From: Phoenix dactylifera
Lineage: Eukaryota > Streptophyta > Magnoliopsida > Arecales > Arecaceae
Assembly (NCBI RefSeq): GCF_009389715.1
Contig: NC_052397.1
Span: 14,456,129-14,520,128, forward strand
DNA length: 64,000 bases
Direction of reading: 5' to 3'
The position numbers and the translations under genes were made by a program. Of this stretch, positions 1 through 64,000 are shown one piece after another; the first letter of the stretch is position 1, and each line of letters begins with the position of its first letter. Below the pieces are notes generated by a model. That model ran no database searches. It had not been told where the DNA came from and saw only the letters and a program-made list of their open reading frames with translations.

Positions 1-703
1 AGACCTGGTTTGGGTTGGGCTAGGGACCTATTTTTGGGCTGAGTTGGGTCTGATTGGATTTGTGGGCTGGTTTGGTTTGGGCCCGAGATCTGATTTGGAC
101 CTGTAATCTGGTTTGGTTCATTTGGGCCTAATCTGTGTTGGGCCACAATTGGTTTGGGTCTAAAGAATTCTGATTTTTGGGATCTAGTTTACTTATTCTT
201 GGATCTATGAACTTAGGAGTTTAGGGGATTGGAATTAGTTTAAATTATGTTTCTTAATTAATTAAATAATTAATATTTATGTTTAATCAGGGGTTCGTGA
301 TATCTGTGGCAGGGATTTTTAAGCGAGCCCAGGTAGGTAACCTTGCTCAAAGTATGATTTACATGTATTATGCATATGTGTATGATTATTTCCAGCATAT
401 TGATATGTTTTATATCCTTGGCATCATTATTATTTAGAAGCATGTTTTTGACTGGAAATCGATCATCTGAAAATCTATTATGTAGATATTGGTTTTGAAA
501 ACTTATGTTTATATTAAGTTTGATTGTTGGAAATTGTGGATGTGATTTTGGAGACCGCGTGACTATTGTCTAGGATTCCCGCCAATAGGGTGGAAACGTT
601 GGCCCTGTCGACTTGTATGAGGAACTAGTTCCGGCACTATGGGGTGTTTTGGCTCTGCGGAGCATGCTCTGAGGAGCAGAGATTGGGCACCCTGGGGTGC
701 AGC

Positions 704-711
704 ACTGCGGT
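704..711. repeat. Left target-site duplication of the hAT element
   Basis: ACTGCGGT directly abuts the left inverted repeat. The identical octamer at 2187-2194 abuts the right inverted repeat. Joining the outer flanks at one copy gives a continuous LTR sequence. Confidence 0.9.
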
Positions 712-918
712 TAGGGCTGGAAGTGGGCTCGGGCCGGCCCGAAGCCCATCGGGTCGGGCCGCCTGCGGGCCGGGCTATGGGCCCGGCTCTCTGCCTTTCG
801 GGCCGGGCTCGGGCTTAATCATTCAACCCATTTCTATTTCGGGCCGGGCTCGGGTATTTCATTGGCCCGGCCCGGGCCCGTCCAAGCCCGAGCCTATTTC
901 CAGCCCGACGCGGGCCAG

Positions 919-1000
919 TCTGCCGAATCACGAATGCCTTAGCCCGAATCACGAATGCCTTAACCCGATTGCCGAATGCCTCAGCCCGAATCGCAGCCGA
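919..1000. repeat. Short tandem repeat inside the hAT element
   Basis: About three and a half copies of a 21-22-bp unit built on 'CCGAATCACGAATGCCTTAG' lie between the left GC-rich subterminal zone and the captured REF6-like segment. Later copies diverge. Confidence 0.7.
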
Positions 1001-1079
1001 GTTGCCATTAGGGATTTTAGATTTGCAGCCCGAGGGATTTGCAGAGCAGGCCAGCAGAGGCGGCGCGGACGAGCGGTGG

Positions 1080-1545
1080 ATCTCCTCCTTCATGAAGCGC
1101 AGCAGCGAGCCCTTGGCCCTGGACACCCCCCGCATGTTCCACGCGGTCTCCCCGACGTTGCCGGCCTCCTCCTCCTCCAACCCCCGCCAGCGGCGGGCAG
1201 CCCCAAGGGGGGCGAAGCCGGAGCCGGGCATGTCGTTGGCGTACTCGACGGAAAAGGGCTTGTCGACGCAGGCCTTCCAGAAGAGGGTCTCGATCTCGAG
1301 CGGGGAGAGGAAGCTAGCGGCAGTCTTCTTGGCTTTCTTGAGGTAGGCGCGCTCGAATTGCTTGGCCTTGGTCTCGAATTGCTGGAGCGTGTAGTGCTCC
1401 CCGCTCTGCCAGACGGGCTTCTGGATGGGGCGGGGTCGTCGAGGGCAGAACCCGATCTGCTGCTGGTGGGTGGCGAAGGTGGGGGGCTTCTTGGGGTTGA
1501 GCTCGTGGGCAGCGAAGGAGCAGTACAGGTTGGCCAGCCCCAACC
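1080..1545 (-). pseudogene. Captured fragment of a REF6/JMJ705-like histone demethylase gene
   Basis: The minus strand encodes KKPPTFATHQQQIGFCPRRP, then QKPVWQSGEHYTLQQFE, LSPLEIETLFWKACVDKPFS, VEYANDMPGSGF, VGETAWNMRGVSRAKGSLL and RFMKEEI. This is the stretch between JmjN and JmjC of the REF6/ELF6/JMJ705 H3K27 demethylases. It stops just before the catalytic JmjC core, so no Fe(II)-binding residues are included. The stretch is open, and an ATG at 1576 (within the U-box fragment, in another frame) opens a 253-codon frame running to 815. It is a gene fragment captured by the hAT element; the parent gene is not in this window. Enzyme activity is not expected. Confidence 0.8.
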
Positions 1546-1559
1546 AAAGAAGCCCGTTT

Positions 1560-1932
1560 GGATGGTAGGTGAACATGGAGCAGATTGTTGAGAGTCGGTG
1601 TCATCTGGCGTCACACTTCTGAAAAGCTTGGAATATTTTCTCATAAGATGCAATAAGTAAGCCACAATGGATTCCTTCCTATTGTCTTCCTCAGCGCAGG
1701 CTCTTTCAATCAGCTTCCTGAGAGCTCTTCTCTCAGTAAGAGCTGCTCTAGAGGATGTAATGCCCAGCTTTAAAACAGCTTGGTGGAAAATTTCAAGTTC
1801 AATGCCATCGTTGGAATCACCATTAAATTGTTTTTCCTTCTGAAGCAATGTGATTACTTCCTCACCTACTTGCTTCTCTGATGGATCCAAAGTAAAAACA
1901 GTGCCCTCCAGCTGAGCAACAATCTCCATGAT
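1560..1932 (-). pseudogene. Captured exon of a PUB45-like U-box E3 ligase gene
   Basis: The minus strand encodes VAQLEGTVFTLDPSEKQVGE, then LEIFHQAVLKLGITSSRAAL, TERRALRKLIERACAEEDNR, KESIVAYLLHLMRKYSKLFR and SAPCSPTIQ. This matches the N-terminal region of plant U-box/ARM proteins of the PUB45/PUB6/PUB7 type, ahead of the U-box, which is absent. A consensus acceptor (ttcttgtcag) precedes the exon at 1933, followed upstream by about 90 bp of intron-like sequence. Near 1560 it joins the REF6-like segment in a different frame, so the two are not a fusion protein. Identification is from recognised family sequence, not a search. Confidence 0.75.
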
Positions 1933-2186
1933 CTGACAAGAATATGCGAAAATATAATCTTCAGTAAACAAGAAACGTAAACTTTGTCAAAGATAGATAC
2001 AATTAGATGGATATTCAAAGCCAAACGGGCTGGCCCAAACAGGCCTGGGCCGGGCTCGGGCCGGGCTCGGGCCACTTTCCTGTAAAATTATTCGGGCCTC
2101 GGCCCGGCCCGAAGCCCGGAAGATAATTTCGGGCCGGGCTTGGGTAGGGGTGTGGCCCGGCCCGGCCCGGCCCACTTCCAGCCCTA

Positions 2187-2194
2187 ACTGCGGT
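2187..2194. repeat. Right target-site duplication of the hAT element
   Basis: ACTGCGGT, identical to 704-711. The perfect match suggests that the insertion is not very old. Confidence 0.9.
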
Positions 2195-2789
2195 GCAGGG
2201 CTCCATTAGGAGCAGAGTGTTGACACTTCGGTATGACCATGCCACTGGGTGATGTGGCCGTAGTCATGCAGTTTGATCTGTGGATTATGTTATGCGTGAT
2301 GTGATAGACTGAGATGGTATATATATATTACTTGAGTATCGGATTGGTTTGCGGATCATCATATTTATCTTGTGCACATGACCTGTAGTTACATTGCATA
2401 TGCTTTAATACATGTTATCGTGACTTTATGCATGTTGTTACCTACTGAGCTGTTGTAGCTCATACCTGTTTTTGACATAATTGCAGGAGATGATTGATGG
2501 GGGATTCGGGAGGAGAGGACTTATGACACTGGACATAGATAGATTTAGATTCATTTTGTCATAAGTAATTGATCTTGTAAATAAATGTTATCAACTTTAT
2601 TTGAGACATTTGAAATTGAATTATTGATTTGATTATCATAAATGATAGATTTTTTAGTATTGATATTGTGATCTGATGTTGTGACTTGAGTGTCTGATTA
2701 TTCAGCCTTGCACGCCCGTGCGGTCCGCCGTGCGGGTGTGCGGCGTCTGGCGCGTCCCGGGCCTAGGTTCGGGTTCGGGGCGTGACAGT

Positions 2790-3074
2790 GACAGCAGAAA
2801 TTTGTATACTGAAGAAACCAAAGCCAAGGAATCAAGAGGGAGGAGGAGGAGAAGAAGGTGCATGTCTGATTGATACCTGTAATAAGAATTAAGGAGAGGA
2901 TGAGGAGAAAATGACACGACAGACTCGCTTCCTCCTCCTCCATGTCAAAGCTGCTATCATCGAAGAGAAGAAAAGAAGAGGAATAAGGTTGCAAATGAAC
3001 AACTATGATATCCTCCTGACAGAGTGTGTTTCTCCTTAGATCTATCCTCTGTTCTTCTCTTTCTTCATTTAACA
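2790..3074 (-). pseudogene. Relic copy of the receptor-kinase first exon and its intron edge
   Basis: The segment is a close copy of 12450-12720, the region holding exon 1 of the intact receptor kinase. On the minus strand an ATG at 2943 opens MEEEEASLSCHFLLILSLIL followed by ITG and a donor (CAG|GTATCA) at 2876. The intact gene has MSEEEAGLSCHFLFILSLIL in the same place. The rest of the gene is missing because the LTR at 1-2789 abuts the intron. It is a broken remnant of a tandem duplicate. Confidence 0.8.
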
Positions 3075-3625
3075 GTCCATGAAGCTGCGCGTCTGCTTGT
3101 TCTGATCACACGATGTGCAAGACCCATGGTTTTTTCCATGTAGTTCATTTGACTGACCACAAAATTTGAATTCTCAAGACGAACACAGAGTCAATTTCCA
3201 TGTCGCTTTGCATGTTGACAGGTTCTCCCTTTTGACGGATCGAGCATTGCTGCATTAATGTGTGAACCCATGCTCACCACATGGCCGTGCATACAGATAA
3301 TCGCAGCTGCTCGATTTACAGCGGTGCACCAAGATAAGAACTTGATCAATGGAGACCACAGCAACGAGCAGTTGTGATTAGTTGTGCGCACAGTCATACG
3401 ATATAGAGTATAATTTCTCGCTGGTACATATGATGGCCAAGATTGGAGCTTGCTTTTTGAATGTTTGGGACTCTGAATAGGAGAGGGGAAGATTTTTACT
3501 GGATTTTGTATTGGTTATTGGTGAGAGAGATCAGAATAATGAAATTTTAATTAGTGGTCATCTTTTAATAATATGAAAAGAAAACATTAAGATATATTGC
3601 GCATCACTGCCTCTTACAGGAGTTT
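3075..3625. repeat. Duplicated flank block R1, copy 1
   Basis: Noncoding block upstream of the relic exon 1. It matches 4640-5210 and 14610-15275, sharing for example 'acccatggttttttccatgt' and 'actggattttgtattggtta'. Small indels separate the three copies. Its place next to an exon-1 copy is the same as in the intact locus, which supports duplication of whole loci. Confidence 0.8.
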
Positions 3626-3967
3626 AATACTTGTGTGATGTGAATCTCAAGCCCACTAACGACCTCTTTAGATGTTTGGAGATTTTATCAGTCAGAAGAA
3701 GCAATTAAAAGAGATTAAAACTACTGATGATCAACACATAATTTTGTTTTTAAGGATAGCTTAACTATTTTTCAAGGTGAATTATATCATTTTTGAAAAC
3801 CAAAGGTTAGTTGGGTAAGCAGGGAACCCAATCTCTATGAGCTACTCCATTTCCAACATAATTTCAAAACAAAACTACCATAGAAAATATTTTGTTGATA
3901 ATAAGATGCAGATTAGCGTCATTGGCAACAAGTATTTCTACTTGTAAATGCTATCCAACTTGTGCTA
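3626..3967. repeat. Duplicated flank block R2, copy 1
   Basis: It matches 16505-16862 over about 340 bp, sharing for example 'agaagcaatt(g/a)aaagagattaaaact' and the end 'gctatccaactt'. In the intact locus R1 and R2 are separated by about 1.2 kb of extra sequence, whereas here they touch. Confidence 0.8.
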
Positions 3968-4226
3968 TCTCCAACCGCCTGGCCCGCCCGAACCGGGTCC
4001 AGTCCGAGATCACCTCATCCAAACTAACCCCTTCCATGAACTCGTAGACCAGAAGCTTCGTTGAATCCCGGTCCGACCGGCCAGCACTTCCATCTCCACA
4101 CGGAACTCCCTCTCTCCCCCTCCCTCCCACCCTCTTTGCAGCTTCTTGACCGCCACGTGTCTCCTATCTGGGAGAACCCCCCCTGTAAACCACCCCGTAT
4201 CCCCCTCGCCCGATTACCATATCCTT
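3968..4226 (-). pseudogene. Truncated receptor-kinase kinase-domain fragment
   Basis: About 260 bp matching 9065-9377, the start of the kinase domain of the intact receptor kinase, from the region after the P-loop (GRGGYG) to the alpha-C/beta-5 area. One internal stretch of about 54 bp, corresponding to roughly 9162-9215, is missing, and the reading frame is shifted elsewhere as well. No LRR part remains. It abuts block R2 on the left and a zinc-finger-like piece on the right, so it is the end of a second decayed tandem copy. Confidence 0.85.
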
Positions 4227-4347
4227 GGAGGTGACAAGTGAGATTAAAAGCATTCCCACAATTCATCTGGCAGATATTGCACCAAAAGGATCCTATTGGT
4301 TTGGTGGTGGTGGTCGCATATTGCCACTCGTTTCTATAACAAAGCAC
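4227..4347 (-). pseudogene. U1/matrin-type C2H2 zinc-finger fragment joined to the kinase fragment
   Basis: The minus strand reads KPIGSFWCNICQMNCGNAFN followed by LTCHLQG. This fits the first three ligands of a U1-type finger (C-x2-C-x12-H). The second histidine would lie just past the point where the sequence switches into the kinase fragment (about 4224-4227, shared bases 'ccatatcct'). This stretch has no counterpart at the intact kinase locus. Short length makes the family call tentative. Confidence 0.45.
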
Positions 4348-4389
4348 CGATATGAACTCTTGATGGACCTGTAGAAACGAGCGGTTGTG

Positions 4390-5210
4390 ATTGACAGTAT
4401 ATATAGTCTCATGGCATGCGCGGTGTGGGATACATTTTCTCCTTCTTTTCCTCCTATGGTGCCAAAGTTATTAAAGTTATGGGACCAAGTAGGGGGGGTC
4501 GAGAAAAATTAGCACCGATCGTCATCAAACCTATCCCAAGCAAACAACCCTCCATGGGTTCCATGCTGTGCCTCTTCCCTTTGCTTGGCTAAGAGTGTCA
4601 AACACGTTGTCTCTTGTTGCGGCTGTCTATATGAACCATATGTCTCTTGTTGGACCCATGGTTTTTTCCATGTAGTTCATTTGCTTAGCTAAGAGTGTCA
4701 AACACGTGTTGGATTCTCATGATGAAGTCAAAGTCAATTTCCATGTCGCTTTGCATGTTGCTTGTTTCCATAGCGGTGCACCAAGATGAAAGCTTGATGA
4801 ATAGTGCCCACAGCAACTAGCAGATGTGATTAGTTGTGTGTATAGTCATATGGTGCATGCAATGTAGGATATAATTTCTCATTGATAGGTATGATGGTCG
4901 AGATTGGACCTTGCTTTTTGAAAGTTTGTGACTCAAAATAGGGGAGGGAAAGATTTTCACTGGATTTTGTATTGGTTATTGGTGAGAGAGATCAGAATAA
5001 TGGAATTTTAATTAGTGGTGATCATTTTGACTTTAGTTAATAATATGAAAAGAAAACATTCAGATATATTGGATTGGTACACATATGAGGCCACTAAAAT
5101 TAAAAAATAAATACATAAAGGCAAAAAGAGATGCCATTTCAATGCTTTATAGATGTGTAGCCATATTTGATGCAAGTAATTAGTTGTCATTGAGCATCAC
5201 TGTGACTTCT
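4390..5210. repeat. Duplicated flank block R1, copy 2
   Basis: Second copy of block R1, matching 14393-15275 and including the extra left part 'gggaccaagtaggggg ... ttggctaagagtgtcaaa'. The right part (about 4930-5200) is the best preserved. Here R1 follows the kinase fragment directly, so the LRR region and exon 1 of this copy have been lost. Confidence 0.75.
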
Positions 5211-5219
5211 GAAGATTAA

Positions 5220-5345
5220 TTTTTTTGCATGCTTGCTTTTCCTTTCAGTCACTGTGACTTCTGAAGAATTATGATTTGAAGCAATTTAAAAGTGATTCTA
5301 CAACGTTTTGCTTAATGAATTAGGTCATCATGTGCTCCTAAGTGT
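5220..5345. repeat. Duplicated flank block R3, copy 1
   Basis: It contains 'gcttttcctttcagtc' and 'aagtgattctacaacgtttt ... aattaggtcat'. These recur in the same order at 18860-18890 and 19240-19300. A short internal direct repeat 'cactgtgacttctgaag' occurs twice here (5204 and 5253 area). This is the right limit of the duplicated unit on this side. Confidence 0.6.
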
Positions 5346-5824
5346 TGTGATTTAAACTGGTTTCCCATAAATTTGTGATTCTTTTCTGAAAGTTTTTTTT
5401 TCTTTTTATTCCTTTTATCTCGGTAAGTTGGATCATGAGTCCATTATCCATCTTTTTTCTTACAAACTGTCCTGATACATCAAAATAGAGGAGCTAATAA
5501 AACTCTGCAGGGAAAGGATAAAGAAAAAACATGAGTGTCATCCAAAGATCTGGGCTTGATTAGCCACCACTTAGCAAATCTGTTTACCTTCCGATACATA
5601 TATTGGAGAATAATCTCCTGGAAACTTTCTCTCATCCTAACTCAATCTTCAATAATAAAGCAGTTCTCCATTGTCTGATGGTCAGCACTTCGGCATGCCA
5701 AATATCTCATCCATTCTTATGGCTCTCACAATTCCAACTCCAGGCATGAAATCCCCTGTCACAGGGGAACCATTAATATTAAACTTGTAGCAATATATGA
5801 AAATGTGGAGGTACTAGAGTCCAT

Positions 5825-5869
5825 ATTTCACCTTCTTTTTTTTTTTGTGGTAAGTCAAAATTTCACTTC
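5825..5869. repeat. Possible tiny retrotransposition scar
   Basis: ATTTCACCTTC (5825-5835) and ATTTCACTTC (5860-5869) flank a 24-bp insert that begins with a run of T. On the minus strand the insert would be a short tail followed by poly(A). The flanking repeat is imperfect, so this is less certain than the two similar cases at 7286 and 58449. Confidence 0.35.
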
Positions 5870-6074
5870 AACTCCTTTTATTTTTAGGAATACCCTTGGA
5901 CCATAGCCCAAGATTGCCCAGCCAATATTAGTTTCCTGCATCAACCTCTGCTGCAAGATCAAACCCCAGGGATTTGGCATTCTGTGAAGGCATTTTGGGG
6001 CTCAGACTAATCATCATGCAATTCGGAACATTGGTCCAGCCTTTCAATGTAGGGCTATTTGGAAGGAGCCAAAT

Positions 6075-6510
6075 TGTAACAACCCAGGATCTCATTCCAA
6101 AAAAGTTAGACGGAAGATATTATTTAGGTTCCTTGGCCCTGTATAAATACTCAAGAACTACCCAGTGCACATCTGATGTGGGACTAAATGTACACCCATA
6201 GAGGCCCTTACAAACTCTCCCCGCTTAAGCTCTGGCATTCTCACCAGACTAAATGTCCAAATCTATCAAATCTAATCACAAATACCACAAGTTGCCGATA
6301 GACAACCTCTATAAACTTGTTGCAATGTCCTCTAATTTATATAGGCTATGGGCCGGATCTGCTTTGATATCATTATCACAACCCAGAATCTTGCTCTAAA
6401 AAGGCAAGCCGGAAGGTGTTATTAGGATTCCTATGCGTTATATAAATATTCAAGATCTATCCAGTGCATAGCCGATGTAAGACTAAACATACGTCCGTAC
6501 GAGTCCTTAA
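6075..6510. repeat. Two diverged copies of a dispersed repeat
   Basis: 6076-6215 and 6385-6515 are related over about 110-130 bp in direct orientation. Both begin 'acaaccca(g)gat/aatct', share 'tataaata(c/t)tcaaga.ct(a)', 'ccagtgca' and '(c)gatgt(g/a)(g/a)gactaaa', and are 312 bp apart. The arrangement resembles a very small LTR pair (TRIM-like) or two nested copies of one family; I cannot decide which. 'gctttgatatcatta' before the second copy looks like a recurrent family flank. Confidence 0.5.
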
Positions 6511-7285
6511 ATGAATAACACATCCAACTAATATAAGATAGGGACTATGCATGAAATTTTTCAATAGCATAAAAGATGGCAAGAATATCATGTAAGTCAC
6601 CAAGTTGGTCTTTATATATTACCTTGGAAAAACTATGGTGCAGCAACCAAGCAACAAGAGGTTCTCGAACAAGGATAAACTGATAAGCCACTAACTACTA
6701 AATGTTGCCTCTGAGAGCTTCCTATTCTTCAAAAACTTAGGGACAATCGCAAATTTTTTATTTTCATCAGCGAGGACTGCATTTTTTTGTGGTTGAATGC
6801 TGTCAAAATTGTTTATTAGGAAGTCGTTTGGTGTTGCTCTTGCTTCTACTCTTATTTACAAAAACCCAATAAGAAAAACGAACTACATTGAACAAATTGC
6901 AGATATCTTTGAAGCATTTGGAAGCAAAAATCTATTGCTTTCAAAAAAGAATGAAAATAAAAACAAGAGAAAGCAGAAGTATTATGCAAATATTATTTTC
7001 GACATCAATCTCTATACCATATTTCACTAAACATATATAGAAACAAAAACACAAAACATCAACAAGCCAGATAGGCTCTAGATATCTACTTTGTCCTCTC
7101 TTAACTTGTTTAAGAATCAGAGGCATGCATTAGACATTGCATGGCGTAATCCTTTACGTGATCCTTGTCTTGCAATATTTTGTGACTGAGCAAACTCGTT
7201 TCTAGACAAAATGAGAATAAATTGCCATTATTGAGCTTCAAATGACTTGCAACAGTACCTATACATGGTGGTCCTGATGTGCAAC

Positions 7286-7349
7286 ACATATCCAATATCT
7301 TTTTTTTAGGTAAACGGAGGCTAGCATTATCCAATACATATCCAATATC
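7286..7349 (-). mobile_element. 36-bp LINE/SINE-tail insertion with perfect 14-bp duplication
   Basis: ACATATCCAATATC occurs at 7286-7299 and again at 7336-7349. Between them lie 36 bp starting with eight T. On the minus strand the insert reads as a short unique tail ending 'CCTCCGTTTACCT' plus poly(A), which is what an extreme 5' truncation of a LINE or SINE leaves after target-primed reverse transcription. Confidence 0.7.
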
Positions 7350-8472
7350 ATGGTCTTATCTTATGCACATCTCGTTCATGTAGACTAGTTTAAGCTTAGA
7401 TATCACAAGGGGTTGGCAGAAAGTCTGGTCCTAGATTAGGTGAAGTCGGCATATCAATCCCCATGCAACAAACCCCAACGTTCAGTTGACCTCAAAGCTA
7501 GTTTAGCTCAACTAACTTGTAACCTACTCTACATGGTGCAGCCACATACTAACTTGGCTCTCAACAGCTCATATCCAATATGAGGGAATAACTTATACTA
7601 GAAGAGAATTCTACGTACCAAAGGAAGAGACCCACTGTCAAAAAACTTTGCACCCGACCTTATAATTTGGTCTAGATGAAACTCCATCCTCCTGACTCAT
7701 GTTTGCACAAAGATCGAAGCTTTAGCAGATCCATTAAAAATCTAGGTCATAAAATTGGACTTCTATTAACCCAAATTGGAGAACTCCTACTGCATGCAAA
7801 GCCATCCCAAATAGCTCTAACCTGGCTAATTTTTCAAGTCATGATGGTTTGACATCACCAAGGCTCATATATTTAACTTAGCAAAGCAAGAAAATAGCAA
7901 ATCATATACTCTTCACCAAATAATGGTTGAAAAATCAAATTGTACTATTGTTTGGTGGTTGCATGACCTTGATGTTTCATATTCCACATACAAACTCTGG
8001 TACCCTAAACATATAACTCATGTAATGCTTAAGTGATCAGCAATGAAATAGGTTGTGCAATGGGTATCACTGGTGATGTTGATTGAGTAACTGCAGGTTG
8101 CCATCAAAGCGCCAAATCAGCACAAAGAATTAGCCAAGTGAGTAATTAACTAAGCAAAGCTCCATAGCATATTTCATGTTTTGCTACAGTCATGAATATC
8201 TCAAGCATAGACACATAGCATCATACTCTTAATTCTCTTCATAAGCGTTAAATATAATAATTTTCCCAGCAACAAGATGTAAATTAAACAAATAAAAAAA
8301 AAAAATTGCATAGCATATGCAAGTTATTGATCATCATCCACAAGCAAAATCTCATTTATCATTCACAAAGAATGAATTTTGAATGTGAAAGAAACAACTG
8401 TGTGTCTATACATTTAAAAATCTGTTCACTATACCGTATCAAAACATTCCACTATCACTTTGGCGAGGAAAG

Positions 8473-11400
8473 TCAGCCTTCACCTCCTCCTCCACCACCG
8501 CCGCCGGCGTCGCCGCCATTGCTGTAGATACTAAGCAGCATGGCCAGCACCACCCTCATGTCTGGCCTCGCCTGTGGCACCTCTGCCGTGCATCTCATCC
8601 CTACCCTCAATAACTTACACATCTCAGCCAGCCCCTCCACCACCTCCTCCTCCTCCTCCTCCACCGCTGCCGCCGCCATCACCGGCACCATCGCCCTTCT
8701 CAACGCCATGCATCCCTCCCCTGCCACCCTCCTCGTCCACTCCACCAAACACTCCTCCCCTCCATCCACCGCCCTCCTCCCCGTTGCCAGCTCCATCGCC
8801 AACACCCCGAAGCTATACACGTCGCCCCTTGTCGTCGCCCGCCATGTATGCCCATATTCCGGCGCCACGTACCCCACCGTCCCCGCCACCACCGTGCTCA
8901 CGTGGCTCTCTCCGGCCCCCACCACCCTCGCCAACCCAAAATCCGTCACCCTCGCCCGCCCAGCCCGGTCCAGCAAGATATTACCCGCCTTCACGTCCCG
9001 ATGAACCACGGCCGGCCGGCACTCATGGTGCAAGAAAACCAGCGCTCGGGCCACCCCAACCGCTGTCTCCAACCGCCTGGCCCACCCGAACCGGGTCCAG
9101 TCCGAGATCACCTCATCCAAACTCCCCCCTTCCATGAACTCGTAGACCAGAAGCTTCGTTGAACCAACCAGGCACCAACCATACAAGGCCACAAGGTTCG
9201 GGTGGGGCCAGCCGGACCCGGTCCGACCGGCCAGCACTTCCATCTCCGCACGGAACTCCTTCTCTCCCCCTCCCTCCCTTCCTCTTTGCAGCTTCTTGAC
9301 CGCCACGTGTCTCCCATCTGGGAGCACCCCCCTGTAAACCACCCCGTATCCCCCTCGCCCGATTACCATATCCTCGGAAAAGTTCGCCGTCGCCGTTACG
9401 ATGCCGTCATAGGTGATCAGCGTTCTATCCAAACGGAAGACTTTAATTCCATCCGAGGAAGTTGTGGAGGAGGGTTCGGATGTCGACATGGATGACGACG
9501 ATTCCGCCACGTCGCTTCTCCGCTTGACGCCGTCTAAGAGGAGGACGTCCGGGTCGGGAAAGTCGGGAATGGCGTCGACGACCGGTGAACGGAATCCGAC
9601 GCATAGGACGAAGGTGAGAACGCCGCTGAAGGAAAAGATGACGGTGAGGGCGAGGAAGACGTAGAATGCCACCTTCCGAGAATCGCTCTTGTGGCCGGAG
9701 GTCCGGCCGCCGGTCGTCGGCGAGGGATTGGCGCGGGCGTTGGGGAAGGAGATGAGTGGGTCGCCGAGGAATGAGTCGTTGTCGAAGGTGGCGATCTGGC
9801 CCGCGACTGGGATGACGCCGGAGAGGAGGGGGTTGAAGGAGACGTTGAACTTGCTGAGGTCGGCGAGGCGGTTGAGGCTTGCTGGAAACTCGCCGGAGAA
9901 GTTGTTGCACGAGAGATCCAGGTTCTGTAGGCACTGGATCCCGCCGAGCTCCGGTGGGATCGGGCCGGAGAAGCTGTTGTTGGAGACGTTGAGGGCGACG
10001 AGCGGGAGCCGTCCGATCTCCGGCGGCAGACGGCTGGAGAGCTGATTGATGTTGAGATGGACTAAACTAAGATTCCTCATCTGGCCGATCTCCGGCGGGA
10101 CCTCGCCTGAAAGCTGGTTTCCGGAGAGCTGGAGGTAGCCGGAGATCGTCAGCGTCCGGAAGGGCGAGGTGGAATTCAGGCACATCGGGAAAATCCCATG
10201 CCCCTTGAGAAGCTGATCCCAAATAAACTGGCAGTTCTTTGTCGTCATCAGGACGTAGGCGAAGCTGAAGGGCGGGTAGGAAGCCGGAATCCACCGCTTC
10301 ATGGCCAGGCACTCGCCGGAGCCGGCGATGAGGCTGTCGCGGCGGTTGATCTCGAATGTCGGGACTGGATCGCTCCCAATTGTCGATATCTCCGGTGGAA
10401 TTTTCCCCGTGAGACGGTTGTTGGCGAGGTTCAGCCACAGCAAGCTACTGCAGTTCCCGATCTCCCGCGGAATTTCTCCTTGGAGATTATTATTGGCTAG
10501 CATGAGCCAGAGGAGGGACTTTAACTTTCCGATCGTCGGAGGGATCGAGCCGGTGAGTTCATTGAAGGAAAGATCGAGTGCTTGGAGTTCGGTGATGTTG
10601 CCGAATTCCGGCGGGATGCTTCCATTGAAGTTATTATAGGCAAGAATCAAGTATCTGAGGCTTGGCATGTCGGCGATCTGGACAGGGAGATTTCCGGTGA
10701 AGTTGTTGTAGCTGAGGTCTAATCTTGCAAGGTGCGGAAGCTTGAAGATGCCGGAGGACTCCATGCCGCTGGTGTACTGATTAGTATGCAGGACCAAGTT
10801 TCTCAATGTTGTGAATTGCCCGAAAATTTGTTGGATTTCACCGCCAAAATAGTTCTTGCTGACATCAAGGAACACCAATTTGGAGCAATTCAGCAGCTCG
10901 CTGGGGATGTCTCGATCAAAACTGTTTTTGCCTAGTATGAGTGTTTGGAGCTGTGAGAGTGATCCGATGCCGGAGGGCACCCTGCCGGTGAAGGAATTCC
11001 CCCAGAGGCTCACATGGTTTAGCTTCGAGCAGTTGGCAATCGAATCGGGGAAGACTCCATCGAAACTATTCGCCGAAAGGTCCAAGATTTCGAGCCCGCA
11101 GTCCGATCGGAAGCTCTCTGCAGAGAATTTGCCGGTGAAAAGGTTCTCGGATGCCACGAATTCCCTGAGCTTGGAGAAGCCATCCCAGATTTCTCCATAG
11201 AACTGGTTCGAGCTCAGGTCGAGGTACTGGAGCTTGGGGCACTGATCGATGCGGCCGGTGATCTCTCCGGTCAAGTTATTTGTTGAAATGTTGAGGGTGA
11301 CGAGGTTCTCGCATATCGCCGGGAAGTTGGACTGGATCTCTCCGACGAACCGATTGATGCCAAGGTCGAGCGTCTCCAAATTGTTCAGTCCGGTCAGGTT

Positions 11401-12604
11401 CAATTCTCCATCGAGGAGGTTGTGGGAGAGGTTGAGGTACCGGAGGTTGACGCAACTGTTGAGGTCGCTCGGGATGCGGCCGCCGATGGTGTTGGCTGAG
11501 AGGTCAAGGAACGCGAGCTCGGTGAGGAGGGAGAAGCTGGGGAAGATGGCGCCGGAGATGTTGGAGGCGGATAGGTCAACACGGGTGACACGCCCGTCGC
11601 CGCTGCAGCCAATGCCGAGCCAGTTACAGGGGGAGGTTTCGGACTCATTCCATTGAGCATAGCCACCTCTGTATATGAGGTTGTTCTTTTGGAGGAAGTC
11701 CTTAAGCTGAAGCAGGACTTCCTTGTCGCTCTGTGGAGTCTCTTTGGCAGTTATCGCCCGACCTGCAGCAGAGTAGAACGAAAGTACTAGCAAATAAGCT
11801 CTCGCAAACAATGAGCAGAGCAGAGCAGAGCAGAGGGATATCTCCCTACAAAGGATTCAGAAAGTTTAGATATTTCAGAAGGCTGATAAATGCTTTTCGT
11901 CAAAACCAAAACCATTTCGAAACCCAAGAAGGATTGAGGAAGGATAGCCTGAATACTAGTTTGGGGGTTAACCTTGGTCTTCTAAAGATCATTGAAGTAG
12001 AGAAAAGAAGGATTTGCGTCCAGGAAGCCCCAAGAAGGTTGTGGTTAAAGCATGAATTATGAGGAACATGAACTCAAAATAAAAAAGAGATGGATTAGAG
12101 GAGGTTGTAAGAAAGAGATGGATGAGATCTGGGACTCTTTAATGTTCGGAGCTCCAAAGCTATATGTCTTGGAAACATAGCGAAAAAAGAAAGAAAGCAG
12201 AGAGACATCAGGTTGTGAACAGAGGAAGATCAGAACGACAGAAAATTAGGCTTTTAAACCATGCTACAAGCAAAATTACTTCCCTAGAAAGTAGTTTTAT
12301 GGTAGAATTTTAATGCTGAATTGGCTTCATAACATAAAAATTTTGTTGAAAAGGGAATCAATATCGATCCACGAAGCTCTGACAGAACTTCTTCTCATGA
12401 AACTTGAAAAGCCTGTAATTCTTGCGCCCAAAGAAATACAGCATCCACGGTGACAACAAAAACTTGTGTACCGAAGAACCAAACCCAAGGAATCAAGAGA
12501 GAGGAGGAGAAGAAGAAGGTGCGTGTCTGAATGATACCTGTAATAAGAATTAAGGAGAGGATGAAGAGAAAATGACACGACAGACCCGCTTCCTCTTCCG
12601 ACAT
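8473..12604 (-). CDS. NILR1: LRR receptor-like kinase, At1g74360/NILR1-like
   Basis: Plasma-membrane LRR receptor kinase. Exon 1 is 12604-12538 (ATG, MSEEEAGLSCHFLFILSLIL...); the intron is 12537-11763 (CAG|GTATCA ... ctgctgcag); exon 2 is 11762-8473 with TGA. The phases join to ITG-RAITAKE, and the large exon has no usable ATG of its own. The product is about 1118 aa. Residues 1-23 are a signal peptide. LRRs span about 80-480 and 560-675, with an island near 486-559 containing GSGECLAMKRWIPA, diagnostic of this family. The transmembrane segment is about 720-746. The kinase has P-loop GRGGYG (824-829), catalytic Lys 845, HRD (943-945), DFG (963-965) and APE (989-991), so it is an intact RD kinase. 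The tail is Glu- and Gly-rich. In Arabidopsis NILR1 mediates nematode-triggered immunity; the same role here is inference. Confidence 0.93.
12538..12604 (-). other. NILR1: Exon 1 of the receptor kinase (signal peptide)
   Basis: This 67-bp coding exon encodes 22 residues plus one base. It supplies the only ATG in frame after splicing, and the hydrophobic core CHFLFILSLILITG. The Arabidopsis protein has the corresponding hydrophobic stretch followed by VTG at the same junction. The copy at 2943-2877 preserves the same exon and donor, which independently supports the model. Confidence 0.85.
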
Positions 12605-14392
12605 GTCCCAGCTGCTATCATCGAATAGAAGAAAAAGAAGAGGAATAAGATTGCAAATGAACAACTATGATATCCTTCCTCCTGACAAACAGAGCTTCTC
12701 CTTCCTCTGTTCTTCTTTTTCTTCTATATTCTTTTGTAAAGCCTCGTAGAGAGCATGGCACACAATTAAGCATAGAATATTGGTATTAAGGAAGGAAGAA
12801 TGCTGGTCTTTCTTTTCCTCTTACCATTCTATAGTTTCTCTTGAAATGTCAGCATAACATGAATACGGTATAGTAAAAATAATAACAAAGATTGTTATCT
12901 CAGTAATCAATGATATTTTCCTCTTTTTTTATCAATTATAGATCTCTTAGTAGGTACTACATATATGGCTTGACTTTTTAAATTTGGTTTTTAGTGTGTC
13001 CCGGTCTCCTTAGAGTCTTAGGCTGAATAATCTTTCTTTCTTTGGTTCCTAGAGGAAGGCCGCCCTTGTTGACTGTGTCCAAATTTGGGCTTTGGTTGAG
13101 CCTTGACGAAGAAAGTTAGGGGAGAAGAGCGTACGTGGGGTTAGGCTTGTCCCCATGGTTGTCCCTTGTCCGGGTAAAAGCTTCTACCATTCACATTAGA
13201 TAGAATAAGGGTTGAAGTTATTGATTTATATGATATCTAAATTCTTTTTAGTCTTTTGTCGACCGATAATTTAATTTAATTAACCTTTTTTTATGAGCAT
13301 GATGTGCAGATGAAGTTTTAGAACATTCTTTATATTATTTTTTTCTAAAAAACTAAATATTGTTATGTAAAATTTAAGGTTCCCTTTTACTTTGATGGCT
13401 CCATTACATCACAGGTGCTGCAAAAGTTAAAATAAAAATCATAGTTGTAGCTGTCATTACTTGGCAATAATATCCTGATTTTGAATAGCAATGACTATTA
13501 ATTTGAAGATAATTAACCAATTTATATAGACTTCTAGTTGTATGAATTTGACTATGACCCATAAATCTCTATTATGTAAATTTTTAAAAAGAATGTAGCC
13601 GTTAAAGTATGTGTCTCGCTCAACTTAGGTTATATGGGGAAAGAGTAATACTACCATGCCACGTGGCATGACATACGGGAATTGGTGTATTGCATGATCA
13701 ATGGTTGAATGCTAAACAAGGGTTGCTGATCTAGAAAATTTTATGTACAAATTGGAAGCCCAAAGCATTTGCGCTTGGAAAATTGATTCACTACAAATTA
13801 GTAAAAGCACAAGGAAGAACATGTTATTTATTACTAGAGTGATGCCTTGAAAGTTCATGTCAAACTACTTCTCAGTAGTTTCCTTGTTGTTTTCTCATAC
13901 TTAACCCATACATTTCTTGTAGTTTTCTCAGTAGTTTCATATCCTCTCACATCCTGCCTATCTTTGGTTGGAAAATTAACTTTTTTTCCCTCTAATGATG
14001 ATCAATATTCCAAAACATTATCTATGGTATACAACCCTTCTCCCTTTTTATTTTCTCCCTCACTCACCCCCCATCCAATTCAAATGAAAAGTTAAAAGAG
14101 GGAGAGAGAACAGTAATAACATGTATTCCAATCTACCAAACTTTGCAATCTTAAAGTGCTTGAAGGAGAATTATGACATTTTGGATGGGGTTGTAATAGA
14201 ATAAGACCACTTTAGAAAGGCTTATTTGCAAAAGGTGGTCAATGGAATAGATCATGGTAGGGACCATTGAACATAAGGTTTTCTCTAATGTGGGTCGTTT
14301 TCTTAATGCGGCATTCCACAAGGGATCATCATCCAAACCTGCATCAAGAAAAGGACACCATCCAAGACTTGAAAGAAAGCACCCACCACCTC
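12605..14392. other. Upstream region of the receptor kinase
   Basis: 12605-12720 is the presumed 5' UTR and proximal promoter, rich in TTCTTC on the plus strand, and is conserved in the relic at 2944-3040. No clear TATA box was chosen. From about 12750 to 14390 I see only AT-rich sequence without a gene. Confidence 0.45.
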
Positions 14393-15275
14393 ATTTCCTC
14401 CCATGGTACCAAAGTTATTCAAGTCATGGGGCCAAGTAGGGGGAAGAACAAGAGAAAATTTCCCTTTGATTGGCTAAGAGTGTCAAAAATGTTGTCTCCT
14501 TCTTGTGACTGTCCTTTTAGAAACCTACATGCTCTTGGGTGCAAGCAAACCCCTCTCTCACTCCATGAACCATTGCTGATTTGAGAGGATAGATTGGATC
14601 TTTTGTTCATTTCACGGGTAATGAAGCTTGCACGTGTGCTTATTCGGATCACATGATGTGTAGGACCCATGGTTTTTTCCATGTAGTTCATTTGACCGAC
14701 CGCAAAATTTGGATTCTCATGACGAAGGCAGAGTCAATTTCTATGTAGCTTTGCATGTTGAAAGTTTCTCCCTTGTGACGGATCGAGCATCACAACATCA
14801 ATGCATGAACCAACCTTGTAAATGGCCACAGGTTACCCTACACTGCATGCACCACATAGCCGTCTAGTAGTACACCAATATGAGAGCTTGATGAATGGAG
14901 CCCACAGCAACGAGCAGATATGATTGACTGTGTGAATAATCTCATGGTGCATGCAGTGTAGGGTATAATTTCTTCACTCGTAGGTATGATGTCAAGGTTG
15001 CAGGAAGCTTACTTTTTGAAAGTTTGGGACTCTTGAATTGGGGGAGGGGAGGATTTTTACTGGATTTTGTATTGGTTATTGGTGAGAGAGATTAGAATAA
15101 TGGAACTTTAATTAGTGTTCGTTTTTACATCAGTTATTAACTAAAATAAATAATAATAATAATAAAAAGGGCAAAAAGAGATGCCTCAATGGTTTATAGA
15201 TGTGTAGCCATACTGGATATGCAAGTAATTGGTTGTCATTTGGCATCACTGCATCTTAGAGGAGTTTAATACTTG
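14393..15275. repeat. Duplicated flank block R1, copy at the intact locus
   Basis: The longest of the three copies. It matches 3075-3625 and 4390-5210. The 4390-5210 copy shares both ends of this block, so it fixes the block's limits. No coding sequence. Confidence 0.8.
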
Positions 15276-16504
15276 TTCTAAAAGTTATCATGTGGATCAA
15301 ATTATATCAAGTTTGTCACATAAATAAGGAAGCTAACTTATGCTCTCTCATGTTTTTGGTGAAACTGGAAAAACTGATCATATGAGTAGAAGATGCATCA
15401 TGAAGGTATATTCATCAAATCTTAAGATGTGTTACATATCGATCTCTGCGTTTGTATTGCCGTTTGTCTGCAAGGAAAGATTAGTTCTCTTAGTAATGCA
15501 GATCATTGACTTCTTGGCTGGCTCATTAGCAGTCGAAACACCTAAAATAAGACATGGAGGATGTTGATCATGCCTAAGTTGCCTTTAATTGATCTCCTTG
15601 ACAAAATTTTATTTGATGGAGGTGCAATTAAGCAAGGCTGCTGTTTGTTTTGCTTTTTATAATATCTTCCTTGTTTTAAGTTTGGTGGCATGATGGACAT
15701 CTAATTTGAGGTTGGCTTGATGCTTTGATACAAGCTACTATAAACCTAGCCTTTTTTTTTTCAAAAAGAAAAAAATCTTTCTTTTGTTCCTTTGCTAGCA
15801 AGCATTAGGATTCTCCTTCCTTTTGATCCTTTATCTCCACTTCATTTACTTAATAAGTGGTGGCCAAGCAATCACTTTTTTCTCATATAAGACAATCGTA
15901 TGACCAATTGTGCTTCATAATAGAATGTTGGGCAGTTAACATCAAAAAGCAGAATGTTAGGCAGTTAGAAAATAATATATATACAAAATTAGTATAGCCA
16001 AAATGACAATACTAAGACAGTTCTCAAGTAACACAAAAAAGAAAAAAATAAAATTATTTGTAAAATGATAGAGGTAGCATCAATTAAAGATAAATTGAGA
16101 GAATGATATATAAATAATTTGGATATGTACAACATAGACCTTGGGATGTACCGATACCAATGAGTGATTTGGTATGTATATAAGGAAAGAGGGTAGGGAT
16201 AGACTGAAAATCATATAAGATAAAGTAGTAAGAAAGGATTTGTTTATGCTCCATCATTTAGAAGGTATAATGCTAAACAGAGCGAAATGTAGGAAAAAGA
16301 TTCATGTAGCCAACCTCAACTAGCTATTTTGGGATTAAGACTTGGTTGAGTTGACTTGAGTTGAGTATAGGGGTGAGCTGGTTCCACTGACCTCTAAGAA
16401 TAGGGAGCCAACATTGGTTATATATGCCATTCAACCAATATGCATGCCAGCTACTTTTAGAGAGATCCATGTTTTTTTTTTTCATTTTTGATTGAAAGAT
16501 AGGC
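15276..16504. other. Sequence separating R1 from R2 at the intact locus
   Basis: About 1.2 kb absent from the relic copy, where R1 and R2 touch. It may be an insertion here or a deletion there. AT-rich, no gene, no clear terminal repeats found by eye. Confidence 0.4.
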
Positions 16505-16862
16505 ATGTGTTTTGAGCTTGTGTGATGTGCATCTCAAGCCTACTAACAACCTCTTTATATCCTTGGAGATCATATCAGTTAGAAGAAGCAATTGAAAGAG
16601 ATTAAAACTGTTGATGATCAACACAAATAATTTTATTTTTAAAGATAGCTTAACTATTTTTCCAGGTAAAATATATTATTTTTGAAACCAGAGATTAGTT
16701 GTGTAAGCGGGAAAGCCAATCTCTATGAGCTGCTCTATTTCCAATATAATTCAGATCAGAAACACTATAGAAAAGATCTCCTTGGTTGATAATAAGAAGT
16801 AGATTCGCTTTATCAGCAAGCAAGAATATCAATTATTCCTATTCGCAAACGCTATCCAACTT
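16505..16862. repeat. Duplicated flank block R2, copy at the intact locus
   Basis: It matches 3626-3967 over nearly its whole length and ends at 'gctatccaactta'. After it, the two loci diverge: the relic goes straight into the kinase fragment. Confidence 0.8.
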
Positions 16863-17267
16863 AGGGCTTGCGTGCACCCTAAAATCAATATTCAATAATT
16901 AACTTATTTAACTAATATTAATAATTAATTTACATTCAATAATTAACTTCATATAATTACATTAAATGATTAACTTATTTAATAAATCATTTAAATAATT
17001 AGTTAGCATTTAATAATTTTGGGTGCTAATATGCAGGATTGGAGTTGCAAAGAGCAGTCATTGTATTATAACAATAATTTGAACATTCATGTAAAAAGGA
17101 GCTAGAATGATGACCTCAAGCCCTTCATAGTATAATTGAACATGAACTTGTGAGAGCCTCCACTGGTTGATTGACTTGGCAATGCCACTTTTGATTCAAT
17201 AGACATAGATCCAATTTTACCAATATCATTTTGATTTTTGGATGGATGGATTAGAAAAAAAAAATTT

Positions 17268-17268
<1 letters not shown>

Positions 17269-17303
<35 letters not shown>
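17269..17303. repeat. (CT)n microsatellite
   Basis: About 17 uninterrupted CT units. Confidence 0.95.
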
Positions 17304-17306
<3 letters not shown>

Positions 17307-17361
17307 GAATCATCAAGATGTCAGGCACCACATATTATAGAAGAAGATAATACAAACAATT

Positions 17362-17518
17362 CTAATCAAAAAAAGATAATAAGAACCATGGAGTTTTGTT
17401 CGAGAGAACCACGGGTCTGTTCCTTCTCTCCTACACTATACTTTTTTACTGATTTCGTGGGCTATACCCACATACATCGTGTGTGAGTCCCCATTGTACC
17501 AAAAAAACAAAAAAAAAA
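17362..17518 (+). mobile_element. Strongly 5'-truncated LINE tail
   Basis: A 157-bp insert ends in an A-rich tract at 17500-17518. It is flanked by AGATAATACAAACAATT (17345-17361) and AGATAATACGAACAATT (17519-17535), a 17-bp duplication with one mismatch. The frame SPTLYFFTDFVGYTHIHRV resembles the C-terminal end of a plant L1 RNase H region. The tail 'tgtgtgagtccccattgtacc' is shared with the insert at 56001-56170, so both come from one LINE family. Confidence 0.7.
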
Positions 17519-17535
17519 AGATAATACGAACAATT

Positions 17536-18859
17536 TTTTGGTGGGCGAAGAACATAAGAAACAAAGAAAGTAGTGAGATCTCACGGTATGCATGTTGTGA
17601 CTTGCTTACTGGATGGCTGGACAAAGGATTGAATACTAACAAACAAATCAATCAAAGGAGATTTCAGGTACTTTCTAAAGGAGGGCTGGTCAAGGATTAG
17701 GGCCTGCTCCAAATGCTTTCTTTATAAATAAAAAAGAAAAAGAAAAAAACAGCGGCTCTAATTGACCTTGGAGTCATTCCAATGTTTATCAAGAAAAAAA
17801 AATCCTGTCAATTGTAGAGAGCCAGCATGAGTCCATGCTGGCGTAGAAGATTTCGATTTTTTAAGTTGGTTTGTCGTGGAACATATGTCCATAAGAAGAG
17901 CAAGAAAAAAATTAATTGGGTAGCTTAACTATAAGACAAAAATTATATCATGAAAGACTAAAATTATATCGGTAGCTTAATATAAGGTATAGAATATAGC
18001 TTCCATGTAAGCAGTACGCTTGCTGACCCACTCATCTACATCTCACTTCCGGTTTTCTCCAAAAGATAGATTTATCTCTGATTGGATATCCCTTGTCTCT
18101 CTTTGTATAGTAGCCACCATGATCACGGGGACACCTATGGCATGTACCTAAAGTAGGGGTGGCAATTAAGACAAGGGCGGACTAGATATGAGCAAGGTTA
18201 TATACAGGATAGGTCAAAAATTCATCAACTCGAACCTGAACTGTCGTACCCCAGATCCGTGACATAATATAGCCATGTTATCGAGAGGTACAACCCAAAC
18301 ACCAGAGCAGTTTAGGGCCTTTTTTCAGTGATCAACTCGGATTCATAAATCAGGTCGATGGAACCCTATATTGGGATCCATGAGGCTGTTTAAAGAGAGA
18401 AACAAAGAAAAGAAAGAGAAACAGAGAAATAAGAGAGAAAACAAGAGAGAGAAACAAGAGAGGGATTGCTCTCTCTTCTCCTCTCCCTTCTTTCTTTTTT
18501 TCTTTCTTAGCAGAACAGTGGAATAAGAGGCTAAACCAATGACTGTAATCATGGTGGGGGTCAACACCGGAGGGTCGCCAATGTAATCAGAGGTCCAGCT
18601 GCAAGTGGTGGCGGTCAGGACTGGCGGCCGAAAACAGGAGAGGACGATCAAAATAGAGGCAATTTTGGGGTCAGTTTGGTACGAATAGTATACATGGCTT
18701 AGATAAGCGTGCCCAAATCAGCGGCATGTTGCTCCAAATTTCAGAAACAAAGTTTTTAGATAATCTATTCAACAAATTCTAGCAAAATTAAAGAGACGTA
18801 TTTATCTTTCATCACTCGTAATTTATTCTACTTCTTTCTTCTGATGATCAATTGTTTTG
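17536..18859. other. Intergenic
   Basis: No gene. A GA/CT-rich patch lies at 18390-18505. The string TAGGGGTGGCAA at 18154 looks like a hAT terminus, but no partner was found. Confidence 0.5.
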
Positions 18860-19300
18860 GTGTACTTGCTTTTTCCTTCAGTCTCCATGACTTCATAGAA
18901 TAAAACATCCAGACATAAACAATTATACTAATACCCGCTTAATTGCATGCAAAGTGAAGCTTATTTTGTTACATTTAGTGAAGTTTGATTTGAGACCATA
19001 TTTTCTTTAGGGAGTATGACAACCTTCAGCCATATTTTGTACTGACAAATCTACCCAACCAGCATGGCAACAAAACTTCTTTTTTTTTTTTTTGAAATAA
19101 AAGGGAGTAGAAACCAACCCAACTTCATTGCAAAGAGATCAAAAGAGAACATGGTGACATATTTGGTGCATGAATATCTGCAACTCAAGAGTGATAAGTG
19201 AACCTAATCAGAAACATTTAGACATCAAGTGTATAAGACTCATGATTCGAAGAAATTTACAAAGTGATTCTACAACATTTTGCGTAATGAGTTAGGTCAT
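18860..19300. repeat. Duplicated flank block R3 (split), intact locus
   Basis: 'cttgctttttccttcagtc' at about 18864 and 'aagtgattctacaacatttt ... agttaggtcat' at 19257-19300 correspond to consecutive pieces of 5220-5345. Here they are separated by about 350 bp. This sets the right limit of the repeated locus. Confidence 0.5.
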
Positions 19301-22300
19301 GATTCTCCAATGATCAATTTCTCCTCTTCTTCGTAGAGGTTCCATGTTCGATCTTGAGTGCTACATGGATGTCGACAATTTACATCAATTGGCATACTAA
19401 AATTTGTGTAATGACTGTTGTGTGATTCCAACATATAGAAGTTCCAAATTTAGGACATGGTTTTATGCATAGTACTACTGTAGCAATTTCTACATGAGCA
19501 CTCAATTAGTTGTAACATAGTTTGAAAGCAAAATCCACAGCAAATCAAAACAACTGCATACAAATTTTTATATGGACCACTAACTGCTTGGCCATATTCC
19601 TCCAATGGGGCCTCTTGATACCCACCAAAATAAAGTATTATGAAAGGATGTGCCATGCCTGTCAGCTTTGACCAAGAATTTGATTAACTAGGCACTTTTA
19701 GACTCCCTTTGGAAGGAGGATAGGTGGAAGGTTACCTCTTCCAAGCACCTCAAAAGGTCATGGAATAGCTTTATTCCTCGAATAATTCTATTCTTTTGGA
19801 ATGGTGGAATAGAATTATTCTATGTGATAAGAAAATTTTTGCTATCTTAATTATAATTTTGCCTCTATTGTTCTTATGATCAAATTCAAATAATCATGAA
19901 AACCGATGCGCTCTCGCTCTTCCACTTATCTCTCCAATCAAACAACGATAAATAATTTATTTCATGAAATAGACTATCCGAGATGGGATAATCCTTCAGA
20001 AATTATGCACTCCAAACCAAATGCAGCCCAAGGAAAAATCCCTGTTTAATGTTTGGAAAATCTTGTTTCCTTTTCTTACCTTCCAACATTCCAACCCTTA
20101 GCAAGCACTTTCAAATTGAAGGATTGAAGTCTTTGGAAGACTTGGTTGAGTCCCACCGCATTCTTTGAAAGCTTCCATGGAAAACTCGTGTTTAATGGAA
20201 AAAACGTAGTAAGTTATACGTTCACACTGCCGTGCGACCATTTAGCAGTGCTAGTGTCAATAAAGAAATTTAAAAAGAAGAAGAAGAAGAATAAAGAAAT
20301 TTAAAAAGAAGAAGAAGGACAAAGTTAGCATCGCCCAAATATTGGACTGGAATATGTGATATCATGTGGTGATGTAACTCTCAAATCTCATGGCATCGAC
20401 AAGTCCGTGACAGATAAAACCATGTAGAGATATTATAGATATTATGTTTTGAATATCCTACAGAGCCTTAACATAGAATATTCAAGGTAAATAATATCTC
20501 TAATATATGCAGCCTAGGAATATTGCATCTGATGTTGATTTCTATTATGTTTGATAGCATTGATTCTTGACATGTCTCTTAAATAATTCAAGAATGTGAC
20601 AACCATTCTCTCTTTCAAAGATGCAGCATCTTGGCAATTAAGGTTGATACAATATGAGCCAACCAGTCTTAACTATTTAGTGTTTCTTACTTCATTTGCT
20701 ACATAGTTGCATGGTGAAACCTAGAAATCAAATAGGAAGAGATATGGAAGACGGGTCTAGAAAACAATGCCTAGAAAACTTCATCATCCAACACGTGGAT
20801 GAAAGGTGCATGTTCGTGTTTCTGAAAATCAAAAAGAAAAAATTTTATATTCTATAACTAGCATGGTCAGATTCATTACTAAATCCTAATCTTATTGAGA
20901 TTTTTACTTGTATGGTCAGAACTATGTTAAGTTAACTTGAGTCTTAGGCTCAATATACAAAAGTTTGTTTTTTAGTAAGAGATGTTAATGTTTTTATCTT
21001 ATAGTAGGAAAGAGAGTGTGTGGTTAAGAGGGAGAGAGTTATCCAAAGAGAGCTGCAATAGTTTTGGTGAGACAGTCTTTAAGGTACAGAGTTTTCATAA
21101 GACTTATTTACATGACAGGAGCCAAACTCATTTTTTCGGTCTAAATTTTTTTCGTATAAATTTATTTGTCTCTTCTAATTTTTTGTCTTCCACTACTGTT
21201 GCTTGATTTGATTGGTGTTTATTTTAGATCCTGGACCGACATATGTGATCTACATCGAGTAGCATGTCGTTCTATACACATTTAATGTCCTCAAGTACAC
21301 ATTCAAGCTCATTGATGTTCAAGGTAGAAAGCAGGCAGGTAGGCAACTCACTCTCTATGGATCCCTTGGTGTGCTAGGCTTAGGAGCTCATGTCTAGCTT
21401 TCTTGCGAATATTAACCTGTCCTTCAGTGTTTGCCCCAATGTACAAATGACACTAAGATGCTAAGCCAAGGCGTTGCAGAAGGGATTAAGTGTACAAGAT
21501 AGAACATTGGACCCTAAGCCAACTGACACCTTCCATGCAACTAGACTAGATAAAGGCATTAAGATGCATATAGCGTGACATTCGTCGCAGGTGTTGTCAA
21601 TATGCTAGACAAAGCATGACAATTCCGAATTAAAATCCATTACCCTAATCAAAGGAGCAGCACCTTAACTCATGACAATTTTTTTTTCCATAGAAAATAT
21701 TTTATGTATCCAATTTTTTGCTGTTCACAGAGGTGTATTATGTTCTAGTAGAAAAAGATTTGGACAATGATGATGGTGTGGTGCTTGTTACAACCATTAG
21801 CATCCAACTAACAAATTTGGATCCTAGGGAACAGATGAGAAGAAAAGAAATGATGCTTAAAAACAAAGTGATCGAAAGAGATATAATATCAGAATACAGC
21901 AAAGGATGATTTGATATAAGACATGCATAAGTTGAACTGATAAAAGACATGCAGAAGTAGTCGGCGATTTTGAGTAATCCATCAAAGAGCTCTCCAGACA
22001 AGCCCAAGAACATTGTTTTGATTAAAACAGGCAAATGTAGCTGCCTGTCTCTGAAACATGCTGATAAACTTATTTTTCTCTGGATCGATGTAGGTGATGA
22101 TGTATTGATTGTTCGAAAATTCTCTCAAAAGTAGTAAACAACTGCTAATCTCCCAAAAATGTTGATTGTTGGAAAAAGATTGGCATGTTCAGAAAAGAAG
22201 AGCTGAGGAAATTATTCAATGTCTAGGATTTTGGATCAGTATAACAGATTTCCAGCAAAAAGGAAAAATCTTTACAATTGGAAAGATCCTTTTCCCCTAT

Positions 22301-24100
22301 TCTTTTGGTTATGGGACATTTTCTTATGCTAAATTATTTTGATGAGACTCAAATTATTTTGTCAAGACTCCCTTGCAACAGGATCTTTGAGGCCCCTCAC
22401 ATTGCATTAGTTCAGCTGGGAAGTTTACCATCCTTCTTCCACTATACTATGTGATCTCAGGAATTGGTTGATGGGCCTTCTCATCTGTTATATCAAAAGA
22501 TGGATAGATAGACACTCAGCTGTTAAGTTGGCTGGATGATTCAAATCATCAACTTATCTCACACTTCAAACTACTTACAATCCCTCCAAATTCAGCTTTA
22601 CAAAACTTATTTGCCTTGAGGGATGGCCTCTCCATCAGCTTTATCTCTGATATCAGTCCATCCAAACAACTGGAAGCATCTGTAGCAGATTTGCACAAAA
22701 ATTTTTAGGGACTCTTTCATTTTCTCTAGGTCCAAGAGGTGGCGATCAGGTCTTAATCCTTGTTTTCAGACTATCAGTTATATTATTGAGATCTTCTTCC
22801 TTGGACCACTTTACAAAACTCCTCAGAAGTTGAACTTTCCTCACAATCTATACCTTTAGATGGATTGTGGCCTTCATGTTGTGCATCTGTTCAGTTGTTT
22901 TTCATAAACAAGATACTTCTATTCATTTCTAGAGCACTCCATGTCATGCATTTTTCAAGTAAAACTTCTTGAATTATTAGAAATGACCACAACATAAACT
23001 TCGTGTTATTTAAAATGGCACAGAGCATATTTGACTGGATAAGAAGGGTGTCAAATTAACTTTCTAAGCACCTAAAGACTTTCTGGTCCATGACAGCCAT
23101 TAACATAGAAGCAAAATTTGTCTGCCTTTTTTCTCAAAAGAACTATGCTTGTCTCCCATTACATCATTGTGATAACTTAAAATCCGTGTCACAAATCCCA
23201 AAATAAACTGAACAAGAAAGTTAGCATGTTGACATTCTAATTATACATCATGTCTAAAGCAAGAAATCAACAAAAAACTGAAAAAATAAAAAGAATACTG
23301 CTGATATTATAGTTTCTTTAGCATATGCTTTTGAAGATGCTTCCACAGATACCATACCGTGTAGAACAACATACTTATAAACAAGAGAACCAAATTGCAG
23401 ACACCAAGCTAATCAGTATTGGACTGCAGTATCCTTTTGATGTTATGCAGTTGATGTATATGGATCACATAGCGGCTCCTCTTGAGTGCTGTACTAACAG
23501 TTGTAATAAACTTTTCTAAAGCATATGCTTCTGATGAATCATGATTTCTTGTTTCTTTTTTGAGGGGGTGATTTTTTTGCTATCTAGCCTAGATTTTGTG
23601 TCATTTGTAACTCATGTTTCAATAGATGCACCGATTTCGGAGTAAAAGCTTTATACTTCTAGAATAAAATAACGATAGCTCAAGAATACATCAATCAACA
23701 TTTCTAAGAGCTTCTTTCTAGAAGCATAAATGGGCTAAGGCCTTGAAGTGATGCAGGGAAGGAGAGCAACTAGTCATGTCAACCTTTGTCAGACCTTATT
23801 TCTGCTCTCTAGGAGTACCGAGACTTTTAAGATGCAGGTGCAATGCACAAAAGCTTCCAACACTTGTCTTGAACTCCTTGTTAGATTCCTATAACCAAAC
23901 TTTATGAACTGCACTCCTACTTCTTGGTGATATCGACCTTTACTTTTCTTCTTTTTCCTTTTTGTTGGAGCAAAAGTGATACTGATCTTCAGAGGGAACC
24001 CAAGATCACAGAAAATACAATATTGCGGTGAAGGCAAAAACATGAAACACTAACCTATCAGCCAGGATCCCAACTGGTACGACTGTATTCGACCTCATCA
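19301..24100. other. Intergenic, no gene recognised
   Basis: AT-rich sequence with only short, unconvincing frames. 20258-20319 holds two copies of an A-rich unit 'aataaagaaatttaaaaaga' with AAG runs. 19690-20030 has the composition of a MITE (it ends 'aaccaaatgcagccc') but lacks matching ends. Confidence 0.5.
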
Positions 24101-24546
24101 CCTCAACAGTGGCAATTTATTAGAACTCTTGGCATGCACTACAGGCAACCGTGTATGCCTGAAGTCTAGGAAAATCAGTATCTTAATTTTTGTTTACCAG
24201 TAATGTGTAACATTTTGAGAAGAAATGGTTTCGGCAGATTGGAGAAATAAACATATACAAGCATACCACTATAAGCAAATTAAACAGCGGAACCAAATTA
24301 CCAGAAGTTATCAACCTCATTGTGTCAGATAGTGGAGCATTCCCAAAAAAATGAAAAATAAAAAGAGATTAAAAACTAAGAATATCAGTTTGCCACTGAT
24401 CAAGTACATACTTTGTCACTGAATCCATACTCGCACTCAAAGAAAAAATTTTAATAACACAGGTTCTCTGCTATAAGATGATTGATCTGATGATGGGATA
24501 TATAATAAAAACTCGGGCCCCAAAAAAGTAAACAGATTCATGATCA

Positions 24547-26241
24547 CTAAAATTTCATATTAAGGATCTTACCAAGAGGGATATAATTCAAATTTTTGAC
24601 AATAGGCATAGAGGTACCTCTTTTTGCATGGTGAGATACCCTGTTAAGCCCTGACCGACCCATTGGTGACTGAGAGGCTGAAGGCTCGCACATCATGTTA
24701 TCCATGTATTTCCTAGCGGATTGCTCCGCAAGCACTTCTGAATCAGATCTTCTCTGCTGCTGTTTTATTCTCCATTTCCTTAACTGGTCTTCAACTGCTG
24801 CTTTAGCTTTCTCGGCCAGCTCAGATCTTCTTATTGCCTCCCCTAAATTGAATCTCAAATCACTGATTATTGCATTGGAAGCTTCAAGCTCTGCTTTTAA
24901 GATGTCAAGCTCGCAATTTTTTTCATATCTAACCAATTGAGATTCATCTTTCAGTGGTGAATCTACTTTCTCAGCCTTCTGGGTCAGGGCCTCAAAATCT
25001 TCAGTTGAGATTGTTATACCAGAAGAAATTCCAGTTGAGCATGTAACAAAGTCCGTTCCCTTACTAACTTTAGATGCATCGTCAGTCACCTCCGTTTCAG
25101 GTTCAGCATTCTTCAGTTCTAGTTTTAATCTTTCTGTCTCATTCTTGGCTGCCTTTGCTTCTAGCGCTAGTTGCTGCACAGCAAGATACAAGCCAGCTTG
25201 AGCACTCATAGCCCTTGCTTCACCTGCCTCAGCAGCAGCAATCTTAGACCTGCCTTTGTGAAGTTCAGATTTCAGATTTGCTATTTCTACCTCAAATTCC
25301 AAATCTCTTCGGCTACTTTTTGACATATCATCTTTCAGGTTCTGCATATTACTCATAAGAATCTCGACCTGGCAATCCAGATTATTAACATTGTCCCTTG
25401 CACTCTGAAGCTCTTCTTCCATTTGTTTCATTTCAGCTTCCATCAACATAATGTAGTCTGTTTTCTCAGAGTTTTCTCTGTCTATCGTTTCCATCTCTGA
25501 CCTAAACTGGCTTAAGTCCTTAATGGCATCTGAAGCAACAAACTCCTTTGCTTGCCTTAGTTCCAATTCCAAATAATCAGTCAGTATTATTTTTTCCAAA
25601 AGCTCATTCTCCAAATCTTCCGTCAAATCCAACTGTCTTTTCCGTACTTCAAGTTGCTCATGGGACAGAATTACTGCTTCTGTAGCAACCTGCAACTCTG
25701 CTTCCATCTGTGAATAGAAAGCAGACCTCTCTTTCTCTGCTTCAACAACTGCCAGGTTAGCCAAAAGAATGGCTTGATTGAACTCTGAAATATGCACCAA
25801 AAGCTCCTTGTTGTTCTCTTTCTCTAAAAGTACATCTATCTTCAACAATTCGACCTGTTTCAGTGCAGCAACCTTTGATTCCTCAGCAGCAGTGAGCTCT
25901 GCTTTCATAAGATGTAGTTCTTCTTTCAAAGCTTTCAACTCATCCAAAATGTGAATGTATTGTTTCTGGTTTTCACTAGATTTCAGACAATGGCCTGCAA
26001 TCACTTGAATTACAGATTCAAGTTTAGTTATGTGACTATGAGCTTCCTGGCATTCTTCCACAGATCTATCTCTCTCAGCTTCAGAGCACTTCAGCTTAGT
26101 TGATGGTTCTTCAATTGTTTTAGGATAGCTACCAAGTTGGAGAGCAGTGTGCATGTTGGGAAATTCTTTTATTTCTAGCTGCATTTTGCAATTTGCCAAC
26201 TCCTTCATTGAGAGTTCTAGTTCCTTCTCCTTCAACACTTC
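24547..26241 (-). CDS. WEB-family (PMI2-like) coiled-coil protein, large 3' exon
   Basis: The exon of 564 codons begins after a strong acceptor (pyrimidine tract ending ctctaattcatag) with GAA GTG TTG AAG and ends at TAG 24547-24549. Nearly all of residues 1-390 and about 440-520 are heptad-like and rich in Glu, Lys and Leu. Marks include KALKEELHLMKAELTAAEES, a Lys-Gln-Val-Glu-Leu-rich array, AEAGEARAMSAQAGLYLAVQ and KAKAAVEDQLRKWRIKQQQ. Together these resemble the DUF827/WEB domain of PMI2, PMI15 and WEB1, which act in chloroplast photorelocation. There is no transmembrane segment. The C-terminus is basic and Ser-rich, ending LGKILNMKF. No ATG starts this exon, so 5' exon(s) lie to the right. 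It could instead be another long coiled-coil protein. Confidence 0.7.
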   Translation of the reverse strand, partial: EVLKEKELELSMKELANCKMQLEIKEFPNMHTALQLGSYPKTIEEPSTKLKCSEAERDRSVEECQEAHSHITKLESVIQVIAGHCLKSSENQKQYIHILDELKALKEELHLMKAELTAAEESKVAALKQVELLKIDVLLEKENNKELLVHISEFNQAILLANLAVVEAEKERSAFYSQMEAELQVATEAVILSHEQLEVRKRQLDLTEDLENELLEKIILTDYLELELRQAKEFVASDAIKDLSQFRSEMETIDRENSEKTDYIMLMEAEMKQMEEELQSARDNVNNLDCQVEILMSNMQNLKDDMSKSSRRDLEFEVEIANLKSELHKGRSKIAAAEAGEARAMSAQAGLYLAVQQLALEAKAAKNETERLKLELKNAEPETEVTDDASKVSKGTDFVTCSTGISSGITISTEDFEALTQKAEKVDSPLKDESQLVRYEKNCELDILKAELEASNAIISDLRFNLGEAIRRSELAEKAKAAVEDQLRKWRIKQQQRRSDSEVLAEQSARKYMDNMMCEPSASQSPMGRSGLNRVSHHAKRGTSMPIVKNLNYIPLGKILNMKF

Positions 26242-27992
26242 CTATGAATTAGAGAAAGGGGAAAAAAGGAAAAGAAAAGAAAAAAGATATTGAATAAAAA
26301 CCAGAGCTCATGAGGAACTTCAATCATGTTAGTTGATCTTTAATTTTAAAAAAAGATATCGGAGACATTGCACCCCATTGCTGGTTGAACTGCAATTATT
26401 CTGATCAATTATTTGCTCAAACAAGAATAGTGCAGCCTGTAAAGATTCAAGTGGCTTTGTGTCTATATCTGCCATTCCTTGTTGCTGGAAGCGGTACCTG
26501 TTTGAATTTAAGCTGGTGTCCTATAACAAATGAAGCTGAATTTAAGCTGGTGTCCTATAACAAATGAAGCTGAAATTAAGCAGGTGTCCTATACCAAATG
26601 AAGCTTAATCCAACTACAACAATCTTCCAAGCATGAAATTAACCTGAAAAAATGGAGCTGTAATGCTGATGCATGTTTCTCTCATGCATACATATGATCG
26701 ATTAAATGAGGAAGAAATAAAATAGATATTTGAACAGATAAATTATATTCAATCTTGGCACACTACCGTAAGTAAACTTAATAAGAAGAACAAACAGTGA
26801 ATAGCCTCATTCAGGTTTTCTTTTTTCCTAAAAACTGAGTAGTCTTATTCACTCAGATTCCTTAAAAGTGCCCTCCTCTTATACCTTGAAGTAAAATAGC
26901 TGGATGTAGGACTGCAATTCAAGTTAGTATCAAAGGGCAGATCAGAGTTATTTCTTACCCTTGGAGATTGAAAAATAATTTTTTTTTTCTTTTGGGCAAA
27001 GACCAAAAAAATAGTATTTATTAAAAATTACAAGTTTGTGTTCACAGAAATATAATGAAGTTCTTATTAATAAAAGAGTGTATACAGTATACACCTTAAG
27101 TTGTCTTCTCCCCTCGATGTAGCATGGTCACTCCACACAACTCGTACAAATACTTCATCTGGTTCTAAAAGATACAACTGTGAATCCCGCAAATTGAATT
27201 CAAACACATGTCTTTGTCTTGTTGATGCAATTATCTATATAACTTTTACCAACTTCATCACATTACTAGAGTCAAAACATGAAATAATAAACTCTGCAAA
27301 TAGTCAGGGCTATTTGAATGTCTGGTCCTACGAAAATGTGTCTACAAGAGTTTTACAAAATTGCTTTCTTGGTTGCTTTTTAACTGGTAGTTCATAAAAC
27401 ATATAAAAAAATATATATTGTTTTGTAATACTAGCCTCCCCCTATCTTTCACATAACCTGTTTTACAGAAAATCAGATATTATAATTATCTGTTTTGTGA
27501 AAAATCTTAAAGAAGAATACCAAATAGAAGAAGAATAAAATTCTTGCTCCTAATTTCTCCATGGACAAAGATTCACGAAGAAAAGAGATAAAAATATAAT
27601 CCATGGTTTCTGGTCATGATATATTCTAAATTCAATCAATCTGCTGCTTAAACCCAAATTTATACCAAAACACAGAAGATTGCACTATGTCTAATAACAT
27701 TAACATTCACAAGAACTCTTAAACACGTAGAAAGAATAGACTGCTAGATGAGAAAAGTAAATACTAGAAAAAACAAAAGAGCCCAAAGATCAAGAGGATC
27801 AATCTTTATGCGGATTAAAAGAGAATGCTCTAATTTCAACCACCAAGGTTAGAACTTTCCAATGTTTTCGATCAATTTAGAGCCAAATCTAATCAGGAAA
27901 AAGAAGAAGAAGGAATTTTTACCCAAAATAATGATCGGCACCTCCGATTGATCAAGAGTTAGGAGATGAATCGGTCGAAACGAATCAAATAC
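26242..27992 (-). other. Presumed intron/5' part of the WEB-like gene
   Basis: No further coding exon could be supported between the acceptor at 26242 and the candidate first exon. The content is AT-rich with the 34-bp tandem repeat. Confidence 0.35.
26504..26605. repeat. 34-bp tandem repeat, three copies
   Basis: The unit starts 'gaatttaagctggtgtccta' and ends 'aaatgaagct'. Copies are at 26504-26537, 26538-26571 and 26572-26605; the first two are identical and the third has three changes. It lies in the presumed intron of the WEB-like gene. Confidence 0.9.
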
Positions 27993-28100
27993 CCCATTAC
28001 TGGAGAAATTAATAGAAAAATCCGGCGTGAAGCTTCGGGAAGGTGAATCATCGTGAAAACCAAGGGGGAAAGCATCCGACTGGGGCATCTTCGAAGACAT
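27993..28100 (-). CDS. Candidate first coding exon of the WEB-like gene
   Basis: ATG at 28100 opens MSSKMPQSDAFPLGFHDDSP and 16 more codons, to a possible donor GGG|GTATTT after 27993. It ends in phase 0, which matches the phase-0 start of the exon at 26241. GC content rises sharply here, as at a 5' end. No homology is recognised for this peptide; a second donor at about 27925 would not join in phase. Confidence 0.25.
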
Positions 28101-28277
28101 TGGAAGAAATTTTGTTTGATTCCGTTGGGGTCGTCGCAAAGGGACGGAGCCACCGAAGCAGAGAAAGCCGTTTAGGTTTTAGTTGGAAACGAGCCCTTGT
28201 TTCCTCCGTGGCGCGGAAAACGGTCGATTTGGTTGCAGGTTTGGTTTATGGAAGTCAGGCTGCCGTCACAAAATAAA

Positions 28278-28298
28278 CCAATAAATAAATAAATAAAT
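28278..28298. repeat. (AATA)n microsatellite
   Basis: About five AATA units. Confidence 0.85.
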
Positions 28299-28299
28299 G

Positions 28300-30700
28300 A
28301 TTTATATAAGTTAGGGGTGATTTCTCACTATAACAGCTATAATAGTCATCATTATGCATATAAATTTATAGATATATTTGGATTGTGATAATTCAATATA
28401 TAATAATCACTGTTACTATAATTATTATTAGTCACAAATCACAATGTTAAGTAATAGTTAATTATGAAGAATAATAACATGATTCTATTTAGATAAATGT
28501 TTAAATGTTAGATGGTAAGTACTATAGGGATCAAGAAATAAGGGTCAAGAAAAAATATATAATCTATATTTTTGTTATCAATATAGATAATTAAGACACC
28601 TCAAAAACTATTATAATGGGCTAATATAGAAAATGCCTGGTTTAATATTGTGGGACATGTGTTTTTAAGCCCTCCAACTTGGATATGTGTTAGGTAATGA
28701 GTTGTTGCTTAAATATGTTTTATATACTAAACCTTTTCCCTTTTTTTTATTCTTTTGTTGAATCAAGCGTCAAAGGTTTGACACAGGCCTCTCATCCAAA
28801 CCTAGTCACAAGGCTCAAAAAGCCAGTGATAAAGCCCAATGTTGCCAAGCTAGTGGGCCTCCATACCTTGCATAGCACTCACATATGCCTTAGAGATCGC
28901 ATTAAAAATAATTTAAAAGTACTTTTAGTTTGCATCAAAAAGTTTTTTTGATTTTTAATTTTTTTAGGCCAAAATATGCACGATAAAATATTATAATTAC
29001 AGAAAATATTTCTTTATATTATAGAAATCTACAGAAGTTCCAACAAAAAAAAAATCCTAATACATTGATATGTTATTGTATTATACTATAAACATAATAT
29101 TATATTACATTATATCATATCAAATTATGTTATATTATTATACTATAATATATAATATTATATTATTATATTATAATAATATTATACAATATGTATTATA
29201 TTTTGTTATGCTCTATTGTATAATATTATGCAATATCTTTTATGGTCATTTTATCGTACCAAAATAGTTTCTCAATTTGTTTATCAATAGAGCCGGCCCA
29301 ATCCTTAGGCGGCAGTCGCCTAAGCTCCGATCTAAAAAAGGCCTACTACAGGAAAAGTCACAAAAATAAAATAAAAAGGAAAGAGGCCCCATGTAAATTC
29401 GCCGGCCCAATATACACTATGTGATTGAACGACGCCGTCGGTGACTGCATCCCAGCCATGGGCGCGAGGAAAACGATTTGACACCCTGGCGATCACGCTG
29501 TCCCAAGCTCAATTTTAGCGCTGGCAATGTTCCCACGAACAACCTCCGGTGATGATAAGAGAACTCTCACCGAAAAAACATGCAGGTGTGAACACGGATA
29601 AAATGTACTTCGGTCCTGGATTTTAATGGACGAGTAATGGCTTGCGAAACGAGAAGGAGAGAATCGAATCCTCTAGGTTGTCCCCACCCATGTGTCCTTG
29701 GCTCTCATGGCTCCAAACATCACCAATAAAAAAAAAGACACACCATCTAATGAACTAAAGTTTTTTGTAGTGGTGTAAATAAGTGGAGAACCGCATTGAT
29801 GACGCATCCATGCTTCGTTTAGTGGAGAAAGGGACTCATGAACAAGAACAAACTGATGATGCTTATACTCTAGGACTTCTTTCTAGGGGTATGACGCTTT
29901 AATGGATCCATAGATGCAGCTATTGGAGTATTTGGAGATTGTATTATCTTCAAAAGGATGATACCACATTACATGTAGATTTTAACTTTTCTTTTTCCTC
30001 TAAGAGAAAGAAGAGAAGGAGGAAAGCACTGTCCATCGTCATTTTAGTGTATAGATATAATACGAGGCCTCAGGTTAGCGACGTATAAATTTTTTGGATC
30101 CTTGGTATACTATATAACCGGTAAAGCATTTCAAACTATAACGCATCTAATGACCGTTACATCGGAAAAGTGAACTTGCTAGTTTAGCAGTTGAAGCGAC
30201 AAAATAAAAAGCTAAAGATTAAATTCCTAACTTTATAATGGTCCTTGGAGGGCCGCTCAAGTTCAATAACCAAACTTGATAGTCTAATTAGCAATCATGA
30301 TTTCTTATATATTGCAGAACAGCTGTAATTGGGTGACAAACTTGATGTTCTAAATTGCAATCCCGATTACTCGTTTATTGCATGATAATCATAATGCATC
30401 ATTCCAATGTACTGTAAAGACTGTTGTCCACGTCTAGCATAAGCCTCGGCCCATCATAGCCAACTCGTATTACATGAATCGTTGTGATCATGAAATCGGA
30501 TTGTCAAATTGAAATTGGGGAGAGAGCTAACCTTGTTGTTGTGTAGCCCAAGAAATTCTAGGGTTTCCAAATCACCATCTACCACCTCAACTTCTGAAAG
30601 AGAACGAGGGACCACAATATTAATGACATTTTTACTTGCTTAAGGTCATGGCAAAGTACATTACCTACTTAATCCTACCTAGGGTACGTGTCATGCAAGC
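28300..30700. other. Intergenic with an AT-only tract
   Basis: 29060-29240 is almost pure A/T built from TAT/ATT steps (low complexity). 29285-29410 holds two GCCGGCCCAAT strings in direct orientation, of unknown origin. No gene found. The right end is the promoter side of the DUF538 gene. Confidence 0.5.
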
Positions 30701-30920
30701 ATTTGGTAGAAACGGTTGTCCTCGTGCTTTGGGCATAACAACTAATCTCCTCAGGCGCAGGGCATCTTACTGTCTTCAGTCTCTTTTCTTGAGAGGCGAG
30801 CGCCGCTTTCTTGCTCTCCTCTCCTGTTGTGGCGTTCTCTGTTCCTTGGCCGGCGGCCGAGAGAGACCTCTTTCTCTTCTCTCGGAGAAGAAGGGAGGGA
30901 AAGAGGTGGGATTCGGGAGG

Positions 30921-33871
30921 ATGGAGAAGGCGCTGACGAAAGTTGGGAGCTTGAAAGTTGGGAGCGTTTGGATTTCGAAGAAGGCCAAAGAGGAGATCTC
31001 CTCCATTGGCGATGACATCTCTGTGAGTCCAAGACCGAGAAACCGAAGAGAAAACCAAAACATTTTCCTATTTTTTCTTATACTTTCTTCTTTTAGACTT
31101 CGATCTATTTACTTTTACGCGGTTTTCTTTGTTACCGGTGTGTCTTCAAGTACTTTTTTGGTCTCCATCTCAAACAATGTGGATGGATTTGGGCCAAAGC
31201 CTATGGATCTTTTGTGTTATTTGGCATTCTATATTACCAGTAAAAGCTTTTCTGCGAAAATTCCCTCAAAAAACTATTTTGACGATTTTTTCCCGTGAAA
31301 TTAGGGGAATGGTAGCGACGGGTTTTCACTAAATTGAGTCAATTATTTAGTTTATTACTCTTTGCAAACAACGCTTCCTCTCTGAGAGCATAAAGATTGC
31401 ATATTTAGGGGACACTCTTTTATGGTTTTATTTCGCAATTTGGAATTCAGAACAGTGGATATCGACATTTTTTTCAGAAAAATGTTATTCAAGTAAGCGT
31501 CGATTCTATCACTATGTATTTTTTTTTGCTGTGAATTTTGCGCCATTTTGCTTTCTTGATTTATTGATATGTAATGAAAAAAATCTTCTTAGGAAAATAT
31601 GAACTAGAAAAATTATGCTGGTGGATTGTGATCATTTTGTGTTGATTTGGAAGGATTGCATGCAGTGTCATTTGTTTTGTTGTTTAATTGTTTTTGCTGA
31701 AAAGTTGCTGGTGGTGATTGGCAGCGGTTCTCAAATACTGTCGAGGGGAAAGCAAAATGGATCTTTGAAAAGCTGAAAGGTGAGAATTGATGCCAGATTA
31801 GCCATTGGCTTTAAAATTTCAAATGTTTCTTCTTATATTGGAAATTATCATACCTTAGCATGTATTGGATGCTTGCGTTCCATTGCATTTGGGTTCTTGT
31901 GTTGGCATCGATCAACAATAATGCATGATAACTGTTATGTGCATAAAGGAAGGAAAATAAATTATTACATCAATAATGACAGATTTTGGTAAACATTTTG
32001 GCATCAAATTTCTTAATTCTTGTTTTTTGCTGGGCCATTGGAAGCTGATTCCACTCCCGCAAGTGCCTACTTCTTGATACTTCTGCCTGCTCTGTGATGT
32101 AATTTGATTTATTGGTAACTTACTTAAATTTTTACCAAATTAAGATCAGTTAAAATATGTATACTCCATAAATGCCTTTCTTTCTTTGATTGTGAATTAT
32201 TCCTCTCCCTTCTGTTTCATTTACTCATGTCAATGTAGAAGGCTTTGATGTCATAGCATCAATTTTGCAAATATTTTTGTTAATAGCTAAGATATGGGCC
32301 TGAAAAAATTTCAGGCTGCTCCAGTTATATAATGAATTTCAAATCATTTTCCGGACCAAACTAGATGAATTTATGCTTTTCACCCACTTCATCTTTAACT
32401 TTTCGTATTTCACTTTGCACTACTGAGGTTATTCCATTATTTAGTAACGTTGCTTTGACTTGGGCTAGATCCTTTAAGAATTAGGTTAGTGAAAGCTATG
32501 ATATCACTCTCAGAATTGTTTGAACAAGCTATTCAAATGCTTTGGAACTGACAAGGAAGAAGAAAAAGAAAACAATCAAATGTGCATCAAACTTAATTCA
32601 CTTTGGGTATATGATTCACTTTATAAATATTATGGCTAAGAATGGGGTAGAATGTGTCTTTTTCAAGCTTTTGCCCTGTTGTGATAGACTCTCATAGGCT
32701 TAACATTTTTCAAAAAAAAAAATTAATGATTGATGTTTTTCTACTGGACTATTGGGACTATTATTCATGAAAAAATGTTTGTGAAAACCACAAAGAATGA
32801 TATTTTGTATGTCTAGAATGCCGTAAACTGGATCATTGTGAATCTTTTGATAAAATATCATTTGAACATTATTTTGGCCTGTTGGTTGTTGGTTTTAACA
32901 GGATGTCACTAGGTGGGACAGTTTGCTGTCTGTCATACTTGACAAAGTGTTTGAGTTCAATAAATGAAGCACATCAGGTTTTATATAGTTGTTGTTTTAT
33001 GAGGAGAATGTGGTCACCCATGTGCCGGTCTATCTGCTGATGCGAGGGAATTGGTGATAGCCTAAGAATGGATACCTGGGGCACATGAGATGGTGAATTT
33101 ATATTCATGAACCCTATTTGTGTTGTGACTGGTAACAGAGATCGCATTGATCATAGCAATTGCTATTCATGGTGACTGGTGCTAAAGCAGTTTATATGGT
33201 ATTTGGTAGAAATATAGTTTTTTATAAAAAAAAGAACATTTTGATGGTTGATGGAAAGTTTTGGCATACTCATCATTTTTCCACAATTATCGCATGTATA
33301 GTAGAAATATAGTTTTGCATGAGCACAGATGACAGACCATCTCTGATCGCACCATTTTGGTAAAAGTGTTAATAAATTTCATATATGCTTCCATGCTTAC
33401 ATGCACATACTCCACATGGACACGTAAACTTAGTGCACTTCCATCTAATTGTTGGAGTTAAGGTGAACTATCCTGTTTCATTTTTCCACAGGGAAGTCAC
33501 CGAAACCCCTACCAGATCTTCTCCGTGAATACGGGCTACCACCAGGCATTTTCCCAAGGAACATAATATGCTATGAGTTTGATGAATCAAAATCAAAGTT
33601 GATTGTTCACCTGCCTTCCCCCTGTGAGGTCAGCTTCAAAGATTCCTCTGTACTAAGATATGCCACCCGTGTCAAAGGGGTCTTGTCAAGAGGGAAGCTA
33701 TCCGGGATCGAAGGAATGAAGACCAAATTCCTGGTTTGGGTTAAAGTTACCCATGTGGGTGTTGAGAGCTACAAGTCTGACAAGGTCTGCTTCACAGCCG
33801 GTGTGAAAAAATTGAGGCCTAAGGATGCTTATGAGATGCCTCGTGATTCAGTCAAAGTAGAAGAGTTTTAA
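30921..33871 (+). CDS. DUF538 family protein (At5g01610-like)
   Basis: Three exons: 30921-31022 (MEKALTKVGSLKVGSVWISK...), 31725-31779 and 33492-33871 (TAA). Junctions are TCT|GTGAGT ... ggcag|CGG (phase 0) and AAAG|GTGAG ... ccacag|GG (phase 1). The spliced protein is 178 aa. It contains KPLPDLLREYGLPPGIFPRN, YEFDESKSKLIVHLP, CEVSFKDSSVLRYATRVKGV, KLSGIEGMKTKFLVWVKVT and KVCFTAGVKKLRPKDAYEM, which follow Arabidopsis At5g01610, the DUF538 member with a solved fold, closely along its length. The biochemical role of DUF538 proteins is unsettled. There is no signal peptide, so it is probably intracellular. Introns of 0.7 and 1.7 kb are AT-rich. Confidence 0.93.
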
Positions 33872-37992
<4,121 letters not shown>

Positions 37993-38072
37993 GAGAGATT
38001 ATCTGGCCCACTTTCACCACTAACCAAATCGCACCGATGAATCATCTGCCCTCCAATTCCACCACCGGGCCC

Positions 38073-38080
38073 CATAAATA
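38073..38080 (+). promoter_or_regulatory. Probable TATA box of the phytocyanin-like gene
   Basis: CATAAATA sits 73 bp before the ATG in GC-richer sequence. The spacing leaves room for a 5' UTR of about 40-45 bases. Confidence 0.5.
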
Positions 38081-38152
38081 CTCCACCAGCGAGCAAACAC
38101 TGTATAACCGCTCCGCAGTCTCGAGACTCTTCTTCCCCGTCCCTTGCCCGAA

Positions 38153-38773
38153 ATGGAAACTTCGATCAACCCTAGACGCCACGCCGCCCTTCTCCTCTTC
38201 CTCCTCCTCGTCTCCTCCGCCGCCGCCGCCGTCTCCGCCGGTATGCACGTCGTCGGCGACAAGAAACACTGGGCCCCCGACGTCAACTACACCGAGTGGG
38301 CCGCCGGCGAGCACTTCTACCTCCACGACTGGCTCGGTCCGCCGCCAATCCCCTCTCCCCCTCCTCCTCCTCTTCTTTCTTCCTTCGGATCTATCGATCG
38401 ATCGGCGTTTCAATCTACCCATCTTTGATACTTTTTCTTTTTCCTTCTTTCAGTGTTCTACTACCCGGAGGGGTATTACAACGTGATCCAGGTGAACGAG
38501 ACGAACTACGAGCGGTGCTCGGAGGAGAATCCGATCAATAAGTACGCCAAGGGGCGGAGCTACGCGATGCAGTTGAACGAGACCGGACGCTACTACTTCA
38601 TCTCCGGCGGCGGGTACTGCTGGAACGGCATGGAGCTCTCCATCAACGTCGAGCCCCTCCCCGCCCCGGCCCCTGCCCCGGTGCCGCCGTCGAAGTCCAG
38701 CGCCGCTCGCCGGAGCGGTATCTGGAGCGCCGCCGCCGTCGTGGGTTTCGCCGCGTTCGTCCTTGGTGTGTAG
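38153..38773 (+). CDS. Early nodulin-like (phytocyanin) GPI-anchored protein
   Basis: Two exons, 38153-38336 and 38454-38773, with a 117-bp intron (GGCTCG|GTCCGC ... tttcag|TG, phase 1). The product is 167 aa. Residues 1-29 are a signal peptide. The plastocyanin-like domain (about 31-127) includes HFYLHDWLVFYY, YYNVIQVNETNYERC and GGGYCWNGMELSINVEP. Cys83 and Cys117 would form the conserved disulfide. The usual copper ligands are replaced: Tyr70 for His, Ser112 for Cys and Tyr116 for His, so it should not bind copper, as in the ENODL/lamin-like branch. Three NxT glycosylation sites occur. A Pro-Ala tract (131-140) and a hydrophobic C-terminus indicate a GPI anchor. The expected place is the outer plasma membrane or wall; its partner is unknown. 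Confidence 0.92.
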
Positions 38774-40489
38774 CTGGGCAGTGCGCTTTTTTCATCATTT
38801 TTCCATAAATGCCCTTCTACTTTGTCTTATTTACATAACGTTTTGTTTGTTTTGGAACAATGGGGATTTGCCGGATTCATTAGCTATATTCGCTAGAATT
38901 ACTCCTAATTTCGAATGTTAAAAATTTTAAATGGAAAAAAAATTTGGTGGTTTGCGTGTAATATGGTGGAGATACTAGGGGTAGTTTAGTCATTGTATAA
39001 GAATTAAAGCGCCCTTTCGTTTCCCGAGAAAGATTGCTGGTTTCTTTGCTCCTTTTACATTCGTCCCAATTTGACCCTGCCGGAATGACGAATATGCCCC
39101 TGAAATCTGAAGCTTTGAGTGGGAATATGGGGATATTTTAGTCTTTTGGCGGGATGAGAACGTAGATCGCTCGTGGCTTTGAACCGGTTTTCAGAGATTT
39201 TTAGGGGCGAACAATAACGACCGTCTGATATATTTAGATTTCTCGGTGGTCCCCATCATCCCATCGGAGGAGGTGAGACGAGCGTGATAAAAGTTGGGTC
39301 CCGCCTGTTCCTATACTTCGTGGCAAGTGGCTGGGGACAGGCATGGGAGCTTTAAGCCTACGTGCCGAGCGTACACTGCGTGAATCACGTCCATCCACTG
39401 TTAATCTTCTATCTTGTTAGAAATATTTTTACTAAAAACTGTGTATCTTTATTCTATAAAAACATTATAAAAAAATAATATGCTAGAATAAAATCAAAAG
39501 ATTAAAAAAGAGATTGTCTAGATCGAAATATGTGATATACACTGCCTTTGCGAGGGTTTCGAAAATACGTAATATTTCAGAAATACTATATTTTTAAAAA
39601 AATATATCATAAAAAAATAGAAGATATAAAAAATTAATTTTTTAATTAAAATCCTAATATATCTTGCAGCCTTGGCTAAGAGGATCACACTAAGTGAACT
39701 GGCGAACCAGTAGATGCTCCAGGTTTATGTCATTTTGATGGCCAAAAGGGTTCAACTAATTGTTATGGGTGATACCAATATTTGTAATAACTTAAACTTT
39801 TTTTATAAATGCCATTTAGGAGATGCGATCTTTAAAGCACACGTATGACCATCTAAGGTGCTTCCTAAACTACACTCTTCATCTGGTATCTCTCTTTAAA
39901 TAATAGAAATTAAGATGTAATCCTTTGTTTGATCGGACTTTAACATAAGGTCAATGACCATTATCATTTAACTTTTAGTCCATCACACATTTATATGGGA
40001 TTTGATGTACTTCTACTTATATTTATAATAGTTCTTCCACACAGTTATATTCTTCCTGTACACAGTTATTTGTAACTGCATATATATCGGAGAATAAGTA
40101 TGCACAACTGCTGGGAACCTGAAATTAAAGAAATTTTAAAACTTGGAGTGGATGTTAACGTCACTTTCCATTCAACAGAAACTAAAAGTGATAATCCGGT
40201 TAATGGAGCAACTAGCTATCAATTGACTATTGTTTTTAGTATTTAAAATTAGCATTGTCTATGGTTTGAAGTCTCTTTTTTTTTTAACAGATAGCTAGCT
40301 TATAAAGACAGTGATGAGGCGTATGAGAAAAAAAGTTATTTGGGGTAAGAGTCTAAACTCTCATGGAATATACTCCAAACATAATGCGAGACAAGCAACG
40401 TATGAGTGCTTTTATAAAGCTTTAAAATTTAACCACTTAAGATTAAATTAAGATTGCGAGGTACATGTCTACTGCATTGGCACACACCA
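38774..40489. other. Intergenic
   Basis: 3' flank of the phytocyanin gene, then AT-rich DNA. No gene or terminal repeats recognised. Confidence 0.5.
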
Positions 40490-40751
40490 GATGACTGATA
40501 GGTGATAGGCGATAGGCGGAGTATCGATATGGCTGGGGACCCTTAGGTAGATGCCCTTCCCTTGCAGTATTGGCTGACTACGGTTAGTGTCGAGGCAGCG
40601 GAGGGTCTGCATGTCTGTGATCTCCTTGTTCCAGAGGCGCTGCGTGGATGAGGCTAGGTTGTTTCAGCTTTTCGAAGAGTATCTTGCAGAGAGGGTCCGA
40701 TCTCTTCCCGTACTATGGTGTGCAGGTCTAGACATCCAGGTTTGGAGTACG
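40490..40751 (+). mobile_element. LINE (L1-type) remnant, left part
   Basis: The plus strand encodes, with interruptions, VCMSVISLFQRRCVDEARLF, QLFEEYLAERVRSLPV and a following DIQVWS. This is the segment between reverse transcriptase and the zinc-knuckle-like region of plant L1 elements. It continues at 48347 after the nested Athila element. The left border is approximate because the LINE is 5'-truncated. Confidence 0.65.
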
Positions 40752-42139
40752 TGATAGGTGCATGAAAATGTACCTTTTAATAAAATTTGATTACGCCCAA
40801 AGAATAACGCGGCTATCGCAGTATATATTGGGGTGTCGATTCCACAGGGAGAAGGTAGGAACACTAAAAGGAACTACAAAACTAAAAAGAAATATCAAAG
40901 CAGTAAAATGTGATGTGAATGTTTAAAAGTAAATTGACAATTAGATTGTAGTAGTGAAAAGATGTGACCAGAATTAATGGCAGCAAAGCATCGGGAATTC
41001 CTCACTTGAATCAGGTAATTCCATTCATATTTGATCCATTGGATAACTCAATTAGAGATCATAGCACCAGATTCTCTAATTGGAGGATATAGCATTACAA
41101 TCAAAATATTTAGTGGTAATTCTAGAAAATCATTCTCCTCTTTTAAAACCAAGGATTGTTATCCTTTTAGACTCAGATTCAAAGACAAAAATATACCCAA
41201 TGGCAATATTTCAGCAAAAAATCACACTAACTGGATAAACAATCAAATCTAGATATAATCAAGCACCTCAACAATTCTATAGAAAAAGACATGGCTGAAT
41301 CTATGAAAAGAATAGGTTCAAGATTATTCCAACACAAGAAAGATCTATTGATGAGAAATGATAAACAAAAATTGTATCAACATGAGAATCTATTACATAG
41401 ATCAAATATAAATAAAACTACCATCATCCAAGCGAGTTCATCCCTAGCTTCACCAAAGAATTAGCTCTCCATGAATTTTTGGCTCCTCTTGATGATTTCT
41501 TTGTAATGCAGTCTTTTTTCTGTTTAGAACGGCGTGCTCCCCAAGTATATATATAATTTTGGGGCTAAAAACCCTAGGAAACACAACTTAGACACGTTTG
41601 CATGTATTTTTCCGACTTTACCCTCGAGCACCAACGTCAGCGTGAGGTTCGGGAGACTCTCCAGATCGCATCTGATCTTCAAATTTTATGTTCTTATAGT
41701 CCTTTGAAAGCTCTGGAAGTCTAGTTTCCAACAAAATTTGAATCATCTCAATTGGACTTCTGTAGCTCCCGAAATCATCAAAATACTACACAAAGGTCTG
41801 ATCTGTCAGGGCCCAGGCTGGCGGTTTAGGAAAACCTAACTTTGCAACTTCATAACTTTCTCTCTGGAGCTCCAATTGACCTGATTCTTGATGCATATGA
41901 AACCTCAACATGTCTACTTCATCTCCACCAAGTTTCATTTCATTCGGACTGCAATGGAATATTCAATCTTCTTAACTCCATTCCTACAATAAAATCACCA
42001 AAATCAATTAAGACTTGGACACTTTGTGAAGTAAAGTTCAGATTAGAAAAATATCATAAAAATATCCAAATCATGCTTAAGTCTTAACAATTTAGCCTAA
42101 AGTGGTAGTATTAAAAGGTACATTTTCATGCACCTATCA
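40752..42139 (-). repeat. Athila LTR, left (3' in element sense)
   Basis: Begins TGATAGGTGCATGAAAATG and ends in the inverted form CACCTATCA. 41528-42139 matches 47735-48346 almost perfectly. Confidence 0.88.
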
Positions 42140-43455
42140 CACCTCCCAACCAGCTTATTGCTAGTCCCTAGCAATTTAAGCGAAGAAAAAGAACGGACTA
42201 TATCCAACCCAGTGTAGACAGCTTTTGCATGAGCTAAGCAATAATATTCAAGTATAACAAACAAAGTACTCGCAAGAGATCAACAATACTATCAAAATCA
42301 GTCCATCAAGAGCAACTCCCAGAATTCGTGTGTGTGTGTACTCTAAGCCGTTACCATCTTACCACCAACCCTGACACATACAACGTCGAGAACATTTCAA
42401 ACAAAAGCTTCAACTCCATATCTCACAGGTATAATATTCAATAGTAGACTGGTGTAAGGGGTCTCTCTATGGAGTTGAGAAAGGGTGTTCACACAAATAT
42501 ATGAGAAGGCAAGTGTTCATGAACAAGCAACAAACAAGCATTGATCTTATGATAGGATCACCAACCATTGGGAACTCAACCATTCTTACCACAAACCCAC
42601 TTAGGATCAAAAAGGTCAATAATAAAAGGTTGTAATGAGGCTAAAGTTAAGTAAAATAAAAATAATAAAAGGATGGATAAGAGAATTCAAAAAAACTTTC
42701 CAGTACATGCTAGAGGTCTTCACAAGATATAACATCAAGCACAACTTCCTCAAACCGCTTGTACCTTTTTTTTTCTTTTCTCTTTTTTTTTTCTTTTTTT
42801 TTTTCACGCTAGTCATACCATTTGGTTATTTCATCAACAACTTCATACTAGCATTTTGAACCTGTGACAAGCAGTTTGGGAACCAATAGAATCATTTTCA
42901 GAATGGAGATTAGAGCCTGAGACATTTTCAAGGCCTGTGGTAATAGAAAGCTGAAGCTGCTGGTGGAGTTGATTTGTTTCTTTCTTTTCTTTTTCTTCTT
43001 CCTTTTTTTTTTTTTTTTTAACACAACCTTTGGTTGCAATTATGGAGTCCATTTCAGCAAACCTGCCAGCACCAATGAGAAACCACCACAGTACATCCCC
43101 TTTCTTGTCTTCATTATTTGCGGACCAATTATTTATCATCCCTAGCATGTACTTGAAAGTAAAAGGTAGGAAAGATATAATAATTTTAGGCTCAACTCCA
43201 ATGTGGAGGGCGGGGGGGGTAAGGACATATGGGTTTACAAAGGAAAGGGTTCTTTTTTTTTCGGCTCAAAATGGCTTCTAATGGATAAAACATGGGTTAG
43301 CTTGAAAGGCTCAAACGTTCATCCTAAATTGACCTTCATCATCTCCTAAGTATAATCAACCAACATACCACAAACTGTGCAATAAAAATTCCCAATAGAG
43401 CAACCAATTCAAAAAAATCAATGAACGCATGCCACAAGTCTCTGAACATGATGAA

Positions 43456-43475
43456 CTCTCTCTCTCTCTCTCTCT
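43456..43475. repeat. (CT)n microsatellite inside the Athila element
   Basis: About ten CT units in the noncoding 3' region of the element (42140-43940). That region holds poly-T runs near 42770-42805 and 43003-43020 and no recognised coding part. Confidence 0.85.
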
Positions 43476-43993
43476 AATACTCACCAATGCGTAAATACTT
43501 AAGTTTGAGAGTTCTCTAATTGTATGCATTGAACATCCATCAAACCACAAGGCTTAGATGCGTGCATAAAAAAAGAATTCAAAGGGTGTCTTAATAGTGT
43601 GACTAAGATAGAAAAATTGACTCCAGCAAAAATACTCTGTAATCATTTGTTTTTTTTTAAAGCAAATTCATGCAAAAACATATACACATGGGCTGCCCTC
43701 CCCCAACTAAAACATGACATTGTCCTCAATGTATGGAAATAAAAGCATAGAAAACAAAATAGGATAGAGGTCACCTGATTAGCGGAGCACAAATCCATGG
43801 TAAAAACAGGAAGCTAGCAAACCTGAAAATTAAACTAAGGAAACCAAACGAAATAAAACAAAACAAGCAAAAACAAAAACTGAAACAAAGACAAAATAAA
43901 GAAAAACAAAAAGAAACAAGGAATAAGAGAAACGTACCTGCATGGGCATAGCATCACTGTTCGTAGACGGGGTCCATGAGAAGAATATCTTCC

Positions 43994-44580
43994 TCTACTG
44001 GAGCCTCTTTCTCAAGGACCGGCTTGAGTCTCTGGCCATTTACCTTAAACATCCGACCATCTCTAGGATCTTCTATCTCTACCGCTCCATTCTCAAATGT
44101 ATGCTTTACCACAAAAGGACCAGTCCACCTAGATCGTAATTTACCAGGGTGTTTATGAAGCCTAGAATCATATAAGTATACTCGTTGATTAGGTGCAAAT
44201 ATTTTTCTAAGAATATTTCTATCATGAAATGCCTTCATCTTAGCCTTGTAAATTTTAGAATTTTCATAAGCTTCATTTCGCAACTCTTCTAACTCGGTCA
44301 TCTGGAACTTCCTAAGCTCACCGGCTTCAGGTAAATCAAAGTTAAAGTTCTTAATAGCCCAATAGGCTCTATGTTCTAGCTCTACCGGTAGGTGGCAAGG
44401 TTTACCAAAAACAAGCCTATAAGGTGACATGCCTAGGGGGGTCTTGAAAGCTGTATGGTATGCCCAAAGTGCATCAGTTAATCGCAATGACCAATCCTTC
44501 CGGTCGGGGTTAACCGTTTTCTCTAAAATACGCTTAATCTCTCTATTAGCAAGCTCTACCTGCCCACTTGTTTGAGGATG
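43994..44580 (-). repeat. Athila integrase end, extra copy
   Basis: It matches 44834-45420 with about three differences. It encodes the C-terminal part of integrase ([38 protein letters not shown]). It is a fossil part of the nested element. Confidence 0.9.
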
Positions 44581-44825
44581 TGTTAATTCAAGTTGATAAA
44601 TTTTACTATCCTGTTGATTTCTTGATTCTAGACACACACTCTGTTGTTATTTCTGAATCAAAAATCCCCATTATTTTAGGTAGACCTTTTCTTGCCACCG
44701 CTAATGCTCTTATTAATTGCAGGAATGGATTGATGAAGTTGTCCTTTGGGCATATGACCCTTGAGGTCAATATCTTCCATATAAGCAAACAGCCACAGGA
44801 GGACGATGAGTGTCACCAAACTTAG
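44568..44825 (+). other. Athila protease-region fragment, opposite strand
   Basis: The plus strand encodes [12 protein letters not shown] ... KIPIILGRPFLATANALINC, typical of the retropepsin region of Athila elements. It lies between the two copies of the integrase end and in opposite orientation to the rest of the element. Fossil. Confidence 0.75.
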
Positions 44826-44833
44826 ACCTTGAG

Positions 44834-47734
44834 GCTACTGGAGCCTCTTTCTCAAGGACCGGCTTGAGTCTCTGGCCATTTACCTTAAACATCCGACCAT
44901 CTCTAGGATCTTCTATCTCTACCGCTCCATTCTCAAATGTATGCTTTACCACAAAAGGACCAGTCCACCTAGATCGTAATTTACTAGGGTGTTTATGAAG
45001 CCTAGAATCATATAAGTATACTCGTTGATTAGGTGCAAATGTTTTTCTAAGAATATTTCTATCATGAAATGCCTTCATCTTAGCCTTGTAAATTTTAGAA
45101 TTTTCATAAGCTTCATTTCGCAACTCTTCTAACTCGGTCATCTGGAACTTCCTAAGCTCACCGGCTTCAGGTAAATCAAAGTTAAAGTTCTTAATAGCCC
45201 AATAGGCTCTATGTTCTAGCTCTACCGGTAGGTGGCAAGGTTTACCAAAAACAAGCCTATAAGGTGACATGCCTAGGGGGGTCTTGAAAGCTGTACGGTA
45301 TGCCCAAAGTGCATCAGTTAATCGCAATGACCAATCCTTCCGGTCGGGGTTAACCGTTTTCTCTAAAATACGCTTAATCTCTCTATTAGCAAGCTCTACC
45401 TGCCCACTTGTTTGAGGATGGTAAGCTGTAGAAATCTTATGCACCACCCCATACTTCCTCATCAATGCTTCAAAGGAACGGTTACAAAAATGTGTACCCC
45501 GGTCACTAATGATAACACGTGGTGTACCAAAACGAGACAACACATTTTCCTTTAGAAATTTAATTACTGTCTTATTGTCATTGTTCCTACAAGTTGCAGC
45601 CTCTACCCATTTGGACACATAATCTACTGCAACAATAATATATAGATAACCAAAAGAAGGAGGAAACGGTCCCATAAAATCTATACCCCAGCAATCAAAA
45701 ATTTCTATCACTAAAATTGGATTCAAAGGCATCATATTATGACGGGACAAAGCTCCTAATTTTTGACATTTCTCACAAGAACGACAATAAACATTTGTGT
45801 CTCGAAACAATGATGGCCAATAAAATCCACACTGCAAAATTTTTGCAGCGGTTTTCTTCATAGAGAAATGGCCTCCACAAGCTTGGGAATGATAGAATTC
45901 TAAGACACTTGCTATCTCATCATCTGGGACACATCTCCTCATAATTTGGTCAGGACAGTACTTAAAAAGCTGTGGATCATCCCAATAAAAAGAACGTACC
46001 TCTATTAAGAACTTCTGCTTATCCTGTGCATTCCAGTCTGATGGCATCTCACCTGTTACCAAATAATTGACAATATGTGCAAACCACGGCATGGAGGTGA
46101 TAGAAAATAATTGTTCATCTGGAAAATCATCACGGATCGGTGGTGTATCTGTAGTATCCTCAAATATTAACCTTGAGAGGTGATCAGCCACCCCATTCTC
46201 TAAACCCTTCTTGTCCTTGATGGTTAGATTAAATTCCTGCAAAAGCAAGATCCACCTAATTAATCGCGCCTTAGCATCCTTCTTTGCGAGAAGGTACTTA
46301 AGGGCTGCATGATCTGTAAAAATTGTAATAGGCGAGCCAATCAAATAAGCACGGAATTTATCTAATGCAAATACTACAGCTAGTAGTTCTTTTTCAGTAG
46401 TAGAATAATTCATTTGAGCACTATTTAAAGTCCTACTAGCATAATAAATGACAAAGGGCTTTCCCTCTCTCCGTTGACCTAAGACAGCCCCTACTGCGTA
46501 GTCACTTGCATCACACATAATTTCAAAAGGTAAACTCCAATCTGGTGGCTGCATAATGGGAGCTGAAGTGAGCTTCCCAATAAGCGTTTGGAATGCCGCT
46601 TGGCACTCTTGTGTCCACTCAAATGGGGTATCCTTAACTAGAAGGTTACACAATGGTCTAGATATGGCAGAAAAATTCTGGATAAACCTCCTATAGAAAC
46701 CAGCATGACCAAGGAATGATCTAACATCCTTCACAATCTTAGGTGTGGGCAACTTAGAGATCAACTCAATTTTGGATTGATCAACCTCTATTCCCCTAGA
46801 GGAAACAATATGGCCCAAAACAATACCCGAAGGCACCATAAAATGGCATTTCTCCCAATTCAATACAAGGTTTTCTTTGCAACGAGCTAGAACCCTTTTT
46901 AAATTAAACAAACATACATCAAAGGAGTCACCAAAAACAGTCAAGTCATCCATAAACACCTCCATGCAATTCTCAACCATATCACTAAAAATACTCATCA
47001 TGCACCTTTGAAAGGTAGCTGGAGCATTACACAAACCAAATGGCATACGACGAAATACATAAGTTCCAAAGGGACATGTAAAAGTGGTCTTATCTTGGTC
47101 CTCTAAAGTAATTTCAATTTGATAATAACCAGAATAACCATCTAAAAAACAATAAAAGGGATGACCAGCTACACGCTCTAAGATTTGGTCGATGAATGGA
47201 AGGGGAAAATGATCTTTGCGAGTGGCAGCATTTAACTTCCTATAATCAATGCACATGCGCCACCCGGTTGCTGCTTTGGTAGGGACTAATTCTCCTACAT
47301 CATTCTTCACTACTGTGACACCTGACTTTTTAGGAACTACCTGCGTAGGACTAACCCACTTGCTATCGGCAATCGGATAAATAATACCCGCATCTAACAG
47401 TTTTAAGACTTCATTTTTCACAACTTCTTTCATGGTAGGGTTTAGCCTGCGTTGGGGGTCTCTACGAGGGTTAGCTCCCTCCTCCAAGTGAATCCTATGA
47501 GAACAAATTAAAGGGCTGATGCCTTTAATGTCGGCCATGGTCCAACCAAGTGCAGATTTATGCTCATTCAAAGTTATAAGTAATTTTTTACCTTGTGATG
47601 CACTTAAGTTAGAAGAAATTATTACAGGAAAGGTATCACCTGGACCAAGAAATGCATGTTTTAAACCCTTAGGCAGTGGCTTTAACTCGACTTTTGGGGC
47701 TTCAATGGTAGATGGCTTCGGTTGTTCTCGCATC
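44834..47734 (-). other. Athila polyprotein region (RT, RNase H, integrase)
   Basis: A long frame on the minus strand. In order it holds a protease/RT linker ([20 protein letters not shown]), reverse transcriptase, RNase H, the integrase zinc-binding part ([10 protein letters not shown] ... CEKC) and the integrase core. A fossil of an element that moves by reverse transcription; not a host gene. Confidence 0.9.
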
Positions 47735-48346
47735 AACGGCGTGCTCCCCAAGTATATATATGATTTTGGGGCTAAAAACCCTAGGAAACACAACTTAGAC
47801 ACGTTTGCATGTATTTTTCCGACTTTACCCTCGAGCACCAACGTCAGCATGAGGTTCGGGAGACTCTCCAGATCGCATCTGATCTTCAAATTTTATGTTC
47901 TTATAGTCCTTTGAAAGCTCTGGAAGTCTAGTTTCCAACAAAATTTGAATCATCTCAATTGGACTTCTGTAGCTCCCGAAATCATCAAAATACTACACAA
48001 AGGTCTGATCTGTCAGGGCCCAGGCTGGCGGTTTAGGGAAACCTAACTTTGCAACTTCATAACTTTCTCTCTGGAGCTCCAATTGACCTGATTCTTGATG
48101 CATATGAAACCTCAACATGTCTACTTCATCTCCACCAAGTTTCATTTCATTCGGACTGCAATGGGATATTCAATCTTCTTAACTCCATTCCTACAATAAA
48201 ATCACCAAAATCAATTAAGACTTGGACACTTTGTGAAGTAAAGTTCAGATTAGAAAAATATCATAAAAATATCCAAATCATGCTTAAGTCTTAACAATTT
48301 AGCCTAAAGTGGTAGTATTAAAAGGTACATTTTCATGCACCTATCA
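47735..48346 (-). repeat. Athila LTR, right (partial)
   Basis: 612 bp nearly identical to 41528-42139, ending CACCTATCA at the LINE junction. Confidence 0.88.
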
Positions 48347-49435
48347 ACGTCGAATAGGACCGACGTCGAGGTGGGAGATCTTTCCTGCATCCTTCGGCGA
48401 GAGTATGAGTTGGGGCCAAACTGCGCTTAGATCTGGCGCTTGAGATTCCACCCGAGGGTAGCACTGTTCCTATGAAAAGTGGTCTGGGATCGTCTTCCGA
48501 CGAGAGCAGTACTGAGCGGACGAAGGCTGAGAATTTTCTTAGAGTGTGGGGAGTGTGGTGTGGATGAGACGGTGAACTATGCGATGTTTCAGTGCGCATG
48601 GGCTAGAGTGACTTGGCGGTTAGCAGGGATCCCCCAGGAGGTTTGGGGTCGGAGGACTAGTTTCTACAGGCCATACGTTGATGGTCAGAGTCTTCACTGT
48701 TTTGCCAGGAGGCAATTAGAGCGACTTGCGTGGCCTATTAGATCTGGCTGGCAAGGAATATCCGAAGCTCGTGGTAGAGTGCGCCCGGGTGCAGGCAGTG
48801 GAACTCAGTCACATCACACCCGTTGAAGGAATTTTGACAGTTTGGGACATCTGGGATTTCCATTTTGCTTCGGCAGCACCTCGTACGGTATTTTTCACCT
48901 GGGAGCTCCCATCTTCGAGCTTCGTCAAGGTCAACTTCGATGGGTCTGTCTTAGATAGAGGTATAAGGGGAGGCACAGATTTTGTTATTCGAGACCCGTG
49001 GGCCAGGGTTGTAGCTGCAGGTGGCTATCAGCTATTCGATATCTCGGTTTCCAGTGCAAAGCGGAGGGCTGCTTGGGCGAGCCTTCGTCATGCTTGGCAC
49101 GATTTACGAGCCAGCTCTATTATCCTGAAAAGTGACTCGGCCACAGTTATCAGCTGGATCCAGAGAGCCCAAGGGGTAACGGCGGTGACTATCCATTGCT
49201 CCGAGATATCCGGGCAATGTTGAGAGACGGAGGGGCCTTTTAGGCCAAGCTTGTTTTCCGTGAAGCCAATGGGATTGTAGATTGGGTGGCTGCTTATGTA
49301 GCCAGTCATTCCGGTAATACTTTGTGAGTTAGAGAGGAAGAGTTGTCCGGGCACTCCGAGGCATTTTGTTTTCTGAATTTATTGGGTATATCCGTACTCG
49401 TCAAGTATGATCTATCCGCTTTAGCAAAAAAAAGG
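48347..49435 (+). mobile_element. LINE (L1-type) remnant, right part with RNase H and A-rich tail
   Basis: It continues the LINE from 40751. The plus strand shows VVWDRLPTRAVLSGRRLRIF, a zf-RVT-like motif LECGECGVDETVNYAMFQC, and then a plant-L1 RNase H (VKVNFDGSVLDRGIRGGTDF ... LKSDSATVISWIQRA) and the terminal ANGIVDWVAAYVASHSG. It ends in an A-rich tract around 49425-49460. Several stops and frame shifts interrupt it, so it is inactive. No target-site duplication was identified. Confidence 0.75.
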
Positions 49436-50949
49436 AAAGATAGAAAGAAAGGAAAGGGGCTGGTCTTTATATATTTCATGTGGTTTCTCCGAGAATTTTT
49501 TTTTATTAATTTCAAGTAGCATTTTAATGCTTCTCTATGGTGTGTAGTCTTTTTTTATTTTATTTTTTCTAGGAAGTACGAAGCTTTTTTAGTTGGGGCT
49601 GCATCCGGCAGCAGCCACCGTCTTCTCCCGTCGACAGCATGGGCAATTGATTACTATTATTTAATATTAAATATTAAGGCAAGAAGTTTGAAATGTATAA
49701 ATATTAGTTCCTCGTAGAATTCAGGCATCGAATCCAAACTTACCATGTATAAATTTTGATTTAATCCCAATTTTATACTAGAAATAATTTCAATTAAGAT
49801 TAGCCAAATGCTAGGATAACTCTAAAAATTCCGTGGCATCCTCATATATTGTATGCTTGGACATTGTGTCCTGCACTTTGTTTGCTATTTTGGCAAAATT
49901 TCATGTTTCATTATATTAAAGTACCTTCTTTTAATTTAAAAATAAGGTTAATCAAGATTTTTTTTTTATGGCAAAAAATTATAAAATAAGTAGATTTTTC
50001 TTAGGATTGATCACTCCAAGATAACTTTTCGCTAATTGGCCACAATTTAATAGGGTAACTCATGAGTGGACGAAGTCAAGTTAGAGCTTGACATATATTC
50101 TTCAAGCTTATACATGCCCTAAACCAAGTTTTTATTGAGCCGAGTGGGCTTCTAATTAATTTTGTGGCCTACTCCTGTTTAGGCTGAACTAGTTTCTAAT
50201 TGAGCTTAGTTCGAGCCAGGCCAAGTCAAAATTGAGTCAATCCTAACATCACAAGTATTTTACAAAGTAAATATCTTGCATCTTGCAAGTATGGATGAAA
50301 GTAGGTTGGATAGTATCCATCCGAATCCATTTTCGTATCCGAATCTATCCGGATATGGACAGAAATTCGAGCATCCGACTAATATCCGTATTCGTATCCA
50401 TATCCGTCAAAAAAAAAATGGATATGGATATGAATAGAGAACTATTTAATCTATAACGAATACCTAATTTTATTTATAACTATATTTAATTTTATATAGC
50501 ACTTATTAATTTTTTTAAAAAATAGATGAGTGTACTAGTATATTATTATTTTGATTTATCATCTATTTAATTAATATCTTTAATTTTATAGTCATAAAAT
50601 TTAATTATCTAATTTATATTTATATTTATATTTTTTTAATAAAAATAAATATAAATATGCTAGAATTTGATTTATTTCCGATCTATTTACAACCAAACAT
50701 ACAAAAAAAAAAAAAAAAGGGAGAAAAAAAATTGTGAAACTCTGCTCATTTTTGTAATGCCAATAATACGCTCCTAAATAATCCGATTGACTATGGTACC
50801 CTTCAACAGGGGACTGCGACGAGGGGCGCTCAAAAAACGTCAAGCGCCTGAAAACCAGCAGTAATCGTTACCAAATCCACTGGGGAGAACAGGGCAAGGA
50901 GATGAAGAGAGCTCCATGATCGCGTGAGCTTATCAAAGGAGAAGAAGCC
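49436..50949. other. Intergenic and MinE upstream region
   Basis: AT-rich. 50285-50450 has many 'tatccg/ggatat' repeats of uncertain origin. 50620-50660 and 50700-50718 are low-complexity A/T. The last 80 bp are the GC-richer 5' UTR side of MinE; no TATA box was identified. Confidence 0.5.
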
Positions 50950-53900
50950 ATGGCGATCTCAGGAGATCTAAAGGCCTTCGGCACCTTCGCCTCTTCTTGT
51001 CCCAAGCACCCCTTGCGACCTGCCCTCTCCTCCTCAAAGGTCTGTTTCCTCCTATCTTCGGTCGAACAAAAAAAAAAAAAAATCTCGTCTTTAATCTGTT
51101 TCAAGCTGTCTAGGTTGGTGAATCATAGTCATTTGAGCCGCAAAAGGATCCAATTTTAATCATCTTTTTCTTAGTTTAATTTGTTTTATAGGTCAAGATC
51201 AAATCTTGTTCCGTCTTTATTGCTTCAATTGGTGCACATTCGAGGGTTTTTTACTATGTTTGAGTGACTTGTGGTAATGTTGTTAAGAAAGTCTTGTTGC
51301 ATTTTTAGGAGAAAGCCCCAATATAAACCCTTTTTTGTCCTCCCCATGAAGTTTCCACTTGAATCGCTTCTTATAATTGAGGCGGAAGCAGCAATTTTGG
51401 GAAAGGGAAGAATTTTTGGAATTAAGAAAGTTGCGGTGGCCTTTATCGATACAAGGCTTCCCTGAACCAAATGGATCCATTCTCACAAGAAGCTGACCGT
51501 GTTTTTTGAATTTATTTGGTTGGCATCTTCTTATTTCAATGCATCATATCGCCCTAATTTTAGCGAACCAGTCCCGATGCTCCAGTTCCAGAGGTGGGTT
51601 TGGATTCAGAATTTTTTTTTAAAAAAAGCTAAATGAACCTTGTGTTCCAAATGCGAAGACTTACATTGTTGCTATGTCAAATTTGGAGCCATGAACTTCT
51701 CATTTCACTTGTTTAATATATATCTTGGTAACAGTATACATGACTTCTATCATTGCACAATTTGATGAACTTAAACTGCAAGATAAGTAGGTTTCATATC
51801 CTGCCACTTGATGTTATAGATCTTGTTCGCATGCTTGTTTGCAATACCTGCCTCATATAAATTGGATAGGGCTTGTCTATCATTACACAATTATTGCTAC
51901 TCTTGATATCAACACCATATTCATCATTCCCAACTGCTCTGTCCATTTCCAGTCTCTCTCTCTCTCTCTCCATCTTTGTCTCAGCCTTAATCTTCATTTC
52001 ATCATCCTCGCCCAACTACTCATTTTCTTGGGCATCTAATGCTAGAAATTCCATCTCAGCGACTTCTCTTATGGTGAATTATAGTCTATGCCAATAACAT
52101 ATCCTCATCTTTTCCTGTGTTTTGGGCCCTTTTACTAAATATAATGTTATGATGGCAACTTATCAGCTTCTGCAACTTCCTTCAAATCTCCTCTTTTCTA
52201 GACATTGTGTTAATGAATCGAAAGACTTATACCTTTACATGATGCTAATGCCATTTCTAAAAATCTAAAAAGCCTTGGGCTTGGCTTCCTGATAGTCAAA
52301 TGCAGCATTCTGGATCCACCAGTTAAGATTGGAGAACATTTGTTCAACCACAGGCTACCACATGTTATTCACAAAATTGGTTTGCTCTGGGAACTGTTAC
52401 TGACATTTGTTTCATGCTAATGTGATCACTGTTTAGTTTGAGGAAATTGGAGAAAAGAACCTCACCACGGTATGTGCCCTCCAACAATAAATTTGGTAGT
52501 GTTCTCACAAGGGTCTTACCCCCAGCAATATTTTGTTCTAGGATAAGCTTTTGCTGGTTCAATCAGCTGCTCAGGTTGCAAGACATGTAGGTTAATTTGC
52601 ATTATCTTTTCTCATTTTACTGACGCTCTATATGCAAGTGCAAACCATTTGATTTGCTGTATAAGACTAGCAAATTGCAGTAATAAACATCCCCTAAACA
52701 TTGTTTTGATGGCCTCTATGCTTCCGATTGTTAACAAAGGTCTGTGTAATAAGCTGTAAGTGTCTATTAACAAAAGGTCGGCTAGTATTTTCAACACTTT
52801 GCCTTTCCCTCCTGGCCTCTGGCAGTCCTGAACAGTATAGTATGTGCTTTTTTAGGCGCTATGATGTGGGTGAACATGTGATAGCTAGACCCTGTTTTCA
52901 ATTTCTGTTTTTGCCTATGACTTGTGTTTGGCTCCCAATTTGACACTTATCTATAGTCTATGCAGAAGCCATGTGTATCTTTTTCCTATGAAGCTTTTCT
53001 TGGCCACAGCAGCTTCTACTTGACTGCTTTACCTACCAACTATGTGTACGATGCATGTATCTTTTTTTTTCAAACTTCAGGTGAGAGTATGTAGGAGAAT
53101 ATAAACTGAACCAGTTCTTAAGCTTTATCACTTTTTGTGATAATGGATTCTCATATGAATGCTTTGTTGGTATACAATGATGTGATGGTCATGGATGACA
53201 ACACTCTGTGTCAGTTTTGTACTATTGCTGTGATGTGTAGTGTTAAAAGAATTTTGTATTTAATATCAGTGTTACCATATCTTAATTCTAAAGTATTCTT
53301 ATGGAGTAACTTTCCCATTACTGTGGTTTGATTGTTAAAGAGACATCGAATGCTTATGTCATGAACTGACCAACCTATGAGCATTGGAAGAGTGGAAATG
53401 GTCCCCCCATTACCCTAGACAGATGGACTAGAAGGCCCGTTAACAAGTTGCTTCTGTGACACTTAAATTAAATATTCCTTCAGCTGTCTTTCCAAGTTAT
53501 GAATTCCTTAAGTGATGCAGATCTAAATACTTTTTAACCTATACCATGGCAGAATTAAATCTTGAATGGTTGCAGAGTTTAGCAAGCTTGGGTCTAGTTC
53601 CTTATGACTAACTAATTTATCTTTATATGAGTCGTGCTAATCCCTGAATTTTTTGTTTACAATCACTATCTTAAAATCCCCAGATCATTTGATTTTCCTT
53701 ATTTGCATGCTGAATAGAAAACTATTGTGTTACTATTTTGCGAAGAAAAAACTGCCTTACTGCATATGTAGTTAAGTTTAACCATGCATATCATTCTCTT
53801 TTTTTCCAGAAGAAAAGCATATAGAATATCATGTATCAATGCAATCCATTTCTATTAAAGTTAATGATTGGAAATGTACTTTAAAGGTTTAACAGGAGAT

Positions 53901-54841
53901 TAAGGGCACAAAATATAAGCTTGCTTTTCTGAACCTACTAGACTGGTTTCTCTTTGTTCAGTGTATTCAATACTACTGAGAATATCCATTATTGTCACCA
54001 TTTGGTGAAAATGTAATAGTGAAGAGATCTGGTTTGTCTGCCTCTTTTTTCTAAGTATTCCAAGGTCATTATTGCATTAAAGTTTTAGCTTTGCAGGCTT
54101 CACTCTATACTTCAAAATCATAATGTTATCATGTTGACATTCTATAGTTTATATTTGGGCTCCATCTGTGATTCTATGAGCTTCCTTATTTGGGCATATC
54201 CCAATGAAACATTCTAAGTGGTTGTTGTTATCCTACAGGTACAGCTTGGTAGATTTCTTAATGGAGTATCTAAGGATCTTAGGATCACACCTAAATGGCC
54301 ATATCTGGTACCCCGGACTTCTGGTACAGCTCAAAACAATCACCAGTGCTTTGGGATTGAAAGAAGCAAACTCTCGTCAGCAACCATTAATCAAGATGCT
54401 GAAGGATTTTTTCTTAATGCTATTAACATGAACTTCTTTGATCGTTTGAGCTTGGCATGGAGGATTCTTTTTCCCACCAGAACTGCAAGAAGAAATTCCA
54501 ATGCAAGGATCGCTAAGCAGAGGCTTAAGATGATCTTATTCTCTGATAGATGTGCAGTGAGTGATGAAGCAAGGCAAAAGATTGTTCGCAACATCATCGA
54601 AGTCTTCTCTGAATTTGTTGAGATAGATTCTCAGGATAAAGTCCAACTTAATGTCTCAACAGATCCAGACCTTGGTATGGCATACTCTGTGACTGTCCCT
54701 GTCCGACGTGTGAAACCCGAATACCAAGATTCCGAGGAGGATTACAAGGGGAAAATAACAGGCATCACATACAAAGACACAGGAGAGCCATCCGATACTG
54801 TTGATGTCACGTTTGATTTCTTCATTCCCAATGAGAAATAA
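50950..54841 (+). CDS. MINE1: Chloroplast division site factor MinE
   Basis: Two exons: 50950-51039 (MAISGDLKAFGTFASSCPKH...) and 54239-54841 (TAA), joined in phase 0 (AAAG|GTCTG ... cctacag|GTACAG). The protein is 230 aa, the size expected for plant MinE1. Residues 1 to about 85 are a Ser/Lys/Arg-bearing transit peptide and linker. Residues 96-108 (FFDRLSLAWRILF) form an amphipathic membrane segment. The anti-MinCD helix is near 119-131 (ARIAKQRLKMILF). The topological specificity domain follows with SDEARQKIVRNIIEVFSEFV and DKVQLNVSTDPDL. It acts in the stroma with MinD to place the FtsZ ring at mid-plastid. A plant-specific acidic C-terminal tail follows. The single intron is 3.2 kb. Confidence 0.95.
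51952..51970. repeat. (CT)n microsatellite in the MinE intron
   Basis: About nine CT units within a pyrimidine-rich stretch. Confidence 0.85.
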
Positions 54842-56000
54842 TTAAGGTTTTCTTCATTTATTTCTTTCCCTTTTTGCATGCAGAAAGAAAATTTCTTCAT
54901 GCTTGGGGGTATTGTTCTTCATGTTTAGCTGCAGAAATTTTCCTGTAAGCTTTTGAACTCTTTTGGAACCCACGGGCTCTGTATATATTTGAAATTTGTG
55001 AAACGACTGCAGGATTTATTTGGATGCTTGCAATCATTCCTCTTTTGATGTAAATGTTCGGCAGACGCTGCGATGCCAGGCAACATTTGAATGTCTTATA
55101 TGCTTACATGTGAAAAGGAACTCTGATGTAACATGCGCACCTGCATGAATAGCATCCATGTAAATGCCCATGCTTGCACAAAGTTTGCCGGGCATGCATA
55201 CATTTTCGTATGTGCATGAAGAGATTCCAGCTTCCATGTCTATCTTCATACTCTTATAAAAGCTTCCAAGGGTTTTGTGGAAGAGGTAATGTGCTGCAGA
55301 TACTGATGGTTGATGCACATGTCACCTATATTTGATGTTCGGTTAAAATCATATTTGTTCTGTCTGTTTCCAGCCAATTTCTTATCAAAATTTCAAGGGA
55401 CAATCATGTTTCCAGCACCGAAGTTTTTTTTTTTTTGGCTTCTTTGATGGAAAGATTGCAGCAGATTCTTATTTTCTCAAATGCAGAACAGCACCATTAT
55501 GTGTATGATGAGAGTAGTTTTCATCCGACATTCATGGGCAGAGAGCTTTGGGGTGGACAGGCAAAGTGTTGGGATAAAACCAGCCAAAATGTGCTCCACC
55601 CCTGGTGACTCTGACGTTGTCGTCGAATGGAATAACGAGTACAAGCATGCCATCATCCTCCTATCATCATCCTCCACTTAGCTTTCTCCTTTGCTATTAG
55701 TTGGCCTTTTGCCCACTCCCACTGATCTTCTCAATGGCCCTCCGAGAGCTGTCATACATTGCATCAAAGAGGTGCCTTTTTGCCTGGGCATTGTCCAAGG
55801 GTTCTTGAACTCGGTCGATGGCACGAGCAATGGCAAAAATAGATGTATGACATGCCGGATATGAAAGTAACTTTTTATGGGAATAAGATCTCTATATTTT
55901 ATAGGAAAAATCATATGCTCAACCAAACATAAGCAACTCTGAAATGTATCACTTTTCTATAGTCAATCAAACATGCAAAACTATTTTTTCAGGCATTGTA
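54842..56000. other. MinE 3' flank
   Basis: The 3' UTR is followed by sequence without a supportable gene. The short target repeat of the next LINE insert begins at 55991. Confidence 0.5.
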
Positions 56001-56170
56001 CAGGGAGACCAACTGTGCTGCGGACTGGATGGCATTCTTTGCGGCCCATCATTTCAGAGGTGTTGTCTGCGATAGACACAACTCTATCCCGTCTACTTTA
56101 CACTTTCTATTTCTTTCTGACTTATTAGGCTATACTGTGTGTGAGTCGCCGATGTACCAAAAAAAAAAGA
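56001..56170 (+). mobile_element. Strongly 5'-truncated LINE tail
   Basis: A 170-bp insert flanked by AGGCATTGTA (55991-56000) and AGGCATCGTA (56171-56180), ending in an A-rich tract. The frame reads RETNCAADWMAFFAAHHFRG and then SIPSTLHFLFLSDLLGYT, the last residues of a plant L1 RNase H domain. Its 3' tail matches that of 17362-17518. Confidence 0.75.
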
Positions 56171-56180
56171 AGGCATCGTA

Positions 56181-58448
56181 TACCTAGACATCAGTTTTTT
56201 TTAAAAAATATTTTAGTAAGAAAAAATTCTTCCTACGAGTCTTCGTTCCCTTGTTATTTTCTAAAGTGGTGGTTGCCAATTTTTCAATTTTCTAAACCTG
56301 TAAAAACAAGCCCAGTCATTTCAATGCCTTTTAATTGCATTTACCAAGCTTTAACAAGGCCTTTGGTGGCGATTAGAATAAAAAAAGGGTAATAAACATA
56401 TATGCATGTTATTAGTAGTGTTATGGTGACCCATGCATATATGTGCGGATATACAGACCCACACCCACCCACACGCACACACCTGAAGAAATGTTACTCT
56501 TTGCTAGTAGGCAAGCTGACACCTTAAAATTGTTTCATTAATCATCAATCTATACAAAACTTTGATAAAAGACTTTTTTTTTTCCTTCTGTCTTCACATA
56601 AAAACACACTGAATGAAATGCATTAAAAGCATCCTGAACAAAATGCAATAAAAGTAGACTTTGAAGTTGCCTCGCCAGTGAAGTTCATGTTTTTAATTAT
56701 GAGGATTAAACATAGAACATAAGTTGACATCATGAAATCCCCCTCATTTCCTTGTCACCACGGGTTAATCAAAGGGAAAAAAAAGGATAAGCCAATTCAT
56801 TTACATGGCTAAAATAATTCAAAGGGTCCTTTTAGGTTTTAATAAGTTGCTAAGTGTATTATGGACCCTTGATCTTTTGCCAAAAAAACTAGTAAAGATT
56901 ACATTGTGGAAAGCTTTTGGGACTAAATTTCAAAACCACATTATAAAACTTAAACTTGCATCATCTTCTTCGATGGTAGTATCATAAAGAAAAATAGAAA
57001 TAAAATTGTAAATTGGTCTAACATATGGTACTCTAGTATGCTGTCGAGGAGCCTTTCTTCTATCATTCATCCTACTCTAATTAGGATAAGATATATAAGA
57101 TTATGACAACCTGTTGGAGATCAAACCATGTAGGTGATCATAAGGACTGCAAGAGGATGTCTTGATGAGGTCGAAAATGCGAAGGCTAAAACCCTAATGG
57201 TCTTCTATGCTAAAGAGCTTAAAGCCTTCACCATAATTTGGCATGTATTAACATTTGATGGAAAATTTTAGAGATTTTATTTTTCTCTTTTGTTATTTGT
57301 TTTGCTATCTCAAGTGCTGGCCATTATTTTTTGTCCACAGTCCAACTCAGACTAGAAGGCCAGTCTATATCACATGTTAGAGTGCAATTTGAGTAAGTCG
57401 GATAGGTCAACATTCAAGATAAGTAGAACTTGGTCAACAAAAAATACAATCATATGACTCGTCCAGCCAAGCTGAAAATAAAATTTGCATCCAAATTTTT
57501 AACCCAAATATAATTTAGACTTGATTTGGTTAAATTGAATTGGTATGAATAGGATTTATATGCAAGTTATTTTGTATATAGTACTGGTTACATTTGAGTC
57601 AGGTCATGCTTGCAATCTTCTTGTAGATACTTGGGTTAAGTTTGGGATGCCTAATCTGAAAAGAATAGGATGAGGGAGATTTGTGCCAATGTAGCTAAGC
57701 TGAAAGTTCTATCATGTGACTATGGAAAAGACTAACAAATGAAGTTATAAAACATTTTATAAGACAATAACAAAGACACAAACACCAAGCCACTCTATGC
57801 ATAAAGTTGACTTACTTTCTGGATCATTTTACCCACTACTTAACAACATGCGATAACATTTTCTTATACTTTTGTTTGCATCAATCCAGCAACCTTGATT
57901 GAAATGCTGATGTTGAATATCAGGACACCATCCATATCTCTCACCAAACCCATCAACCACCCTCACCTTTTTTTTTTTTCCCAGTCTTTTTAAGGCAAGT
58001 CCCTCCCCCTATCTCAAAATACATTTATACCCTAGGTATACCTCACATTCTATGTAAGGGCATTGCAACCTAAACTTTCATCTACCCCTTCCCAACCAAC
58101 ATAAAAATAGAAAGCCACCCAATATGAATTTCTAAAATTGGAGAAAATATATCGCATCAGATGGTCATAGATGTAATCAATCATAGACATTCATTTTTAT
58201 AGGCCCCATTCATCAAGCATGCATTTCCATGCATTACTTTAGAAATAAATAGCTATGATTGGCGGTATATATGGCCGTATGATGAGGTAATATAAAATAT
58301 ATTTTCTCCTAAAATTATTATCATATTTGAGCTAATGATTTTTTTTTTTTGGTTGGTTGGGGATGTAAAAAACTAGAAACCAAAGAGAGGAAGGGGGAGA
58401 AGCCAAATATATGACCTAAGACATGATGGTGTTCCAAACGTTTGGGTC
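56181..58448. other. Intergenic
   Basis: No gene recognised. 56457-56482 is CA-rich simple sequence. Confidence 0.5.
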
Positions 58449-58495
58449 AATCGTAACCTAGTTTTTTTTTTTTTTTTTTGATAATCGTAACCTAG
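58449..58495. mobile_element. Poly(T)-only insertion with perfect 13-bp duplication
   Basis: AATCGTAACCTAG occurs at 58449-58461 and 58483-58495. Between them are 21 bases, almost all T plus a terminal 'gat'. On the minus strand this is a poly(A) tract with essentially no element body. It lies a few bases upstream of the pyrimidine-rich start region of the next gene. Confidence 0.7.
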
Positions 58496-59418
58496 CTCTT
58501 TGAAACCAACTCTCTCCTCTTCTTTCTCTCTCCTTTATTCCTTTCCACCCATTTGGTTTCTTATTCTTTTCTCTCTCGTTCTCTTACTTACATCTTCTCC
58601 GAATCCCCATAAACCTTTCGGGCCACCTCTCGATCGCCAATCTCGACATTCCATCAGTGGAAATCCTCGCCCAGAGCTCGAGTTCCTCCGCAAACTTGTG
58701 GGTGGAGCCGCTGCATTTATTTAGGGTTTTGCCCCATACCCTTTGCCGCTAGGGTTTCCGCGCTTGATGCGATAAAAGGGCTTCTCTATGCTTTGATCGG
58801 GCGGTCCAGTTCGACGGCGTTGGACAGATCTCGCTGCGGAGCGCTCGGCGTCGAGGTTTCTTGGGTTGTTCGAAGGTAGGGCCTGGATCGACTGGCCGTT
58901 GGTTGGATTAAAGGGCGTGGCGGGAAAGGCGAGAACTTAGATCTCTTTTGGGTTCAGATTTGCTTTCGGTTCTTTTGTGGTTACTGTTTCGATTCCTATT
59001 TCCTTCGTCTATTATCTTACGGCGGTAGAGGAGATTCTAGAAGTTGGGTATTTTGATTGGAGTGGTGCAGTAGAATTAGGGTTACTGGATTCTCTAGAAA
59101 ATGCTGCAAGTTTGGGCCTTTTCAGAAGAACTTAGATGCCTAAAGCCCGGAATTTTGAGGTCCATGTGATCGCCTCTTTTGGGATTCAAATTCTGGCTTC
59201 TTGGTGTTGAGGAAATAGAAAAAGTTGTTCTTGTTTTGTGGTCGAAGATTTTCAAGTACCTTCATTCGTATTGTTTCGACTTTAATTTCTCAACTTTACA
59301 CGTACAGTGTATTGGATTCCATTGCACGGAGAGTTGTTTCCTGAGATTATTGTATCAAAGGAGGTGGGAGAGGTGGCATCTGAGACAGCACGGGTTAGTT
59401 ACCCTTAAGTAGCCCTGC
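58496..59418 (+). promoter_or_regulatory. Promoter/5' UTR region of the PAP/OAS1 gene
   Basis: A CT-rich stretch (58508-58580) and a sharp rise in GC suggest the transcription start lies near 58500-58600. A possible 5' UTR intron donor is 'cgaag|gtaggg' at about 58874; its acceptor was not settled. The 5' UTR ends at the ATG at 59419, with in-frame stops upstream. Confidence 0.4.
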
Positions 59419-59649
59419 ATGGGCGAGCATGAAGGCTGGGCAGAGCCTAGTGGCCTATTGCCCAATGGCCTTTTGCCCAATGAAGTAGCCAATGTGACCC
59501 GAGTCCTTGATGCAGAAAGATGGTCCACGGCCGAAGAGAGAACTGGAGAGCTGATTGCACGTATTCAGCCCAATCAACCATCAGAGGAGCGTAGGAATGC
59601 TGTAGCAAACTATGTCCAGCGTCTCATAATGAAGTGCTTCTCCTGTCAG
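59419..59649 (+). CDS. PAP/OAS1-type nucleotidyltransferase, first coding exon (partial gene)
   Basis: The ATG at 59419 opens 77 codons, MGEHEGWAEPSGLLPNGLLP ... RVLDAERWSTAEERTGELIA ... EERRNAVANYVQRLIMKCFS-CQ, ending at a donor CAG|GTTGGT. This is the conserved start of plant PAP/OAS1 substrate-binding-domain proteins with an NTP-transferase fold. In that family the next exon carries the GS and DxD catalytic motifs (FGSVPLKTYLPDGDIDL), which I do not find before 64000. The first intron therefore exceeds 4.3 kb and the gene leaves the window. LLPNGLLPN reflects a short in-frame tandem repeat. Substrate is unknown; RNA tailing is suggested by related families. Confidence 0.85.
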
Positions 59650-62600
59650 GTTGGTCTGCTTCAGTGCTTTTTGCATTTATAATCGGCTTCTAGTTGTTGA
59701 AGAAAAGAGGGAGACTGTTGCTCAAAATTTTCAATGGTTCCATGATGCTTTTTATAGTTCTGCTGCATGAAGGAAAGCACATGGTTGAGCAGTCCTATAT
59801 TTATTTTTTCACTATCAAAATTGCACATTGATTTTTTTTTTGTTCACCAAATAAGTCAGTAGAATGAATATAATGAACTTGTCGGCATCAATTGCATTTT
59901 GTTCCCCATTCATTTAATCATATAATTTTCAGGTTACATTATTATGCGTACATCAGTTGCTAGCATAATAGCCAGTTAGCCATTAATATCACAATCAAGT
60001 ATATGTGACAATTTCCTCATGAAGTCAATCAACTTGGTCATGGTCTCATGGAAAAGAGTCATAGCCAAAATAGCCCCAACTTCATAGGTGGTTATTTCTC
60101 AGGTTTTTAAGTTCTGTAGTTTCATTGCAAAAAAATTAATCAGCTATATGTCATCATACAATCTTGGTATCATTGAGTTGTTGATCCTAGTACCGGACAA
60201 TAAGAAGCATGATGAAGAAAGGCAGTTAGAGGTGGCTGTGAAGCTATTTGAAAGCAACATTAATTTATGATGATTGTGATTTCATTAGGAATATTGAAGT
60301 AAGTGGATAATGGCATCCTTGGATATGGTGAGTGAAAGTTTTGCCTTTTTGTTGAAGGTGACAAAACTTGGCATATCTTTAAAAGAATGTAGAAAAGGCG
60401 CCATGTAGAAATCATGCTTAAATTGTCAAAGTCATGTGGGAAGGGGTAGGAGTTGGGAGAAGGTAAAACGGGAGATCTATGAGACAATTATTTCTAGTGT
60501 GTCAGCACATTGAAAGGTGTTATCTGTACTTTGTTTACCAATCTCTGCTTACTTGGATATTTTTTTGTTGGTGGCACTAAGGGGGTGCCATGCATGGAAA
60601 ATTTTTGAAGGTTGTTGTGGTGGACAAGGGAATGCATATTAACCTTTCACCGACCGGGATTAAAATATTGCTCGCTGTATCCATGTTTGTCGCGAGCTGG
60701 CCTCATAGAAAACCTTTACTATATTGTGCCGTGTTCATCACATGCTTGTTCACTATGTAATGGCTCTTGTTTCTTTTTTTTATTAATAAAAATGCAGGTT
60801 GATTTCATGTTGTATCAGCATGCATGATTTAGCAGTAACGACCCCCTTTGCTGCTTCTGAATTTAGTGGGCACAGTATATATTGTATGCCATGGATTGGT
60901 ATGTACCAGCAACTAAATCCTTGTGGCCAGCTAGCTTTGTGCCAGTTGAGATACTTACCTCTCCAAAGGGGCGAAAACTTGCTAGTGCCAGCTGCAGTAA
61001 TGCCTTAGAAGACCATTTCGTTTGGGGCTTAGTAACACTAACAGAGTTCCTGGGGCATAAATGTAGTATAATTCCTTTTTCGTAAACCTTCTAGGGGAGG
61101 CATAAATTTATACATATTTGAGAAGTGTCAGGTATTTTTATTTTTTATATTGATTGTCTTGTCTTTCTAAGGTTGAATTAAAATTCAGCTTTGCTTTTTC
61201 TTGCTGCATCGTTGGGACTGTTGTGCTTGTAGGACATTGAAAAGTAGTCCCTTTGGGGCTTTCATTTTTTTTGCTGAGTTATTTGAGTTATAATTGCTGC
61301 CCTCTCAAAACCATGCTACCTTTTATTTGCTACATTACAAGGAATTTATGGCATGATCTTTCTTTTAATCATGAAATCTATGTGCTAGTCATGGGTGAAT
61401 TGGATGCTCATTTTCTTGCATCTAGAACTGTCATATATGTAGTGAGCTTGGGTGACTATTACAGTTGATATAAGTGCAAGGTGATTGAAGACTATAGTGA
61501 TGATACTTTACTGTTAGAATGCCGATTTATCATAATGGCAGTGCATTGTCTCATATGATAGGTTAACCTGAGAACATGTATACTTGAACTGGAACTATTA
61601 TAATCTTGCTCTTGCATACAAAGTTTTCTTGTCACTGGAACTTAAAGATGTGTCGTATGCTTGCTCCACTTATGCTCACTTGTTTTTCCATAGTTAGCAG
61701 CTTGTTCAAAAATGATTTATAACACAGCACATTGCGTAATATGATTACTTTTAGGGAAGCATACGATATTTAACAACAGATTCCTAAGCTTTTTCAATGA
61801 AAGTATTACGAATGTGTCGAGATATTAGCTTAGCCCATTATATACAACTTTAATAGTCTGTCAAACAAGATTTGATGGAACTAACTTGATAGTGAGATGT
61901 AGCAGACCAGTATATATATTTTTTTAATAAAAATGCCATCATGGAGAAATGGTTTCTCTAATGTTTGATCAAGATTATGGGCCTAATATTGTAATCAGTA
62001 TTGATGCAAGGTCAGATAATGCTTATTATGTAACTCCAAGGATAATGTCTCACACTTTTGATTATATGGGACTAGCATGCATAAATGTGTTTATGTGGAG
62101 GGGCCTTTTGCATGTAGTGCTTTGTCCATGCCATTTCTTATAGTATTGTATTCCCTAGTAATTTACAACTTAAGCAAGTTATCAAGGCACCCAATAAATT
62201 AATCAGGAATTAGTTGGCTTGCTACTTATAGCCCTAAATTGTAATACCAATCTCAATCTGTTTGATTTATCTCAGTTGTTTAATATTTGCTCAATTTTTT
62301 CCCCTATGAAATGCAGAAAGAGGGAGGAGTCTATGAAGTATTGTCATGCACATGAAATAGAGATCTGGCACAATATACATGCACTGATGCAATGAATCTT
62401 TTAAAAAGGGATAACAGAGACTGTGATACGACAAATGAATACATAGTTTTTGCAAATATGTAAAAGAACAACTAGAAAGGATAATTGGCTATCACAGTAA
62501 CATATTTCATACTCTGTATACCAGTATCAATGTTGCAAAGGTTAAGATTAATCATTTAATAACACATCCATCATGTTTGTCACCAAAATGTTGACTTTCA

Positions 62601-64000
62601 TCAAAATAAGAAAAGGAATTCTTGTACTTGTGGTTCAGTAAAAGAAGGGGATGCCTGTTGATCCTCACCAATTTTATATTATTTCAATAAAATTGGGATT
62701 AGCAACCCGACTGCCTGCCAAATGAAAAAAGAAAACCATGAAACCCGCAACCTGAGCACCTTCCAAATGAAAAAAGAAAACTATGAAAGTTTAAAACCCT
62801 CCCATTTGTGATATCTCATGGAGGAGAAATTCTGGCATCCATAAAAAAGGGACCTCAATTCATGTTGAAGAAGGGGAAAAAATAAAGCATCATCTGGGTT
62901 TTGGAGGAAGCATAAAGCATGGGAGAAAACTAACCTGCTGGATGCCGGATGATATTGCACTGCTGGCATCTTGTTGGGCTTGTTGAGCTCCAGATGCTGC
63001 TGTTGCCCCACGACAGCTAGCTGCCACTTCCTTCTGGTTTATTTGTCCCTTTCTCCACTCTCTTGCTTAAATAGAAGAGAAGAGCTATGGGTTTAAAGGG
63101 CTACTTCAACATCAGATGCATTTTTCGGTTCAATTTCTGCTTGCTTGATTGTGTTAGCGCACCAATAGCCAAAAAATATTCCATGAGTATATGGAAAGTG
63201 TTCAGTGCATTCTGAAAATATTAAAGCCTTGTTTTATTTTTTAAAAATTCCATTTGAAGTATTAGACTCGTATGCAAGCTGTCTCTGATCAATATCTGAT
63301 ACGTGCGGGGTGGCCCTGTGGCCACAACATGTAAAATGGAGTACCTTCCCTTCTTGTGAGGAACCCAGGAATCTTCCTACACAAAGTAAGAATCATTGAA
63401 AGGCTTTATGAGGTGGCTGGCTGTTGGTTTATAAGATCCTTATGGTCAAGTGCCACTTTGAAAACTTTTTTAAGGGGGAACAGTCCCAAGGGTTTAGGAA
63501 ACTGTAGTCTGTCTGATCACTAAAACCTCACTATCTCTTACTCTTGCCTCGACAGAAGGTAATGTTCCAAGTACCAAGGCATCCCAAAGTGTTAATCAAT
63601 TCAGTCTCTGAAAACTGGACGGGTAACACATTTATGGAAGATAAGGAAATGATAGATGTATATGTAAATATAAATAATATGTTGAGTACTTGTTGAAATT
63701 GACTGTAAATGATACTCTGCAGTAGAAAGTTACTTTATTTCTGGTTATACTAAATATTGAAAAGAAGTGGTGACCCTCACTAAAGTATCTGAATGTTTTA
63801 CACTAATCTAGTTCAAAACTTGAAATGCTATAGAAGCTAACGTCTCTACACTTGCCCTAAATATTAATTGGAAAATTATTTCAAAATAGTTCCAAATGGT
63901 GACGCTTCAGCTGATAATAATATGCTTTTGGAATTGTCAAGAAGGTTGTCCAATATAATGCCATTACACATGTGCAAAAGCATTGGCAGTCAAAAAATTT
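59650..64000 (+). other. First intron of the PAP/OAS1 gene (to window end)
   Basis: AT-rich, with no coding exon recognised. Similar 'tttttttattaataaaaatgc' strings occur at 60776 and 61920, possibly tails of one retroposon family in reverse orientation. Confidence 0.55.

Follow-up and report, generated by a model that had tools for sequence, protein, structure and literature searches.

A date palm Pack-hAT element with fragments copied from two donor loci, probably through template-switching repair

Family-wide capture of gene sequences at the DNA level is known from the Pack-MULEs of rice, and MULEs are set apart from hAT elements by other TIRs, duplications of 9-11 bp and another transposase. 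In the hAT superfamily, the short TIRs follow a T/CAGGG-type consensus. Gene fragments were reported in 11 of 903 Ds-related elements of the maize Ac/Ds system (PMC3260210), and PMC8903248 describes a Pack-PIF that contains pieces of two genes. The original prediction for the present locus held that capture is "less often shown so cleanly" for hAT elements; the available parts of PMC2528002, PMC3260210 and PMC8903248 document it better than that. Judged by title, no paper on gene fragments in date palm hAT transposons was found. Here we describe a 1475-bp element of Phoenix dactylifera that is almost certainly a non-autonomous hAT transposon (Pack-hAT) with DNA from two donors.

The window, that is the whole 64-kb stretch analysed, corresponds to G000:C6:14456129-14520128, and the genome searched was the 773,078,369-base assembly of 2391 contigs. 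As had been predicted, an element of 1475 bp occupies window positions 712-2186. It is delimited by a perfect 17-bp TIR (TAGGGCTGGAAGTGGGC at 712-728, present as the exact reverse complement at 2170-2186) and by a target duplication of 8 bp, likewise perfect (ACTGCGGT). The two captured gene segments both read on the minus strand, in the single orientation foreseen for them. The features of the locus are as follows.

1..2788, unstranded: host repeat that received the insertion, putatively a downstream LTR; it also reaches upstream of the window, and the hAT element and one target copy are excluded from it
704..711, unstranded: left copy of the target site duplication ACTGCGGT, which is single at empty sites
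712..728, plus strand: left TIR, 17 bp, perfect; genome-wide TIR site counts are above control
712..1080, plus strand: left hAT arm (element 1-369), its first ~200 bp common to nearly all members compared
1078..1534, minus strand: captured REF6-like fragment (JmjN-JmjC linker), donor G000:C11:7052180-7052639, 96%
1535..1558, unstranded: filler of ~24 bp that separates the captured fragments; its right edge could shift by a few bases
1559..2021, minus strand: captured PUB45-like fragment, donor G000:C10:5642292-5642752, 98%
2021..2186, plus strand: right hAT arm (element 1310-1475), from family comparison
2170..2186, minus strand: right TIR
2187..2194, unstranded: right copy of the target site duplication ACTGCGGT

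The arms of the element are GC-rich and carry GGGCCGGGC-type subterminal repeats. When 8-bp duplications were sought around inverted pairs of at least 8 bases spaced 200-6000 bp apart, the element was the sole case in the window. With pairing relaxed to 5 bases there were 33 such places, some within the GC-rich arms, and ten base shuffles gave 7-17. A repeat scan and BLAST inside the 64-kb window found neither donor nor a second family member. Two interior ORFs of the element were scanned with Pfam and returned zero families at E up to 1; these ORFs thus hold no transposase domain.

Other repeats were observed elsewhere in the window. A retrotransposon at 41528-48346 has 612-bp direct repeats that are 99.3% identical (41528-42139 and 47735-48346) and an internal 586-bp direct repeat (43995-44580 and 44835-45420). 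A frame on its minus strand contains reverse transcriptase, RNase H and integrase domains, arranged in Ty3 order. Positions 2785-5331 and 9062-19303 contain blocks repeated at 74-89% identity (for example 3060-3565 and 14602-15126), which look like old local duplications, since broken up.

The joined flanks with one copy of the duplication, 197 bases in all, were used as an empty-site query. All 40 scored places (of 326 candidates) matched the whole 197 bases at 97-99%. One of these empty sites, at C6:14449548-14449744, lies on the same strand about 7 kb upstream. This partner differed from the window repeat at 19 positions (1.22%) over 1552 aligned bases without gaps, the insertion point included, the alignment ending where the fetched stretch starts. 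Both repeats end in GGGGCGTGACAG, and other copy pairs about 7 kb apart occur among the empty-site matches listed. We infer that the window repeat and its C6 partner are the two LTRs of one retrotransposon. If they form such a pair, the hAT insertion would be younger than the 1.22% divergence between them. The window element and its sibling described below differ at 15 of 877 captured bases (1.7%), more than the LTRs do; a cut-and-paste lineage can predate its present site.

Allowing at most one mismatch, the TIR was found at 248 forward and 266 reverse sites in the genome, compared with 23 and 16 for the reversed control pattern. The first 100 of these 514 sites included 35 with a convergent neighbour within 30 kb; the resulting sizes were 669-1636 bp in 23 cases, 4.6-6.2 kb in eight and 12-27 kb in four. 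Forty-nine members were compared. The left ~200 bp and the right ~150 bp were common to nearly all of them, and the interiors were private or shared by few. Left out of this comparison were L009, L011, L020, L025, L029, L035, L043 and L048 (no end pair within the stretch retrieved) and L022 (a pair with 3 duplication mismatches); L009/L033, L011/L034, L025/L036, L029/L037, L020/L035 and L043/L069 are the same places. The 8-bp duplication was perfect in 43 of the 49 members and had one mismatch in six, end pairs at part of the loci having been selected with at most 2 duplication mismatches. The duplication test without that selection comprises 19 members chosen on TIR pairing alone, and here the duplication was perfect in 16 and had one mismatch in three. 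Siblings lacking the 8-bp duplication, which the original prediction had named as evidence against itself, were therefore not encountered. Over the 49 members, AAACGG occurred on average 0.02 times in the left 200 bp and 0.43 times in the right 170 bp, and GGGCCGGGC 3.5 and 4.5 times, respectively.

Twelve members exceed 4 kb and have a central region in common. L036 (C11, 5438 bp, duplication CTAAGGAT) contains an uninterrupted hAT transposase frame of 660 aa that matches PF05699 (6.6e-34), PF14372 and PF02892 in Pfam (together BED, hAT-like RNase H and hAT dimerisation domains) and Hermes chains in the PDB. Its ends match the window element at 88% (1-214) and 87% (1310-1475). Shorter frames only were present in L033, L034, L037 and L046. 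The window TIR TAGGGCTGGAAGTGGGC fits the T/CAGGG hAT type, and by its 8-bp duplication, its TIR type and the transposase in elements with the same ends the window element belongs to the hAT superfamily. The predicted hAT identity is thus backed by same-ended elements of ~5 kb including L036, by the 8-bp duplications of the family and by the empty sites. The search for siblings and an autonomous partner, suggested with the prediction, yielded a full sibling (L002), a large family and the ~5-kb relatives, among them L036 with its transposase frame. A Pack-MULE was rejected, as an 8-bp duplication and hAT relatives were found instead.

Some observations concern individual members. L036 (G000:C11:20786797-20792234) and L069 (G000:C10:5802371-5807808) are both 5438 bp long and have the same similarity profile but different perfect 8-bp duplications, as if an element with a transposase had transposed recently. 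Long members are not alike in the stretch to the right of the transposase, and these too may carry foreign DNA. L013 (C1041) and L015 (C10) have equal length and reverse-complementary duplications (ACTGCCGT and ACGGCAGT), and are possibly one insertion assembled twice.

To find the donors, the whole element was compared with the genome. Among the 40 scored of 424 candidates were the element itself and one full sibling, besides many family ends; the partial matches formed two sets. Element positions 367-823 matched C11:7052180-7052639 (96%) and, less closely, a locus on C7 (87%). Positions 849-1310 matched C10:5642292-5642752 at 98%; further matches were at 88% on C14 (854-1310) and at 78% on C280 and C78 (851-1231). 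The two unlinked donors expected from the prediction were thus both located, on different contigs (C11 and C10), and alignment of the interior with its parents, also proposed there, gave 96% for the REF6-like and 98% for the PUB45-like donor. The names REF6 and PUB45, which we take to apply, come from the domain layouts of the donor frames and from a PDB match, itself weak, with rice Os05g0196500 (4igo, E 7e-4).

In the C11 donor frame, JmjN lies at residues 63-96 and JmjC at 268-318, and the captured GC-rich part covers about residues 108-261 between them. The predicted demethylase segment is accordingly REF6-like in origin (C11, 96%), but consists of the linker only, with neither JmjN nor JmjC. 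In the C10 donor frame the U-box occupies residues 182-251, and the captured exon stops at about residue 143, ahead of it. The PUB45-like piece holds an exon from upstream of the U-box (~1559-1932), and ~1933-2021 is likely the 3' end of the preceding intron, judging from a CAG at the presumed splice site. Of the U-box exon with an intron edge that had been predicted, the exon and a likely intron edge therefore stand and the U-box does not.

Between the REF6 paralogue and the donor there were 25 synonymous and 4 nonsynonymous differences. Tested against this pair, one element copy had 6 synonymous and 10 nonsynonymous differences (p 0.0017) and the other had 6 of each (p 0.040), changes on the donor branch included. 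The same test was flat for PUB45 (17:14 versus 5:4, p 1.0). The constraint on REF6 that is evident from the donor-paralogue pair is thus lost in the element copies, and the captured pieces are probably passengers without protein function. Several other readings of the interior were rejected. Against a capture of functional domains, Pfam sees the U-box, JmjN and JmjC in the donor frames and no family in the element ORFs. An in-frame chimera is not formed by the 298-aa minus-strand frame at 1090-1986, which reads PUB45 in frame and then REF6 out of frame, and the sibling has a deletion in REF6. Capture through mRNA disagrees with the likely intron sequence in the PUB45-like piece. A match of the PUB45 frame to an antibody chain (phmmer, E 0.12) was taken as chance, and a scan of viral contigs with the REF6-like piece found no relative.

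BLAST of 9.9 kb around each donor found no family arm, the best arm matches being 11 bp. GC-rich flanks native to one of the genes, the second finding that would have told against the prediction, were thus not seen; the arms are those of the family. The REF6 donor stretch does contain two sites that resemble the TIR, at no more than 5 mismatches in 17 (L032, positions 1466 and 5802), one of them about 0.66 kb from the captured part. The site whose sequence was inspected has no GC-rich arm.

The full sibling, L002 (C10:15545390-15546802, found again as L038), is 1413 bp long and has the same REF6-filler-PUB45 order. It is flanked by a perfect 8-bp duplication of its own, ATTACAAG, different from that of the window element, and carries a 35-bp deletion in REF6 as well as a left-arm deletion. 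For REF6, differences numbered 9/418 between element and sibling, 16/453 between element and donor and 12/421 between sibling and donor; the corresponding numbers for PUB45 were 6/459, 10/458 and 10/458. The two copies have a state in common that neither donor nor paralogue has at six positions in REF6 and four in PUB45 (element positions 450, 542, 611, 613, 789, 795, 853, 889, 1080 and 1141, of which 853 is near the filler edge). The shared states unlike donor and paralogue indicate one capture before the two copies split. Distances to donor and sibling were 3.53% and 2.15% in REF6 (ratio 1.64) and 2.18% and 1.31% in PUB45 (1.66); the counts are small, and the ratios are compatible with entry of both pieces at about the same time. 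Elements with only one of the two pieces were absent among the 40 scored of 424 candidates. Since L002 combines the same chimera with its own 8-bp duplication, the two insertions show, as far as sequence can tell, that the chimera moved after capture.

L007, L010, L012, L013, L024 and L046 have their own sequence beyond element position 369, the point at which the window element passes from the left arm into REF6, 3 nt (GGA) belonging to both. At the right junction, donor identity stops at 1310 and family identity starts at 1310 in L007, L008, L024 and L036 and at 1311 in L012, an overlap of 1 nt. Apparent microhomology is thus short, 3 nt on the left, 1 nt on the right and none certain at the inner joins. 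The filler (element 824-847, ~24 bp) matches neither donor. When it was compared with the arms of the other 47 members, its best score was equalled by 4 of 100 shuffles, and it could still be a hAT-derived remnant as a fusion model predicts.

We propose that in a member of this family the native middle was replaced by a REF6-like piece, ~24 bp of filler and a PUB45-like piece. A break inside the element would have led to aberrant repair synthesis, in which the template was switched to two ectopic loci with little or no microhomology as a guide. Both pieces would have been copied from genomic DNA, the donor loci being left intact, and were probably captured in one event. One or more cut-and-paste moves of the chimera would have followed, the transposase presumably being supplied by the ~5-kb relatives with the same ends. 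Likely intron sequence and intact donors indicate copying at the DNA level, and skipped donor stretches, direct joins between two sources and little microhomology are as expected of template-switching repair. The element is non-autonomous, its interior comes from host genes present elsewhere (L031/L032) and it was mobile after capture, as a Pack-hAT should be. The probable route is template switching in gap repair (fork switching being treated as one form of it), and to the reading as a whole (a Pack-hAT, two-donor copying through template-switch repair and later cut and paste) we assign a probability of roughly 0.85.

Fork stalling with template switching, taken by itself, is a rather unlikely source of the chimera. 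The multicopy, interchromosomal capture fits what PMC8277862 reports in its available part, and the REF6-like piece is GC-rich, but the junctions would be the same as in gap repair and no feature here separates the two. Fusion of neighbouring insertions, in which two related hAT elements insert near a donor, lose their inner ends and move the DNA by their outer ends, would have to occur in two rounds and is judged unlikely. It was proposed for Pack-CACTA and extended to Pack-hAT, with the two-gene Pack-PIF as an example (PMC8903248, available part), and both the weak likeness of the filler to a family left arm and the TIR-like site 0.66 kb from the captured REF6 part would suit it. However, the 9.9 kb around each donor lack a family arm in BLAST, no single-donor intermediate was seen among the scored candidates, only ~24 bp without a recognisable arm separate the donors, and in another member, L055, two sources meet with a 3-bp overlap.

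Separate captures of REF6 and PUB45 at different times meet no obstacle in the six and four shared stem changes, which are few; the agreement of the donor-to-sibling ratios for both pieces and the missing intermediate among the 40 scored of 424 candidates make such a stepwise history improbable. GC-rich, low-complexity arms could yield spurious pairs, and the element might then be an assembly artefact or a chance inverted repeat around gene debris. A second copy with its own duplication, an empty site in the partner repeat and a large family reduce this chance almost to nothing. Two-donor copying during template-switching repair of a Pack-hAT remains the reading that we prefer.

Captures were also sought in other family members. 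For Pfam, 29 ORFs (one or two each) were taken from 23 representative interiors; six interiors had a match at E <=0.01 and 17 had none. The matches were CNNM in L012 (below the curated cutoff), DUF620 in L019, IPK in L023, Xpo1 in L027, WRC plus Xpo1 in L055 and RINGv in L062. Genome searches were made with L055, L008, L023, L012, L019 and L052, a non-random set of which five were picked for genic ORFs or Pfam matches, and all six interiors matched other places in the genome. Positions 1-410 of L055 matched C2 at 97% and 408-861 matched C13 and C52 at 99-100%, the match coordinates overlapping by 3 bp. L008 was identical to a PPR gene on C14 over 178 bases (100%); 215 donor bases are skipped inside an open frame, and the PPR donor stretch stays open in frame throughout its 701 bases. 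The loci retrieved were those of REF6, PUB45 and PPR, and the remaining donors are presumed: C14 for L023 (98%, four element copies), C20 for L012 (93%) and C3 for L019 (95% over query bases 2-729). With the best paralogue of L019 the match was confined to two blocks; the captured stretch thus seems to include an intron, which likewise speaks against capture through mRNA. Two pieces of L052 matched one C34 locus at 94 and 97%, 428 bp apart.

Host-like fragments, some presumed, were thus present in 11 of 23 sampled short members, namely the window element, L008, L012, L019, L023, L028, L030, L052, L054, L055 and L062. L054 was counted because it resembles the exportin portion of L055 (91%), although its own two ORFs had no Pfam match; L062 was counted on Pfam alone, and L052 for its match to a low-copy locus that has no Pfam name. 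These 11 represent about eight distinct interiors, since a single IPK capture is present in three copies and exportin-like DNA in two members. For the other 12, or their group representatives, Pfam alone was used and gave no match. Exportin-like DNA was observed in L027, L054 and L055 and at loci on C458, C410, C28, C6 and C15 at 85-100%, parts of the query matching twice within one locus; this fragment seems to have spread. That the majority of short members acquired host-gene DNA through template-switching repair, sometimes from two sites, as an equivalent of Pack-MULEs and at a rate far above the maize Ds figure, is a proposal to which we give even odds. If true, hAT elements could be a main agent of gene shuffling in a lineage and not an occasional one.

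The apparent frequency of capture is what stands out in this hAT family. Models of capture (gap repair, fork switching, fusion of neighbours) have often been judged on old, blurred junctions. Here, one assembly holds both donors, the acceptor family, a sibling, the empty site and full-length relatives. With the 100% donor match of L008 over 178 bp and the assembly resources, a family-wide survey of junctions is feasible, and would tell whether capture by hAT elements is frequent beyond grasses and grape.

Maize Ds2 and Ds-l4 resemble the window element in their hAT ends, 8-bp duplications and interiors of ~1 kb, and likewise contain gene fragments with introns from other chromosomes (PMC3260210). 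The available part of that report also describes a compound Ds element with several trapped sequences, a further likeness. Its 11 of 903 elements with gene fragments contrast with 11 of 23 sampled short members here, some of them presumed. Ac/Ds elements have an 11-bp TIR, apparently a different one, and subterminal AAACGG, which is rare here, GGGCCGGGC taking its place; by the AAACGG counts the window element falls outside the maize Ac/Ds family proper. The maize Pack-hAT elements of PMC8903248 are also non-autonomous and contain DNA of host genes; their ends are shared, their interiors less repeated. The available part of that report favours fusion of neighbouring insertions, whereas the junctions described here fit template switching better. 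Hatvine-6 of grapevine, likewise a hAT, has common TIRs and transposase together with variable regions that match genes and genomic DNA (PMC2528002, available part). Its elements share transposase sequence, whereas the window element is short and without one. The window element is a clean example of a known process, not a wholly new one.
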